Shown piece by piece: positions 1-64,000 of a stretch of DNA of 64,000 nt. Numbering within the stretch: position 1 is the first letter of the stretch; every line of letters begins with the position of its first letter. Origin of the DNA: Antedon mediterranea (Eukaryota > Echinodermata > Crinoidea > Comatulida > Antedonidae). A program made the translations under genes and the position numbers. Below the pieces are notes generated by a model. That model did not search any database. It was not told the origin of the DNA and saw only the letters and a list, made by a program, of their open reading frames with translations. The DNA is taken from NCBI RefSeq assembly GCF_964355755.1, contig NC_092677.1, positions 8,499,001 to 8,563,000 on the forward strand, written 5' to 3'.

Positions 1-3000
1 AGAGAATCCACATGGGTGAGAGCATTTTAATGGATCATCTACATAGCATTTGTATTCGCCATTATGCCCACAAGGCCATAGTTTACTGACAATCTGTTGA
101 CACCTACTTGTACATGGATGGCTGCATGTTTCATTACAGGCATGTCCACACTCTAATGTCTTTGGACAAGTTGACAAACAAGCGACTGTAGACACATCCT
201 TGAAGCAAGGTACCTTCTGATTGTGCCCACAAGGTAAACATTTTGTCACTGAAACTTTGCATTCCTTCTCACACTTCTGGAAACATTTAAGTCTACAAGG
301 ATGTCCCATAGGGCATGTGACTCTGACACAGGCCTCACGGCAAATAACTTCTTTGTGTTCGGGGTCATATGGGTGGCATGGCAGCTTACAGGCGTGTCCG
401 CATTTAAGTCTGCTAATACAAGGTACGTTGCAACCTCCTTCAGGGCATTTAGTGAAGTCACTTAGTTCACGTATTTCTACGCTTGTGTTTGTGTGGTTTT
501 GACAACACAGTCGAATAGTTGGTCCAAGCAATTTTTGTTGTCGAAGTTCTTTGACAATCTTATTCCAGTTTTCGTCTTGGGCAGCAAGAAGTTTCATATT
601 TCCTATGCAAAACAATCCTTTCTTTGCTCTCGATAATGCCACACACATCCTAGTCTTTTCTTTAAGAAAGCCAATTTTACCTGCCGCATTACTTCTGACA
701 AGTGAAAGAAGAATGATCTCATTTTCTTCGCCTTGATAGTTATCAACGGCGCGGACGCAAACGCCTTTGAAAAACTGTGACTTCATTATTTTCTTGAACT
801 GAAAGAGTTGACCCGTGTAGGTTGTAAGGATTGTAATTTCTGATGGTTTGTAGCCTTGTTGAATAAGGTACTTACAAAGATTTACCAAGAACTCAGCTTC
901 AAAAATATTTGATTTACTAAGAGTATCGTTGACTGCAGTTTCTAACTGATTATGTTCAATAAAGAACATATTACTTGACACACCTTTAATATTACCATAC
1001 TGAAGGACATTTGGGGCATCTAGAAGGCCAGTGTAAAAATAATTCTTCATAATTGATGATATTTCTGGTCTCATTCTATGTTGAATATTTAACCTCTGAC
1101 AATCCATACCGTTCTTTACCATCCTTTCGAAAAGAGAGATCTCTAACTTGAACTCTTTGGCAAGATTATACACCGTTGGATTAGGTCTCAGTTGCTGGTG
1201 ATCCCCAATCAATATAAGGTGTTCACAACCTTCAGTCAGACTTGACACTATATGAGCTTCTAGCACTTCTGCGGCCTCTTCTACAATGACGATCTTTGCC
1301 TGAATTCGTTGAAGCATATTTCTACATCGTGCCGCTCCAGTAGTGGTCATACCAATTACCTTAGCATCTCGCATCAAACGAAGATCCTCCTCTAATCCAA
1401 TTTCTTGAAGTTGTTTTCCTAACGCATCATAATTGGCTTGATTTTGAAATAGCGTCTGACGTTCGTTGTTACAGTATTTCGATATCCAAAATCGGTATAG
1501 ACGCCAACGATCATTCAGTTTGAGATTCCATATGTTACCAACTCTAGCAGCTTCAATCTCTCTCATTTTGTCAGAACTAAGCAGTTGTTTTTTGAGGTAT
1601 CGTGATCTCCTCTTTTTATTTCCTGCTAATTGAAAGCCATCTTCATCTGCAACATGTTTCAGTGGGTCGTACGCAAGTTGACGTCTAACAGTTTTCTTTA
1701 TTCTATCGATTTCCTTCACATTTACTTTTTCACCTGTTATGTCATCGTCGATATCAACGAGTCTCTGTTCGGTTAACAAATCAGCCTCTTCCGCAATATC
1801 CATTTCTTCGTTTTCTTCTTCTGTGGGTTCTTCGTCCGGATCGTGTACAATATTTTGAATGTCATCAACAACTAGGTCAGAAGCTTTATTATTCCCTGCC
1901 AATCCTAACCAAACCACCACTACATTGTCACTGTTTACTTCAAACTGCGTCAATGATTCGTAATGATCATCTGACATCCATGTTTCTAGGTAGATTTCAC
2001 CGATAACACCAGTTGTTGTCACTTTTATTCTTTCCTCTGCTAGATTCATAACATCTCGTAATGCATGCATATCTCGAAGAATATCTCTTTTTCTATTAAG
2101 TATGGATATGGGTAATTCTTTTCGCTCTCTTGCTTTTTGTCGAAGCTGAGTTAAATTAAAGCTTTTCAAAGTTTCACTTTTACTTCTTCCACCAACGCGT
2201 ACAATACCCGTTGGTTGAAATGAATGTATGCCTTCAAGAAATTGATCAAGAGCATGATTTGTGAAGCAGACTACGAATATAGGGCTGTGTTTTACTCTAG
2301 CACGAGCAGCATCAATCGTCCAACATTCACTGTTATGAAGCAATGCATGTACAATCTTTAACCCTATGTAGGTTTTACCAGTTCCAGGTGGACCTTGGAT
2401 GACTGCAAACTCTTTCGTCAACGCTGTCCTAACAGCGTCAAATTGCGAGTCATCGAGTTGAAGAGCCGTGGCTGTTGGCCAATAATTACCAGCTATTCTT
2501 ACAAGAAGTTTTGTAGTACCATCAACCAACGGTGATAGGTCATATGTCATAGTCCTGTTGTGACGTAGATACGATGGGGCATCGACTTCGTGGCGGGCTT
2601 CAATTATGTAACTTCTCATCGGCATGCTTGTTTCTGTAATTTCCTGCAAACTATGTAGTACGTGTCGGTAAGCTTCGAAGAAGGAAGATGTTTCAACCAT
2701 GGTATAATGACGTTCGTTTAAGCCAAAGTCAACGTCGTTTTCAAATTTGATATCTAAGAAACCATTTTCAAGATCCTTTTCTTCTCTGTTTGCCACAGTA
2801 GCGAAACAAACTGTCTGGAAATCGTCTGGAGACAGGCATACAAGTGACCCATAAATCAAGCGCTTTGTGGATTGCCAGCGAACTCCCTTTAAGCGTGACA
2901 CATCAAAGTGTACTCGGTATAAAATACAGTTATGTGAACACACTGGATACTCGATAGTGACGTCATTATACACCCGTATGTCAGTTATTCTTCTATGTTT

Positions 3001-4995
3001 GTCTTCTTTGTGTTGTAGGTATTCTCTGATGCCTTCTCGAAGTGGTCTCACCAAGTCCTCTCGAAGTAAACGGAACTGGACATCTAGGTAATGATCCACG
3101 TTTTCGTAACTACCGTCAAGTTTATTGTGTCGCAAATAAGGTCTGCGGTCTGCAGTAAGATCATTTAGTGTAGGGAATATTGATATTGTCCGGAAGTCAT
3201 CTGGTGGAGGGGTTTCTTCATCCATATTGATCTTTTTTCTGCGTACAATCCTTACATTTTCTCCTTGATTTTTTTCAACAGCCTGAAAAAAATCCTCCAA
3301 CTCTTTGTAACGCTCTAAAAAACACTCACCGATTAATCCTTCTCCAACTAATTCATCAATAGTTATTTTTATCAGCATTAATGAAGCTTTAAGCTCATGT
3401 GTAGAACTCGGAAGTTTTTCAACCAGTGTCCAAATTACAGTAATGATATCCTGTATTTCTACTTCATATTTCACCCTATCACTCCTTTCATCCTTTAGTG
3501 ACATAATATGATGACTCATAACATATTTAATAAATGAAGATTTTTGAAGTTTACCTAAAAATGAATTCAACGAGGCTCTAGCAGTTGTACACTCGCACGC
3601 ACTAACAATGGCGCGTAAAATTAAGGCGCACATATCTCTATTAATGTTATCCTCATTTAGAAGCTTCTGGAAGCCAAAACCGGTCGCTAGAACCTGCATA
3701 AGTATTTCTTCTTTTTCTTTACTCAGTAGTTCTTCTAGTCGTCTATAACCTATTAAAAAAAATGTTGTTCAAGTATACATTTAATAATAGAGTCTTTTGA
3801 ATTAATGCTTCTGCATTGGAGACGAACGAAATTTGCCTTTTTTGTTGATCCAATAGATCGAAAGTACTAAAAATGGTACTTACAACGATCTATTCGATCA
3901 ACAAAAAAGAAAAAAATCTCTTCTATAATATTAGGATCCAGATGAAATTGTTTCAAGAACGAAACTAAGTTTAGTATAAATATGACGTAAGAAAAAGATG
4001 TAAGGAGGTAATTTCAATCACGCTTCGATAAAACTATGCTTAACAGTAATTTGTATGTCCTGGATCGTGTTGTATAAAACATCATGGGCAATATAATCAA
4101 TCATGTAAGATGTATACAGTTTTTATTTTCGCTTATTAAATTTTTTTTGGGATTATAATTTAGTAGTAGGAATATAGATAACAAAAAAAAATCTAAAATG
4201 AATGTACGGATATAATTAATAGAAAAAAATACCTGTTGGTCTTATTTCTCTCTTTGGTCGTGCGCCTTGATCATTTTGATTTGGATCATGACGATTTAGT
4301 GATCTATTTCGACTATATGCACGCCCTCCAAAACTATCATGGCCTTGATTGCCACTATTTCTACGACCTATCTGTTCACCAGTATGGTCGTCTACGTCTC
4401 TTCTATGATCACCGCCACCGTAACTGTCATGTTGACTGACGGGTCTGAAATAATCAGCAATTTTTTTTCAATTGAAGCAAAATCTATTTGACTCATTCAT
4501 TCTTGATTTCAGATAAATACTCATAGAGAGATTCTTGGTCGTGAATTATTTAACATTGGAAGGTTGGAATTGTAGAATGGCTATACGGTAGTAAATGAAA
4601 TTAAATTAGATTTTGAATAGGTTAGTACGGTAGTAAATAAATGTCTTCAAAGTGTATTATTATTACTAAATTTATATCTTGTTGGGAAATGATGAGCTTT
4701 TTTTAGTAGGATTATGGTTTAATCAGTAATTTGACAACGTAGCAACTGTAACACATAACACTATGGAATATTGTTGAAGTAACACATGGGTAACGTGCAA
4801 TCATCATGCAAATAATAGTGCTTGTATCAAGATCATAATCAGAGGATTATTTTTAGAATTGTATAAGTACCTTTCTGTTGTTCTATAAGCAGGGTTTCTA
4901 TTGCCATGTGACGCACTTTCACGTTCGCCTCCTCGACCACGACCACCGCGCTGACCTCGACCACGGTATCGATGTTGTCGGGACTGATCAGCCAT
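1..4995 (-). CDS. ZNFX1: ZNFX1 copy 1, NFX1-type zinc-finger helicase, 3' end beyond window
   Basis: Three coding exons on the minus strand: 4995-4871, 4444-4233 and 3749 to the left edge. Phases join cleanly (2, then 1) and I found no in-frame stop through position 1, giving residues 1-1362. The start is the ATG at 4995, opening an Arg/Gly-rich N-terminus (MADQSRQHRYRGRGQRGG). The last exon opens GYRRLEELLSKEKEE and carries the superfamily 1 helicase with Walker A GPPGTGKT, the VEEAAEVLEAH motif, GDHQQLRP, QHRMRPEIS and ALSRAKKG, then the first NFX1-type Cys/His repeats. The C-terminal zinc finger lies outside the window. The family binds RNA, acts as an antiviral dsRNA sensor in mammals and as a small-RNA inheritance factor in nematodes. 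It is almost identical to the copy at 9875-16812; one net difference is an extra codon in the acidic linker near 1741-1750. Intact as far as seen, so probably functional. Confidence 0.93.
3837..3909. repeat. Intronic hairpin, ZNFX1 copy 1 intron 2
   Basis: Two 23-base arms (TTTTTTGTTGATCCAATAG... and its complement with one mismatch) flank an inner AAGTAC/GTACTT stem and an 8-base loop. The same hairpin occurs at 15151-15223 and 15655-15724 in copy 2. Confidence 0.8.
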
Positions 4996-5922
4996 TGTAT
5001 GCCCATTTACGGACTACAAAATCAAAATCATGTTTTTGTATTTTATTTCAATATAACTGAGCAGTGATATGGTACTACTATAGGCGGAAAGTTATCCACT
5101 ATGGTGCAATGGACTTTTATAATTTAAAGAAAATCACAAAGCACCTATTACTATTCCAAAAACAAATGATATAAAGTATACTAAATTGATAATGTGTGGG
5201 CATACATCCCTAGAAGAAGAAAATATAGGGTGGGAGACTGAAAGGTCAGCCTAGGACCTCCATTTGAAGTAGACAATCGGATTTACAAATGTGACATTTT
5301 GTTTACATTTTTCATCTTACTGATGACGTCATAAAGAAACACATTCATGTTAGTCACAAAACTCCGATAGTTTTCGATATCAACTTTTGATGTAGTATAC
5401 TGTAGGCTAGTATGTATAAGCCTTTGTATTAGGGACTATGTCTAAATATGCCCGTCAGCCTATTTAGCTATCTAAGGAGGCTTACAAGACTCTCTCCAAT
5501 CCAATTATAAAGACAGCAGGTACCAACCACGGATAATATCCTATCTTTTACCATAAGGTGCTCCCAATTAAGGACTCCCTCTTATTAGAGACCGACTAAA
5601 GATTTTTGTTCAACTAAACATTTTACTATAAACTTCCCGGAAAATTAAAGACTACTTTAATATACACTTTTTAAATTAATGTGTTTTTGGAGTAGAACAG
5701 CCATTAACAATTGGAACAAAAGCAAATGCTAGAGTTTTTATAGGACAAATAAACCCCGATTATTATCAAATTACCCTCACCTTTAGGACGCAGCCAGCGG
5801 AGCAAAATAACCATTCTAATACATTATAATTTCCCTAAAATTATAGTCTACACGTTCTGGCATTTACAGACATAGTAGCAGGCAACATTCAGAAAATGCA
5901 GGATGTTGATGGTGTATGATAA

Positions 5923-5966
5923 ACGCCGTGGCTAAAGATACGGTACCGTATCTTTAGCCACGGCGT
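5923..5966. repeat. 44-bp perfect palindrome
   Basis: Two 22-base arms (ACGCCGTGGCTAAAGATACG...) meet with no spacer at GGTACC. It lies inside the copy-1-specific insertion and would form a perfect cruciform. Confidence 0.95.
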
Positions 5967-5993
5967 ATAATAAATGCTTTTATGAATCCAGGA

Positions 5994-6230
5994 GTTGGGT
6001 AGTCGAGTGGGTATGAAACTTGACTGTCATACAGAGAGACCTGGGTTCAATTTCCGACAACTCAGAGTCTACTGTAAATGAGTAGGGCCTACCTGGTTGA
6101 AAATACTAGAGAGGATAAGGCGGCGTGCAAAGGGACTGTCCATCCTGCCACATGATGCCGAGGCTTAGTAAAATGAGCTCACTACCCTGTGTTCAGAATT
6201 GAATACGGGACCTTTATGTTTTCCAGACAC
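5994..6230 (+). mobile_element. tRNA-derived SINE-like element
   Basis: TAGTCGAGTGG fits the RNA polymerase III A box and GGTTCAATTTCC, about 40 bases on, fits the B box. A tRNA-unrelated body with CAAAGGGACTGTCC and CATGATGCCGAGG follows. The 3' end is not clear; the boundary given is approximate. Confidence 0.6.
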
Positions 6231-6256
6231 GACACTCTCACTCACTCTATTGATAG

Positions 6257-7134
6257 CAGGCCCGTAGCCAGGGGGGGTTTTTATGGTTCGGGCGAACCCC
6301 CCCCCCCCCCTTTACAGCGAACCCCCCTTAACCAACTGCGAACCCCCATCCCCGACATGCCCAATACCTCACCCTCATCTCAAAAAATCCTCCAAATACG
6401 TGCCCCCACAGTACAAAAAGTTGTTTGTAAATTGAAAAAATCGTAAACTTGTTCGTGAACCTTCTTCTCTGTATGAGCGTCAACTAGTGATACATGTCTG
6501 TAAATTTCTAAAAGCTGCAAATGAATTGCCGATTTTAACCTGAAAAATAAATGTTTGGTCCCTGCATGTAACATGATATTGACGCGTCTCATAGCGTGCG
6601 CGCGCACGAACGATTCGTACAAAGGACACCGCCAGACAACTGCGTACCTATTGTTTAGATCACTGGCAGTCAGGCAGCATGCATAAAGTATATAGCCTTC
6701 CGACGTACATCAGTATTTATGTGTGACTATGAAGTATAATGTATCATAGAGGATTATAGTGAATATTAATATTTTACACTATAATATCTATGGTATCAAG
6801 TACTGTAGTTCACATTATGGCATCCGATTATTTTTTTTAGACCACCAGCCGATACGTACTAAATTGTATCAATATCACCTATTTACATATTTATATTCCT
6901 CAACAAATTGCTGTAAATAAATATTATAGATAGAGCTAGCAAATAGCATTTGCCTTCACCCAGTGTGCTTTTTTCGGGGCTGGATATACGTTCGCATTGA
7001 ACTTGAACGCAAAACAAAATACGGAGTAAATGATCAAACAATCGCCGGTTCCGCACAGAGCACGCGCATCTAACATACGGCAACAAATATTTAGTGTCCG
7101 AACCCCCCCTTGACAGATCCTGGCTACGGCCCTG
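6257..7134. mobile_element. Non-autonomous DNA transposon with 16-bp inverted ends
   Basis: The left end CAGGCCCGTAGCCAGG and the complement of the right end CAGGGCCGTAGCCAGG differ at one base. G-runs and C-runs lie just inside both ends. Flanks share GATAG, a possible short target duplication. The 878-bp body has no credible transposase frame. Confidence 0.75.
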
Positions 7135-7199
7135 GATAGGCCTAGTATACTAGTTGGCCTCAGTAGGCCTAATTTAAGCCTATAAGCATGACATAATTT

Positions 7200-7240
7200 A
7201 GACCTTACCTTTCTTGTCGCCTTGCGTTTAGAATGCAGAT
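7200..7240 (-). other. Candidate 5'-UTR exon donor, ZNFX1 copy 1
   Basis: On the minus strand a strong donor (GAAAG/GTAAGGTC) has its cut at 7209/7208. A matching acceptor (TTTTGTAG/TCC) sits at 5014-5015, 18 bases upstream of the coding-start ATG at 4995. This suggests an untranslated first exon around 7209 and upward, and a ~2.2-kb 5'-UTR intron. The transcription start is not visible. Confidence 0.5.
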
Positions 7241-7655
7241 AATTGAAATAACTGTTAAACTGTTAAATCAAGCTTACGAAATAAAATTATTTAGAAAATA
7301 CCAAAAGGTACTGAAATGCCGGAAACTGGAATTTCCCATCTAACCACGCATGCGTAGTCGTTACGGTTCAGTGAATTTGAAAACAAATACAGTGCAACAG
7401 AGCAAGAATGTCCTAAAATTAAAATGCTGCCCTCTATAAATTGGGTAATGCTACAACCATGAAATCATCCTCACTACAGCAGTACTGATAAGGTTAATAT
7501 TTTACATTAAGTATGATTTTAATAACTGGCTCACGTAGGTTAGGCCTTTATTTGGCTTTCGTAGGCCTATAATAACATTCGATAGATGAATAACTGATTG
7601 TCGCCTATATTGACTGACCTTCACAGATATGGCGTGCCGTGGATCGAGTGTTTAT

Positions 7656-8133
7656 AGTAAAGTTAGATTGTTAAAGTTATCAAATATAAAACGTGAATAA
7701 ACCACCAAAAATCGTATCACACAAAACTTGATGTATTAAATGATGCCTCAATCTAAATATTTCTGTTTTCTTTTAACAGTTTTGTTTTTATTGTCTTTTA
7801 AACATTACAACGTTTTAAAGTGGCGTCTTGATATGTAACACATAATGGTACTAGCTAAACGGTAATCAATTATTATTAACCCGTTTTACTAATATTTACA
7901 CATGATATTTCTCCAGGTAATAATTACTATTTTCGATTATAATTTTAGGCCTATTATAATTCTAGCCATTTTAAAAATTGCAAGCTAGCTACATTTATCC
8001 TGCTACTAATCTAGATTAAAATCATTCAGACGGTTTACCATAAACATTGCGTTTAAAAGTCTAATAAATAATTCTGTTTGAGATATTTGATATGATAGAC
8101 TCAATACATCACAAGTGTAGAATCTTAGTATCC
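7656..8133. repeat. Direct repeat unit A between the ZNFX1 genes
   Basis: This ~480-bp stretch, opening AGTAAAGTTAGATTGTTAAA, is repeated with small changes at 8641-9124, offset 985 bases. No gene is seen in it. It lies between the copy 1 upstream region and the 3' end of copy 2. Confidence 0.85.
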
Positions 8134-8640
8134 TGGTAAACTTGAAGCTAGGTTAAAAGTGTTTATTTTATCCATGACATTTGTATGTTTTTTTTTTCAT
8201 TTTCGTAAAATCAGGTTACTAAGAATTTATAGAATTTATTAGTAATAAAAGAAAAAGAAAGGGTATAATTGAAAATACCCCTCCTCCTATGGACAAGCTA
8301 TGATGGAAGATTTGATTTATACGGTTTATGTACAACTAGCGTCGTCGTTTCTGCTGATCACTAATGTAATGCACACATGAATAGACATACACACCGTCAA
8401 CCAAACATTTGTGTTTACACCCACACAACTTGAAGCTTCATTAGTTAAATTGAATAACAACCAACTAATATAAGTTAATAACTATTAACAGACTTAAAAC
8501 AACTTAAAGATCACCTCTATTATATTCTTTAATATCTCCAAACATAATAAATCAACATACAGAGTAAAATCAGTAGACCTAATTTATATCCGTTGTCAAC
8601 TACCATTAATTTTGTTATTTTAATCAGTAAAATAATCTGA

Positions 8641-9124
8641 AGTAAAGTTAGATTGTTAAAATTATCAAATACAAAACGTGAAAAAAACAACAAAAATCGT
8701 ATCACAAAAAAATAATGTATTAAATGATGCCTCAATCTAAATATTTCTTCTTTTTTTTCAACAGTTTTGTTTTAATTGTCTTTTAAATATTACAGAGTTG
8801 TTTTAAAGTGGCGTCTCGTTATGTAACACATTATGGTACTCGGTAAAATAAAATAATCAATTATTATTAACCCGTTTTACCAACATTTACACATGATATT
8901 TCTCTCCAGGTAATAATTACTATTTTCGATTATAATTATAGGTCTATTATAATTCTAGTGATTTTAAAACATTGCAGGCTAGCTACATTTTATAATTCTA
9001 CTACTAAATATCATTTTCTAGATTAGAATCATTCGGATGGTTTAACATAAAAACTGCATTGAAAAGTTTTGTTTGAGATATTTGATATGATACACTTAAT
9101 ACGGTAAGTGTGGAATCTTAGTAT
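8641..9124. repeat. Direct repeat unit B between the ZNFX1 genes
   Basis: Second copy of the unit at 7656-8133, same orientation, with scattered substitutions and short indels. The interval 8134-8640 between the units, and 9125-9689 downstream, show no recognisable gene. Confidence 0.85.
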
Positions 9125-9689
9125 TGATTATTACCACTAAGCAAATAGAAGAGAAACAGGATTTAAATAATCGTAAAATACAATAGGATAACAATTTAAA
9201 TACCCAACACAAAACATAATTCTAGAATTATTAAAACCATTACGCTCTTTACTCAATACTAACAAGAACAAATTCATTATGCCAGAAATTAATATTATGT
9301 ATGATTCATTTAAATATCACTATTTATTTATTTTATTCCGAATCTGTATATACACTGCAAGAAACAACACATTCAGGATGACCCTAATAATCCTTACAGA
9401 GAAGAATTATTTTTCACTGAGGTCCTAATGAACTGAACTATCATACATATTGTAGACTAATTATCGATTGAATTATTGTATAGCATTGATATACTAACGT
9501 GCAGAAAACAATAAAATCGTTGTGTCTTATGAATGTTATTGATGTTCTTATTGATCATGACGTCGTTTGATTGGACTTGGTATATTATTATTTCCATCGA
9601 AATCAGTATAGATGGATCTCACTTCTTTTTCTATAATTATCGTCCATAATAGACGGACCTTAATCGTTTGAATCGTCTTCCATCAGTTA

Positions 9690-9820
9690 TTAAAACATAT
9701 TGTCAAATCTATAATTTTCTAAATTGGTTTGTTCTGACCAAGCAGCATAAGAAGCGCCATCTATTTCACGGGCTAGTGTGTTATCCTCTCGAAGGCGATG
9801 TTGTGTTCCTCCAATCTTGG
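9690..9820 (-). pseudogene. Fragment of a third ZNFX1 3' end
   Basis: Read on the minus strand this stretch gives IGGTQHRLREDNTLAREI, then DGASYAAWSEQTN and NYRFDNMF with a stop at 9690-9692. It aligns without gaps to the last ~43 residues of ZNFX1 copy 2 (GGTNYQLREGNILAREMDG...NYGFNDIF). The similarity stops abruptly at about 9820, inside the RZ zinc finger, with no upstream exon recognised. It lies about 55 bases downstream of the copy 2 stop codon, in the same orientation. It has diverged more than copies 1 and 2 have from each other, so it is probably the relic of an older duplication. An alternative terminal exon is possible but less likely. Confidence 0.75.
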
Positions 9821-9874
9821 ATACACAAGTACAGTAATATAACTAATTTAATATTCTTGGGTCAGTCTCAATTA

Positions 9875-12800
9875 TTAAAATATGTCGTTAAATCCATAAT
9901 TTGCTAAATTTGTTTGTTCTGACCAAGCAGCGTAAGAAGCGCCATCCATTTCACGGGCTAGTATGTTGCCTTCTCGGAGTTGATAATTTGTTCCTCCAAT
10001 ATTCGATCCGCATTCTGGACACTTGCCTTCCGTCGTGGCACCGCCGCAGTCACCTATCGCATATACGTGTCCTTTTGGGCACTTAAACCAATGACCCTTT
10101 GATAGACCCATCGCCTTTACAATTTGTACCCGTTCGTCATCTGATATTCCAGGAATACTGCCGCATTTCTCTCTTATTTTTTTCAAGCAAAAATGTATGG
10201 TCTTTATATCACCTTCTATTAGAGGTTTCACGCCAGCGACTCGTTTTTTAACCGTAGATAAATAATCCAATAATTCATCTTTACTAATTTTAGAAGTATG
10301 TAGTATGCTTTTAAGCACATATAATTCCATAAAGTATTTGATACGCTGAAGCTCTAGTGATATATCTTCCAGAAGTTGTTCACTAAACCGATTTCTTGGT
10401 TTAAGGATCCATTGTTTGCAGGTTTCAAGTTCTTTCTTTATCTTTGTCTCAAATTTTACATATCCTGAACAAATTTTGCCATTACCTGCTTTTGTAATCT
10501 TTTCTAACTCCAAGAGAAACTGTACTTTGTTCTTCATATCAGTAACGTGATCCGGTGTCTTCAATGTTTTGAGTTCAATACTAAGATATCTACGCGACTC
10601 TGCATCAGAAACTCTTGAAATTTTAATTTCCAGCATTTCTTTATCCAAATCTATTTGATGTTTATCTCCATTAATTTTTGCCTTTACACATTCCACATCC
10701 CATTGTAATTGTTTTATGATATTGCCGTACCGCAGGTTCCTTCTAATTGGTGTTCTACACGCTGGACAAAGTTTTGGCTGAACATCGTTTTGTTGTTCGT
10801 CTTTTTTATCCATCCAAAAGTCCAGTCCTTCTGATTCTATAACGTGACCACAGTCTTCCAACTCAATAAATCTGACATCAGGATCTTCCTCGTTACCAAA
10901 CAGTATAGCGGTCAACTCCTCTGTATCGCATTTCCGACATTTCTTAGGACACGGTTCACCGCAAAGACCAACACATGCATGACCACACTTTATAAGCTTC
11001 TTACATGGTTCATTGCATCTATCTCGATTGCAGAGTTGCCCACATTGTCTGGTACAAGTTTGATGTTCGCATTTCCATTCACATGGCATTGTACAAGGTG
11101 TACATTCATCTCCACATTTCCTAGGACATTTGCTATGGACGCATCGGTTTTCACATGGTTTACTACACGGTGGACAATTGCGTGTGCATGGTTCAAGACA
11201 TTCGTGTCCACATACCAAAGTCCTGCCACATTTTGACCGACATTGTTGATGAAGACGACCATTTTTACAATCTCCACATTTTCCTTCACAAGTATGGTCA
11301 CATTTCAAAGAGAATCCACATGGGTGAGAGCATTTTAACGGATCATCTACATAGCATTTGTATTCGCCATTATGCCCACAAGGCCATAGTTTACTGACAA
11401 TCTGTTGACACCTACTTGTACATGGCTGGCTGCATCTTTCTTTACAGGCATGTCCACACTCTAATGTCTTTGGACAAGCTGACGAACAAGCGACTGTAGA
11501 CACATCCTTGAAACAGGGTACCTTCTGATTGTGCCCACAAGGCAAACATTTTGTCACTGAAACTTTGCATTCCTTCTCACACTTCTGGAAACATTTAAGT
11601 CTACAAGGATGTCCCATAGGGCATGTGACTCTGACACAGGCCTCACGGCAAATAACTTCTTTGTGTTCGGGGTCATATGGGTGGCATGGCAGCTTACAGA
11701 CGTGTCCGCATTTAAGTCTGCTAATACAAGGTACGTTGCAACCTCCTTCTGGGCATTTAGTGAAGTCACTTAGTTCACATATTTCTACGCTTGTGTTTGT
11801 GTGGTTTTGACAACACAATCGAATAGTTGGTCCAAGCATTTTTTTTTGTCGAAGTTCTTTGACAATCTTGTTCCAGTTTTCGTCTTGGGTAGCAAGAAGT
11901 TTCATATTTCCGATGCAAAACAATCCTTTCTTTGCTCTCGATAATGCTACACACATCCTAGTCTTTTCTTTAAGAAAGCCAATTTTACCAGCCGCATTGC
12001 TTCTTACAAGTGAAAGAAGAATGATCTCATTTTCTTCGCCTTGATAGTTATCAACGGCGCAGACGCGAACGCCTTTGAAAAACTTTGACTTCATTATTTT
12101 CTTGAACTGAAAGAGTTGACCCGTGTAGGTTGTAAGGATTGTAATCTCTGATGGTTCATAGCCTTGTTGAATAAGGTATTTACAAAAATTTACCAAGAAC
12201 TCAGCTTCAAAAATATTTGATTTACTAAGAGTATCGTTGACTGCAGTTTCGAACTGATTATGTTCAATAAAGAACATATTACTTGACACGCCTTTAATAT
12301 TACCATACTGAAGGACATTTGGGGCATCTAGAAGGCCTTTGTAAAAGTAATTCTTCATAATTGATGATATTTCTGGTCTCATTCTATGTTGAATATCCAA
12401 CCTCTGACAATCCATGCCGTTCTTTACCATCCTTTCGAAAAGAGAGATCTCTAAATTGAACTGTTTGGCAAGATTATACACCGCCGGATTAGGTCTCAGT
12501 TGCTGGTGATCTCCAATCAATATGAGGTGTTCACACCCTTCAGTAAGACTTGACACTATATGAGCTTCTAGCACTTCTGCGGCCTCTTCTACAATTACGA
12601 TCTTTGCCTGAATACGTTGAAGCATATTTCTACATCGTGCCGCTCCGGTAGTGGTCATACCAATTACCTTAGCATCTCGCATCAAACGAAGATCCTCCTC
12701 TAATCTGACTTCTTGAAGTTCTTTTCCTAACGCATCATAATTGGCTTGATTTTGAAATAGGGTCTGACGTTCGTAGTTACAGTATTTCGATATCCAAAAT

Positions 12801-15800
12801 CGGTATAGACCCCAACGATCGTTCAGTTCGAGATTCCATATGTTTCCAACTCTAGCAGCTTCAATCTCTGTCATTTTGTCAGAACTATGCAGTCGTTTTT
12901 TTAGGTATTGTGATCTCGTCTTTTTATCTCCAGCTAATTGAAAACCATCTTCATCTGCAAACTGTTTCAGTGGGTCGTACGCAAGTTGACGTCTAACAGT
13001 ATTCTTTATTCTATCAATTTCCTTCACATTTACTTTTTCACCTTTAACATCATCGATATCAACGAGTCTCTGTTCGGTTAGCAAATCAGCCTCTTCTGCA
13101 AAATCCATTTCTTCGTTTTCTTCTTCTGTTTGTTCTTCGTCCGGGTCGTGTACAATGTTTTGAATGTCATCAAATACTATGTCGGAAGCTATATTATTCC
13201 CTGCTAATCCTAACCAAGCCACCACTGCATTGTCACTGTTTACTTCAAACTGCGTCAATAATTCGTAATGATCATCTGACATCCATGTTTCTAGGTAGAT
13301 TTCACCGATAACACCAGTTGTTGTCACTTTTATTCTTTCCTCTGCTAGATTCATAACATCTCGTAATGCATGCATATCTCGAAGAATATCTCTTTTTCTA
13401 TTAAGTATGGATATGGGTAATTCTTTTCGCTCTCTTGCTTTTTGTCGAAGCTGAGTTAGATTGAAGCTTTTCAAAGTTTCACTATTACTTCTTCCACCAA
13501 CCCGTACTATACCCGTTGGTTGAAATGAGTGTATGCCTTCAAGAAATTGATCAAGCGCATGGTTTGTGAAGCAGACTACGAATATAGGGCTGTGTTTTAC
13601 TCTAGCACGAGCAGCGTCAATCGTCCAACATTCACTGTTATGAAGCAATGCATGTACAATCTTTAACCCTATGTAGGTTTTACCAGTTCCAGGTGGACCT
13701 TGGATGACTGCAAACTCTTTCGTCAACGCTGTCCTAACAGCGTCAAATTGCGAGTCATCGAGTTGAAGAGCCGTGGCTGTTGGCCAAGAATTACCAGCTA
13801 TTCTTACAAGAAGTTTTGTAGTACCATCAACCAACGGTGATAGGTCATATGTCATATTTCTGTTGTGACGTAGATACGATGGGGCATCGACTTCGTGACG
13901 GGCTTTAATTATGTAGCTTCTCATCGGCATGCTTGTTTCTGTAATTTCCTGCAAACTGTGTAGTACGTGTCTGTAAGCTTCGAAGAAGGAAGATGTTTCA
14001 ACCATGGTATAATGACGTTCGTTTAAGCCAAAGTCAACGTCGTTTTCAAATTTGATTTCTAAGAAACCATTTTCAAGATCCTTTACTTCTCTATTTGCCA
14101 CAGTAGCGAAACAAACTGTCTGGAAATCGTCTGGAGACAGGCATACAAGTGACCCATAAATCAAGCGCTTTGTGGATTGCCAGCGAACTCCCTTTAAGCG
14201 TGACACATCAAAGCGTACTCGGTATAAAATACAGTCATGTGAACACACTGGATACTCGATAGTTACGTCATTATACACTCGTATGTCAGTTATTCTTCTA
14301 TGTTTGTCGTCTTTGTGCTGTAAGTATTCTCTGATGCCTTCTCGAAGTGGTCTCACCAAGTCCTCTCGAAGTAATCGGAACTGGACATCTAGATAATGAT
14401 CCACGTTATCGTAACTACCGTCAAGTTTATTGCGTCGCAAATAAGGTCTGTGGTCTGCTGTTAGATCATATAGTGTAGGAAATATTGATATTGCCCGAAA
14501 GTCGTCTGGTGGAGGGGTTTCTTCATCCACATTGACCTTTTTTCTGCGTACACTCTTTTCATTTTCTCCTTGAGTATTTTCAACAGCATGAAAATATTCA
14601 TTCAATTCTTTGTAACGTTCTAAACAGCACTCACTAATTAATCCTTCTCCAACTAATTCATCAATGGTTGGCTGCAGCAACAGTAATGAAGCTTTAAGCT
14701 CATGTGTAGAACTTGGCAGTTTTTCAACCAGTGTCCAAATTACGGTAATAATATCTTGTATTTCTACCTCATATGTTATCCTATGATTCCTTTCATTCTT
14801 TAGTGACATAACATGGTGCATCATAATATTTTTAATAAAAATAGATTTCTGAAGTTTACCTAAAAATGAATTCAACGAGGCTCTAGAAGTTGTACACTCG
14901 CACGCACTAACAATGGCGCGTAAAATTAAGGCGCACATATCTCTATTAATGTTATCCTCATTTAGAAGCTTCTGGAAGCCAAAACCGGTCGCTAGAACCT
15001 GCATAAGTATTTCTTCTTTTTCTTTACTCAGTAGTTCTTCTAGTCGTCTATAACCTATTAAAAAATGTTTTTCAAATATACATTTAATAAGTCTTTTGAA
15101 TTAATTCTTCTGCATTGGAGACGAACGAAACAAACACAAGAGAAATGTGTCTTTTTTGTTGATCCAATATATCGAAAGTACTAAAAATGGTACTTAAAAC
15201 GATATATTGGATCAACAAAAAAGAAAAAAATCTCTTCTATAATATTAGGATCCAGATGAAATTGTTTCAAGAACGAAACTAACTTTAATATAAATATGAC
15301 GTAAGAAAAAGATGTAAGGAGGTAATTTCAATCACGCTACGATAAAACTATGCTTAACAGTAATCTGTATGTCCTGGATCGTTTTGTATAATAACATATG
15401 GGCAATATAATCTATCATGTAATGTATACAGTTTCTATTTTTGTTTATTTACATTTCTTTTTGAGATTACAATTTGTAGTAGGCATATAGACAACCTTAA
15501 AAAAATCCAAATGAATGTAGTCTTCTAGTCGTCTATACCCTATTTTAAAAAGAATTGTTGTTCAAGTATACATTTAATAATACAGGTACACTCTTTTGAA
15601 TTTATGTTTCGGCATTGGACACGAACGAAACAAATAGAAGTGAAATCTGTCTTCTTTTTTGATCCAATAGATCGAAGTACTAAAAATGGTACTTATAACG
15701 ATCTATTGGATCAACAAAATAAAGAAAAAATTCTTTTCTATAATATTAGGATCCAGATGAAATTGTTTCAAGAACGAAACAAAGTTTAATATAAATATGA

Positions 15801-16812
15801 CGTAAGAAAAAGATGTAAGGAGGTAATTTCAATCACGCTACGATAAAACTATGCTTAACAGTAATCTGTATGTCCTGGATCGTGTTGTATATAACATATG
15901 GGCAATATAATCTATCATGTAATGTATACAGTTTCTATTTTCGTTTATTTACATTTCTTTTTGAGATTACAATTTGTAGTAGGCATATAGACAACTTTAA
16001 AAAAAAAATCCAAAATGAATGTACGGATATAATTAATAGAAAAAATACCTGTTGGTCTTATTTCTCTCTTAGGTCGTGCTCCTTGATAGTTTTGATTTGG
16101 ATCTTGTCGATTTAGTGATCTATTTCGACTATGTGCACGCCCTCCAAAACTATCATGGCCTTGATTGTCACTATTTCTACGGCCTATCTGTTCGCCAGTT
16201 TGGTCGTCTACGTCTCTTCTATGACCACCACCACCGTAACTGTCATGTTGACTTACAGGTCTGAAATAATCAACCGTTATTTTTCAATTGAAGAAAATTC
16301 TATTTTATTCATTCATTCTCTATTTCAGATAAATATTCGTAGACATTTCCTGGTTTAACATTGGACGGTTTGAGATTGTAGAATATCTATACGGCAGTAA
16401 ATTAAATTAAACTAGATTTTGATTCGTCACTTGGACGAATTAGAGGTTAGTACGGTACTAAATAAATGTCTTCCCAGTGTATTATTATTACTAAATTGAT
16501 ATCTTGTTGGGAAATGATGAGCTTTTTTTAGTGGTATTATGGTTTAATCAGTTGCAATTTTACAATGTAGCAACTGTAGTGTAACACGTAACACAAAACT
16601 TGTTGGGTAAAGTGCAATCATCATGCAAATAATAGTGCTTGTATCAACATCATAATCAGAGGATTATCTTTAGAATTGTATAAGTACCTTTCTGTCGATC
16701 TATACGCAGGGTTTCCATGTGACGCACTTCTACGTTCACCTCCTCGACCACCACCACGACGTTGACGTCGACCACGGTATCGATGTTGTCGGGACTGATT
16801 GGCATCAGCCAT
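9875..16812 (-). CDS. ZNFX1: ZNFX1 copy 2, NFX1-type zinc-finger helicase, complete
   Basis: Coding exons 16812-16688, 16260-16049 and 15054-9875 join in phase to 1838 residues; vertebrate ZNFX1 is about 1900. Order: Arg/Gly/Asp-rich low-complexity N-terminus (1-112), helical region, SF1 helicase of the UPF1-like group with Walker A GPPGTGKT near residue 567, VEEAAEVLEAH near 930, GDHQQLRP near 960, QHRMRPEIS near 1000 and VDNYQGEE...ALSRAKKG near 1115-1155. Tandem NFX1-type CxxxC/CGHxC repeats follow at about 1230-1465, then an acidic/coiled stretch. The RZ-type zinc finger near 1765-1800 reads HWFKCPKGHVYAIGDCGG then CPECGSNIGG, a fold shared with RNF213. The ATG at 15004 inside exon 3 is internal: in-frame sequence continues upstream to an acceptor at 15055-15056. 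Expected role: cytoplasmic RNA-binding helicase in antiviral sensing or RNA surveillance. Confidence 0.95.
15151..15223. repeat. Intronic hairpin, ZNFX1 copy 2, first unit
   Basis: The 23-base arms are fully complementary. Relative to the other two hairpins, one base is changed on each arm so that pairing is kept (AGATCG/CGATCT became ATATCG/CGATAT). Confidence 0.8.
15525..16015. repeat. Tandem duplicate of exon 3 start and intron 2 in ZNFX1 copy 2
   Basis: This stretch repeats about 15,035-15,505: TCTTCTAGTCGTCTATA, then the ACGAACGAAAC stretch, the hairpin, TAGGATCCAGATGAAATTG and the ATATGACGTAAGAAAAAG block, in the same order. It therefore includes a remnant of the exon 3 acceptor edge. 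Copy 1 has only one such unit, so the duplication arose after the two genes separated. Confidence 0.8.
15655..15724. repeat. Intronic hairpin, ZNFX1 copy 2, second unit
   Basis: Third occurrence of the hairpin. It is slightly shortened in the T-run of the left arm, with core arms GATCCAATAGATCG and complement fully paired. It belongs to the duplicated intron segment at 15525-16015. Confidence 0.75.
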
Positions 16813-17636
16813 TGTAGCCTATGCCCATTTACGGACTACAAATCAAAACCATGTTTTTATATTTATTTCAATTTACCTAAGAAGTGATTTGGTACTACTA
16901 TAGGCGGAAAGTTATCCACTATGGTTCAATTGACTTTTATAATTTAAAGCACAATTAGGTAACAAAGTAATTCACAAAACACCTAGACGATTACTATATT
17001 CCAATAACAAATGATATAAAGTATACTGAATTGATAATGTGTGGGCAAACATCCCAAGAAGACACTTTGAATTAGATAGTTAGATATAGAGTGGAAGTCT
17101 AGGACCTCTATTTGAAGTATATCGGATTTACAAATTTGAGATTGTTTACATTTGTCATCTTACTGATGACGTCATAAAGAAACACATTCATGTTAGTCAC
17201 AAAACTCCGATAGTTTTCGATATCAACTTTTGATGTAGTATACTGTAGGCTAGTATGTATAAGCCTTTGTATTATGGCCTATGTCTAAATATGCCCGTCA
17301 GCCTATTTAGCTATCTAAGGAGGCTTACAAGACTCTCTCCAATCCAATTATAAAGACAGCAGGTACCAACCACGGATAATATCCTATCTTTTACCATAAG
17401 GTGCTCCCTTTAATTAGAGACCGACTAAAGATTTTGGTTCAACTAAACATTTTACTATAAATTTCCAGGAAAATTCAAGACTACTGTTTTTGTACTGTGT
17501 TTTTGGAATAAAACAGCGATTGAAAATTATTTATAGGACAAATAAACCCGGATTAGTATCAAATTACCTTCACCCTGATAGGCCTAGTATACTAGTTGGC
17601 CTCAGTAGGCCTAAGCCCATAAGCATGACATAATTT

Positions 17637-17680
17637 AGATCTTACCTTTCTTGTCGCCTTGCGTTTAAAATGCAGATATT
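17637..17680 (-). other. Candidate 5'-UTR exon donor, ZNFX1 copy 2
   Basis: The same donor seen upstream of copy 1 occurs here, with its cut at 17646/17645. The acceptor lies at 16836-16837 just above the ATG at 16812. Because the whole upstream region is duplicated, conservation alone does not prove function, but the donor matches consensus very well. The intron is about 0.8 kb, shorter than in copy 1 because the copy 1 insertions are absent. Confidence 0.5.
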
Positions 17681-17971
17681 GAAATACCTGTTAAACTGTT
17701 AAATCAAGCTTACGAAATAAAATTATTTAGAAAATTCAAAATTTTACTGAAGTGCCGGAAACTGGAATTTCCCATCTAACCACGCATGCGTAGTCGTTGT
17801 GGTTCAGTGAATTTGACAACTTATTAATAATGATAAGGTTAATATTTTACATTAAGTATGATTTTAATAACTGGCTTACGTAGGTTTAGGCTACAGATAA
17901 AAATTGATAGATACTAGGCCTATTTGGCTTTTGCTTAATAACATTCGATAGATAAATACGCTGCATTAGAG

Positions 17972-18003
17972 CAGGGAGATGTAATGTATTTTACATCTCC
18001 CTG
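17972..18003. repeat. Short perfect hairpin
   Basis: Arms CAGGGAGATGTAA and TTACATCTCCCTG are separated by 6 bases. It lies in the upstream region of ZNFX1 copy 2 and is absent from the equivalent place in copy 1. Confidence 0.8.
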
Positions 18004-18627
18004 ATTAGAGCAACTGATTGTCGCTTTTACTGACCTTCCCAGACAAGACCATGATATAAACAAGATATCATTATTCATCATGGTATCATAAATATCTCAT
18101 ACTATGATATCATACCCATGATACAATTTATATATCAGTCTGGTATTAGAAACTTCTCATTTTATGATATCAATCGGATGATCTCACAACGATCACAAAT
18201 TTATGTCAGGTTCTGATTTCATATGACGTAGGCCTACTAACAGCTGATGTTTTTTTTTAAATCAATGTTTGAATCTCTTTGTGCAATAAAAAAATGTATA
18301 GACCATTCCCCCACGCGCCCTCCCCACTACCCCATTACCTCCTGATACCCCCTGGGACATGACTTCCACTGATTTTGCGCGTGGAACCATTCACAAAAAT
18401 ATGGGTGTGCCGTGGAGACGAGTGTTGCGTGTGTGCGGGGGTGGTGAGGGGATGTGCATTCACATGATTTGGGGAAATAGAACAATAAATATGTTGTGTG
18501 TAAACAACGTTTTTTTTTTCTATTACCAAAGATATTGTTGTTTGATGGCAATGACACCATGCCCTTTTCTCCCATCTCCTCACTATAGGCCCTGTGGATT
18601 TCTTCCGAGAGGTATTAAAAATGCTAA

Positions 18628-18776
18628 CTACAAGAATACTGGTCATGTGCCATGGAATTGATCGTTAAATGTAGCCTCATTATGTGTCTACAAGATTACT
18701 TGTCATGTGCCATGGAATTGATCGTTAAATGTAGCCTCATTATGTGTCTACAAGATTACTTGTCATGTGCAATGGA
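18628..18776. repeat. 60-bp tandem repeat, about 2.5 units
   Basis: CATGTGCCATGGAATTGATC recurs at 18,644 and 18,704, and in altered form at 18,764, exactly 60 bases apart. Two units are nearly identical. Confidence 0.9.
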
Positions 18777-19149
18777 TTATCATTATCATTATATGCTAAC
18801 ATTTTTTTAGTTCATTTGGTTTATTAAAAAGAAATTTCTAAATTCACCTAATCCTACTTCAAATAGATATATTGCATATTATACATAATTGCAAATCTAC
18901 AATTCAACAACAGGCTTATAACAGAGTGTAGCTTTTAAGTTACGTCCAGTTGAGAGTGATTGCGTCATCAATTAGTATGAAGAATATCAAATGTTTAATT
19001 AATCAGCGGACCGTCGTATATCCGCCGAGGTGGTTTGATTACCGAACGGCATAAATTGTAACTAAATGATGTTCTTTGAAATGGCAGACTTGATTAAAAG
19101 AAAGGTTTACGAGTTGAAACGTGAAGGTGCAACACATATGTGAATGTCC

Positions 19150-19790
19150 TGTTGACGATAATGATGTTAATATTAATGATATTGATGATATTATGATAAT
19201 TATGATATGTATGGTGATTTTGATGATGATATTGATGATAAGATTAATGAGGATAATTATGTTTTAAAGGTGATATTGATGACGATATTGAGGATGATAT
19301 TGATGATAAATATTGATGATAATTATTAATGATGATATTGATGATAAGATTAATGAAGATAATTATATTTTGATGGTGATGATTGATGATAATAATGATG
19401 ATATTGATTATAAGATCAGATTATAATTATATTTCTGATGATGATATTGATGGTAATATTAATGATGATATTGATGATAAGATTGATTAATGATATAATT
19501 ATATTTTGATGGCGATATTGATGATAATAATGATGATATTGGTGATAGGATTAGTGATGATAATTATGTTACGTTTTTGATGTTGATATTGATGATAAGA
19601 ATATTTTATATATAGATTATGTTTTGGGATGGTGATATTGATGATATTGATAGGACTAGTGATGATAATTATGTTTTTTATGGTGATATTGATTATAATG
19701 ATGATGATATTGATGATAAGATTAATGAGGATAATTATGTTTTTGATGGTGTATTGATGATAATGATGATACTGATAGTGATATAAAGTC
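19150..19790. repeat. GATGATATT-type microsatellite tract
   Basis: About 640 bases of imperfect (GAT)n, GATATT and GATAATTAT repeats. Apparent Ile/Asn-rich reading frames on the minus strand are products of the repeat. Confidence 0.9.
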
Positions 19791-20715
19791 GGCAAAAAAA
19801 CAATTGCTTGTAATCGCAATTAGTGGGGTTATTCTTGATTACAATCATAAGTCATGATATGTGAATATGACGATACTGATGATAATGTTGACGATGCTGA
19901 TACTATCTCATGACAAAACATAAGAATTCATCTGTAAAATTTCATTTGAACGATTGATATGGAGGCTCGTAGCGTCATGACTAGAATGAAGTAAACAGCA
20001 ATGTACTCTCCACTCAACCATTCATTCGGAATGTATTGATATTAATTAGTGGCCTATCAGAGAACAGTAAAACAACCACGGGAATAGAGCATCAATCGAC
20101 TGGGTATTTACATTAAATTGACGTCGAACTCACTTTAATTTCCAAGTATACATTTCTAAATCATCTCAGCTGTAAATCAAGATGATACTTAATACTAGGA
20201 TGCGTTTACTCCGTTTGTTGACATGCAAACTTTCAAATAAACTCATGAATATTATCTAAAAACAGAAAGTACACGAGTTGTGTTGTCTGCTTAACACAAC
20301 GAGGAAATGGGAGCAACGCTGTTGAACGTGAACAGCATAATTAAAGAGTTTTCTTCGGGTCATTTCATTATTATTTATTTTTATATCAACTAAGAAGCAT
20401 ACAAAACATTACACGGATACAAGAAACAGTGGATAGGCAATAACGAGCAATTGAGTGAAGACGAGAAAATCGTCATCATACTTCGTTACCACCAGCTATT
20501 CAGACGGTTGTTGTAAGCCACTGTTGTATCAGGGAATAGTGTTCCCTATTTCATGGTTGTATCCAGAGGAGAAACGGAGACTTATGCTGTATACTGTTAT
20601 CTTTTATGTTATTTAAAGGTGTCAGTGTAGAACTACCGTAATTGATTATCTAAATATTCTTTTACGATGGACACATTTAGATAATTTAGATAATAACATT
20701 TTACTGTTATCGAAA

Positions 20716-21837
20716 TTGGTTTTCGCTGCAATGGCGCATACGGACAATTCTTGCATTGTTACTAATCTGTCTGGATTTCATTTAGCAAAGGATTTAGAAG
20801 ATTTTATTGATAACAACATGACTATTACCAGATTTAGTGACGTTTATATTTCGTACTTAAAGAACATTTACATATTCTTGTTAGTGTTTGGTTTACTTAA
20901 CAATGCGGTATTTCTTTACGTAATGTTTCACGTACAACGTATGCACAGTGGCACAAACGCTCTCCTCAGCAGCTTGGCTATGTCTGATATGATATTTCTG
21001 TTGTTTGCAGTCGGCGAGAAAATAATTCATCAGGGCTGTTATTTTTACGATGTGTTTAATGTTGCCTTCTTTGTTGTAACACAAATTGTGATTGAGACAG
21101 CGTATCATTCGTCTTTGTTATCTATAACGCTTGTTGCTTATGTTCGCTATTACTCAATTTTCAAACACAAAATCGAGAGAAACCCATCATTTCTAAGACG
21201 GTTTCTGAAACGATATCGAACGTTATCATTCTTAAACCTCGAAACGACAAATAAGCAAATATTATTCGTGTGGATTTTTGGATTTTTCTTTTCGTTGATA
21301 CTACTACCGTTAAAACTTAATTTCAAAACTAACTGCATAATCTGGCCTGATAATATATTGTACTCTGAGTACCCGAGGGTACTCATTGAACGCCAAAACC
21401 CAGAGGGTGTTTGGCGGGCCTATGGGAGCATAATGGAAGGATTGCCGTTTGCCTTAGCATTTGGTTTTAGCTGTAACTGTTATTTTAAATTGATTCGATC
21501 GTATTCTGAACATATCAATAACTCGGGTATTGATGGTAGACACAAAAAGCGCCGTCGCCGCTTAACCACGATGCTTGCTTTTAACTCAGCTATTTATTTT
21601 ACTTGTTTGGCACCATATTGCGTTCCATACCTCATTGGAGGTGTTGTATATATGTTTGATCAATCTATAGGAGAGTCAATTATTGAATATTTCAATTTTG
21701 GAGGATCGATTGGTGATTGGTTTTTTGGTGCTTTATATTTGAACGCTGCCATCTCAGCATCTTTGTATACTACCATTAGCCCTAGTTACAGGCGAGCATA
21801 TCGCGAGGCACTGTGTAGTCATTGCCAACATTCATAA
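20716..21837 (+). CDS. Rhodopsin-like G-protein-coupled receptor, single exon
   Basis: A 373-residue intronless receptor with seven membrane helices at about 50-72, 81-100, 112-146, 181-199, 235-260, 284-312 and 333-352. Class A landmarks: GLLNN in TM1, LAMSD (Asp91) in TM2, Cys108/Cys207 as the likely TM3-ECL2 disulfide, YVRY in place of DRY at 142-145, Trp186 in TM4, Pro244 in TM5 and CLAPYCVP in TM6. TM7 ends SASLY where NPxxY is expected, followed by helix 8 with Cys367/370 for possible palmitoylation. N-glycosylation sites are Asn17 and Asn34. Basic stretches in the second (160-168) and third (276-282) cytoplasmic loops suit G-protein contact. ATG 20,731 is an equally plausible start. 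Ligand unknown; the sequence looks like a divergent neuropeptide/orphan-type receptor. Confidence 0.9.
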   Translation: MVFAAMAHTDNSCIVTNLSGFHLAKDLEDFIDNNMTITRFSDVYISYLKNIYIFLLVFGLLNNAVFLYVMFHVQRMHSGTNALLSSLAMSDMIFLLFAVGEKIIHQGCYFYDVFNVAFFVVTQIVIETAYHSSLLSITLVAYVRYYSIFKHKIERNPSFLRRFLKRYRTLSFLNLETTNKQILFVWIFGFFFSLILLPLKLNFKTNCIIWPDNILYSEYPRVLIERQNPEGVWRAYGSIMEGLPFALAFGFSCNCYFKLIRSYSEHINNSGIDGRHKKRRRRLTTMLAFNSAIYFTCLAPYCVPYLIGGVVYMFDQSIGESIIEYFNFGGSIGDWFFGALYLNAAISASLYTTISPSYRRAYREALCSHCQHS

Positions 21838-22329
21838 AAAAAAAAGAGGCATTGATACCCAAAAATGTTATAATTCTTGATTTAGATATTGCGAGGCATT
21901 GGGGCCTAACTGATCAAAGTTCTACGGCGATTGTTATTGGTTAAAAGTTTGTCATACAGTTGGGTTGAAATCACCAGTAGAGTATACAAAGGAGTGATGT
22001 CTGGGCCTTAACGAAATTTATCTGATTTATAGGCCTACCTTAATTAGTACGGTAGTTAGTAGAAATATATAATTTTATTGCATTATTTAATTATTACATT
22101 ATTACAAGTTATGTTACTTCGCGTAGATGTAAATAACATCGAGAGTGATAGACTGGATATATTTTCCACCACTCTGCAAGTACAGCACTGCCATAATAAT
22201 AATGATGCCTAATATTCTTTTTGAATGTAACACCTCAGATGTTGCATAACTGAATTATCTATTCGCGACAGAACGAGAACGGATGGGGACCCTCCAAAGA
22301 AATTGCATTTTATTTGTCAGGCATTTGTA

Positions 22330-22420
22330 TGATTTGTTTTTTATTTTGATTTTTAAATGTGCCTTGAGCACTCTTCAGTGTTATGTGCGCTATAAAAATC
22401 CTGTTATTATATTAATTATT
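22330..22420 (+). mobile_element. LINE/SINE-type 3' tail
   Basis: TGCCTTGAGCACTCTTCAGT followed by GTGCGCTATAAAAATCC and a TTATTA run resembles the 3' tails common to L2/CR1-like retroelements of marine invertebrates. The body upstream is not recognisable. Confidence 0.5.
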
Positions 22421-23052
22421 ATATTCTCAAAACGAGTTTGGAGCTCTGCTTTGTTTAGCCTCCGAATGTGAATTTTTCTTTGTATAATATTCCTGTAGTG
22501 TTTATCTTTCATACTGCATTGTCATGTCATTGTGTGCATTGTATTAATATCTTATTACATTTGTGTTTTTCTTCTACGTCGTTTAAAGCCTTTTTTAAAA
22601 TAAATTAAATCATTAATTATCAGCTCATCTGTTTATCTCGTTGCATTTAATAATTTAGTGATATTAACGGACGAGTAACCTTTTGAAAATAATTAATAAC
22701 ATCAAGCCTTGATAGAATTTCCTTCAACAATTATTTTTCCAATTTCCTTCTTGCTTCGCCTATTATTTCAATTCTGATATCAACTTATATTACTATTTTG
22801 TACTGTACAGCCCAACTCATCCTAATTCAACATTCGTTTTAGTGATTTGAAAATTGTATCTCACTTAATATTGGTAAAAAGATAAAAATACTTTGGCAAA
22901 CATACGTTTGATACGTATATAATGCTTGTGCTCGAAATACATGTATACAATTAGAAACGTCGACTAGTGGACTTACATTTAAAAAAGACAATAAAGACCA
23001 ATCGGGGCAAGTCTAACTAGTCTGCCACAAGCTTTTTTAGGCCTTTTTAGAT

Positions 23053-23233
23053 AAGCTTGGTTCCCACTAGAACGTAACGCAAGGACGTAAACGCAACGCA
23101 AGCGTTTTAACCAATGACAAGCGAAGTTATAGACAGTTAGCAATCACAAGCGAATAAGCCATCGCTTGTGATTGGTCAATTCACTTGAGTTGCATTACGT
23201 CCTTGTGTTGCGTCGCTAGTAGGAACCACGCTT
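23053..23233. mobile_element. MITE family M1, copy 1
   Basis: 181 bp bounded by AAGCTTGGTTCCCACTAG and CTAGTAGGAACCACGCTT, with inner AACGCAAGGACGTAA/TTACGTCCTTG repeats. A mid-element palindrome is built from CACAAGCGA/TCGCTTGTG. It is nearly identical, in reverse orientation, to 34,467-34,643. Confidence 0.9.
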
Positions 23234-24821
23234 GAGGCTAATATTGTTTGTTTTGTTTTTCTTATAAATTTAAAGAATAAATGTTTAATTGAATTTAAAT
23301 TGAATATGCGTTGCAGACACGTACATTGAATTGATTAATTAAAAACACAAACAAGTTCTATCCGATTTTCTCCTCCGATTTATGGTTGACCGATTTGTAT
23401 ATTTTAAATATCAAGTATCGTGAACTTTTCCCTACTTTTTGTGTTTACATGTATTCGTTTACGGCAGACATATTTAAATCATAACTCAGAAAAATATTGT
23501 AAACAAAGAAATCCACGAACTTTAACAACTTTGCGTGTTGTGAGAAAGTCGAGAGCATTAATATTTGTATAACCATGGACCATGTCCATAAAAAAAACCA
23601 TAATTGTAAACTCATCTTAGAATAAACTATTAAAATGTTCAGTTCTTTTTGACGTGCACATTTTATTCACTATAAAATTATTTAAGGAAAATGATCAATA
23701 CTGTATCCGGTTTTATTTCGTCAGTTTGTTTGTGTTTTATTGATTTCCACGTAGTAAAATAAATTCAATGTCAATACGAGTTGTAATAATGATAAAAAGG
23801 GAAGAATATTATCAAACTAAAATGTGTACGTTACGCTGGTATTAAAAAAACGTCTGACATTTAAAACTACAATGAAAGTATTTTTGTAGTGTCACTAAGA
23901 ATATCACACATATAATTAGCACTATACAGGTGGTTATGTGTTGCTATTCGTAACGTTGAGTTACAGCGGTGGTATCGTTAGGGTGGATATAAAACCAAAA
24001 CATTAATAAATACAAAGAACATGAATAATTTGTACAAGATTTTCATTAACTATAGTCATAACGGTAAGAAATTTAGATTTTGTAATGCGGGTAGGTGAAG
24101 AACCTGACATGTACAATATCCAGGTCTTCGAAAATGTGCTACAACTCGTAAACAAATGCAGGTGTGTTTCAGGTGGTATCTTGGTGTATAGGAGTTTACT
24201 AAATGTAAGTGTGCTGTAAATGGCATTTTGGAGTGTGCGAGCGTGAAACGCACTCTCACGCCTCAAAACAAGACCTGAATCTCATGTGAACCGGATTACC
24301 AATCCGCCGACTGATTCTGCATGCAAATCGCCATAATATAAAACTTTTAATATTAACAACAAAACAAATAAATAAAAACCAATGTTCGCAACTGCTTTTA
24401 GACTGATTCTTGATCTAAATCGTTCTTTGTCCCCAACAATACGAAAAATCAATATGAATAAAATTAAACTTTGAGTAAGATTCAAATCGTAATAAAGTTA
24501 TTCCATTCCGTAGAAACATTGAAATAATAATAATTTAACAGATAAAATAAACGTGTAAATAAAAAAAAATGTGTTGTCGATGGGCTTTGTTTTAATTTCT
24601 CCTCCATTTTACCCCTTTCAATTATTGTTTTGGTAATGATTTTTTTCCGATGGAATTTTTGGTCAAAACTACATTGAAATGTTATGCCTATTCCACAAAA
24701 CGTTTTTTTTAAACAATTTTTTTTTTCATAATTTTTATGTAACATTAATTGCTAATAGCATATTTATACAACAGAATTATAACATTGCCTTAATTACATC
24801 AAAAAGGTACACAAAATAATG

Positions 24822-24893
24822 AGGGGACACCCGGATTTGAACCAGGGACCTCTCGATCTGCAGTCGAATGCTCTACCACTGAGCTATATCCCC
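24822..24893 (-). tRNA. tRNA-Cys(GCA)
   Basis: A 72-nt cloverleaf: acceptor GGGGATA paired with TGTCCCC, D arm GCTC/GAGC, anticodon loop CTGCAGA (anticodon GCA), T arm CCTGG-TTCAAAT-CCGGG. A and B boxes fit consensus. All stems pair, with one G-U in the acceptor. Confidence 0.95.
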
Positions 24894-26154
24894 TTCTTAA
24901 TTTATGTAAGCAGATATGTCCTTACAGTGCTACGTTTCCATGATTATCAATAATACAAGATGCTTTACGGTATTATTGTTGTGGGTTTTAAAGTTCCGTA
25001 TGGTTTCATTCACCAAGATCACTGATGCGTGTCGAATATAGTAAGTGTCAGTGAATGTTTTCAACTTATAGCAATGGCTTTTTGAATTGATTGGTTTTTT
25101 AAATATATTTATAGACGTTTTTCTCAAAAAAAAATTAATTATACGTTGTTTTCTTCCCAATTAAATTTGGTGTATGACAACAAATTAATAATAATGAAAT
25201 GACCTTACTCCTTTTCTGGGTGATTTTATATTAGACATTAACAACTTCTAGAAAATTATTTTGTGTAATTTGGTTAAATTAATAACTGGTTTGAATACGA
25301 AATTTTCACATTGCACACGTTGAGTAAGGCATAGAGATATTATCTATAACGAGTAAAGTAATATTCAAGCTGTTAGCCACATGTTGGGTTCATGATACTC
25401 ATCAGATTAATATAATTTCCAAATGAAATGAGCAGAAGCATTCTGTTTTTAAGGCAGGCTATGCATATACTTATTGAATTAGGAATCTTTCTTTTATTTA
25501 CCCAAAATCATAAAAATATTATTATACATAAATAAAATACTAAATATACATGGAAGGGTTAAACAATAATAACAAGTTCAGCAGCTAAACATTAGAAAAT
25601 GCATAATTAGATGAAAATATATATAAGGGCAACTTTTGTAATATTAATAAACATAAATAAACTGTTTCTCACTGCTAACTTTCTCTCAAATAAACACGTC
25701 ATTATCCCAAAATTGTTTCTTTTTTCTTTAAGAAACACAACAATAATAGGCCTACCTTAAAATATTCTATCATTCAGTTTTACATTTAAATGAGGTCAAT
25801 TAAATAACCTTAAAATTCAGTCCAGGGAAGAATGAAACATGGAGGTACCTCCATGAATGAAATTCTACTCTTTCATTGACTGAGTTTGGTGTTATTATAA
25901 TTACAAACAAAATACATACAAGGGAGCAAATGCAATTATATTTTAAGATAAATGATTTAAAAATGTTTGGGAAGAAGTCATCGTCTATGTACAAGCGGCC
26001 CATTCAATCTGATACTGATTCCATAGTAATACAAAATGGAAATACATTTGAAACTGGCATGAAATATAAAAAATAGATAATTCAAAAATACATTAAAAGC
26101 AATCATAGGGCTAGGCCTACGATTGAATTTCACTAGTAAACTGTAAAAATAATG
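24894..26154. other. Intergenic between tRNA genes
   Basis: AT-rich; no exon, tRNA or strong repeat recognised. Open frames here are short and lack supporting context. Confidence 0.5.
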
Positions 26155-26227
26155 AAGGGATACCCGGATTCGAACCAGGGACCTCTCGATTTGCAATCGA
26201 TTGCTCTCACCACTAAGCTATATCCCC
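26155..26227 (-). tRNA. tRNA-Cys(GCA), slightly degenerate
   Basis: Closely related to the gene at 24,822. The anticodon loop is TTGCAAA (GCA). Weaknesses: a G-U pair at the acceptor end (GGGGATA/TATCCCT), an A-G mismatch at the top of the anticodon stem, and one extra base in the D loop. It could be functional or an early pseudogene. Confidence 0.75.
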
Positions 26228-26582
26228 TTCCATGAGTTTCTGTCTTTTTCCATTATTTTTAAATTAATAGTGCAACTTTCTGTCATGTTGTGCAATACCA
26301 TTTAGGCCTCCTCTATGACATGACGTATGACCAAGTGTAGGCCAATGCCCATGCTTTAAAATCAATTGTAAAATAATTTCATTTATATTTTTAATTAATC
26401 TGATGATTATTACTGGTTTTTTTTTTTATCTAAAATGATTTATGTGATCATTATGTACTTGTTTTATGAAGTTATGAAGTTTGTCTTTGAATGTTATTAT
26501 GATATTTTGTGTTTGCTGCCATCAACGGTATATTTCAGAGATCAGTAAAATTTAGTGAGGTCAAGCTTTATACAAGTTTTGT

Positions 26583-26908
26583 AAAGATGTATTGTCCCCT
26601 GAAAAAATAATTCCTAAACAAATTTGGTTGAATATTCCATTTTAATCTAACATAATAGATCCACTTTGACTAAAAATTGGATCGAAAATAATGTCACTTA
26701 GGCCTACCTGAAAAAATGTAATTTAAAGCAAAAAATGGTCAAATGGATTTTTGGTTGAATTTTACCGTATTTTGTCATTTTACAAGTTTTTTTTCTATGT
26801 GTATGATGGAAGTGATTGACTTTTTATTAAAACTACAAAATAACCTATTCAAAGTCTGATTTAGTTTAATCTTCATTTTTCATGTTTTTAGGGGAACAAT
26901 ACATCTTT
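26583..26908. mobile_element. MITE family M2, full copy
   Basis: The ends AAAGATGTATTGTCCCCTGA and the complement of TTTTTAGGGGAACAATACAT are 24-base inverted repeats differing by one indel and one substitution. The 326-bp body is non-coding. TA lies at each edge, compatible with a TA target. A truncated relative lies at 49,965-50,042. Confidence 0.75.
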
Positions 26909-27433
26909 AAGCCTACAGTAATCTTTTGATTGTATCGTACGTAGGTGGTAGTAGTTCCTTTACCATTACACAGAACACATTATTACATAATATATTTACA
27001 AACAAATAAGTACTGGATTGTACCATTGCTGTAAAAGCGGTGGCTATGTTCATTTCATTTCATTTCACATTAATTTTATTCAATTAATGAAAACTTAAAA
27101 CAATGTAAACAATATAAACAAATAAAGTAATTCGAATTTTTTGTAAAACAGGAATGATGTCCGATGCCTTATTCTAAATGAAACAATTCAACATAACGCA
27201 TGCTAATTCCCATATTTAATTCATAACATACTAAATATCGATGCGTTTCGTACGTATTATTTGAAAATCAATGATTTACCCATTATGTTAATAGACAAGT
27301 CCACTACTTTGTTGCTATGGTAATGATTGTAAACCAGCAGCGCCACCGTGTGATGATAAACAACAAATTGGTTTCGTTGAGAAGGATTTCTTTCCAGTAT
27401 TTTCTTAAGTATTAACACATTTTTATTCGCAAA

Positions 27434-30400
27434 ATGTCAGACCTTGGATCAGATTTTGATGATGAAGATCAGGGGCCATATTTAGGGGTACGTGTTTTAC
27501 ATATTACGTGCATATTATAGGCCTTCTTCGAAGATATCCTACCTAGGCCTAGCCTCTAGTTAGGCCAAAGGCTTTCGTCTATCACACACTCACAGTGAAT
27601 GACGCGTACGTCGCGACATCGTACATGTTCGATCAAGTGCGTAGTTTAGGCCTAGGCTAGTAGAGTTTGGCCCTACCCCAGCTAGCACCCCGGGCTAGGC
27701 CTAGGCCTTGTAGATTTGAGATAGCTAATAGCTAGCTAGCCTATTTATGTGTATGATTTTAATAATAATAATAATAGGCCTCTTCTACAATACACACTGT
27801 AATCTGTATTGATTGGCCCATCCATATAAATTGGCCTAGCTAGGTAGTTAGGCCTAGGCTAACTAACTAGTAGGCTTAGCCTAAAGGCTAGAGCGAGGCT
27901 ACATATTGATATGAAAATAAATCAGAATATAAATATAAAAAGAATATTGATTGTACTTTTTGTAGGCTTAACTACTACTAGTACTAACTTAGTACTAGTT
28001 AGGCTAGCCTAGTTAGGCTTACTAGGGGCCTAGGATTCAAGTCATTTTATTTGACCACTTAAAATTTAAATTAATTTCGAAATGTGATTCTTTGTTTATG
28101 TTTAGGAATATGAAGGTGAACGTAATGAAAAAGATGAACGACATGGCCATGGCAAAGCTACTCTCCCAAATGAAGATATATATGAAGGTCTTTATGAACA
28201 TGGCAAACGACATGGTCAGGTAATTATCCTCATATATTATAAACTTAACTGGTTGATTTAAATGCGACAAGTTTCATTGTATATTGTCTAACGGGTATGT
28301 GTCTTAATTTAATCTTTGTCTGACACCCAAGTACAGTACTAACTGTTGGACAGAGATGTTACATTCAGGTAAGAGTTGAGGTTTGAAGATAAGCATGTTA
28401 AATTCAGATAATTAAATACAGACTGAACATTTTTTCAGGGTGTGTACAAATTCAAAAATGGGGCACGATATACCGGCGAATATAAACACAATAAGAAGCA
28501 TGGGTCAGGCACATTTATTTATCCAGACGGCTCAAGATATGAAGGTACAGTAACAATTCATTGTCATTACACCATAATAGGGGTGAAGCTGTAGCTTGGT
28601 GATTAACATGCTTGCCCTCCAATCCCAAGGTCCAAGGTACTCGCTGTTGGATGTGTATGAAATATAAAAAAAAGCTAGTGCCTTACGACAAATCAAAGAA
28701 CAATGTAATGTTGATATAATGCATGATACCATTACATTATTTAAAATATATTTCTTTAAATTTTAGGAAATTGGGTTGATGACCAAAGACACGGCTATGG
28801 CTTGTACACGTATCCAAATGGTGACATTTATGAAGGGGAATGGCAGAGCCATAAACGACATGGACAGGGCGAGTACACCTACAAAGAAACTGGTTCTAAA
28901 TACGTAGGCACATGGGTTGAAGGCAAGAGAGATGGAGCAGGAGAATTAAAACATAATAACCACAGATATCAAGGCCTTTGGGTGGATGATCAGGTAAGGT
29001 CTACTCCACAAGGGGCATATTTTCTCTGTTTTACCAGGGCGGTAGCCACCAGTAGGGTTGGTATGGTTTTAATCTTGACCACTTTTTTCTCAGGCCCTTC
29101 ACAACCTTGTGGCCAGCACAGAGATTTTTCTCTTTTCTTGCAATCACTGCACCACTTTATTTTTCATGGCTACGTCACTGATTACATATGATGCCAAAAG
29201 TTGTAGTTTGCCGTGTAACAATTAAATTAAGTGTGTGGTCTTCTCCAATGGTATCAGTCTGTGGAGGCTGCATGATATTTTTTTTTTCTTTCTGTGAAAG
29301 TGTAATGATTGTCAAGTATTACACATTTCAATTGCAATAGTGTTCTTACTTTAATTAATCTTCCACCCCTTCAATAATCTTTTGTCTATGGTATTTTGTA
29401 TGAATCTTCTGAACAATACTGTATATCAAATACTTTTTTTTTGTTACAGACACAAGGCAAAGGTAAATATGTTTTTGACATTGGATGTGAACAACACGGG
29501 CAGTATGTACCCATTGAACAGGTGAGTGCCATCCCATTCTGGTATCGTTTGTTTACTAGTGCCATCACGTCACATCATTTTTTTATTTGTGTATCAGACA
29601 ATATGCTGAGATCTGTGTTTTCATATCTAGCGCCCTCATAAATTGTACCTTAGTTGAATGTTGCCTAGTCCATGATTTATTTAGTGCACATTTTTTCTGT
29701 GGAAAATGAATTTAGTAAAAAAAAAAGGTGAAAAAACGATAAAAAGAGTCTCCCTATTCCTTTCATAAATATTCATTGTTTATTGTATAATAATATTAAA
29801 ATAAAATAATAATTAGAATCAAGTTGGTGATAATGAGGAGGAGGATGCACAACCTGTGATGATACCGAAATGGAAGGCAGGTGAAATAACAGCAATAAGT
29901 CAACGTAACCCAGCTGCCGAACAGCTGGCAGAACAAAGAAAAGCCCAAGAAAAAGACGAAGATGAGAATGAAGATAATGGTAAGAGGCGTGGTAACAACA
30001 TTTCCTAAAATTTAGAACTGGCACTATTAGACAGAAAGCTTTCTTTAGCATCATTATCATTGAAATCATTATCTTTTATTGCGTACGTACATCTGTTTCT
30101 TTCAATCCTAAACAAAGCTCATTTATTTCGACAAAATTTACGAAGGTGATCCATCCAGATGATCATTAGGGACCATCATGAAAATACAATTTAACATTGA
30201 TATACAACAATTAAATATTCAAATAAATTGATTACCGAATCGAAGAGAGACTTTGGAGTTACCTACACCGGGATGTACACCATGCAAAATGAAAATGTTG
30301 ACACCATGAGGTGTGTGTAAACGGCAAGAGTTTTTTCTAGGCAAAGGGGCAAACTAAATAAAGCCATTTGACCATTTATGGCTTGATTTAACACTTTCTT

Positions 30401-33034
30401 CTCGCTAAATCCAGTATTATTGACAGAAATTTAGATATTCTGTCATTTTTAACATTCTTTTTACACAAATACAGCAGAAAAAGAGGTAGAAAATAATGAA
30501 AAAACAGAAGTAGAGCAGGAGACACCAACAATTGATGAAAAATCAGCAGAAGGTAGACATGTGCAGTGTACCCACTAACTTTGTCTTGGTGTCAAATTTT
30601 CATTTCATTTTAGCCACAATTACCATATTTATTTGAATACACTCCCTCTCCCACCCACTTCCTTTAAATAAATACCTCCCTGCCACATTCATAATATAAT
30701 TTGTACTGTATATTACAGTACATTTCAATTTGTAGTAGAATTTATTGATGCATATTTGTTTAACACATATTTTATCTCAATTTAAAAAGTGAACTGATTT
30801 ATTAAATTTGTTTCAATTTTTCATATCAAGAGGCCCTTTTTTTAGTTTACTCTATGTTAACATTTACACTAAATTAAATGCCTCCCATGAATAAGTTGAT
30901 GTTTATTTATTATTATTATTATATTTTTTCTTTTTTTTCTTCTTCGGAGATCCCGCCTCGTGAATAAAAATACTGTAAGATGAGGGCGTATCAATTTGAT
31001 CTCTGGTGCGCGTGCGTACAACTGAAGACTAGTGCTGTTCCGCCGTACCACTCCGAGAATGTTAAAGAGTCGCTATCCAATTCGAGTTCGAACAATACCA
31101 TGAAAGCCCCAGTGGTCTAATGGTTTAGGACATCTGCATATCAAGCAGGCGGTCCGAGTTCGAGTCTCGGTTGGGGCGACTTTTTCTCATTCTCACAGAT
31201 TTCCTCATCTTTATCGTTTCAAATTTATTATTATATTATTATCTTTATTTCCTGGCAATAATAGTGAATGAAATTAGGAGACCACAGGGTGTCTATTCAA
31301 ATAAATACAGTAAATAGTGTTATGGAAGTGTGTGGTGTTGGTTATAATATCATCAAATCTTTTTCCTTAACATTCTTCCATGCTGTTTCCATAACTGACT
31401 TGTCATTTAGCACTTATAACAGTTCATGGTATTATGTGACATCTATTAACTTCATTTCATAAAATACCACGTGACTAATTCTTCCATTTTGTATCCAAAA
31501 CTAATGTTTTATTGTGAATCATGGCTACTGGTTATTATAAAATTCAATTTAGTGACGAAAACAGTAAATATTATGTATGTTGAAAATAAGGAATATGAAT
31601 AAGCTGTTTTTTTTAAATTTGGCCCTACTTAAATTAATTATAATAATGTTACTAAAATAGGATTATAATTTCACCAAAGTGCCCGGGGCACATCCTCTTT
31701 CGTCTGTCTATCTCATCTCTGTATATATTATATAGTACATTAACCCATAGATTTTTGTAATAAGTAGAATATCTTCTGATTTCTGAGGTTGTTGATTGTT
31801 TTTTACTTATGAATCTTTCTTAATTATGCTAATGTGTGTGACTCAATGTAGTTCATATTTTGAACCTATTCATTATTTGCGATCTTTAGCATGAGAAGGG
31901 TAGGTGAGGCTGGAGGTATGAACTATATGGCCTCTTAAATTTCACCGAAGCAATACAATCTATTTAATTTCAGCTTTTCAATTGTACTATTTTTAAGTCC
32001 CCCCCCCCCCACTCCTCCTCTGCAATTTCCAGATCTATCTCGTCTATATAAAGTATAAAGTATATATATATAAATAATATTTAAAGGCAAATATATCATA
32101 AATGCAACTATATCACAATCTATTAAATTGTATAACTAACAAAATCTTCTGAAAAAAACCAATAATGTTTTAGTTTATCGTTAATGCGTTGTGTAGTTTT
32201 GAAATAAAAATTACAGTAACTGTAGGTAGGTATGATGTAAAAAGGGAATTTGTAACAACACTATTAGTTAATATTGGATAATAAAATTGTCATTATCTAC
32301 AGTATAATGCTCTATATACACTGACGAAATCATTAAAGCTTTTGTATAATATAATATTCAAAAGGTGCAGAATTTCGAATAAGTAATTGGAAATTGTATA
32401 ATGATGTTAAAAAGCACCAGATGAGTTCATTGTATTTCTAAAAATAGAACACACTATTTGAGTATTCCTTTAATGATGGGCAACTTGCACATTGTGCAAA
32501 GGAAATGTATCACATGGTCTAGTACCAAAAGATGAGCCTACTAGATAGCCAACTCCATTCTTTTATGGTAGGTAGGCCTAAGTAAGGCCTACGGAACTTC
32601 ATGAAAACCTAACGTGTAGGCCAATACCAATAGTTTTGATATAATAGTATAATTAGACGTCTTTGAACGTTAAACAGACCCCTAACAATTTAATGCTTCA
32701 GATTTTTTGAGGATTCAGTGAAAAAAGAAATTACAATTAAAAACCAGACCGAGGCAGAGACAGAATTAGTTAGGACATTTCAACAAAACATAAAACATAA
32801 CAAAAGTTGTTGCTCATCAGAAAGTTAATTAAAATATTAAATGCAACAACAAAAATTGAAAATGCGCTAAATAAAAACAAAATCTGTTTCTTGTGTTTAG
32901 GTATTGAAGCTCAAGGTGAAACCGCTGAAAATAATGGGCAAATGGAAACCGAGGACGCGCAAGAAGGCGGTGACCAGGACGCGCAGGAAGAACCATCGCC
33001 GCCGTCTCCAGTCGCAGAAGAAGACGCAGAATGA
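27434..33034 (+). CDS. RSPH1: Radial spoke head 1 homolog (MORN-repeat protein)
   Basis: Eight exons: 27434-27487, 28106-28219, 28439-28544, 28767-28993, 29450-29521, 29817-29979, 30475-30552, 32901-33034. All have GT/AG ends and phases join to 315 residues; human RSPH1 has 309. The start [18 protein letters not shown] matches the family N-terminus. Six MORN repeats follow, for example [35 protein letters not shown] and [16 protein letters not shown], then the conserved [16 protein letters not shown] and IPKWKAGEI. The tail is acidic and Glu-rich (exons 6-8). RSPH1 is a radial spoke head component of motile 9+2 cilia and sperm flagella. An AATAAA lies at 33,287. The last intron (2.3 kb) holds a tRNA-like gene on the same strand. 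Confidence 0.96.
31106..31178 (+). tRNA. tRNA-like gene, anticodon ATC (nominal Asp)
   Basis: A 73-nt cloverleaf with all four stems: acceptor GCCCCAG/TTGGGGC, D stem GTCT/GGAC, anticodon stem TCTGC/GCAGG, T arm CCGAG-TTCGAGT-CTCGG. The anticodon loop is ATATCAA, giving ATC, which would read GAT (Asp). Animal tRNA-Asp normally carries GTC, and the body does not resemble standard tRNA-Asp, so identity is uncertain. It sits in the last RSPH1 intron, same strand. Confidence 0.65.
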
Positions 33035-34466
33035 ACGCTCACATATCCACTCGTCTCATCCAAACTTGTTGGAACTCTACCAAACTTTTTTATAAAGAAA
33101 ATAACAATTTCTGTACATTTCCACTTTATGAGTCATTATTTTATCATCATTTGATGAACAATCTATTTCTTTTATTGTAATCGATTTTATATAATTAAAA
33201 ATATGTGAGAAAAATACTTTTCACTTAGTTTTAATTCGGAATCTTGTCACCGTGACAAAGAAAAAAATAACAGATTGTAAAACAACAATAAATGTGTCCA
33301 TGTACTACTACTAGAATGTTTAAACGCATAGGCCTACTCATGTTTCAGGAGCCTGTATCAATTATACAAAATGAATGTTGTGTTCCTCTTCGTTAAAAAT
33401 TGCCCAGTGGCTTTTTGACCTTGAATCACACGTTTTTCAATGCTGTACCTCCACAATATGATTAATTGGCCAGTATAACATGCAAATTCCGTATTACAAC
33501 ATCTTACGTGTTTCATAAGTGATGTTTTTTATGTGATGACGTCACTGATCTGGTCAAATTTAGATAACAGTACCGAGAATCGACTAATTAAAGCATAGAA
33601 ATCGCTTTATTCATCCATAAATTTGAAAATTACAGTGTTCTTAGCTTTCTCTTTCAAAAAATATAAAAACAGAATTAAATAAAGACAAAAGAATATAACT
33701 AACGAACATATCTTCTATTAAAGCAGCCTGGTTTTTCCTGACATTTTATCTTTTCACACTACTTATTCAGCCAGAACACCAGTAGGCTACAACATTTTCA
33801 ACGTAAATAAACCAAAATTATAAATCTAAAAAATAAAGTTTACAAAGTCGTGAGAATGTAAATAAAAAATAACAATCTGTTAATAATAATATTGCATTGG
33901 CATCACATTCATTTCAGTTCTCCCAAGTTTTAAAAAAAAAAACAGTATTAGGCCTAATGTAAATGTGTAAACTTAATGTAACTTTCCTGGCAGAAATTAC
34001 AATAGAACACATACGTACTTCAAAATTAAAATTTACTGAATTTAGTGAAAATAACAGTCGATAATTACAATTATTTATTATTATGGTCATCCCATTATAT
34101 TTCCCTCGTTAAATTATCCCTCTCAAAATCCAATTAACGAATGATATCTAATGCATCTTTTATTGGATTTAATACGTCTAAAGCGACTACAACATTGACT
34201 TTGTCTTGGGTTTTTCATGCCATAGTAACCATCAATTTACAATATTAATGTCTCTACATATAATATAATCAATCCCAAATGTACTAATCACATTGTGTTG
34301 TTTTTGTTTAGATGCATGTCTAAAGGCCAATTTACACACAGACGAGCTGTAACGGTAATATACAAATTATATAATCTACGTTATTCCTAACGCGGAGCGG
34401 ATGGGTGGTTTCCGCTCAGGATAGATAATATTCTATACGTGGGACAAGCTACGCGGTTTTCCGCTT

Positions 34467-34643
34467 AAGCGTGTTTCGCACTAGCAACGCAAGGACGTAA
34501 TGCAACGCAAGTGAATTGACCAATCACAAGCGATCGCTTATTCGCTTGTGATTTGCTAACTGTCTATAACTTCGCTTGTCATTGGTTAAAACGCTTGCGT
34601 TGCGTTTACGTCCTTGCGTTACGTTCTAGTGGGAACCAAGCTT
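34467..34643. mobile_element. MITE family M1, copy 2
   Basis: Reverse-orientation near-copy of 23,053-23,233. Ends are AAGCGTGTTTCGCACTAG and CTAGTGGGAACCAAGCTT, with the same inner ACGTCCTTGCG and CGCTTGTGATT blocks. Confidence 0.9.
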
Positions 34644-34734
34644 TACCGTTACCGCTCGTCTGTGTAAAGTGGCCTTAACGCTATATTCACACAGACTTGT
34701 TTCGTTTTGATCGACGCCGCCGTTGTTAAAACTC

Positions 34735-34890
34735 GGTTGCCACTTAGGACGCGACACAAGAACGTAAGCGCAACGCAAATTTGACCAATCATGGCGCGAT
34801 GATAATTTTCGATTGTGATTGGTCAAAACTCACTTGCGCTGAGTGTACGCCTACGCACTTGCTTTGCGTAAGAGTCCGGAAACCAAGCTT
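34735..34890. mobile_element. MITE family M1, copy 3 (diverged)
   Basis: Begins GGTTGCCACTTAGGACGC and ends GTCCGGAAACCAAGCTT. It retains TTGACCAATCA and GTGATTGGTCAAA inner repeats. Confidence 0.75.
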
Positions 34891-35335
34891 TGTAAATCAA
34901 TTGATGTAACGAATATGTAGCTTAGTTAAGACCACCTTTGACACCCTTTTAAAATAAGCCTATAATGAAAAGCAACAAGAAACTAAAACCAGATCGAACT
35001 TGGATTGATTTTCACACATTATTTACAGACAATATCGAAATTCTATAGCCACAGCTAGTATGAGAATGTGGTTTAATTAACAAAAATGATATTGTTCAAT
35101 TTGTTAATAACGTTTTGATTGCAATCACACTGTCGTCAGAAATATACGATTATGAGCATGCGCAGATTGACTGTCAGCTGCGAAGCGCCTCGTAAACGAG
35201 AAGGTCGCACACTCTTTATATCGAAGAAAAAAACTATTAAATAATCTCATCTGCCATTTAGTTTTTACAAATTATGAAGTAGGCCTCTTGTTTGAATATC
35301 AGAATGGACACGATTTTTAATTAAAATGATTCCTA

Positions 35336-35494
35336 AAGCGTGGTTCCCACTAGGACGCAACGCAAGCCTCCACGTAACGCAAACGAGTTGACCAATGACA
35401 AGCGACAGTTCGAATCATCGCTTGTGATTGGTCAAATCCCTTATATACGTTTCGTTACGTCAGTGTATTGCGTCTCAAGTGGGAACCACGCATT
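35336..35494. mobile_element. MITE family M1, copy 4
   Basis: AAGCGTGGTTCCCACTAGGA at the left and AAGTGGGAACCACGCATT at the right, with TTGACCAATGACAAGCGA and TCGCTTGTGATTGGTCAA inside. Confidence 0.88.
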
Positions 35495-36483
35495 AGATGC
35501 CATGTTTTACAGGTATTTACAATAATAACAATTCCTAATGCACCTGTTTGTTATTTTAAAAGTTTTGAATATTAATTTGTATTATTTTACAAGTTGTATG
35601 CTTTCGAATGTATATAATATTTCAGTGTCATTATATTCCGTAATAAATTTGGTTTGTGTATATTCACAAATAATAAGTACCCTTTTATTTGTTTGGTTAT
35701 AACATACTGTTTACATTAAATATATTAATCAATTACTTATGCCTTGATAATTTGATTAAATTATGCCAATACTAATCATTTTCTTCTCATCGTGTGCAAA
35801 CATCAATCAATTAAACTGTACGTATCCTTTCTCTATTTTAAACGTATATTGGTTTTTTTTTGTCAGTGCTGTATCTCCACATATTATACTGTACCATATT
35901 TACCCAATATCAGGCAAATTCCGTAATACAACATGTGCTGCCTGTCATTGAAGTTATGTCAGGTTATTATACAGTGAAACAAATGAGATGATGTGTTAAA
36001 TGCAAAATGCTGGTTGTAAATTAATATTATTTTGTGTTTATGTCCATTAAAGAAATTCAACATTTTTGTGAAAGGCATTTTAAAAAATAGAAAATTATTT
36101 CGATTATTTATTAGAAGTACCATTACGACCTGAACATTCATTAATTTATGTTATAAAAATCACAATGAAGAAAGACAAGAGACGGTAGCTTATTTACATA
36201 AGTAGATCTATAACATCCACCATGTATAAATACAGTTGCGTGTGTTATCAAACGATTTTGTTCTGTTTCAATCAATATTTATTTTATTTGGAATCAAGTC
36301 TATTATAGGCCTTAGAATAACCATGAAGGTATTTATGCTTCCATGGAATAACATACCTGTCAAGTAAAATAAACAATTTTTGTGTACCTTATTTTTTATT
36401 AAATAAACGCTCGATCGAAAGTGCATAGCAGTGTAAAGTACACATAAGTATCGGTATCAATACAAAATGATGAGCGAACAAAA

Positions 36484-36688
36484 CCACCAAAAGTTCCCAC
36501 AGGGACGTAGGCCAAGTACAACGCACTTTGTCCAATCACGACGCCGATGAACGGTTCAGATTAAGCGTGGTTCCCATTAGACGCAAGAAGCACAGCACAT
36601 TATACTATTCCAACTTTTGCTTGTCGTTGGTCAACAACTCGCTTCTCGCTTACGTCCCTTACGAGTCCGCGAGTGTGAACCAAGCTTT
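36484..36688. mobile_element. MITE family M1, copy 5, nested or broken
   Basis: A left fragment (AGTTCCCACAGGGACGTAGG) abuts a second start TAAGCGTGGTTCCCATTAG at 36,563. The pair ends GAGTGTGAACCAAGCTTT at 36,688. This looks like one copy inserted in, or recombined with, another. Confidence 0.65.
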
Positions 36689-36704
36689 ACTTTCCGTTGC
36701 GCTT

Positions 36705-36770
36705 ACGCTCAATCAATCAATCAATCGTTCGATTTATATAGCGCCATTCCAACATTCATTGCTCATGGCG
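36705..36770 (-). mobile_element. LINE/SINE-type tail
   Basis: On the minus strand, TGGCGCTATATAAATCGAAC followed by (GATT)n is the usual end of an L2/CR1-like or SINE tail. It lies between the M1 copy and the tandem array. Confidence 0.5.
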
Positions 36771-36855
36771 CTGTAAAAAAATCAGAAAGGGTGAGTTTTG
36801 AGTAGTGACTTAAAGTGACTCAATAATGATGTGTGTTTAATGTTCAAGGGTAGGT

Positions 36856-37290
36856 GCGCTGCGTCCGACTCGTGCTTTACGTCCTTACTCTGCGTCCGAC
36901 TCGTAATTACGTCCGTACTCTGCGTCCGAGTGTGAACCAATCTTTACTTTCCGTTGCGCTTACGCTGCGTCCAACTCGTGCTGTACGTCCTTACTCTGCG
37001 TCCGACTCGTAATTACGTCCGTACTCTGCGTCCGAGTGTGAACCAATCTTTACTTCAGTTGCGCTTACGCTGCGTCCAACTCGTGCTGTACGTCCTTACT
37101 CTGCGTCCGACTCGTAATTACGTCCGTACTCTGCGTCCGAGTGTGAACCAATCTTTACTTTCCGTTGCGCTTACGCTGCGTCCAACTCGTGCTGTACGTC
37201 CTTACTCTGCGTCCGACTCGTAATTACGTCCGTACTCTGCGTCCGAGTGTGAACCAATCTTTACTTGCCGTTGCGCTTACGTACGTCCGT
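36856..37290. repeat. 106-bp tandem array derived from M1 ends
   Basis: GTGTGAACCAATCTTTACTT recurs near 36,931, 37,037, 37,142 and 37,248, a period of 105-106. Each unit holds several TGCGTCCGACTCG and TTACGTCC motifs and ends in a diverged M1 terminus. Repeated peptide-like frames in it are by-products of the array. Confidence 0.9.
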
Positions 37291-37923
37291 CCATGTTGCA
37301 TCCAAGGGAACCAACCTTATGGTTTGTTAACACCGTTGCTATTTGCTATCGTCATTTGATAGAAAATAACATTCGAACCCTCAAGCATAGATGCTTGAAG
37401 AAATATAACTCTGTGCAAATATTACAGATTTAATTAAATTCAATAGAACAACGTATTCAATGTACCGTTAACCCTATGTTCTCTTGTTGATATTATTCAT
37501 TTGATTAACGATAAAAACTAATTATGTTAAACAGTCTAAATTATGAAATGGTTCTTGGTAATAAGTGTGATCGATATTTCATATACAGTTCCAGGCAATA
37601 TCCGAAAATTGACAATCAGATTTACAGCAGGACTAGTTTCTAATTTCAAATGTCGGAACGTACATGGAAATAATATTAAAATAAGCGCAAAGGCTTTGTT
37701 TTTCGATAGGTGGCGTACTTTACATTCGTCACAATCTAAGCTAATTTATAATTCTAATTTAGGTCATCAAAACATACAAATAGTGTCGCGGGCTGATGAA
37801 TGCGGGTATTTTAAAGGATACGAGTAAAGGCCTCTAGTTATCGATGCTGTTGAACCACTGTTTAACTGAGTAATATAAACGCACTATTATCAGTGTATAT
37901 ATATTTATGTATAACGCTTTGCA

Positions 37924-40900
37924 ATGTTGTTTAACCGCTTGGGGCAGAATGTATTGAGTTTTATTATATTTGCAACAGTCTCACCTTTATTGGTAAAATC
38001 GGATACCGATAATCGGACCGATTTAACGGTTGGAGCATTGTATTCTTTGGGAGGAGGATGGGATGGTACGGCTGTTAAGTATTCTGTTGAGATGGCACTG
38101 GAACACATAAATGAAAATCCGAATATCCTTCCAAATTATCGTCTTAGAATAGATTGGAGAGACACTCAGGTTTGTTTTCTTGCTTTCTTTTCTATAGAAA
38201 CAATTAGTAGACCCAGGCCCTACAAAACACATTATAGTGTCTTTAACGTTAAAAATTATGAGGTCGTTCATGCTTCGTAATGTATGTTGTTTTCAGTGCA
38301 CAGTTGGCGCTACCGTTGGTAGGTTTAGGAACAAACTTAATCTTGGGTAAATAAGTAGGCCTGAACGGTGGTCTATCATCTGTGATGAAATCGTAACGGG
38401 TTTTCCGATTTGCTCGGTCATTATGATAATAGAAATGTGACAGTAGGCTTAAGCAACAAACTCGTGTGCTGTTTATTATCTCTAGGCATAATACAGTGGC
38501 ATTATGAGACCCGGGTGATCGAAGAATGGACAAATTATATAATATAATGCCAGCCATGGCCAATAGCTAGAATGAACTTGTATAAGACGGCGGTTTCGTT
38601 ACCGTGAGGTTTTCCATTAGAAAGAAATTATGGTTATTCATGCATTATGTGGAAATAACAATTCACAATAAATTTGAGACTTTACATTGCGTGTTATCGT
38701 TGCATACAACGATTTATTATTTTTTTTTTATCTTGACGTCATTTGATTGAATTTAAAAAAATATTATTTTATGAAATACAGCATAGGCCTACATGATTAT
38801 CCTATGGTTCTAGAACGAAAACTGTTCTAATTTCTTTCGTTTTATGTATGTTTAACTATTTATCGTCCATCGTTATCGCCCTAGTGTAATTGTTGGACTT
38901 TTCTCGTTCGATATTTATTGAATTTCATAACATGATTACTGCACGATGATCAATTTAAATGTTTATGTTATTGTGTCAATGCATAATTTAATTTACAAAT
39001 AATGAATGATGTAGGCCTATACTTTACATTACCATATCAATGTATTAAAATATTATTAAAGTAATATTGATCAGTACGTTTGTTTTGATATATAAGAGCA
39101 TGTACGTGAATAACTATGCACTATAATTGCATCTATCGATTTAGTTTTAAAGTTTGTTTTGTTTTTTTACGGTGATTAATGAAAAGAGTAGCCAGAACAA
39201 GCTGATGCCGTGTTTATTCGATTGCCTGTTCAAACCGTATGCCTATACTTATATCAAACGGATAGTTAATTTATGATATTGGTCAACCATTATATACATG
39301 TTGAGTAAGAGCAGTAATAAGGCCTTTGTAGATCAAGTATCCATCGATCATACCATTTGTATACTTTAAAATAATATTGTAAAAGAAATTGGTCTTCTTT
39401 AGTTCCATTTTTAAAACAAATTAAAAAAGCGAACAAACAGATATAAAAATAACAGTAATTATAGTCATCTTGTTTTTAAATTCTCAAGAATAGAAAATTA
39501 TTTGTGCTTAAAACATTTAAAATACGAAAAAAATAAATGAAACATAAAAGTTAACAATCTATTAAGTCTATAGTATTTAACAACTTACATTTCAAAAATG
39601 TAGTTGCAATTCGAGAGCCTACACACTATATTATATATACTAAGTATAGGGCTCCAGTCGATAGACAACATCCCATATTGGATGGACGTTGCTGTCAGGC
39701 GACGCGATACTGTATGCTGTTTACTGATAACTTAACCGCAAGATGGGTCGACGATCATATAAATTGCACAATGCTTGTCTCTGTAAATCATGGCTGCATA
39801 TCCACCTGTTTCAAATTTTAATCAGTGTATTTAAATTTTAATACACAAAAAGTATGTGACACTACAGTAGGCCTACAGACTGTGGCGTAACACAGAGGCA
39901 TGAGACCCATTGTTTAGGAACGCTAAGTGGCCTTCCAACGCTGTTTGCCTGTCAGTTTAGCCTGTCACTGTCCGTATTGTTACCCCGCGGGGTAAGCCCA
40001 TACTCTTACACATGCTACAATGTGTACACTGGACATGTAAGTCCTTATTGATAGGACCAGTACCAATCACACTTAAAAGTGATGTAGGCCTATATCGATC
40101 TAATAACACATTGTTTTATATTATTATATTACGTAATTGTGTTAGTGATGTGTTTGATTAAACTTGTTTGTGTAAATGTGTTTCATGTAGCTAGGCGTCT
40201 GTTTGTTTAAACATTTTTTCCAATCTATAGGAATTGTGGGCTTTTCAGCTATAGATATTTTATGTTATACTGTAGAGTCTAATTTGTTGTTTGTGATGAT
40301 AATGATTAATTTATTTGCTTTTTAGTGTAGCCTTGGACATGGACTGAAAGGCGTAATAGAACTTATTACAACAGAACCGGTCAAGACAATGTTGCTAGGG
40401 CCAGCCTGTTCATTGGTCGCCATGCGTCTGTTTGTTTAAACATTTTTTCCAATCTATAGGAATTGTGGGCTTTTCAGCTATAGATATTTTATGTTATACT
40501 GTAGAGTCTAATTTGTTGTTTGTGATGATAATGATTAATTTATTTGCTTTTTAGTGTAGCCTTGGACATGGACTGAAAGGCGTAATAGAACTTATTACAA
40601 CAGAACCGGTCAAGACAATGTTGCTAGGGCCAGCCTGTTCATTGGTCGCCATGCCAGCCGCAGCTACGCTTGAATACTGGAATTTACTACAGGTACAATT
40701 ATTTTATCTCAATTTACATGCAAGTGTTAAAAACCTTAAAAGTATCAAGCTAATCCGAATCATAGCAGCGTAACGTCCGACATATAAGTGGTCGAAAAGC
40801 TTATTATAGTTCCCACTTGGACATACACAACGCAAGTGAGAGTTGACCAACCACAAGCGACAGTTCAGATGATCCATTGCTTGGGATTGGTCAAATTACT

Positions 40901-43900
40901 TGCTTACGTTTGGTCCTTGAGTAGGAATATCAAGCTACTCCGATAGGTCTAACTATCAACTACTCCGATAGGTCTAACTACCAACTACTCCAATATAATA
41001 GGTATAACTACGAACTACTTCGATAGGTCTAACTACCAACTACTCCAATATAATAGGTATAACTACGAACTACTCCGATAGGTCTAACTACCAACTACTC
41101 CAATATAATAGGTATAACTACGAACTACTCCGATAGGTCTAACTACCAACTACTCCAATATAATAGGTCTAACTACCAACTACTCCGATAGGTCTAACTA
41201 CCAACTACTCCAATATAATAGGTATAACTACGAACTACTTCGATAGGTCTAACTACCAACTACTCCGATAGGTCTAACTACCAACTACTCCAATATAATA
41301 GGTATAACTACGAACTACTCCGATAGGTCTAACTACAAACTACTCCAATATAATAGGTATAACTACGAACTACTTCGATAGGTCTAACTACCAACTACTC
41401 CAATATAATAGGTATAACTACGAACTACTTCGATAGGTCTAACTACCAACTACTCCAATATAATAGGTATAACTACGAACTACTCCGATAGGTCTAACTA
41501 CCAACTACTCCAATATAATAGGTATAACTACGAACTACTCCGATAGGTCTAACTACCAACTACTCCGATAGGTCTAACTACCAACTACTCCGATAGACTT
41601 CAAAAGTAGTAGACCTACGATGTAATATGTTTGTATTGACTGTATGTGTTTAACTACAATATAAAACATTAACTTTCACACCTGTTCCGGCACGGTTCCG
41701 GGGTCTGGCGAATCGAACATCAATATTTCGTTTTCACGACGCTTCACACGTGGCTACTATGCGCCAATCGATATGCGCGTAGCCGCGTGAAAACGAAACA
41801 TTTTTTCGGCGCCGTGCCGGAACAGGTGTGAAAGACCCTTGAGCTAAGAGCAAATAACGATCATATGACTTGAATAAGATATTGACTATATAACTGGGAA
41901 AAAAAAGTATTAAATTAGATTAAAGATTAGATAAACTAACGGTTATATTGTTACAGTATTGTTCTGTAGGCCTACCATACAATAATAATAATACTCGTTA
42001 CACAACTATATCTATTGAATGTTTTGTTACTCTAGTAATTATTCTGGCCTAATGACAATAATAACTATAATTGACCTATTTGAGCCATTTCATCTACCTT
42101 TTAAGATCTCCAATACAGTAAAAAAAGATTGTCAAATGTACATTCATTAATAGTCCTTGTAGAAATGTTACGAGATTGCTAAAACCAAACGTAGGCCTAA
42201 GGATACGCATGTAAGTTAAGTTGCGAATGCATTGTTTAAGCATGGCATTCACCGGCGTCATAATAAGGTGGAGCAATTACCTGTACAGCCCGACGCATTA
42301 TTACTTGATGAATGAACGCAAGATAATTACTTAGGCCTAGACTTTAAATAAATGTTTAGTTAGGCCTAATTATCTTTATAAGATTAAACAGTAAATTAGT
42401 AATCTAAAGTCATCGTAATGTGACATAAATAGGTAAACAACAAAGTCTTTTTAACACATTATGGAGTATTCAGTTCAATTAATCTTTTATTGGTGTAATG
42501 CATATACAAATACAAAATAGAAACATCTTTGTTAATATATTTCAGTTTAAAATACATACAATGTTGTCCTAATGTGTCATAAAATATATAATACGTAATG
42601 CTTCCGCTAGACATAAAAATATTATCAATGTTACATTGAATACTATATGCAAAATATTGAAAATACACTAACCGGAGCCAAGTCTAATTCTTAACAGCAC
42701 CGATCCAAGCGGTTTTAGACTTTGGTGTGTGTTGGAACTTATTTCTTTATCTCTTTAAAATTCTTCTGGAAACATTTCATACTTTAATTGTTTTGCAGGT
42801 TTCTTGTTTGTTTTGGTGTCATAATTTGGTTAAGTAGCATACGTCATTATTTTGTTTCTAAAAAAACATATATTCTACCATGAACACCACAGTAAGATTC
42901 CCTAAATCCCTCTTCCTTGAGCTAAGAGAAAATAACGATCATATGACTTGAATTAGATATTGACTATAACTGAAAAAAAATAGATTATATTAAAGATTAA
43001 AGTATTATTGAGATCTGATTGGTTGTGTATTTTACTGCATAACGAAAAGTTGATGGAAATTTGCATACGCATGCGCAACCAACGCTGGAAAATACTAGAT
43101 TATATTAGATTAGTTATAAGGTTGTCCAGTGGAAATGAACATAGGCCTAAAGGGATTTGTTTTCCAATTAATTTGTAAAGATGTCAGTGATTTTCTATAT
43201 ATACATTTTTCATTTTTAAATGTTTGAAACACAAACAAATATTGATACTGAATCATAGCTTAAATTTATCATCCAACGAATGATAGACCTACATAGATTA
43301 ACTTTCATGAATGAGTGCCGTAGGAAATGGCATCATTTTTTATTTCAATATATTTGTTTGTGTCCAGGTGTCTTCAATAACGTGTATTTGAACAAAGAGG
43401 GGACACTATTAACATCACACATTGTTAATGATCTATTTTTTACTACTTCCTTCAAAGTTTTCTACTTACAATAAATTCACAATAAACAATAATGCACAGT
43501 TGTTAATGTGCAAAAGGGATTGATTAATTAATTTTAATTAATTAAAGACACAATCATTTATCAATTCCTTCTTAGCGGGCAGGTGTTTGCAACAGACATT
43601 AATAAGAAATATTAATAACATTTGAAATAATGATTTAAACCAGTAACAGAAATCAATGCTGCTTTCATTATAACTTTAGACAAATTATTTCAACAACAAC
43701 AGACATTCTACTGCTAGTTGTTCACATCTTGTGTTTGAACAAGTTCGCCGACGAAAACGCGTTTCACAAGTTGTAAACTGGTCAACACCGACTTCACAGG
43801 TTCTTTGAATGGCATAATAATGTATACTAATTAATTATGTATTCATTTCCCATTACATAATATTGTTCGCGTCATACAGGTTTAGATAATTGATTGTTTG

Positions 43901-46900
43901 TCATGGAAACAATTCATTTTGGAGGTCGAAGATTGAACCAGGGAAGTGTCAATCATTGCTTATCATCAACTCGATTTTATTTTTATTTATGTGTTAACGC
44001 TCTGTCAAAATTTATGTGACGAAAACAGTGTGATGTGCCCATAGAGACATGATTATGACGTCATATCACTACCGTAGTTGGGAATATCAATACCATATTT
44101 GGGCACATCACACTTTTTTTCAAACTAGTTTGATAGTGTAAACAGGGCTTTATGCTTAAACAATCAAAACAGAGTCCAACCTAACATCTGGGGTGCAAAA
44201 ATGTTACCTCTAATCGTCATTATCCATCCTACAAAAACGAAAATAACCTTAATGCATCATATCCATACCCACTTGTATTTAATGGGAAATTGCAGTCATA
44301 TTTTGCATCTCCTTCTCCCCAGTTCGACGCCAGGTGGATATAGGTTTTCCTTGGTTTTTTTTTTGGTGACTGTTCTTGAGATGCTGTCTGTTTTTTTTTT
44401 CTTACCAGACTACCAATCAAGACACGGTTAAAATTAAAGGGTGTCGCCGGGTTATAAAATCTAAACCTTTGCTACTATATTGATTAAAATTAAAAACAGC
44501 GTTGCAACAAAACGAGCGCCATGAATTCAGTCCATTGAAAATAAAAGATGATGCTATAGGAATTTATTGAAATTATTACAAACGTTATCAGGCCCATGTC
44601 ATTTGAGAACATTTTCTTTAGCTAAAAGTATACAAATTGAAGAAACATTTTTTTTTAAAAATGACAAACAGTTACTCAATGAACGATTGTAAGCAATTCA
44701 AAATCTATCTTGAGAACCTATGTTATTTCTATTATTATCTATTATTATGCTATAGGTGGGGAACTCAGCACTTTCTGACTCGTTGTCCGACAAAGAGTAC
44801 TACAAATACTTCTACCGCACAAACCCTCCTTCATCGGCGATGAATCCACCTAGGCTGGCCATACTCAGAGAGTTCGACTGGAATCGAGTAGCAATTATAC
44901 ATGAAAACAACGAATACTTTGCAAACGTAAGAAGACTTCTTTTCAATTTTAGACCAAACTGTTATTTCATAGACTTTGTTAAAGATTGGAAATTTTGTAT
45001 TGTGAATACATGAAGTGGGAGATGTAGCTTCGTGGAACGTGCTTTTTTTTCAAATCCATGGTTCTATTCTGATCTGTGTCATCGTTTCTTTCTAATCTTT
45101 AAATGAGACTTAAGCAAAACAATATATAGTTTATTCACTACGTAATTGGAAATTTATGGAAAAAAGTATTTCTAAAATATTGGCACAGATTCGAACTTTG
45201 GCGATATACTCTAGTAGCTAGATCAACTTTCGTATACACTTTGAGGTCCAGAGAATTTGACTTCAGAAATTGGTTTAGGGTGGTCAAACAATCATTTTTG
45301 GCTTGGTTACACATTTTGAAAATGTGGCGAAAGGTCAAAAGGTCAGGGTCAAAGGTTATAAGATCAAACACCATTATGTCCTTAAATCTCGACAACCACT
45401 GGTCACAGCGAGGTAATTTTGGTCTCAAATTGATCAGAAGGTATACATTCATATTCAGTCTAATGAAACATTTTAGTCGAAAATGACCGGAAATGCCATT
45501 TCTGACCTTTGACCCATAAACCAGGGCATGTCTGTATCTCCGTAACTATTGGCCGTAGAGACTTGAATTTGGGCTCAAATTGTTCGAAATATACATTTAG
45601 TCATTTGTTACACATTTTGAACAATGTTACAAAAGGTCAAAAGGTCAAGGCCAGGGGTTATATGAATAAACACAAATAGGTATTTGTATCTCGGCAACCA
45701 CTGGTCACAGCGAGTAAATTTTGGTCTCAAAATGTTCAGAAGCTATACATTCATATTCAGCCTAATGAAACATTTTAGTAAAAAATGACCGGAAATGACA
45801 TTTCTGACCTTTGACATACATACCAGGGCATCTTCTTATCTCTGTAAGTACAGGTCGTAGAAACTTAAATTTAGTATCAAATTGTTAGAAATACACATAT
45901 TTACATTCATTCTAACAGAAAATTTGGATAAAAGATGATCATAAATACTATTAATTACTAATCTTTTAAATAAAAAACATATCTACCCAACTTATCATTA
46001 GACAGTAATGTTATGCAATAATTGATGCTTAATGATTTCATTATACTGTAGGAATTAAAACAAATCCTTTACTGTTTGTAATAATTTTACTTTTGCTTAT
46101 AATAATGCTAGAAATTATTGTTGACCCCCAAACGTTCAAACATTTTGAGAATGCTAGAAGTAATTTACTGTAGTTACCCGAATAAAAGCCTCGGGCATTT
46201 ATTTATTCAGGGAAGGCGTTTATTTTGTTGGGTGTAATAATGGTAACATGTATAATCAACTAAATACACCCCAGATATATATATAAAAAAAATATATATA
46301 TTATATAATAAGAATAATAACGGGATTAAACCTAATAAAAGGTATCGGAGACCACAATAATAGACCAAGTCATTGTCATTATTACGTAACACTGTTGCAT
46401 AATAGTTTTGAATGTCAACGACAAAACTTATACATACACGTCTGTTCCCAGTGTAGATAATAAAACAATATATATTTCTGGAGATTTATTATCAATACCA
46501 CTAGAAACTTTGACATGTTTTAGGTACTGAATGCATTGACAATAAAAGCATCAGAAGTTTATCATGATAAAATCATACTACAACACTGTACACAAGGGTG
46601 TTTTCAGGAAAGCTGGACATATTGTACAATAGTAATGAAACTATGTATTGGCATTTAAAACTATGCAAAAGATTGTTGTCAAATTGTAGTTACAAACAAA
46701 TAGATGATAGAATGAAGATCCATTATGAGTGCAATCGTGTCAGGATAATGATGTGTCATTGTTTTATATCATTATACTGGCACCTGGAGGTGAAGATCCA
46801 TTTAATGGAATCTATCACTTTTATTTTAAAAGACAGAAACATTTCGTTAAAAAGCATAAAGAGGAAAACGAATCATGTAAAGTACCTTTTATCAGTTGAG

Positions 46901-49900
46901 AAACGAAATACAATTATTAAAATTAGAGTATTCCTTCAAATAAACGCCACCATTCCCTCAAATAGAACACTATGTGGAATAAACGCCCCGCCACATGCAT
47001 TTACACAATAATTGTATCACGTCAACACATTTCATTAACTACCATAATCTACAATTTACCAAGCATTTTGACATATTTTTATCACTTTTTGATATTAATT
47101 GTGCAGTATTTGTTTACATCTAGGTGGTATTTATTTGATTATACATGTTACCATATTATACCCCAAATAAAGATGCCTCCTTTACCCCTAAAAACCATTT
47201 TGAACAATACATGCCAGGGGCGTTTAATCGGATACATATGGCAAGTTACTTCTAGCATTCTGAAAAGAACTGTTGAGCTTAACGTTTCTATCTATTTTCT
47301 ATTGTACAGCGCTTTGGTCACTTGGAAAAGCGCTATATAAATCCAAAATTAAATTAAAATTAAAATTATCAAAATGTCCTATGGGACAGCAATAACTAGT
47401 ACTTGAAATTAAAACAATTTAAAGTATCAGTTATTGCATAACATTACTGTCTAAGGACAAGTTGTGTAGATATGTTTTTTGTTTGAAACATTAGTAAGAG
47501 TATTTCTGTTCATCTTTTAACCACATTTTCTATTACAATGAATGTAAATATGTATATTTCGAACAATTTGATACCAAATTTAAGTTTCTACGACCTGTAC
47601 TTACAGAGATATGAGATGCCCTGGTATGTGGGTCAAAGGTCAGAAATGGCATTTCTTATAATTTTTGACTAAAATGCCCCATTAGATGGAATATAAATGC
47701 ATGCCTTCTGAACATTTTGAGACCAAAATTGACTTGCTGCGACCAGTGGTTGCCGAGATAAAAGTACCTTTTTTTATTTGTTCAAATAACCCTTGACCTT
47801 GATTCTTTGACCTTTTGTAACATTTTTCAAAATGTATAACAAATAACAAAACATATATTTCGAACAATTTAAAACCAAATTCAAGTGTCTACGACCAGTA
47901 GTTACGGAGATACATACATGCCCTGGGTTGTGGGTCAAAGGTCATAAATGGCATTTCCGGTAATTTTTTACTAAAATGTCCCATTAGACTGAATATAAAT
48001 GTATACCTTCTGATTAATTTAAGACCAAAATTACCTCGTTGTGACCAGTGGTTGTTGAGATTTAAGGACATATTTATGTTTGGTCTTATGACCTTTCACC
48101 TTGACCTTTTGACCTTTCGCCACATTTTCAAAATGTGTAACCAAGCCAAATATGATTGTTTGACCACCCTAAACCAATTTCTGAAGTCAAATTTTCTGGA
48201 CCTCAAAGTGCATACGAAAGTTGATCTAGCTACTAGAGTAATAGGCCCTAGTGATGAGAGCATTTGACTATCCCCGGTTATCTATGTCTATGTTTCACTG
48301 AAATAAATAAAAGAAAATAATAATTTGTTTTAAAATTAGAAAACCTAAACTGCTATGTATTATTTAGCCATATAACCGATACATATATAACATATATAAC
48401 ATATAGGCCTATCTTGTTCTGAATGTGAATAAAAAACATTGATACAATGCTTTTTGGTGTATTCTATGAGATTGAAAGTAACAAAATAATCCTCATTAAA
48501 GATCGTGATTATGATGTGATTGGTTTATTGATTATTATTGATTTTTATGAAATAGTAATGTTACTCCTTTAAGGCTCCTCTATTAAAGGACACTTTCTCC
48601 AGTGAAACACACAAATGGGGTATATATATTTGATCATTACGGCCATCAGGGCAACCACTATCCCCTTAATAGTGGTTCTACTATATTTTGTGTTGACCTA
48701 CATTTTTAATAATTTAATATTAATAATAACAATGTCTTCAATATTTTAACAAAAAGCACTTCGACATCACAAAAGAGTACTTACGAAGCAATGGTATTGA
48801 CATTGTGACGTCAGAGAGTTTTGACGCAGGACAGGTGCCGAGAGAGCAGCTTCGAAATATGAAGGTATATCTATATTTGTTGATTATTCTGATGCTATTT
48901 AAATAAGGGATTTGAATTAAAGATGAAAGAGATTTGATTTAAAGATGAAATAAATATATTTTGAATTTATTTATAAAGCCTGTAACCAATTTCAACTGGA
49001 CAAACTAATAGCAATTGATAATTAAGGGCCATCTTATCGTACACTCACCCTCAACACGTATCTAAACTTCTGTCTTTTCCACCATTATCTCGTACTTAAC
49101 CGTACCATAATTAAGGTTTTAGAATGGTAATTGGCAATATTTGAAAAAAAGAATAACGTTTTCGTTTTTCAACGATCCTCCAATTGTATGTACAGATCTA
49201 GTTTAAGTATATGCCTACATGTATTGGCAAAATGTTCTGTAATATAAATTTTCAACCGATTCAATCTGCAGCTGTCAGTAGATAGAGTCTAACTGACTAT
49301 CGCAAGTCATTTAGATATGCGTCTTGCTGTATTAAATACTTTTGAATACACGATATCTCTGTCAGTAGGTTCACAAATAATCGGAAGCCATTTTGTATTT
49401 CGTTTTTATTCAAGGATAAAGATGCTCGCATAATTTTTGCCAGTGCATATATAGAACCAGCATCAATTCTCTTCTGTGAGGTGAGTAAATTGACATTTGA
49501 AAATAAATAAAGGCCTAAGCCTGTAGTTCAAACATATTTACCGGTATAATAGATAATTTATGTATATTAATGATTAGTTTAATTATCAATACGATAGTGT
49601 TACTGAAAATACAGTTACAAATATTGCATTTCTAATTGAAATCTCGGTAGAAGAAACTGAACCTCTAATATACAACCTGCCATTCTCTGTCTAAATAAAC
49701 AGAGCAAAATTAATCAATACTCAAGGTAAATTGTGTTAAAATCTTTTGGGGAATAATTGGCACCTTGGTGTCAATTACATTTCAATCATTATCATTAGAA
49801 GTCGTAAGATGTAACGTTGTGCATTCGGACTGTGAACAGAGTCTATCCAAACGGGAATCAATCTATGTGTCGCATAATTAATAGTTGTTTTCTCTTTTCG

Positions 49901-52900
49901 GATTTTTTGAAATCATTAGGCCTATATTTGTTTGTTTTTCTGCGGAATTGAATAATGTTAATAAAACTGCAAAATGGTAAATGCAAAGTCTGATTTAAAT
50001 AATCTTCGTTTTTTCATATTTTTGTGGGACAATACATCTTTAATCCGAATAATCATGACTTGTAGATTTACAAGCAAAGTATGTATGGAGAACGATATGT
50101 CTGGATTATCGAGAGTTGGTTAGATCCCGGTTGGTGGGAATTGAACCTACATGTTCACAACTGCACGCTGGAAGAGATGAGAGAAGTGGCAAGTCTACAT
50201 GTTGGTGTTGACTTCCTCAGTATCTATCCAATACAGGACATCACAATATCTGGACTGGTAAGTCTCACCAAGTTGTACAACAGCATTCTTTATTTTTATG
50301 TCATTTTTAAAAATAATATTCTCATTTACATTTGTTTGGTTTGGTTTATTTGTATCAACATTTTCGCCAAACCCACGCGACTACGGAGCTGTCGGTTGAA
50401 AAGTCATCCTGCGAACGATCAGCAAGATATGTCCATGTGTACGTAAAAGCTAGATAGTTGCGTGGCCAATTTGAAAACTAAATTCACTATTGCCATTCCC
50501 ACCATATTCTTCATTCAATTCAATATGACACGCAATAATAGAACTTGACTTATACATCTTTTATACAGACCCCAAATGAATACGAAGATATGTATTACAA
50601 CAGAACCAACCAGCAACAACAGCCAGGCGAAGAATACGCACCATACGCATACGATGGATTGTGGACGATAGCAATGGTGTTAAATGAAACCCAAACGCAC
50701 CTCGAACAAACAAACTCAAGTCTCAGCATCCTAGATTTCGATTATAACAATACTCACCATATTCGGGAATTGTTCGAAAATTCGATAAAAAATCTTAATT
50801 TTAAAGGAATCTCCGTAAGTTTGCTGTAATCAATGATGATGATTATAATGATGATGACGATGATGATGATGGCCATACTGAAAACGGTGACGACGTCAAC
50901 TTTAATAAGAACGTCAACTTTAATAACAACAACGAAGAATATAATGGTAGGCCTAATAAGGCTTATTACGAGCAGGATGATTGATTATATTGGGAGACGA
51001 CGTTAACCAACATGACAACATTTTAGATTTATGACGATGGAGACAATGATGATTTTGATAACGATAATGACGATAATTAACATGAAAGTGATCGATGTGG
51101 TGATAATAATTATGCCTAATAATGATAATAATACAAAAAAATGGCATGCCGTGACAAAGTACGCGTCTATTTTACGTGTAATTATTCTGCTCACAGCACT
51201 TGCACTCTGACTTTTCTGATTACGTACGTATGCTTATTTTTGAATTGTGTAAACGTATGTAAAATTTATGTTGCTTTCGATAATTTATTGGATTGCTTTT
51301 ATAATCTGAAGTACTAATTAGAGATAATAATAACTTAATTGGGCCAATTTTTTTTCTTAATATCGTATTTCTATGGTCAAACATCTCCTTCCGTCGTAAA
51401 TACAATTCGAAGTAGCTTAATTGTGTGATGCTGAGTCGATTAAATAGAGTTAATGACTCTACACACAGTTTCACTACTACATGCTTTTATTAGGTTCTAG
51501 TATTTAAAACCGATAGAAAATTATATTAATGTCAATGGTGTATTATTTTTATAGGGAACTATACAATTTAACCGTAACGGAGATCGCTTTGGCAATATTA
51601 AGCTTGAGCAGCTTATAGGTAAGAGGTAATTTGGTGGTTGTTTACATTTCGAGGAGACTGGTTCGAATCCACGCTGGTGCGCTTCTACAAAATTATCCAA
51701 CATAAACGGATACAAAATACGAGGGTTATCCGGTATAATGCACTATGACACATAATTTCTTTGAATGATATTACGTAAAAATGTGAATTCAAGAAATAGA
51801 CTAATATCATATTTCTTTTTAAAGGTCTGTTATAATTTGGACGCAAGCTCCAATCACGAGGAATGTCAAATTGCTTGAATTTCGCGAATACGTCTTTGCG
51901 TTGCGTGCACGTTGAAAATAAATTGAAGTAAAAATAATAATTTCCTTTCTTATTTCCTTAAGATAATGAGATTGTTACTATTGGAATATATTATCAAAAC
52001 GGAGAACTTGTTTGGGAGTCTGAAAAACGAATTACATTTACAGGTATCTACGTCATGTTACGTGTAATTACTTGACTAATCGATAGGTGCACTTTATTTA
52101 AACTAGGCCTATCCAATAGACCTTTCGATCAGAAATTGGAACAACAGTTAAATTATTTTCAAACTAGGTCAAATAATCTTGTTCTAATGAAACCGGGTTT
52201 TTTTTTCTCAGATTTTGTACAGCGACAACAATCAGTCAGAAAAGCCAGAGAAAAGTTTTCTAATTTCTGTATCTGTATTTAATTATAAAACTATATCTAT
52301 TTTGCAGGAGACGTACCGATTGACGGTGCACTCTATGAAACTGTTTACATCGGAATACGACCAGTTATATATCTCATATTCTCGTCACTCTCAGCCGTCG
52401 GAGTCATCGTTGCATGTGCCTTCCTTGTGTTTAATATCAAGAACAGAAAAAGAAAGTAAAGATCAGTATTTATTAGGCTTTTATTTAGCTTTAGATTTTC
52501 TTCGACCTTCCTCATAATGTCAGGTTAATCGATATGTCGTCGGTTGTCGCTTGATCTAAAAACCTGTGTTCGGGTGGGGATCGAGGAAATGATAGATAAA
52601 TAAAGTGAATTTTCCAGCAAATGTCCTATATTTGTATGGCTTAATATCATTGTTGATGATTTTTTGATAAATATACAATTTTGAATTAATAATTTAATGA
52701 ATGAAAAATAATGATACTACCACAATACATTATATATGAGTACTATGGTACTATTGTTTTTGTTTTTATTTCAGGTTAATTCGCTTATCCAGTCCTAATG
52801 TGAACAACGTAATTGCGACAGGCTGTATTGTCTGTTACGGATCCGTCATGCTATTTGGCCTCGACCAAAATATCGTTGAATCGAATATGTACATAACTTT

Positions 52901-55900
52901 ATGTATGGTGGGTATATCAATATTAGTATCATCATGTTATGAACTTGTTTGGCTTCTTTCATATATGTATATTGTTGCTTAATTGGATGTTTCTAACTTT
53001 GTTTTAATAATTTTTCATATTACTTTGACTTTGACGCATTTTAAGACTTAACTAAAGCTAGATGTTCTTTGGTTAAATCCTATTAATTCAAGATTCTTTT
53101 CTCCCGAAGAGGACAATCAACAATATTTAGGCCTACAAACAAAGATTACAAGCAATATACTAGCACATATTCTTGAAAAAATTATATTATGATGATATTA
53201 GTACTTCTTATTTTAAGTAGAAGATATTAAAAAATAATATTGCAAATGTTTTTAAAGAAACTTTCTCTTTTTTGATTTTCATTGACATTGATTATGATAC
53301 TATAATAGCCATATTTATTATTGTTAGTAAGACTATAATTATATTCTTCAATATTGTATAGTTTTTAAAAGATTACAAATATTATTTCAATATGTTGACA
53401 TTGATAATAACGTATTTTAAATGTAGTTGCGAGCATGGACTTTGTCTATTGGTTATTCAATGGCGTTTGGTGGGCTGTTCCTAAAAACGTGGCGGGTGTA
53501 TCTAATATTTCGTAAACTGAAGATAAAAAAGAAGGTAATTAGACTTAATTATATTTTTATTTTAATTGTTTTGTAATGTATGATTCCGCTGTATGTTTTT
53601 TTTTACCATCTATTAGGCCTACATAATTTTACTATTGTTAATTTATTATTTGTTATGATGTTATTATAATTGTTCGTATAATTTGACGTCAAGTACAATA
53701 GTTTAAATAATGAAACACGACTTTATTGTGTTCATTAATGAGTTGACATCATTAATTACATTTGTGTAATTAAGGCATATCATGTATATCATTTTTCTAT
53801 TGTTATCAATTTGTTTTATGTCTCTATGTAGTAGTCAAAGGTAACAATTTAAATAATGAAACACGAATTCATTTTGACTATTGAGTTCTGTAATTTTTTA
53901 TCGTTACAAAATAAAATGCAATTGTAATTTCAAACATTATTGATTGTAGGCATACAGTTAATAGATAATATTGCATTCGCATGGAAGAAATATCGGATTT
54001 TATTAAACGTGCTTTATAATCAAAATTAAGTGTGTTTTTATATTAAATTATTTTACAGCTTCAAAAAGTTTTCAAAATACAGGAGAACCGATATTAAATA
54101 TAGATAACTTTGTGACCCAATTTAGAGTAACCCTTTTTTAAAGGTTTTTTCCCGAACATACCATTGGTTTACAGTTTTTCGCGTTTCCTTGTAAAGTGTC
54201 CCTTGCGGAGAGGTTACTGTATACCAATACCGATACCATTTTTTTAATCGTATTAGATTACAACGTCAGGCCTATTTCGTGAAATAACAAAAAATGGTTA
54301 AAACATTTTTTTTTCCACTTAAGCAATTTTCTATCTTTTTTAATTAAGCAAAAGATTGGTACCTTTCCATGAGTTGACGTTAGCCGCACAGAACGGACCC
54401 GACCCCTTATATTGATTGCCACAAATGTAACATGGTGTTTTACTTGTTATTCTCTATTAGATTGTTCAAGACTGGCATTTATTCGGATTGCTTACGATTC
54501 TTCTTCTAATAGACCTTATTTATCTGTTTGTTTGGTCAATGATCAATCCATTTTTTAAGGAAACCAAGACGTTTCCGCCTGAGGTAAGACAACCTGAAAT
54601 AAATGTCCACCCACTTAATTGATTATAAAATCATCTCCATTAGTGCCATAGGCCTAAACCTGAAAGATTAAACAAAAACATAAAAGAACAATGTGGTCAA
54701 TCAGAGACCTATTGCGAAAGACATTAGGCCGGATAGCCATCTTCATTTTGATTCTTGAGTTCGTATACCTGTTTTTGTATTTACTTTAATTTCAGATTAA
54801 TTCACCACGAATTCAACATCAAACTCCAATTAGGAGGACTATATGAGAAAACATATAAACACATGCTTGTATCGTAGGGTATCGTGTAATTAATTAGGCC
54901 TTTCTGCCACGAGAAAGCGTACCATGACCTAGCTAGGACTTTCCCTATGATTACAAAATGTCCACTTAGGGCCTATTTATGTGCTTTTAAAATTAATCCG
55001 AATATTAATTCTAATGTACTGAGAGTTTCAATCTCATATGACGTTAGTAATTATTAGGGTGTTAATGGACTTGTTTTGATTTTAATTAGGGCCTACACAC
55101 TCACTAGATTTTCAGATTAAAAAGGTGGAGATTTGACAAAAATTGTATTCATCAGTTATTATAGAAATTAGGCTTAGCACTCAAAATAATTAAATAGTTG
55201 AAGTAATACAGTACTTAAATTAGTGTCTGTAACTGTATTCTAATGCTCATTTTTTTGCTGTTGCAATTATCTTAGCTTGAAAATTACGACGCCGAGATTT
55301 TGTATATAGGCCAATTAAGGCAAATTTAACTCTAATTATACTAGTTAGTATATATACAGTAGGTTATTTTTAATGAGCGATAATCACGATTACAATATGC
55401 TACGTTAAAACAGTTATGTAACGGTGCACTAATAGGACATTTCTGCACTGAGATTCTTTTCTTCTTCGTCTAAACGCCGCTCCGCCGACGAGAGTCTTCT
55501 GGCTGGTTCCCTATCGGCCGCTCTGCTTATTTCTGCGGTGAAGTTTCAAAGCGTTCTGTCAGAGGCTATGTTCTTTATATAATAATTATATTCAAAATTA
55601 CAATGCACAGTTGTATAAAAAGTACCGCAACTTGGTTTCACAATCACAATAGTTTCAAAAGCAATAGGCCTACACTAAATAGTTTCAAAATTACTGCCAT
55701 TGGGTTACCGTGATATTCCACCCGTTTCCCAGTGCTGTAACTCCACATACAGTACTATCTATTTCCTAAGGCTAAGAATATTTAATAATACAGCATCCCA
55801 TTTATCTCGCATGTGGTGCCTGTGTATCATGTAAAGTTGGTTAAGGGTTAGGTTACTAAATACATGTGAAACGTGTAATATTGTATTACCAAATATTCCT

Positions 55901-58900
55901 AATGATACTTCGGAAATATAAACAGTACCGAGGATCGGCTCAATATTCTCAGAATTCTCACAAAGCAGTTACAGTTTAAAATCCACCAAATATTACGGCA
56001 CTTGAATAAATACCTATTGTTTCTATCAAATATATATTTAGATTGTTAATCAGGACCTGATTTTACTAAAAAAGAAGGATTCGTGCGACTGCAAACAACT
56101 TGTCCAATGGACCGTTGTATTATACGTTTATAAAGGACTGATCATGCTATATGGTGCAAAACTTGCTTGGGAAACAAGGTACGATAAACGTGTATTATTA
56201 TTAACACAAATTCAATAGTTACAAAATGACTTTTAATAGAACCTTCGACCTTGTGTTTATATGCTGAGTACGGTAGACCATAGTTGATTTTGAAATATGA
56301 AAATGAAGAACAAACGAATGAGTTTAATTAGTAGCCACCCTCTCAGTTATAACACTGTTCTTCAAAAAAGAAAATAATTATAAGGCTAACCATGGACCTA
56401 TAATATCTCCATGCTAAAACAATAAAACTCTTAAATATGGAGTAGACGCCTAAAATGAGATAGAAATAGGTCTTTGATTTTCTTGACACAGATACCATCT
56501 TCCTGAACAGGTGTATTTACATTGAAGAATTAATGTTAGGTGGCGAACTTGAAAACTACGTCATTAATGATTAACTATTAAGAATGATGGTTTTATTTCT
56601 TTCGATGTCATCATTTACAAAATGTTTATTCAATATTATTTTTTTTATGTTATATTATAAGTTAATAACATATCTGAGAAGGAGAGTAAATAACTCGCTT
56701 ATGATTGTTATTCTTGAAAAGCCATTTTTTTTTGAGAAATTAAGCAAAATATAAATTTATAATACACCTAATACAATTACCGAGTTAATATTTACTTTCG
56801 TAGATGATTGTAAAATCAAAATTACAATCATTCACGTAAGTTGAAGTTCTTTAATGTAGAAAAATAATAAAAACCTTCAAATGTAAATGTTTTGCTTTTT
56901 TAAACAGAAAAGTATCGATGCAGGAATTAAATGACTCAAAATATATCGGTCTGTCGATATATAACGTTGCTATCATCGTCTCCATCGCAGTGCCTCTTAC
57001 ATACGTTTTAGAAGACGAACCTGAAGTTGTGTATAGTCTTGTAGCGGTCGCTATTCTGTATACTACGACTTGTACAATGTGTCTTGTGTTTGTTCCAAAA
57101 GTAAGTACCGCACTCGAGTTGCAAACAACAGTACGTACTCAAACGCGCTCAAAAAAGGGACTTTACTCGAGCGAGTTCTATAAGTATCGTACCCGAGAGA
57201 TTTCCAAAAGTGAGTACTCGACGGAGTTCTACAAGTAAGTTCCGAGCGAGTTCTAAAGTAATTACCGTGCTCGACAGAGTTCCAAAACTAAGTAGGCCTG
57301 CGTACTCGAGCGAGTTCCAAAAGAGAGTAGGCCTACCATGCGAGCAAGTTTCAAAAGAAAAGTTCCAAAAGTAAGTACCGTACTCGAGCGAGTTTTAAAC
57401 TATTATTACCGTCCTTTCATTGCAGATAATAGTTCTTCGAGGTACGGAATCAGACACTGAAGTAACTGTAACCACGTTCAATCGTAGTAGAGCTGTTGCC
57501 CCGGAGACATTTACAGTTAGCATAGAAGAAAGGGTAAAACAAAAGGAACATGAGCTACAGAAACTACGTAGAGATATGATGATGGTAAGAAAACAGCCGC
57601 TATCCCTCTCTCCCACCTACTTCCCTCCCCTCCCCTCCCTCTCTCTCTCCACCTACTTCCCTCCCCTCCCCTCTCTCTCTCCACCCCGTCTCTCTATACT
57701 CTCAAGCAATGTGGTTTTCTAATTCAATTCTATTGATATAATAAAGTACACCTTTCTTTTGGTAGGGCCTATTGGCCATCAATGAATAAAATGCCAGTCT
57801 GTATAGGCCTACTGCGCAATAGTACTCAGGCACCTTTGAGATCTAACCCCCTGTTCTCGAATGCATGTCTCCTCAAGGGTCGTTGGTTTCACTTGAAAGT
57901 GTCCTCCTATAGTTTGTTGGCATGTCTTGTTATTCTGGTCGTACTTTCAATCTGTGATGTTTTGTTATTGTCAAATCATAATTGTTATTTACTACAGCAG
58001 AAATTGCAATTACTATTCCTAAAAACGTAAACACAAGCTTTCAGCTACTTGGTTAAATTAAAAGTGTATTTAAAAAGGTGTTGATCTGATCTTGCAGCAA
58101 GACGGTTCCAATAATTGATTGTGTGTTGACGTCATCAGCGTACAGACGAATACGTCCAATTGCTACATCTTTTATATAATGTTTAGTTTTTAGAATAATT
58201 TCTAATAAAACGCACGCACCTCATTCGATTTCAAATGATTTCTATTGTACTTGGCATGATTAAAAAGTGTTGTTCTTTAACCGGTCGCCTATTTTCATAT
58301 CAATCAACCGAATGCCAAATTTAAAAAACGTTAAGATTACGTAAGCTTATCACTTGATGAAAGAATTCCTACTAAAGCTTCACATTAGAAAGCAAATCTG
58401 TAACGTAAGAAAATACTCTTCTATCAATTCTACGTACCCATCTTACGAAAAGTTGAAGCAAAAATAGTGTTCGGTAACCACTTATGACGAACAGTGTAAT
58501 GTTATTATGGCACATTGCGTCGATACGTGACGTCTGCGTCCTTACTTATGTTGAGTCCTAGTGGGAATCATAGAGTATGTTAACGGTGGTAGGAGGAGGG
58601 GGAAAATCAACATTTACTGGCCATCGGAACAGTGTACAGTACTTAAGTCCCATTGTTGCATGTTTATAGCGCACATTTCATATGGCATATATGATAATGT
58701 ATTGTTTTCTTTTATACCAATTGTGGTTTTCTAAATCATAAATGTTACTAGATCATTATGTAATATGGTATTCAGTGTCATTTGATTATTATGGATCGTC
58801 TGAATTTTTAAATAGTGAAAAGTAAAACAAACATAGGCCTAATAATTGTACGAAAAAAAACCGCAAAATCTCCGCTAGGCCTATATTGACATGATAATCA

Positions 58901-59224
58901 TACATAAATTTATAAAAAAAAAGTTTCAGTATTTTTAAGTTCAACATTCAGTAGATACGGTACTTGGACTTAATGAGGTAAATAATTTGTTTCGAAAATC
59001 TTAGCAAAATTTAGGCTACTTTATTTAATCAACGCCAATGCACACCATATTCAACGGTATAGATGAAAATATGTTTGCTTTTTTTTGTTCGACAGCAAAA
59101 GGAATTCACGGACATTGTTCACCGTCCTGTTTTGATTAAATGTGATGCTGACGTACCATCAGTGAGCAACATAAACACATCTTCAGCAAACACATCTCCA
59201 GCTCCCAGCAATGTCATTATATAA
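37924..59224 (+). CDS. GABA-B receptor-like class C GPCR
   Basis: Seventeen exons: 37924-38169, 40555-40692, 44756-44926, 48757-48864, 49415-49480, 50066-50257, 50569-50814, 51555-51618, 51963-52043, 52308-52455, 52775-52907, 53427-53534, 54461-54583, 56054-56178, 56908-57100, 57426-57584, 59096-59224. All have GT/AG ends and phases join to 809 residues. Signal peptide about 1-25; venus-flytrap domain about 33-430 with VGALYSLGGGW, YAYDGLW and YVWIIESWLDPGWW; no Cys-rich linker, as in GABA-B receptors. Seven helices run from about 455 to 710 (NIKNRKRKLIRLSSPNVNN, FGLDQN, LKTWRVYLIF, LNDSKYIGLSIYN, CLVFVPK). A short coiled coil (about 747-775) and a Ser/Asn tail end the protein. The membrane part is closest to GABBR2; the N-terminal lobe mixes GABBR1 and GABBR2 features, so I assign no subunit symbol. 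GABA-B receptors act as heterodimers coupling to Gi/o. Confidence 0.93.
40195..40653 (+). repeat. 229-bp tandem duplication covering most of receptor exon 2
   Basis: Two apparently identical units, offset exactly 229 bases, each with the last ~130 bases of intron 1 and the first 99 bases of exon 2. Only the second unit runs on into the exon end and its donor at 40693. Confidence 0.93.
40326..40424 (+). pseudogene. Truncated duplicate of receptor exon 2
   Basis: Has the acceptor and the first 33 codons of exon 2 (CSLGHGLKGVIEL...), then breaks into intron sequence. It has no donor at the break. If read through, the frame ends RLFV-stop within six codons. The intact exon follows at 40555-40692. 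Confidence 0.88.
40796..40936. mobile_element. MITE family M1, copy 6 (receptor intron 2)
   Basis: AAGCTTATTATAGTTCCCAC at the left and GTAGGAATATCAAGCT at the right, with GTTGACCAACCACAAGCGA and TTGGGATTGGTCAAA inside. Diverged. The minisatellite at 40,937 begins at its right edge. Confidence 0.7.
40937..41600. repeat. Minisatellite in receptor intron 2
   Basis: About 660 bp built of two alternating unit types: AACTACTCCGATAGGTCTAA-CTACC (25 bp) and AACTACTCCAATATAATAGG-TATAACTACG (30 bp). The mixed order, with runs of the short unit at both ends, indicates unequal exchange. Not coding. Confidence 0.93.
41673..41834. mobile_element. GC-rich MITE with 23-bp inverted ends
   Basis: CTTTCACACCTGTTCCGGCA at the left is exactly matched, inverted, at the right (TGCCGGAACAGGTGTGAAAG). 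The inside is also palindromic (CGTTTTCAC/GTGAAAACG). No clear target duplication. Confidence 0.85.
41838..41930. repeat. Dispersed ~90-bp direct repeat, unit 1
   Basis: CTTGAGCTAAGAG(C/A)AAATAACG, then ATCATATGACTTGAAT and ATTGACTATA, are shared with 42,917-43,000. Non-coding, in receptor intron 2. Confidence 0.75.
42917..43000. repeat. Dispersed ~90-bp direct repeat, unit 2
   Basis: Second copy of the 41,838-41,930 sequence, same orientation. The surrounding intron (43,000-43,990) shows no gene. Confidence 0.75.
43996..44150. mobile_element. MITE family M3, copy 1 (receptor intron 2)
   Basis: Outer ends AACGCTCTGTC/ACAGGGCTT and inner inverted repeats GTGTGATGTGCCC/GGGCACATCACAC. The same architecture and inner sequence recur at 60,617-60,761. 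Confidence 0.75.
45207..48240. mobile_element. 3.0-kb foldback element in receptor intron 3
   Basis: Starts TACTCTAGTAGCTAGATCAA and ends with its complement. Arms of about 1.1 kb (45,207-46,275 and 47,117-48,240) match in inverse order, including GGTTTAGGGTGGTCAAACAA, CAACCACTGGTCACA and GGTAACATGTATAATCAA. Each arm is itself made of two related ~300-bp blocks (TGACCTTTGACC, CAGGGCAT motifs). The spacer holds a retroelement tail at 47,300-47,360. No transposase frame seen. Confidence 0.85.
47300..47370 (+). mobile_element. LINE/SINE-type 3' tail inside foldback spacer
   Basis: TGTACAGCGCTTTGGTCACT then TGGAAAAGCGCTATATAAAT and an (AAATT)n run: a standard marine-invertebrate retroelement 3' end, same sense as the receptor gene. 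Confidence 0.65.
49965..50042. mobile_element. MITE family M2, truncated copy (receptor intron 5)
   Basis: CAAAGTCTGATTTAAATAAT through ACAATACATCTTTAA matches the right end of the element at 26,583-26,908. It ends about 20 bases before the exon 6 acceptor. Confidence 0.7.
50830..51125. repeat. GAT-rich microsatellite patches (receptor intron 7)
   Basis: (GAT)n runs begin within 20 bases of the exon 7 donor and recur around 51,030-51,125. No coding signal. Confidence 0.8.
57093..57400 (+). repeat. Minisatellite containing the exon 15 splice donor
   Basis: The exon/intron junction GTTCCAAAA/GTAAGTACCG is echoed by CCAAAAGTGAGTACTCG (57,205), TTCCAAAACTAAGTAGG (57,276), TTCCAAAAGAGAGTAGG (57,317) and an exact TTCCAAAAGTAAGTACCG (57,362). 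CTCGAGCGAGTT blocks alternate with them. Confidence 0.85.
57595..57695 (+). repeat. Polypyrimidine tract after receptor exon 16
   Basis: About 100 bases of CTCTCTCCC/CCACCTACTTCCCTCCCCTC in two near-identical halves, starting 12 bases past the exon 16 donor. Confidence 0.85.
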
Positions 59225-59380
59225 ACGGACGAATAGACTCTACTTGAATGTTGTCGCAAAATTCAACCTCTTCCTACTACTAATCAGTGTTATACTGTAT
59301 AAATCTGGTAAAAATGTTTAACGGTGCTTTATGATTTTATTTGTAATGTTTAAACGACCATAAACTACTCATATATCTGA

Positions 59381-59490
59381 AGCTTAGTTCACATTAGAGA
59401 CGCCAACATTAAGGGCTTGTGATTTGACCAATCACACGCGATGAGTTATTTATTGGTCAATCTTGCGTTTTCCTAGTGGGAACCAAGTTT
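59381..59490. mobile_element. MITE family M1, copy 7 (shortened)
   Basis: AAGCTTAGTTCACATTAGAG at the left and CTAGTGGGAACCAAGTTT at the right, with TTGACCAATCACACGCGAT and TTGGTCAATC inside. A further weak trace is at 58,505-58,570 (GCGTCCTTACTTATG, CTAGTGGGAATCA). Confidence 0.7.
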
Positions 59491-60084
59491 AATTGTTTGA
59501 TGTGATTACAGTTTGTTTCGTATGTTCAGGTCTTATGTCGGAACATTATATGTATAACGTTGTCTTGAATTGATTTTGACAGTGCCGTATAATTCGACGG
59601 CAAACATGCACTCAGGAATACATAGAGCCCGTGTAGCTGTTCCTACTCACAAACATTAGCGATAACGCAACACCCTTGAAACCAACTTACCCGGGTAAAT
59701 AAATCAGCCTGAACGGGGCCCATACGTACGTATACCTACTAAAAAACAATACATCTCTTTACGAGACAAAAACTGATGACCATAATTGTACCTAAAAAGT
59801 ACAGTTTCCAAATTAAAATAAAACGAAAGGATAATAGGTCTACTGTAGCCTATATACAGTATAATATTTCTTATGCAACGAAAAATTACCTTAACGATAT
59901 TAGTGCCTCGCATATCAGCAGTGTTTATCTATTTTAGTGAAAAAATTGAATATAACTATCTATTGCAACTGTCGTTTTTGTTTCACATGTAATTGTAAAG
60001 GTCATTATTTATGGAGTGGTATTTTTTTTTCCGAGAGTGGGACGGGGGTGGGGGAGACAAATATATCTTGAAGCTCAAAGTTCC

Positions 60085-60232
60085 AACTAAAATCCATGGC
60101 AATGACGTACACGCAGACGCAAGTACATTCCAACCAATTACAATGATTCAAATGATCCGTTGCTGGTGATTGGTCAATTTATTACTAGCGTGGTAGTACG
60201 TCCTTGCGTTGCATTTTAGTGGAAACGAAGCT
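60085..60232. mobile_element. MITE family M1, copy 8
   Basis: The right end ACGTCCTTGCGTTGCATTTT-AGTGG-AAACGAAGCTTT and the inner GGTGATTGGTCAATTT are typical. The left end is eroded. Confidence 0.75.
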
Positions 60233-60342
60233 TTAGTTTGTGCACGTGACAACCCTCATAAGGTACTGTTTTTGTATGTGTGAACCAATGTGTCTTATCT
60301 TGTGACGATTTGTGTGACCATATATGGTAAAATAAGATGGTT

Positions 60343-60431
60343 TTATACCTAATACAGGTGGTGTTATACCTAATACAGGTGGTGTTATACCTAATACAGG
60401 TGGTGTTATACCTAATACAGGCGGTGTTATA
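60343..60431. repeat. 21-bp tandem repeat, four units
   Basis: TTATACCTAATACAGGTGG recurs exactly every 21 bases (60,348; 60,369; 60,390; 60,411), almost without change. Confidence 0.95.
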
Positions 60432-60616
60432 ATGTAAAAATAAATATAATGTAATAAATATAAATTTATAATGTTAAGTTAAATAAAACAGTTTAAAAAC
60501 AATATATGTAGTGTGAATTTATTTATTTACACATTAAAAATATTTACATTTAGTGGCTGAAATGTTGGAGATTCAACTACAGTAATTGGATTTTGCATAC
60601 AATTGCTATCAGAACT

Positions 60617-60761
60617 AAGCTCTGTCTTGACTACCAAACTAGTTTAACAAAAAACTGTGATGTGCCCAAATATGGTAGTGATATATCATGTTGTCATGTC
60701 CATATTATATGGGCACACCACGTTTTTTTGCACATAAAGTTTAATATTGTGGACAGAGCTT
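60617..60761. mobile_element. MITE family M3, copy 2
   Basis: AAGCTCTGTC/GACAGAGCTT ends with inner TGTGATGTGCCC/GGGCACACCACG repeats, as in the element at 43,996. It ends about 35 bases beyond the TMEM218 stop codon. Confidence 0.78.
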
Positions 60762-60796
60762 TAGTTGTCAATTGTTCATTTGATATAAAATCTTGC

Positions 60797-61861
60797 TTAA
60801 AACCTTCTAGTCTTTAGAGGCTTCGCAAGAATTCTCTCAGTCCAGTGTAGTGAGAACATGATACCAAGACATGCTAATGCAAAAATACCCATGATGCACT
60901 GGAGAACCAAACGCCCCCAGAAATTCTGGTCAGTTACCTGAAGAAAAAAATGAAAAGTATAATTGTTACATTTTTAACTTACTCAAGTAATTTACAGTGA
61001 TCACTCCACACGCAAAAATTCAACAAATAGAAAGTTGTTGTTGTTTCAAAGCGTCAGCAACGGACATCGCTCAAGAACTTTATTTTTTATTTATTCGGTA
61101 TAAAATAAATCACAACAATCCCAGCGGGCAAACCTGTGATTTACAAACATAAGACAAAAAAGAACACAACAAAATAGCAAGTAAGCAATCTTAATTACAT
61201 ATGAACGAGAGAAAAAAAAAAAAATTAAAAATACACTGTTAAATATATGTTTAAAGCAACGGAAATGGCTATCGGCACGGTCAACCGTGTGTGTGATTTA
61301 TTATAGTGTATCGGCACAGTTGGCTATGGATTACGGTTCCACTGCTCGGGTCAATTGATGGTCTTTATTTACCTTTATTTCTTCTGGTTCCGGTATAGCT
61401 GGCAGTTTTGGCCATAAAATAAGTGTGACTGTTAAAAAGGCTGCTAAAATGAATATCCCTGCTGCTGCATTTCTGAAACAATATATATAAATATTTATAA
61501 AATAGGAATTAAAATTACATTTCCGAACCATTAAACAGATTTCAAATCGATTAAAAAAAATAGATGTTTGTATCTTGTTTTTAGTATATAATATTTAGTC
61601 AGATATTATCGGATTTTGGTAAAAAAATGAATCAGTAGGCCTGCAGGCATCCGGATGTTTCTTGGGTGTTTTGAAGCTGGTAGGAAGGCCGGGTGGTGGA
61701 AGAATTTCAACCCACCTCTGCCCAACACAATTACATGGATGAAACATGCTTTGTACTTACTGCAAGGATGTTCTTGCACATAGGATGCATGAAAATATGG
61801 CTAAGGCCCATACAAATGCAAGGATAAACAGGCCGACACCAACACCCAATATTAAAGCCAT
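60797..61861 (-). CDS. TMEM218: Transmembrane protein 218 homolog
   Basis: Three exons on the minus strand: 61861-61761, 61472-61373 and 60937-60797. GT/AG ends and phases (2, 0) join to 113 residues; human TMEM218 has 115. Start MALILGVGVGLFILAFVWAL gives the first helix, NAAAGIFILAAFLTVTLILW the second and LVLQCIMGIFALACLGIMF the third. The diagnostic spacing after the PAIPEPEEIKVTDQNFWGR loop and the C-terminal ERILAKPL (human PIYAKPL) support the family. TMEM218 is a ciliary transition-zone membrane protein linked to Joubert-type disease. A possible 5'-UTR intron acceptor lies near 61,925, and minus-strand AATAAA signals near 60,520. Its neighbour RSPH1 is also ciliary, probably by chance. 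Confidence 0.92.
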
Positions 61862-62099
61862 ATTATCAGCTACCCAATATAGCCTAGGCTAGGCTATTGG
61901 AGTCATATTCACACAGGTAATCTGAAACCAAACAAATTTAAATATTAAACAGTTTTTTTATTTATATTTGTTTTTATTTACACACCAAAGAAACAAAACA
62001 AAGTAATTAATGATGCATGCAATATCATAATAAATATATTTTTTAATTTTAGGCCTAGTTAGGGCCTAGAAGTTTTCTTTAAAAAATATAGCTATACTA
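61862..62099. other. TMEM218 upstream region
   Basis: Contains the putative 5'-UTR exon edge and AT-rich DNA with AGGCCTA words. The promoter should lie here or beyond the transposon, but no motif is clear. Confidence 0.4.
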
Positions 62100-62107
62100 C
62101 TTACTAG

Positions 62108-63974
62108 CGGATTACGGTCGAAGCGGCCGCCAACTAAAGCGGCCGCTAGTTCAATAACGGTAATCTGTATGGAACGCTGTGTGCGCTTTGATTGTCGTTG
62201 TTTTGTAATCTTTGATTGTCATTGTTTCGACAGGTTTTCTTTACCTCGGACGTAAATAACAATCTACATTATTATGTAATTTATTCTCTTTTTTTACAGA
62301 TTGAATGTGATACGCGTACGTTCTTTTAAACGAAAGGGCGAATCGATGATTACTTATTTTAACTGTTCTAAATGATATACATGTTTAATAAAGTCTATAA
62401 AATACATTGTGGTGTTTATATTGTATATTAATATAATATAATAATAAGCCAATTATTAAGAATTATATATAAATAAACCAATCAATAAAGTATATCAAAA
62501 TATATAAATATATTAATAATTAAAAATATTTGTTATTGTATATTAATTAATTAGTAAAGTAACTATAGTAGTGATCGCAATCATAATTTAATTACAATAA
62601 CATGATGACAGCAATTTATTTAATATCCTACACTATTTTATTAGGCCTACTTCTTTATTTAAATATTGATCAATTGAAAATGAGTTTTAAATACTAAAAT
62701 AAGATGAAAGTGTCTGTTTGATACGGTAATTAATTACGCGAATTTCTGCTAATAACTCGACTGACAGCCAGCAATAGTGCTGCGGCACATTAGGTGCGCG
62801 TCCCATGTTGCTTTATTAAAAACACAAACAATGTATTACAATGGAATAACACTTAAATGTATAACAACACACCCTATTACTAATAATAAAAACCAAGATT
62901 CGATAGTACAGTATGTAAATAAGATATAAATATTCGGCAATACCGTACGTAAATTATTATTATTGCAATACTGTATAAAGATTCGATAGTATGTAAACAA
63001 GATATAAATATTCGGCAATACCGTACGTAACTTATTAATGCAATACTGTATAAAGATTCGATAGTATGTAAACAAGATATAAATATTCGGCAATACCGTA
63101 CGTAAATTATTATTTAATGCAATACTGTATAAAGATTCGATTAAGTCTGTAAATGAGATATCAAGATTCGGCAATACCATACGTAAATTATTAATGCAAT
63201 ACTGTATAAAGATTCAATAGTATGTAAACTATATATAAAGATTCGGCAATACCGTACGTAAATTATTAATACAATACTGTATAAAGATTCGATAGTTAAA
63301 TGTAAATGAGATATAAATATTCGGCAATACCGTACGTAAATTATTATTGCAATACTGTATAAAATTCGATAGTTAAATGTAAATGAGATATAAATATTCG
63401 GCAATACCGTACGTAAATTATTATTGCAATACTGTATAAAATTCGATAGTTAAATGTAAATGAGATATAAATATTCGGCAATACCCGTACGTAAATTATT
63501 ATTTAATGCAATACTGTACATGTATAAAGATTCGATAGTATGTAAATGAGATATAAAGATTCGGAAATACCGTACGTAAATTATTATTATTGCAATACTG
63601 TATAAGGATTCAATAGTATATAAAAGAGATATAAAGATTCGGCAATACCGTATACGTAAATTATTATTGCAATACTGTATAAGGATTCAATAGTATGTAA
63701 ACGAGATATAAAGGTTCGGCAAAATATATTTCGATATATGTATTAGTTAATAGTAAATACAAATAAAATATACATTGATTTATCGGCAGGCAAACTTAAT
63801 TATTATAGAAATATAAAGATTTGATAGTACATGAGTTGGCTTATATTTATTTAACTCAACTCGCCATAGGCCATGACGTCAACAATCAAAGATTAAAGCG
63901 CACATGGCGTTCCATACAAATGACGATATTAAACTGGCGGCCGCTTTGGTTGGCGGCCGCTTCGACCATACTCC
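62108..63974. mobile_element. Non-autonomous, hAT-like element with GCGGCCGC-rich ends
   Basis: Both ends carry the same ~100-bp inverted repeat: GGTCGAAGCGGCCGCCAAC, a second GCGGCCGC about 10 bases in, then TATGGAACGC and TGTGCGCTTT. The 8-mer CTTACTAG flanks the element at 62,100-62,107 and 63,975-63,982, a target duplication size typical of hAT transposons. No transposase is encoded; the interior is AT-rich and holds the minisatellite at 62,885-63,725. Confidence 0.82.
62885..63725. repeat. ~75-bp minisatellite, about 11 units
   Basis: Each unit reads AAAGATTCGATAGTATGTAA, then GATATAAATATTCGGCAATACCG-type, TACGTAAATTATTA and TGCAATACTGTAT blocks. CGGCAATAC or a near match recurs about every 73-83 bases. 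Ile/Tyr-rich minus-strand frames are artefacts of the repeat. Confidence 0.93.
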
Positions 63975-64000
63975 CTTACTAGCCTAGCTAGGCCTAAGTA

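Follow-up and report, generated by a model that had tools for sequence, protein, structure and literature searches.

In Caenorhabditis elegans, ZNFX-1, a member of the same protein family as the genes described here, has a germline role in germ granule small-RNA inheritance, and in sponges, sea urchins and molluscs, multiple ZNFX1 copies, each built of a single exon or a few, have reportedly been found. In vertebrates, ZNFX1 is a single gene encoding an interferon-induced SF1 RNA helicase that reviews also describe as an RNA-activated E3 ligase (PMC11959080, PMC13270118); according to the same reviews, the RZ finger of RNF213 is essential for ubiquitylation (PMC13270118, PMC11959080). The single-gene status that the first-pass annotation of the DNA studied here gave for vertebrates is a vertebrate pattern; three ZNFX1 genes, for example, are present in Aplysia (PMC9334734). 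Tandem-expanded immune families are reported from bivalves, for example C1q-domain genes (PMC6835236) and IAPs (PMC7831173); the present locus resembles these families as a lineage-specific tandem expansion of immune genes but differs in that an intracellular RNA helicase/E3, a different protein family, is involved.

The DNA under study is a window of 64,000 nucleotides (C8:8499001-8563000) in the genome of the crinoid Antedon mediterranea, which comprises 354 Mb in 18 contigs. Searches for mitochondrial COX1 and for molluscan haemocyanin gave no match, neither outcome being informative by itself, and a ferritin assembled from exons had its best PDB matches among ferritins of invertebrate type, without pointing to a phylum. 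The two adjacent ZNFX1 genes at its left end are, with high probability, the intact type A members of a nine-gene array that is accompanied by an inverted three-gene array 2.7 Mb away, the whole representing a birth-and-death family with gene conversion in which the pair is under purifying selection. The products share with vertebrate ZNFX1 the ZNFX1 domain, an SF1 core aligned over ~1,180 residues, a cysteine-rich region of putative NFX1 type and, in type A, the RZ finger, and their RG-rich N-terminus is presumably a common feature as well. Unlike the single vertebrate gene, the genes here number 12, nearly all of their coding sequence lies in one giant exon, which we take to be a departure from the vertebrate gene structure, and one type of gene (type B) has no detectable RZ finger but added fingers and tails. 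Several copies, with a single giant exon in each, are also seen in multi-copy invertebrate ZNFX1, from which the present locus differs in its 12 linked copies, its clear split into RZ-bearing and RZ-less genes and its mosaic exchange. Multi-copy ZNFX1 in invertebrates was already known; the present locus adds an unusually traceable case of exchange within a large array and, as the least expected part, a subfamily that lacks the RZ finger and stands next to the canonical one. With an antiviral function presumed from knowledge of the family, the locus would be a typical birth-and-death antiviral array in which gene conversion can be traced, and it allows one to ask whether non-vertebrate animals diversify the ZNFX1 sensor.

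Comparison of the window with itself identified duplicated stretches at ~1-7.6 kb and ~9.1-17.9 kb, which contain copy 1 and copy 2, respectively, both on the minus strand in head-to-tail tandem orientation. In a self-BLAST of the window, positions 11309-15519 matched 1-4206 with 94.4% identity over 4.2 kb, the upstream part at 15517-17485 matched 3726-5656 with 85.7% identity, and two more upstream pieces extended the match out to 17891 in copy 2 and 7545 in copy 1. The frame of the big exon is open at 9875-15100 (-) in copy 2 and at 1-3768 (-) in copy 1, where it continues to the left of the window (Table 1). A complete three-exon model was obtained for each copy, with GT-AG splice sites and phases that match between the copies and with exons 1 and 2 of the same length in both; these two exons are predictions in either copy, and the predicted proteins comprise 1,840 aa (copy 1) and 1,838 aa (copy 2). 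In copy 2, a ~490-bp tandem duplication, which copy 1 does not have, has created a decoy start of an exon near 15540. The self-BLAST, the open big exons and the consistent gene models bear out the proposal that two whole ZNFX1 genes stand in tandem with both frames open. The net coding indel of one codon given for them is correct for the visible big exon but not for the whole gene, in which it amounts to two codons. Copy 1 was also checked for disabling changes in its 3′ part, outside the window, and none was found, the 3′ end being intact and the RZ finger present.

Table 1. Coordinates of the ZNFX1 copies, associated elements and two further type A genes (window positions unless C8 is given)
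Feature	Position	Strand	Remarks
Copy 2 (c2), main exon	9875..15054	-	N-terminal ARM-like part, ZNFX1 domain, SF1 core, putative NFX1-type fingers, RING-like CxxC segment and RZ finger; ends in a stop
Copy 2, exon 2 (predicted)	16049..16260	-	212 nt; RG/glycine-rich; GT-AG sites and phase as in copy 1
Copy 2, exon 1, coding part (predicted ATG)	16688..16812	-	125 nt; RGG-rich
Copy 1 (c1), main exon, visible part	1..3749	-	Extends 1,437 bases beyond the left edge of the window; stop at C8:8497564
Copy 1, exon 2 (predicted)	4233..4444	-	212 nt
Copy 1, exon 1, coding part (predicted)	4871..4995	-	125 nt
~490-bp tandem duplication, copy 2 only	15031..16023 (15031-15519 + 15517-16023)	-	Intron 2 and start of main exon
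Repeat of the last ~46 residues	9693..9830	-	70% identical; just downstream of the copy 2 stop
174-bp upstream block of copy 2	17155..17328	-	Contains TGACGTCA (CRE-like)
174-bp upstream block of copy 1	5312..5485	-	
c0, type A	C8:8485824-8490806	-	Array 1
d1, type A	C8:11198082-11203223	+	Array 2

The assignment of both genes to ZNFX1, made at first from the letters and translations, was confirmed by matches to the ZNFX1 domain (PF25396; E 6e-33 and 5e-33 in the two copies), the SF1 helicase core (AAA_11/AAA_12) and the C-terminal RZ finger (PF20173; E 1.6e-21 in copy 1 and copy 2 alike). The helicase core contains the motifs GPPGTGKT, VEEA, GDHQQL, QHRM, VDNYQGEE and ALSRAKKG, which are kept in c1, c2 and d1 and also, with small changes in some, in the open type B genes. 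PDB entry 9q9z, titled "NFX1-type zinc finger-containing protein 1", could be aligned to big-exon residues 15-1196, and residues 13-176 match the ZNFX1 fragment 9eve (E 5e-11), a sequence match from which an ARM-type N-terminal fold is putative. The NFX1-type Cys/His pattern occurs 6-8 times in copies 1 and 2, and part of this region aligns to 9q9z; a search of the finger region with the Pfam NF-X1 finger model reported no match. Both predicted products begin with an RG-rich segment.

The ZNFX1 domain was matched 12 times in the genome, exclusively on C8, and a whole-protein search agreed; the pair thus belongs to a 12-gene family in two arrays and is not the outcome of the single duplication event that had been proposed. 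Array 1, at 8.396-8.514 Mb, holds nine minus-strand genes in head-to-tail order, and array 2, at 11.198-11.234 Mb, holds three plus-strand genes. Four of the genes, c0, c1 and c2 in array 1 and d1 in array 2, are of type A, which has the canonical layout ending in an RZ finger, damaged in one copy, and the other eight, b1-b6 in array 1 and d2 and d3 in array 2, are of type B, with type A located upstream of type B along the direction of transcription in both arrays. In phylogenetic trees, A stands apart from B, d1 falls outside c0-c2, and d2 joins d3; Ks in the helicase half is ~0.75-1.0 between the arrays and at most ~0.6 within array 1 for each subtype. A and B are two old subtypes.

Several members of array 1 are damaged. 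Gene b1 is disrupted by several stops and by changes of frame, and the single in-frame stop of b3 falls on a residue at which b1 is also stopped. An insertion breaks b2, in b6 a stop occurs late, ahead of the RG tail, and c0 has lost the VRSN segment of the helicase along with portions of the RZ finger and of exon 2. The youngest copies are type B pairs, and the two halves of one gene can differ in their closest relative: with split type B loci analysed in pieces, the helicase halves of b1 and b3 differ by a Ks of 0.016 and their C halves by 0.81, and Ks between the helicase halves of b2 and b5 is 0.019. Close pairs alternate along the array in the order b1, b2, b3 (b1-like in the helicase half), b4, b5 (b2-like) and b6. 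These mosaics match what unequal exchange or conversion would be expected to produce.

The alignment and substitution analysis that had been suggested for the pair gave Ks 0.130, Ka 0.038 and Ka/Ks 0.29 (Nei-Gojobori values, pairwise Ka/Ks being blurred by gene conversion). Protein change is concentrated in the N-terminal ARM-like part and in the region after the NFX1 fingers, and the helicase core is nearly unchanged. Introns and flanks of the pair are ~10-15% different, with many indels, and because this is similar to the synonymous divergence, the latter looks neutral. Changes placed by the odd-one-out approach number 39 N/43 S in copy 1 and 54 N/61 S in copy 2, corresponding to rough ratios of 0.24 and 0.23. 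Since Ka/Ks is 0.24-0.25 in the longer comparisons among type A genes, an average near 0.6 would be expected for the pair if one copy had been unconstrained since the split, and the value found is 0.29. On these substitution patterns, both copies are constrained and have been under purifying selection since they split, and both very probably make protein.

The divergence of the pair is unevenly distributed: Ks by window ranges from 0 to 0.37, with 0.26-0.37 in some windows and 0-0.03 in the last ~200 codons. Among the three type A genes of array 1, polymorphic sites common to two genes form longest runs that exceed those of shuffled alignments (P 0.0002-0.002; 5,000 shuffles), and trees conflict by gene part: c0 pairs with c1 over the helicase half (98%) and with c2 over the C-terminal part (96%). 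Because stretches of near-zero Ks adjoin stretches of 0.2-0.37, shared-site runs are long and trees conflict, gene conversion among the type A genes of array 1 is the simplest reading. Such tracts also imply that the pair is older than its best-matching stretches suggest. The pair split well before the youngest copies of the array arose.

These tracts raise the possibility that the two copies persist only because conversion keeps repairing them, without two being needed. The significant conversion tracts favor this explanation, as does the fact that the damaged c0 still holds the upstream block that it shares with c1 and c2; conversion alone, however, would not make synonymous changes prevail over nonsynonymous ones in the sequence outside the tracts, and it did not prevent the decay of c0, b1, b2 and b3 inside the same array, so that we consider it improbable, although the most serious of the alternatives. 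Far less credible is one very recent event of tandem duplication with too little time since then for decay, the second of the alternatives first proposed for the pair. The 94.4% identity over 4.2 kb, the open frames and the near-identity of the last 200 codons could be taken to indicate it, but the near-identical parts are tracts within a more diverged alignment, Ks is 0.13 overall, the introns differ by 10-15% with many indels, the Ka/Ks value indicates that selection has been at work since the split, and ten further members are present in the genome. The duplication was accordingly not found to be recent; of the two reasons offered for the retention of both copies, selection agrees with the Ka/Ks value and extreme youth does not. 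Heterozygosity can be high in marine invertebrates, which would leave room for diverged alleles set side by side by the assembly, but such a duplication is just as hard to sustain, because 13% synonymous divergence far exceeds usual allelic values and the close pairs of the array alternate with no collinear block repeated, and, in addition, only copy 2 has the 490-bp intron duplication and no N gap separates the copies.

In a birth-and-death family of this kind, growth would have occurred by repeated tandem duplication and unequal exchange, with partial homogenization through gene conversion and loss of members by pseudogenization. An ancestral single array with A upstream of B may have given rise to the two present arrays by an inversion with a breakpoint inside it or by an inverted duplication; such an array is the simplest source of both because each shows the order A-then-B. 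The sequence flanking array 2, covered over ~5-8 kb, was found to share only a dispersed repeat of 90-190 bp with the right side of the window. The copies would most likely have been kept by selection for larger or more varied RNA sensing against viruses.

Type B genes encode the ZNFX1 domain and the helicase core and have kept the RING-like CxxC segment that precedes the RZ position. Genome-wide, the RZ finger was matched at c1, c2, d1 and c0 (with an in-frame TGA); the remaining matches were a decayed fragment that lies downstream of d1 and two sites on other contigs. ZNFX1-associated RZ fingers were found at A-type loci only. None was detected at B loci in the genome-wide search and none in b5, and the b5 and d2 segments gave no score even at E 10; the aligned B segment retains only W..C..GH at the RZ position. 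Full-length B genes contain 10-15 cysteine-rich finger motifs, versus 6-8 in type A, and their tails are glycine/RG-rich in array 1 and consist of a second finger block in array 2.

Since the RZ finger is undetected in type B and is essential in RNF213, type B products should, if the reviews hold, be unable to catalyze the ubiquitylation step, that is, the transfer of ubiquitin. Judging from the family, the SF1 core of type A products would bind viral or stress RNA and be coupled to ubiquitin transfer by the RZ finger, and type B products would bind or cluster RNA without the catalytic step. We tentatively suggest, as a scheme that may well prove wrong, that ZNFX1 is split here into two co-clustered classes: RZ-bearing helicase E3 ligases, and RZ-less, finger-expanded, RGG-tailed RNA-binding helicases that serve as their partners, as decoys or as RNA-clustering platforms. 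If true, this split would mean that RNA sensing and ubiquitination have been uncoupled in nature. Copies with and without the catalytic finger offer natural variants with which to ask which part senses RNA and which marks it.

Upstream of the type A genes of array 1, ~0.3-0.5 kb from the predicted ATG, lies a 174-bp block that was sought in array 2 and genome-wide and found only at these three genes, being absent at d1. The block may represent a promoter or an exon of the 5′ UTR, or else a further conversion tract, and its absence at d1 is compatible with both readings. The block is 98-99% identical among c0, c1 and c2, and the ~500 bp adjoining it downstream differ by 7-11%; for the three pairs, the binomial P values for block versus neighbor are 6e-7, 2e-3 and 4e-6, the block having been picked after looking.

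The decayed fragment that borders d1, the type A ZNFX1 gene of the second array on contig C8, is placed like the remnant found downstream of copy 2. Within the window, the ZNFX1 array is adjoined by a rhodopsin-type GPCR gene, and the MORN-repeat gene is similar to radial spoke head protein 1. A further multi-exon gene listed in the table, in which a weak ANF_receptor match at the start is accompanied by 7tm_3 at the end, probably encodes a GABA-B-like protein resembling class C receptors. The anticodon of the tRNA-Asp-like sequence, atc, is unusual.

Features of the window and of the region of the second ZNFX1 array (window positions unless C8 is given)
Feature	Position	Strand	Basis or location
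Second C-terminal/RZ fragment, decayed	C8:11203426-11203890		directly downstream of d1
Rhodopsin-type GPCR, single-exon	20617-21837	+	PF00001 match
tRNA-Cys (two), tRNA-Asp-like (one)	24821-24893, 26154-26227, 31106-31178		
MORN-repeat gene, multi-exon	28,100-29,200	+	MORN repeats
Class C receptor-like gene, multi-exon, probable	37,915-57,235	+	ANF_receptor, 7tm_3
Inverted repeat, 820-bp, arms 88.7%	45207-46030 and 47422-48240		window self-comparison
Tandem array, 106-bp units	36857-37288		
Tandem array, 229-bp units, perfect	40195-40654		
Tandem array, 55-bp units	40935-41596		
Tandem array, 77-bp units	62910-63722		
Dispersed repeat, short	23053-23211, 34484-34643; ~C8:11235060-11235430		last copy just right of array 2

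Each arm of the inverted repeat contains two tandem units of ~300 bp. The copies of the short dispersed repeat are 95-100% alike and, near the two ZNFX1 arrays, occur in both orientations.

On another contig of the same genome, approximately eight SF1 helicase (AAA_11) loci are clustered on the minus strand (G000:C2:1,766,432-1,900,677), some of them split into several pieces and some containing stops; this cluster possibly represents a second expanded helicase family.
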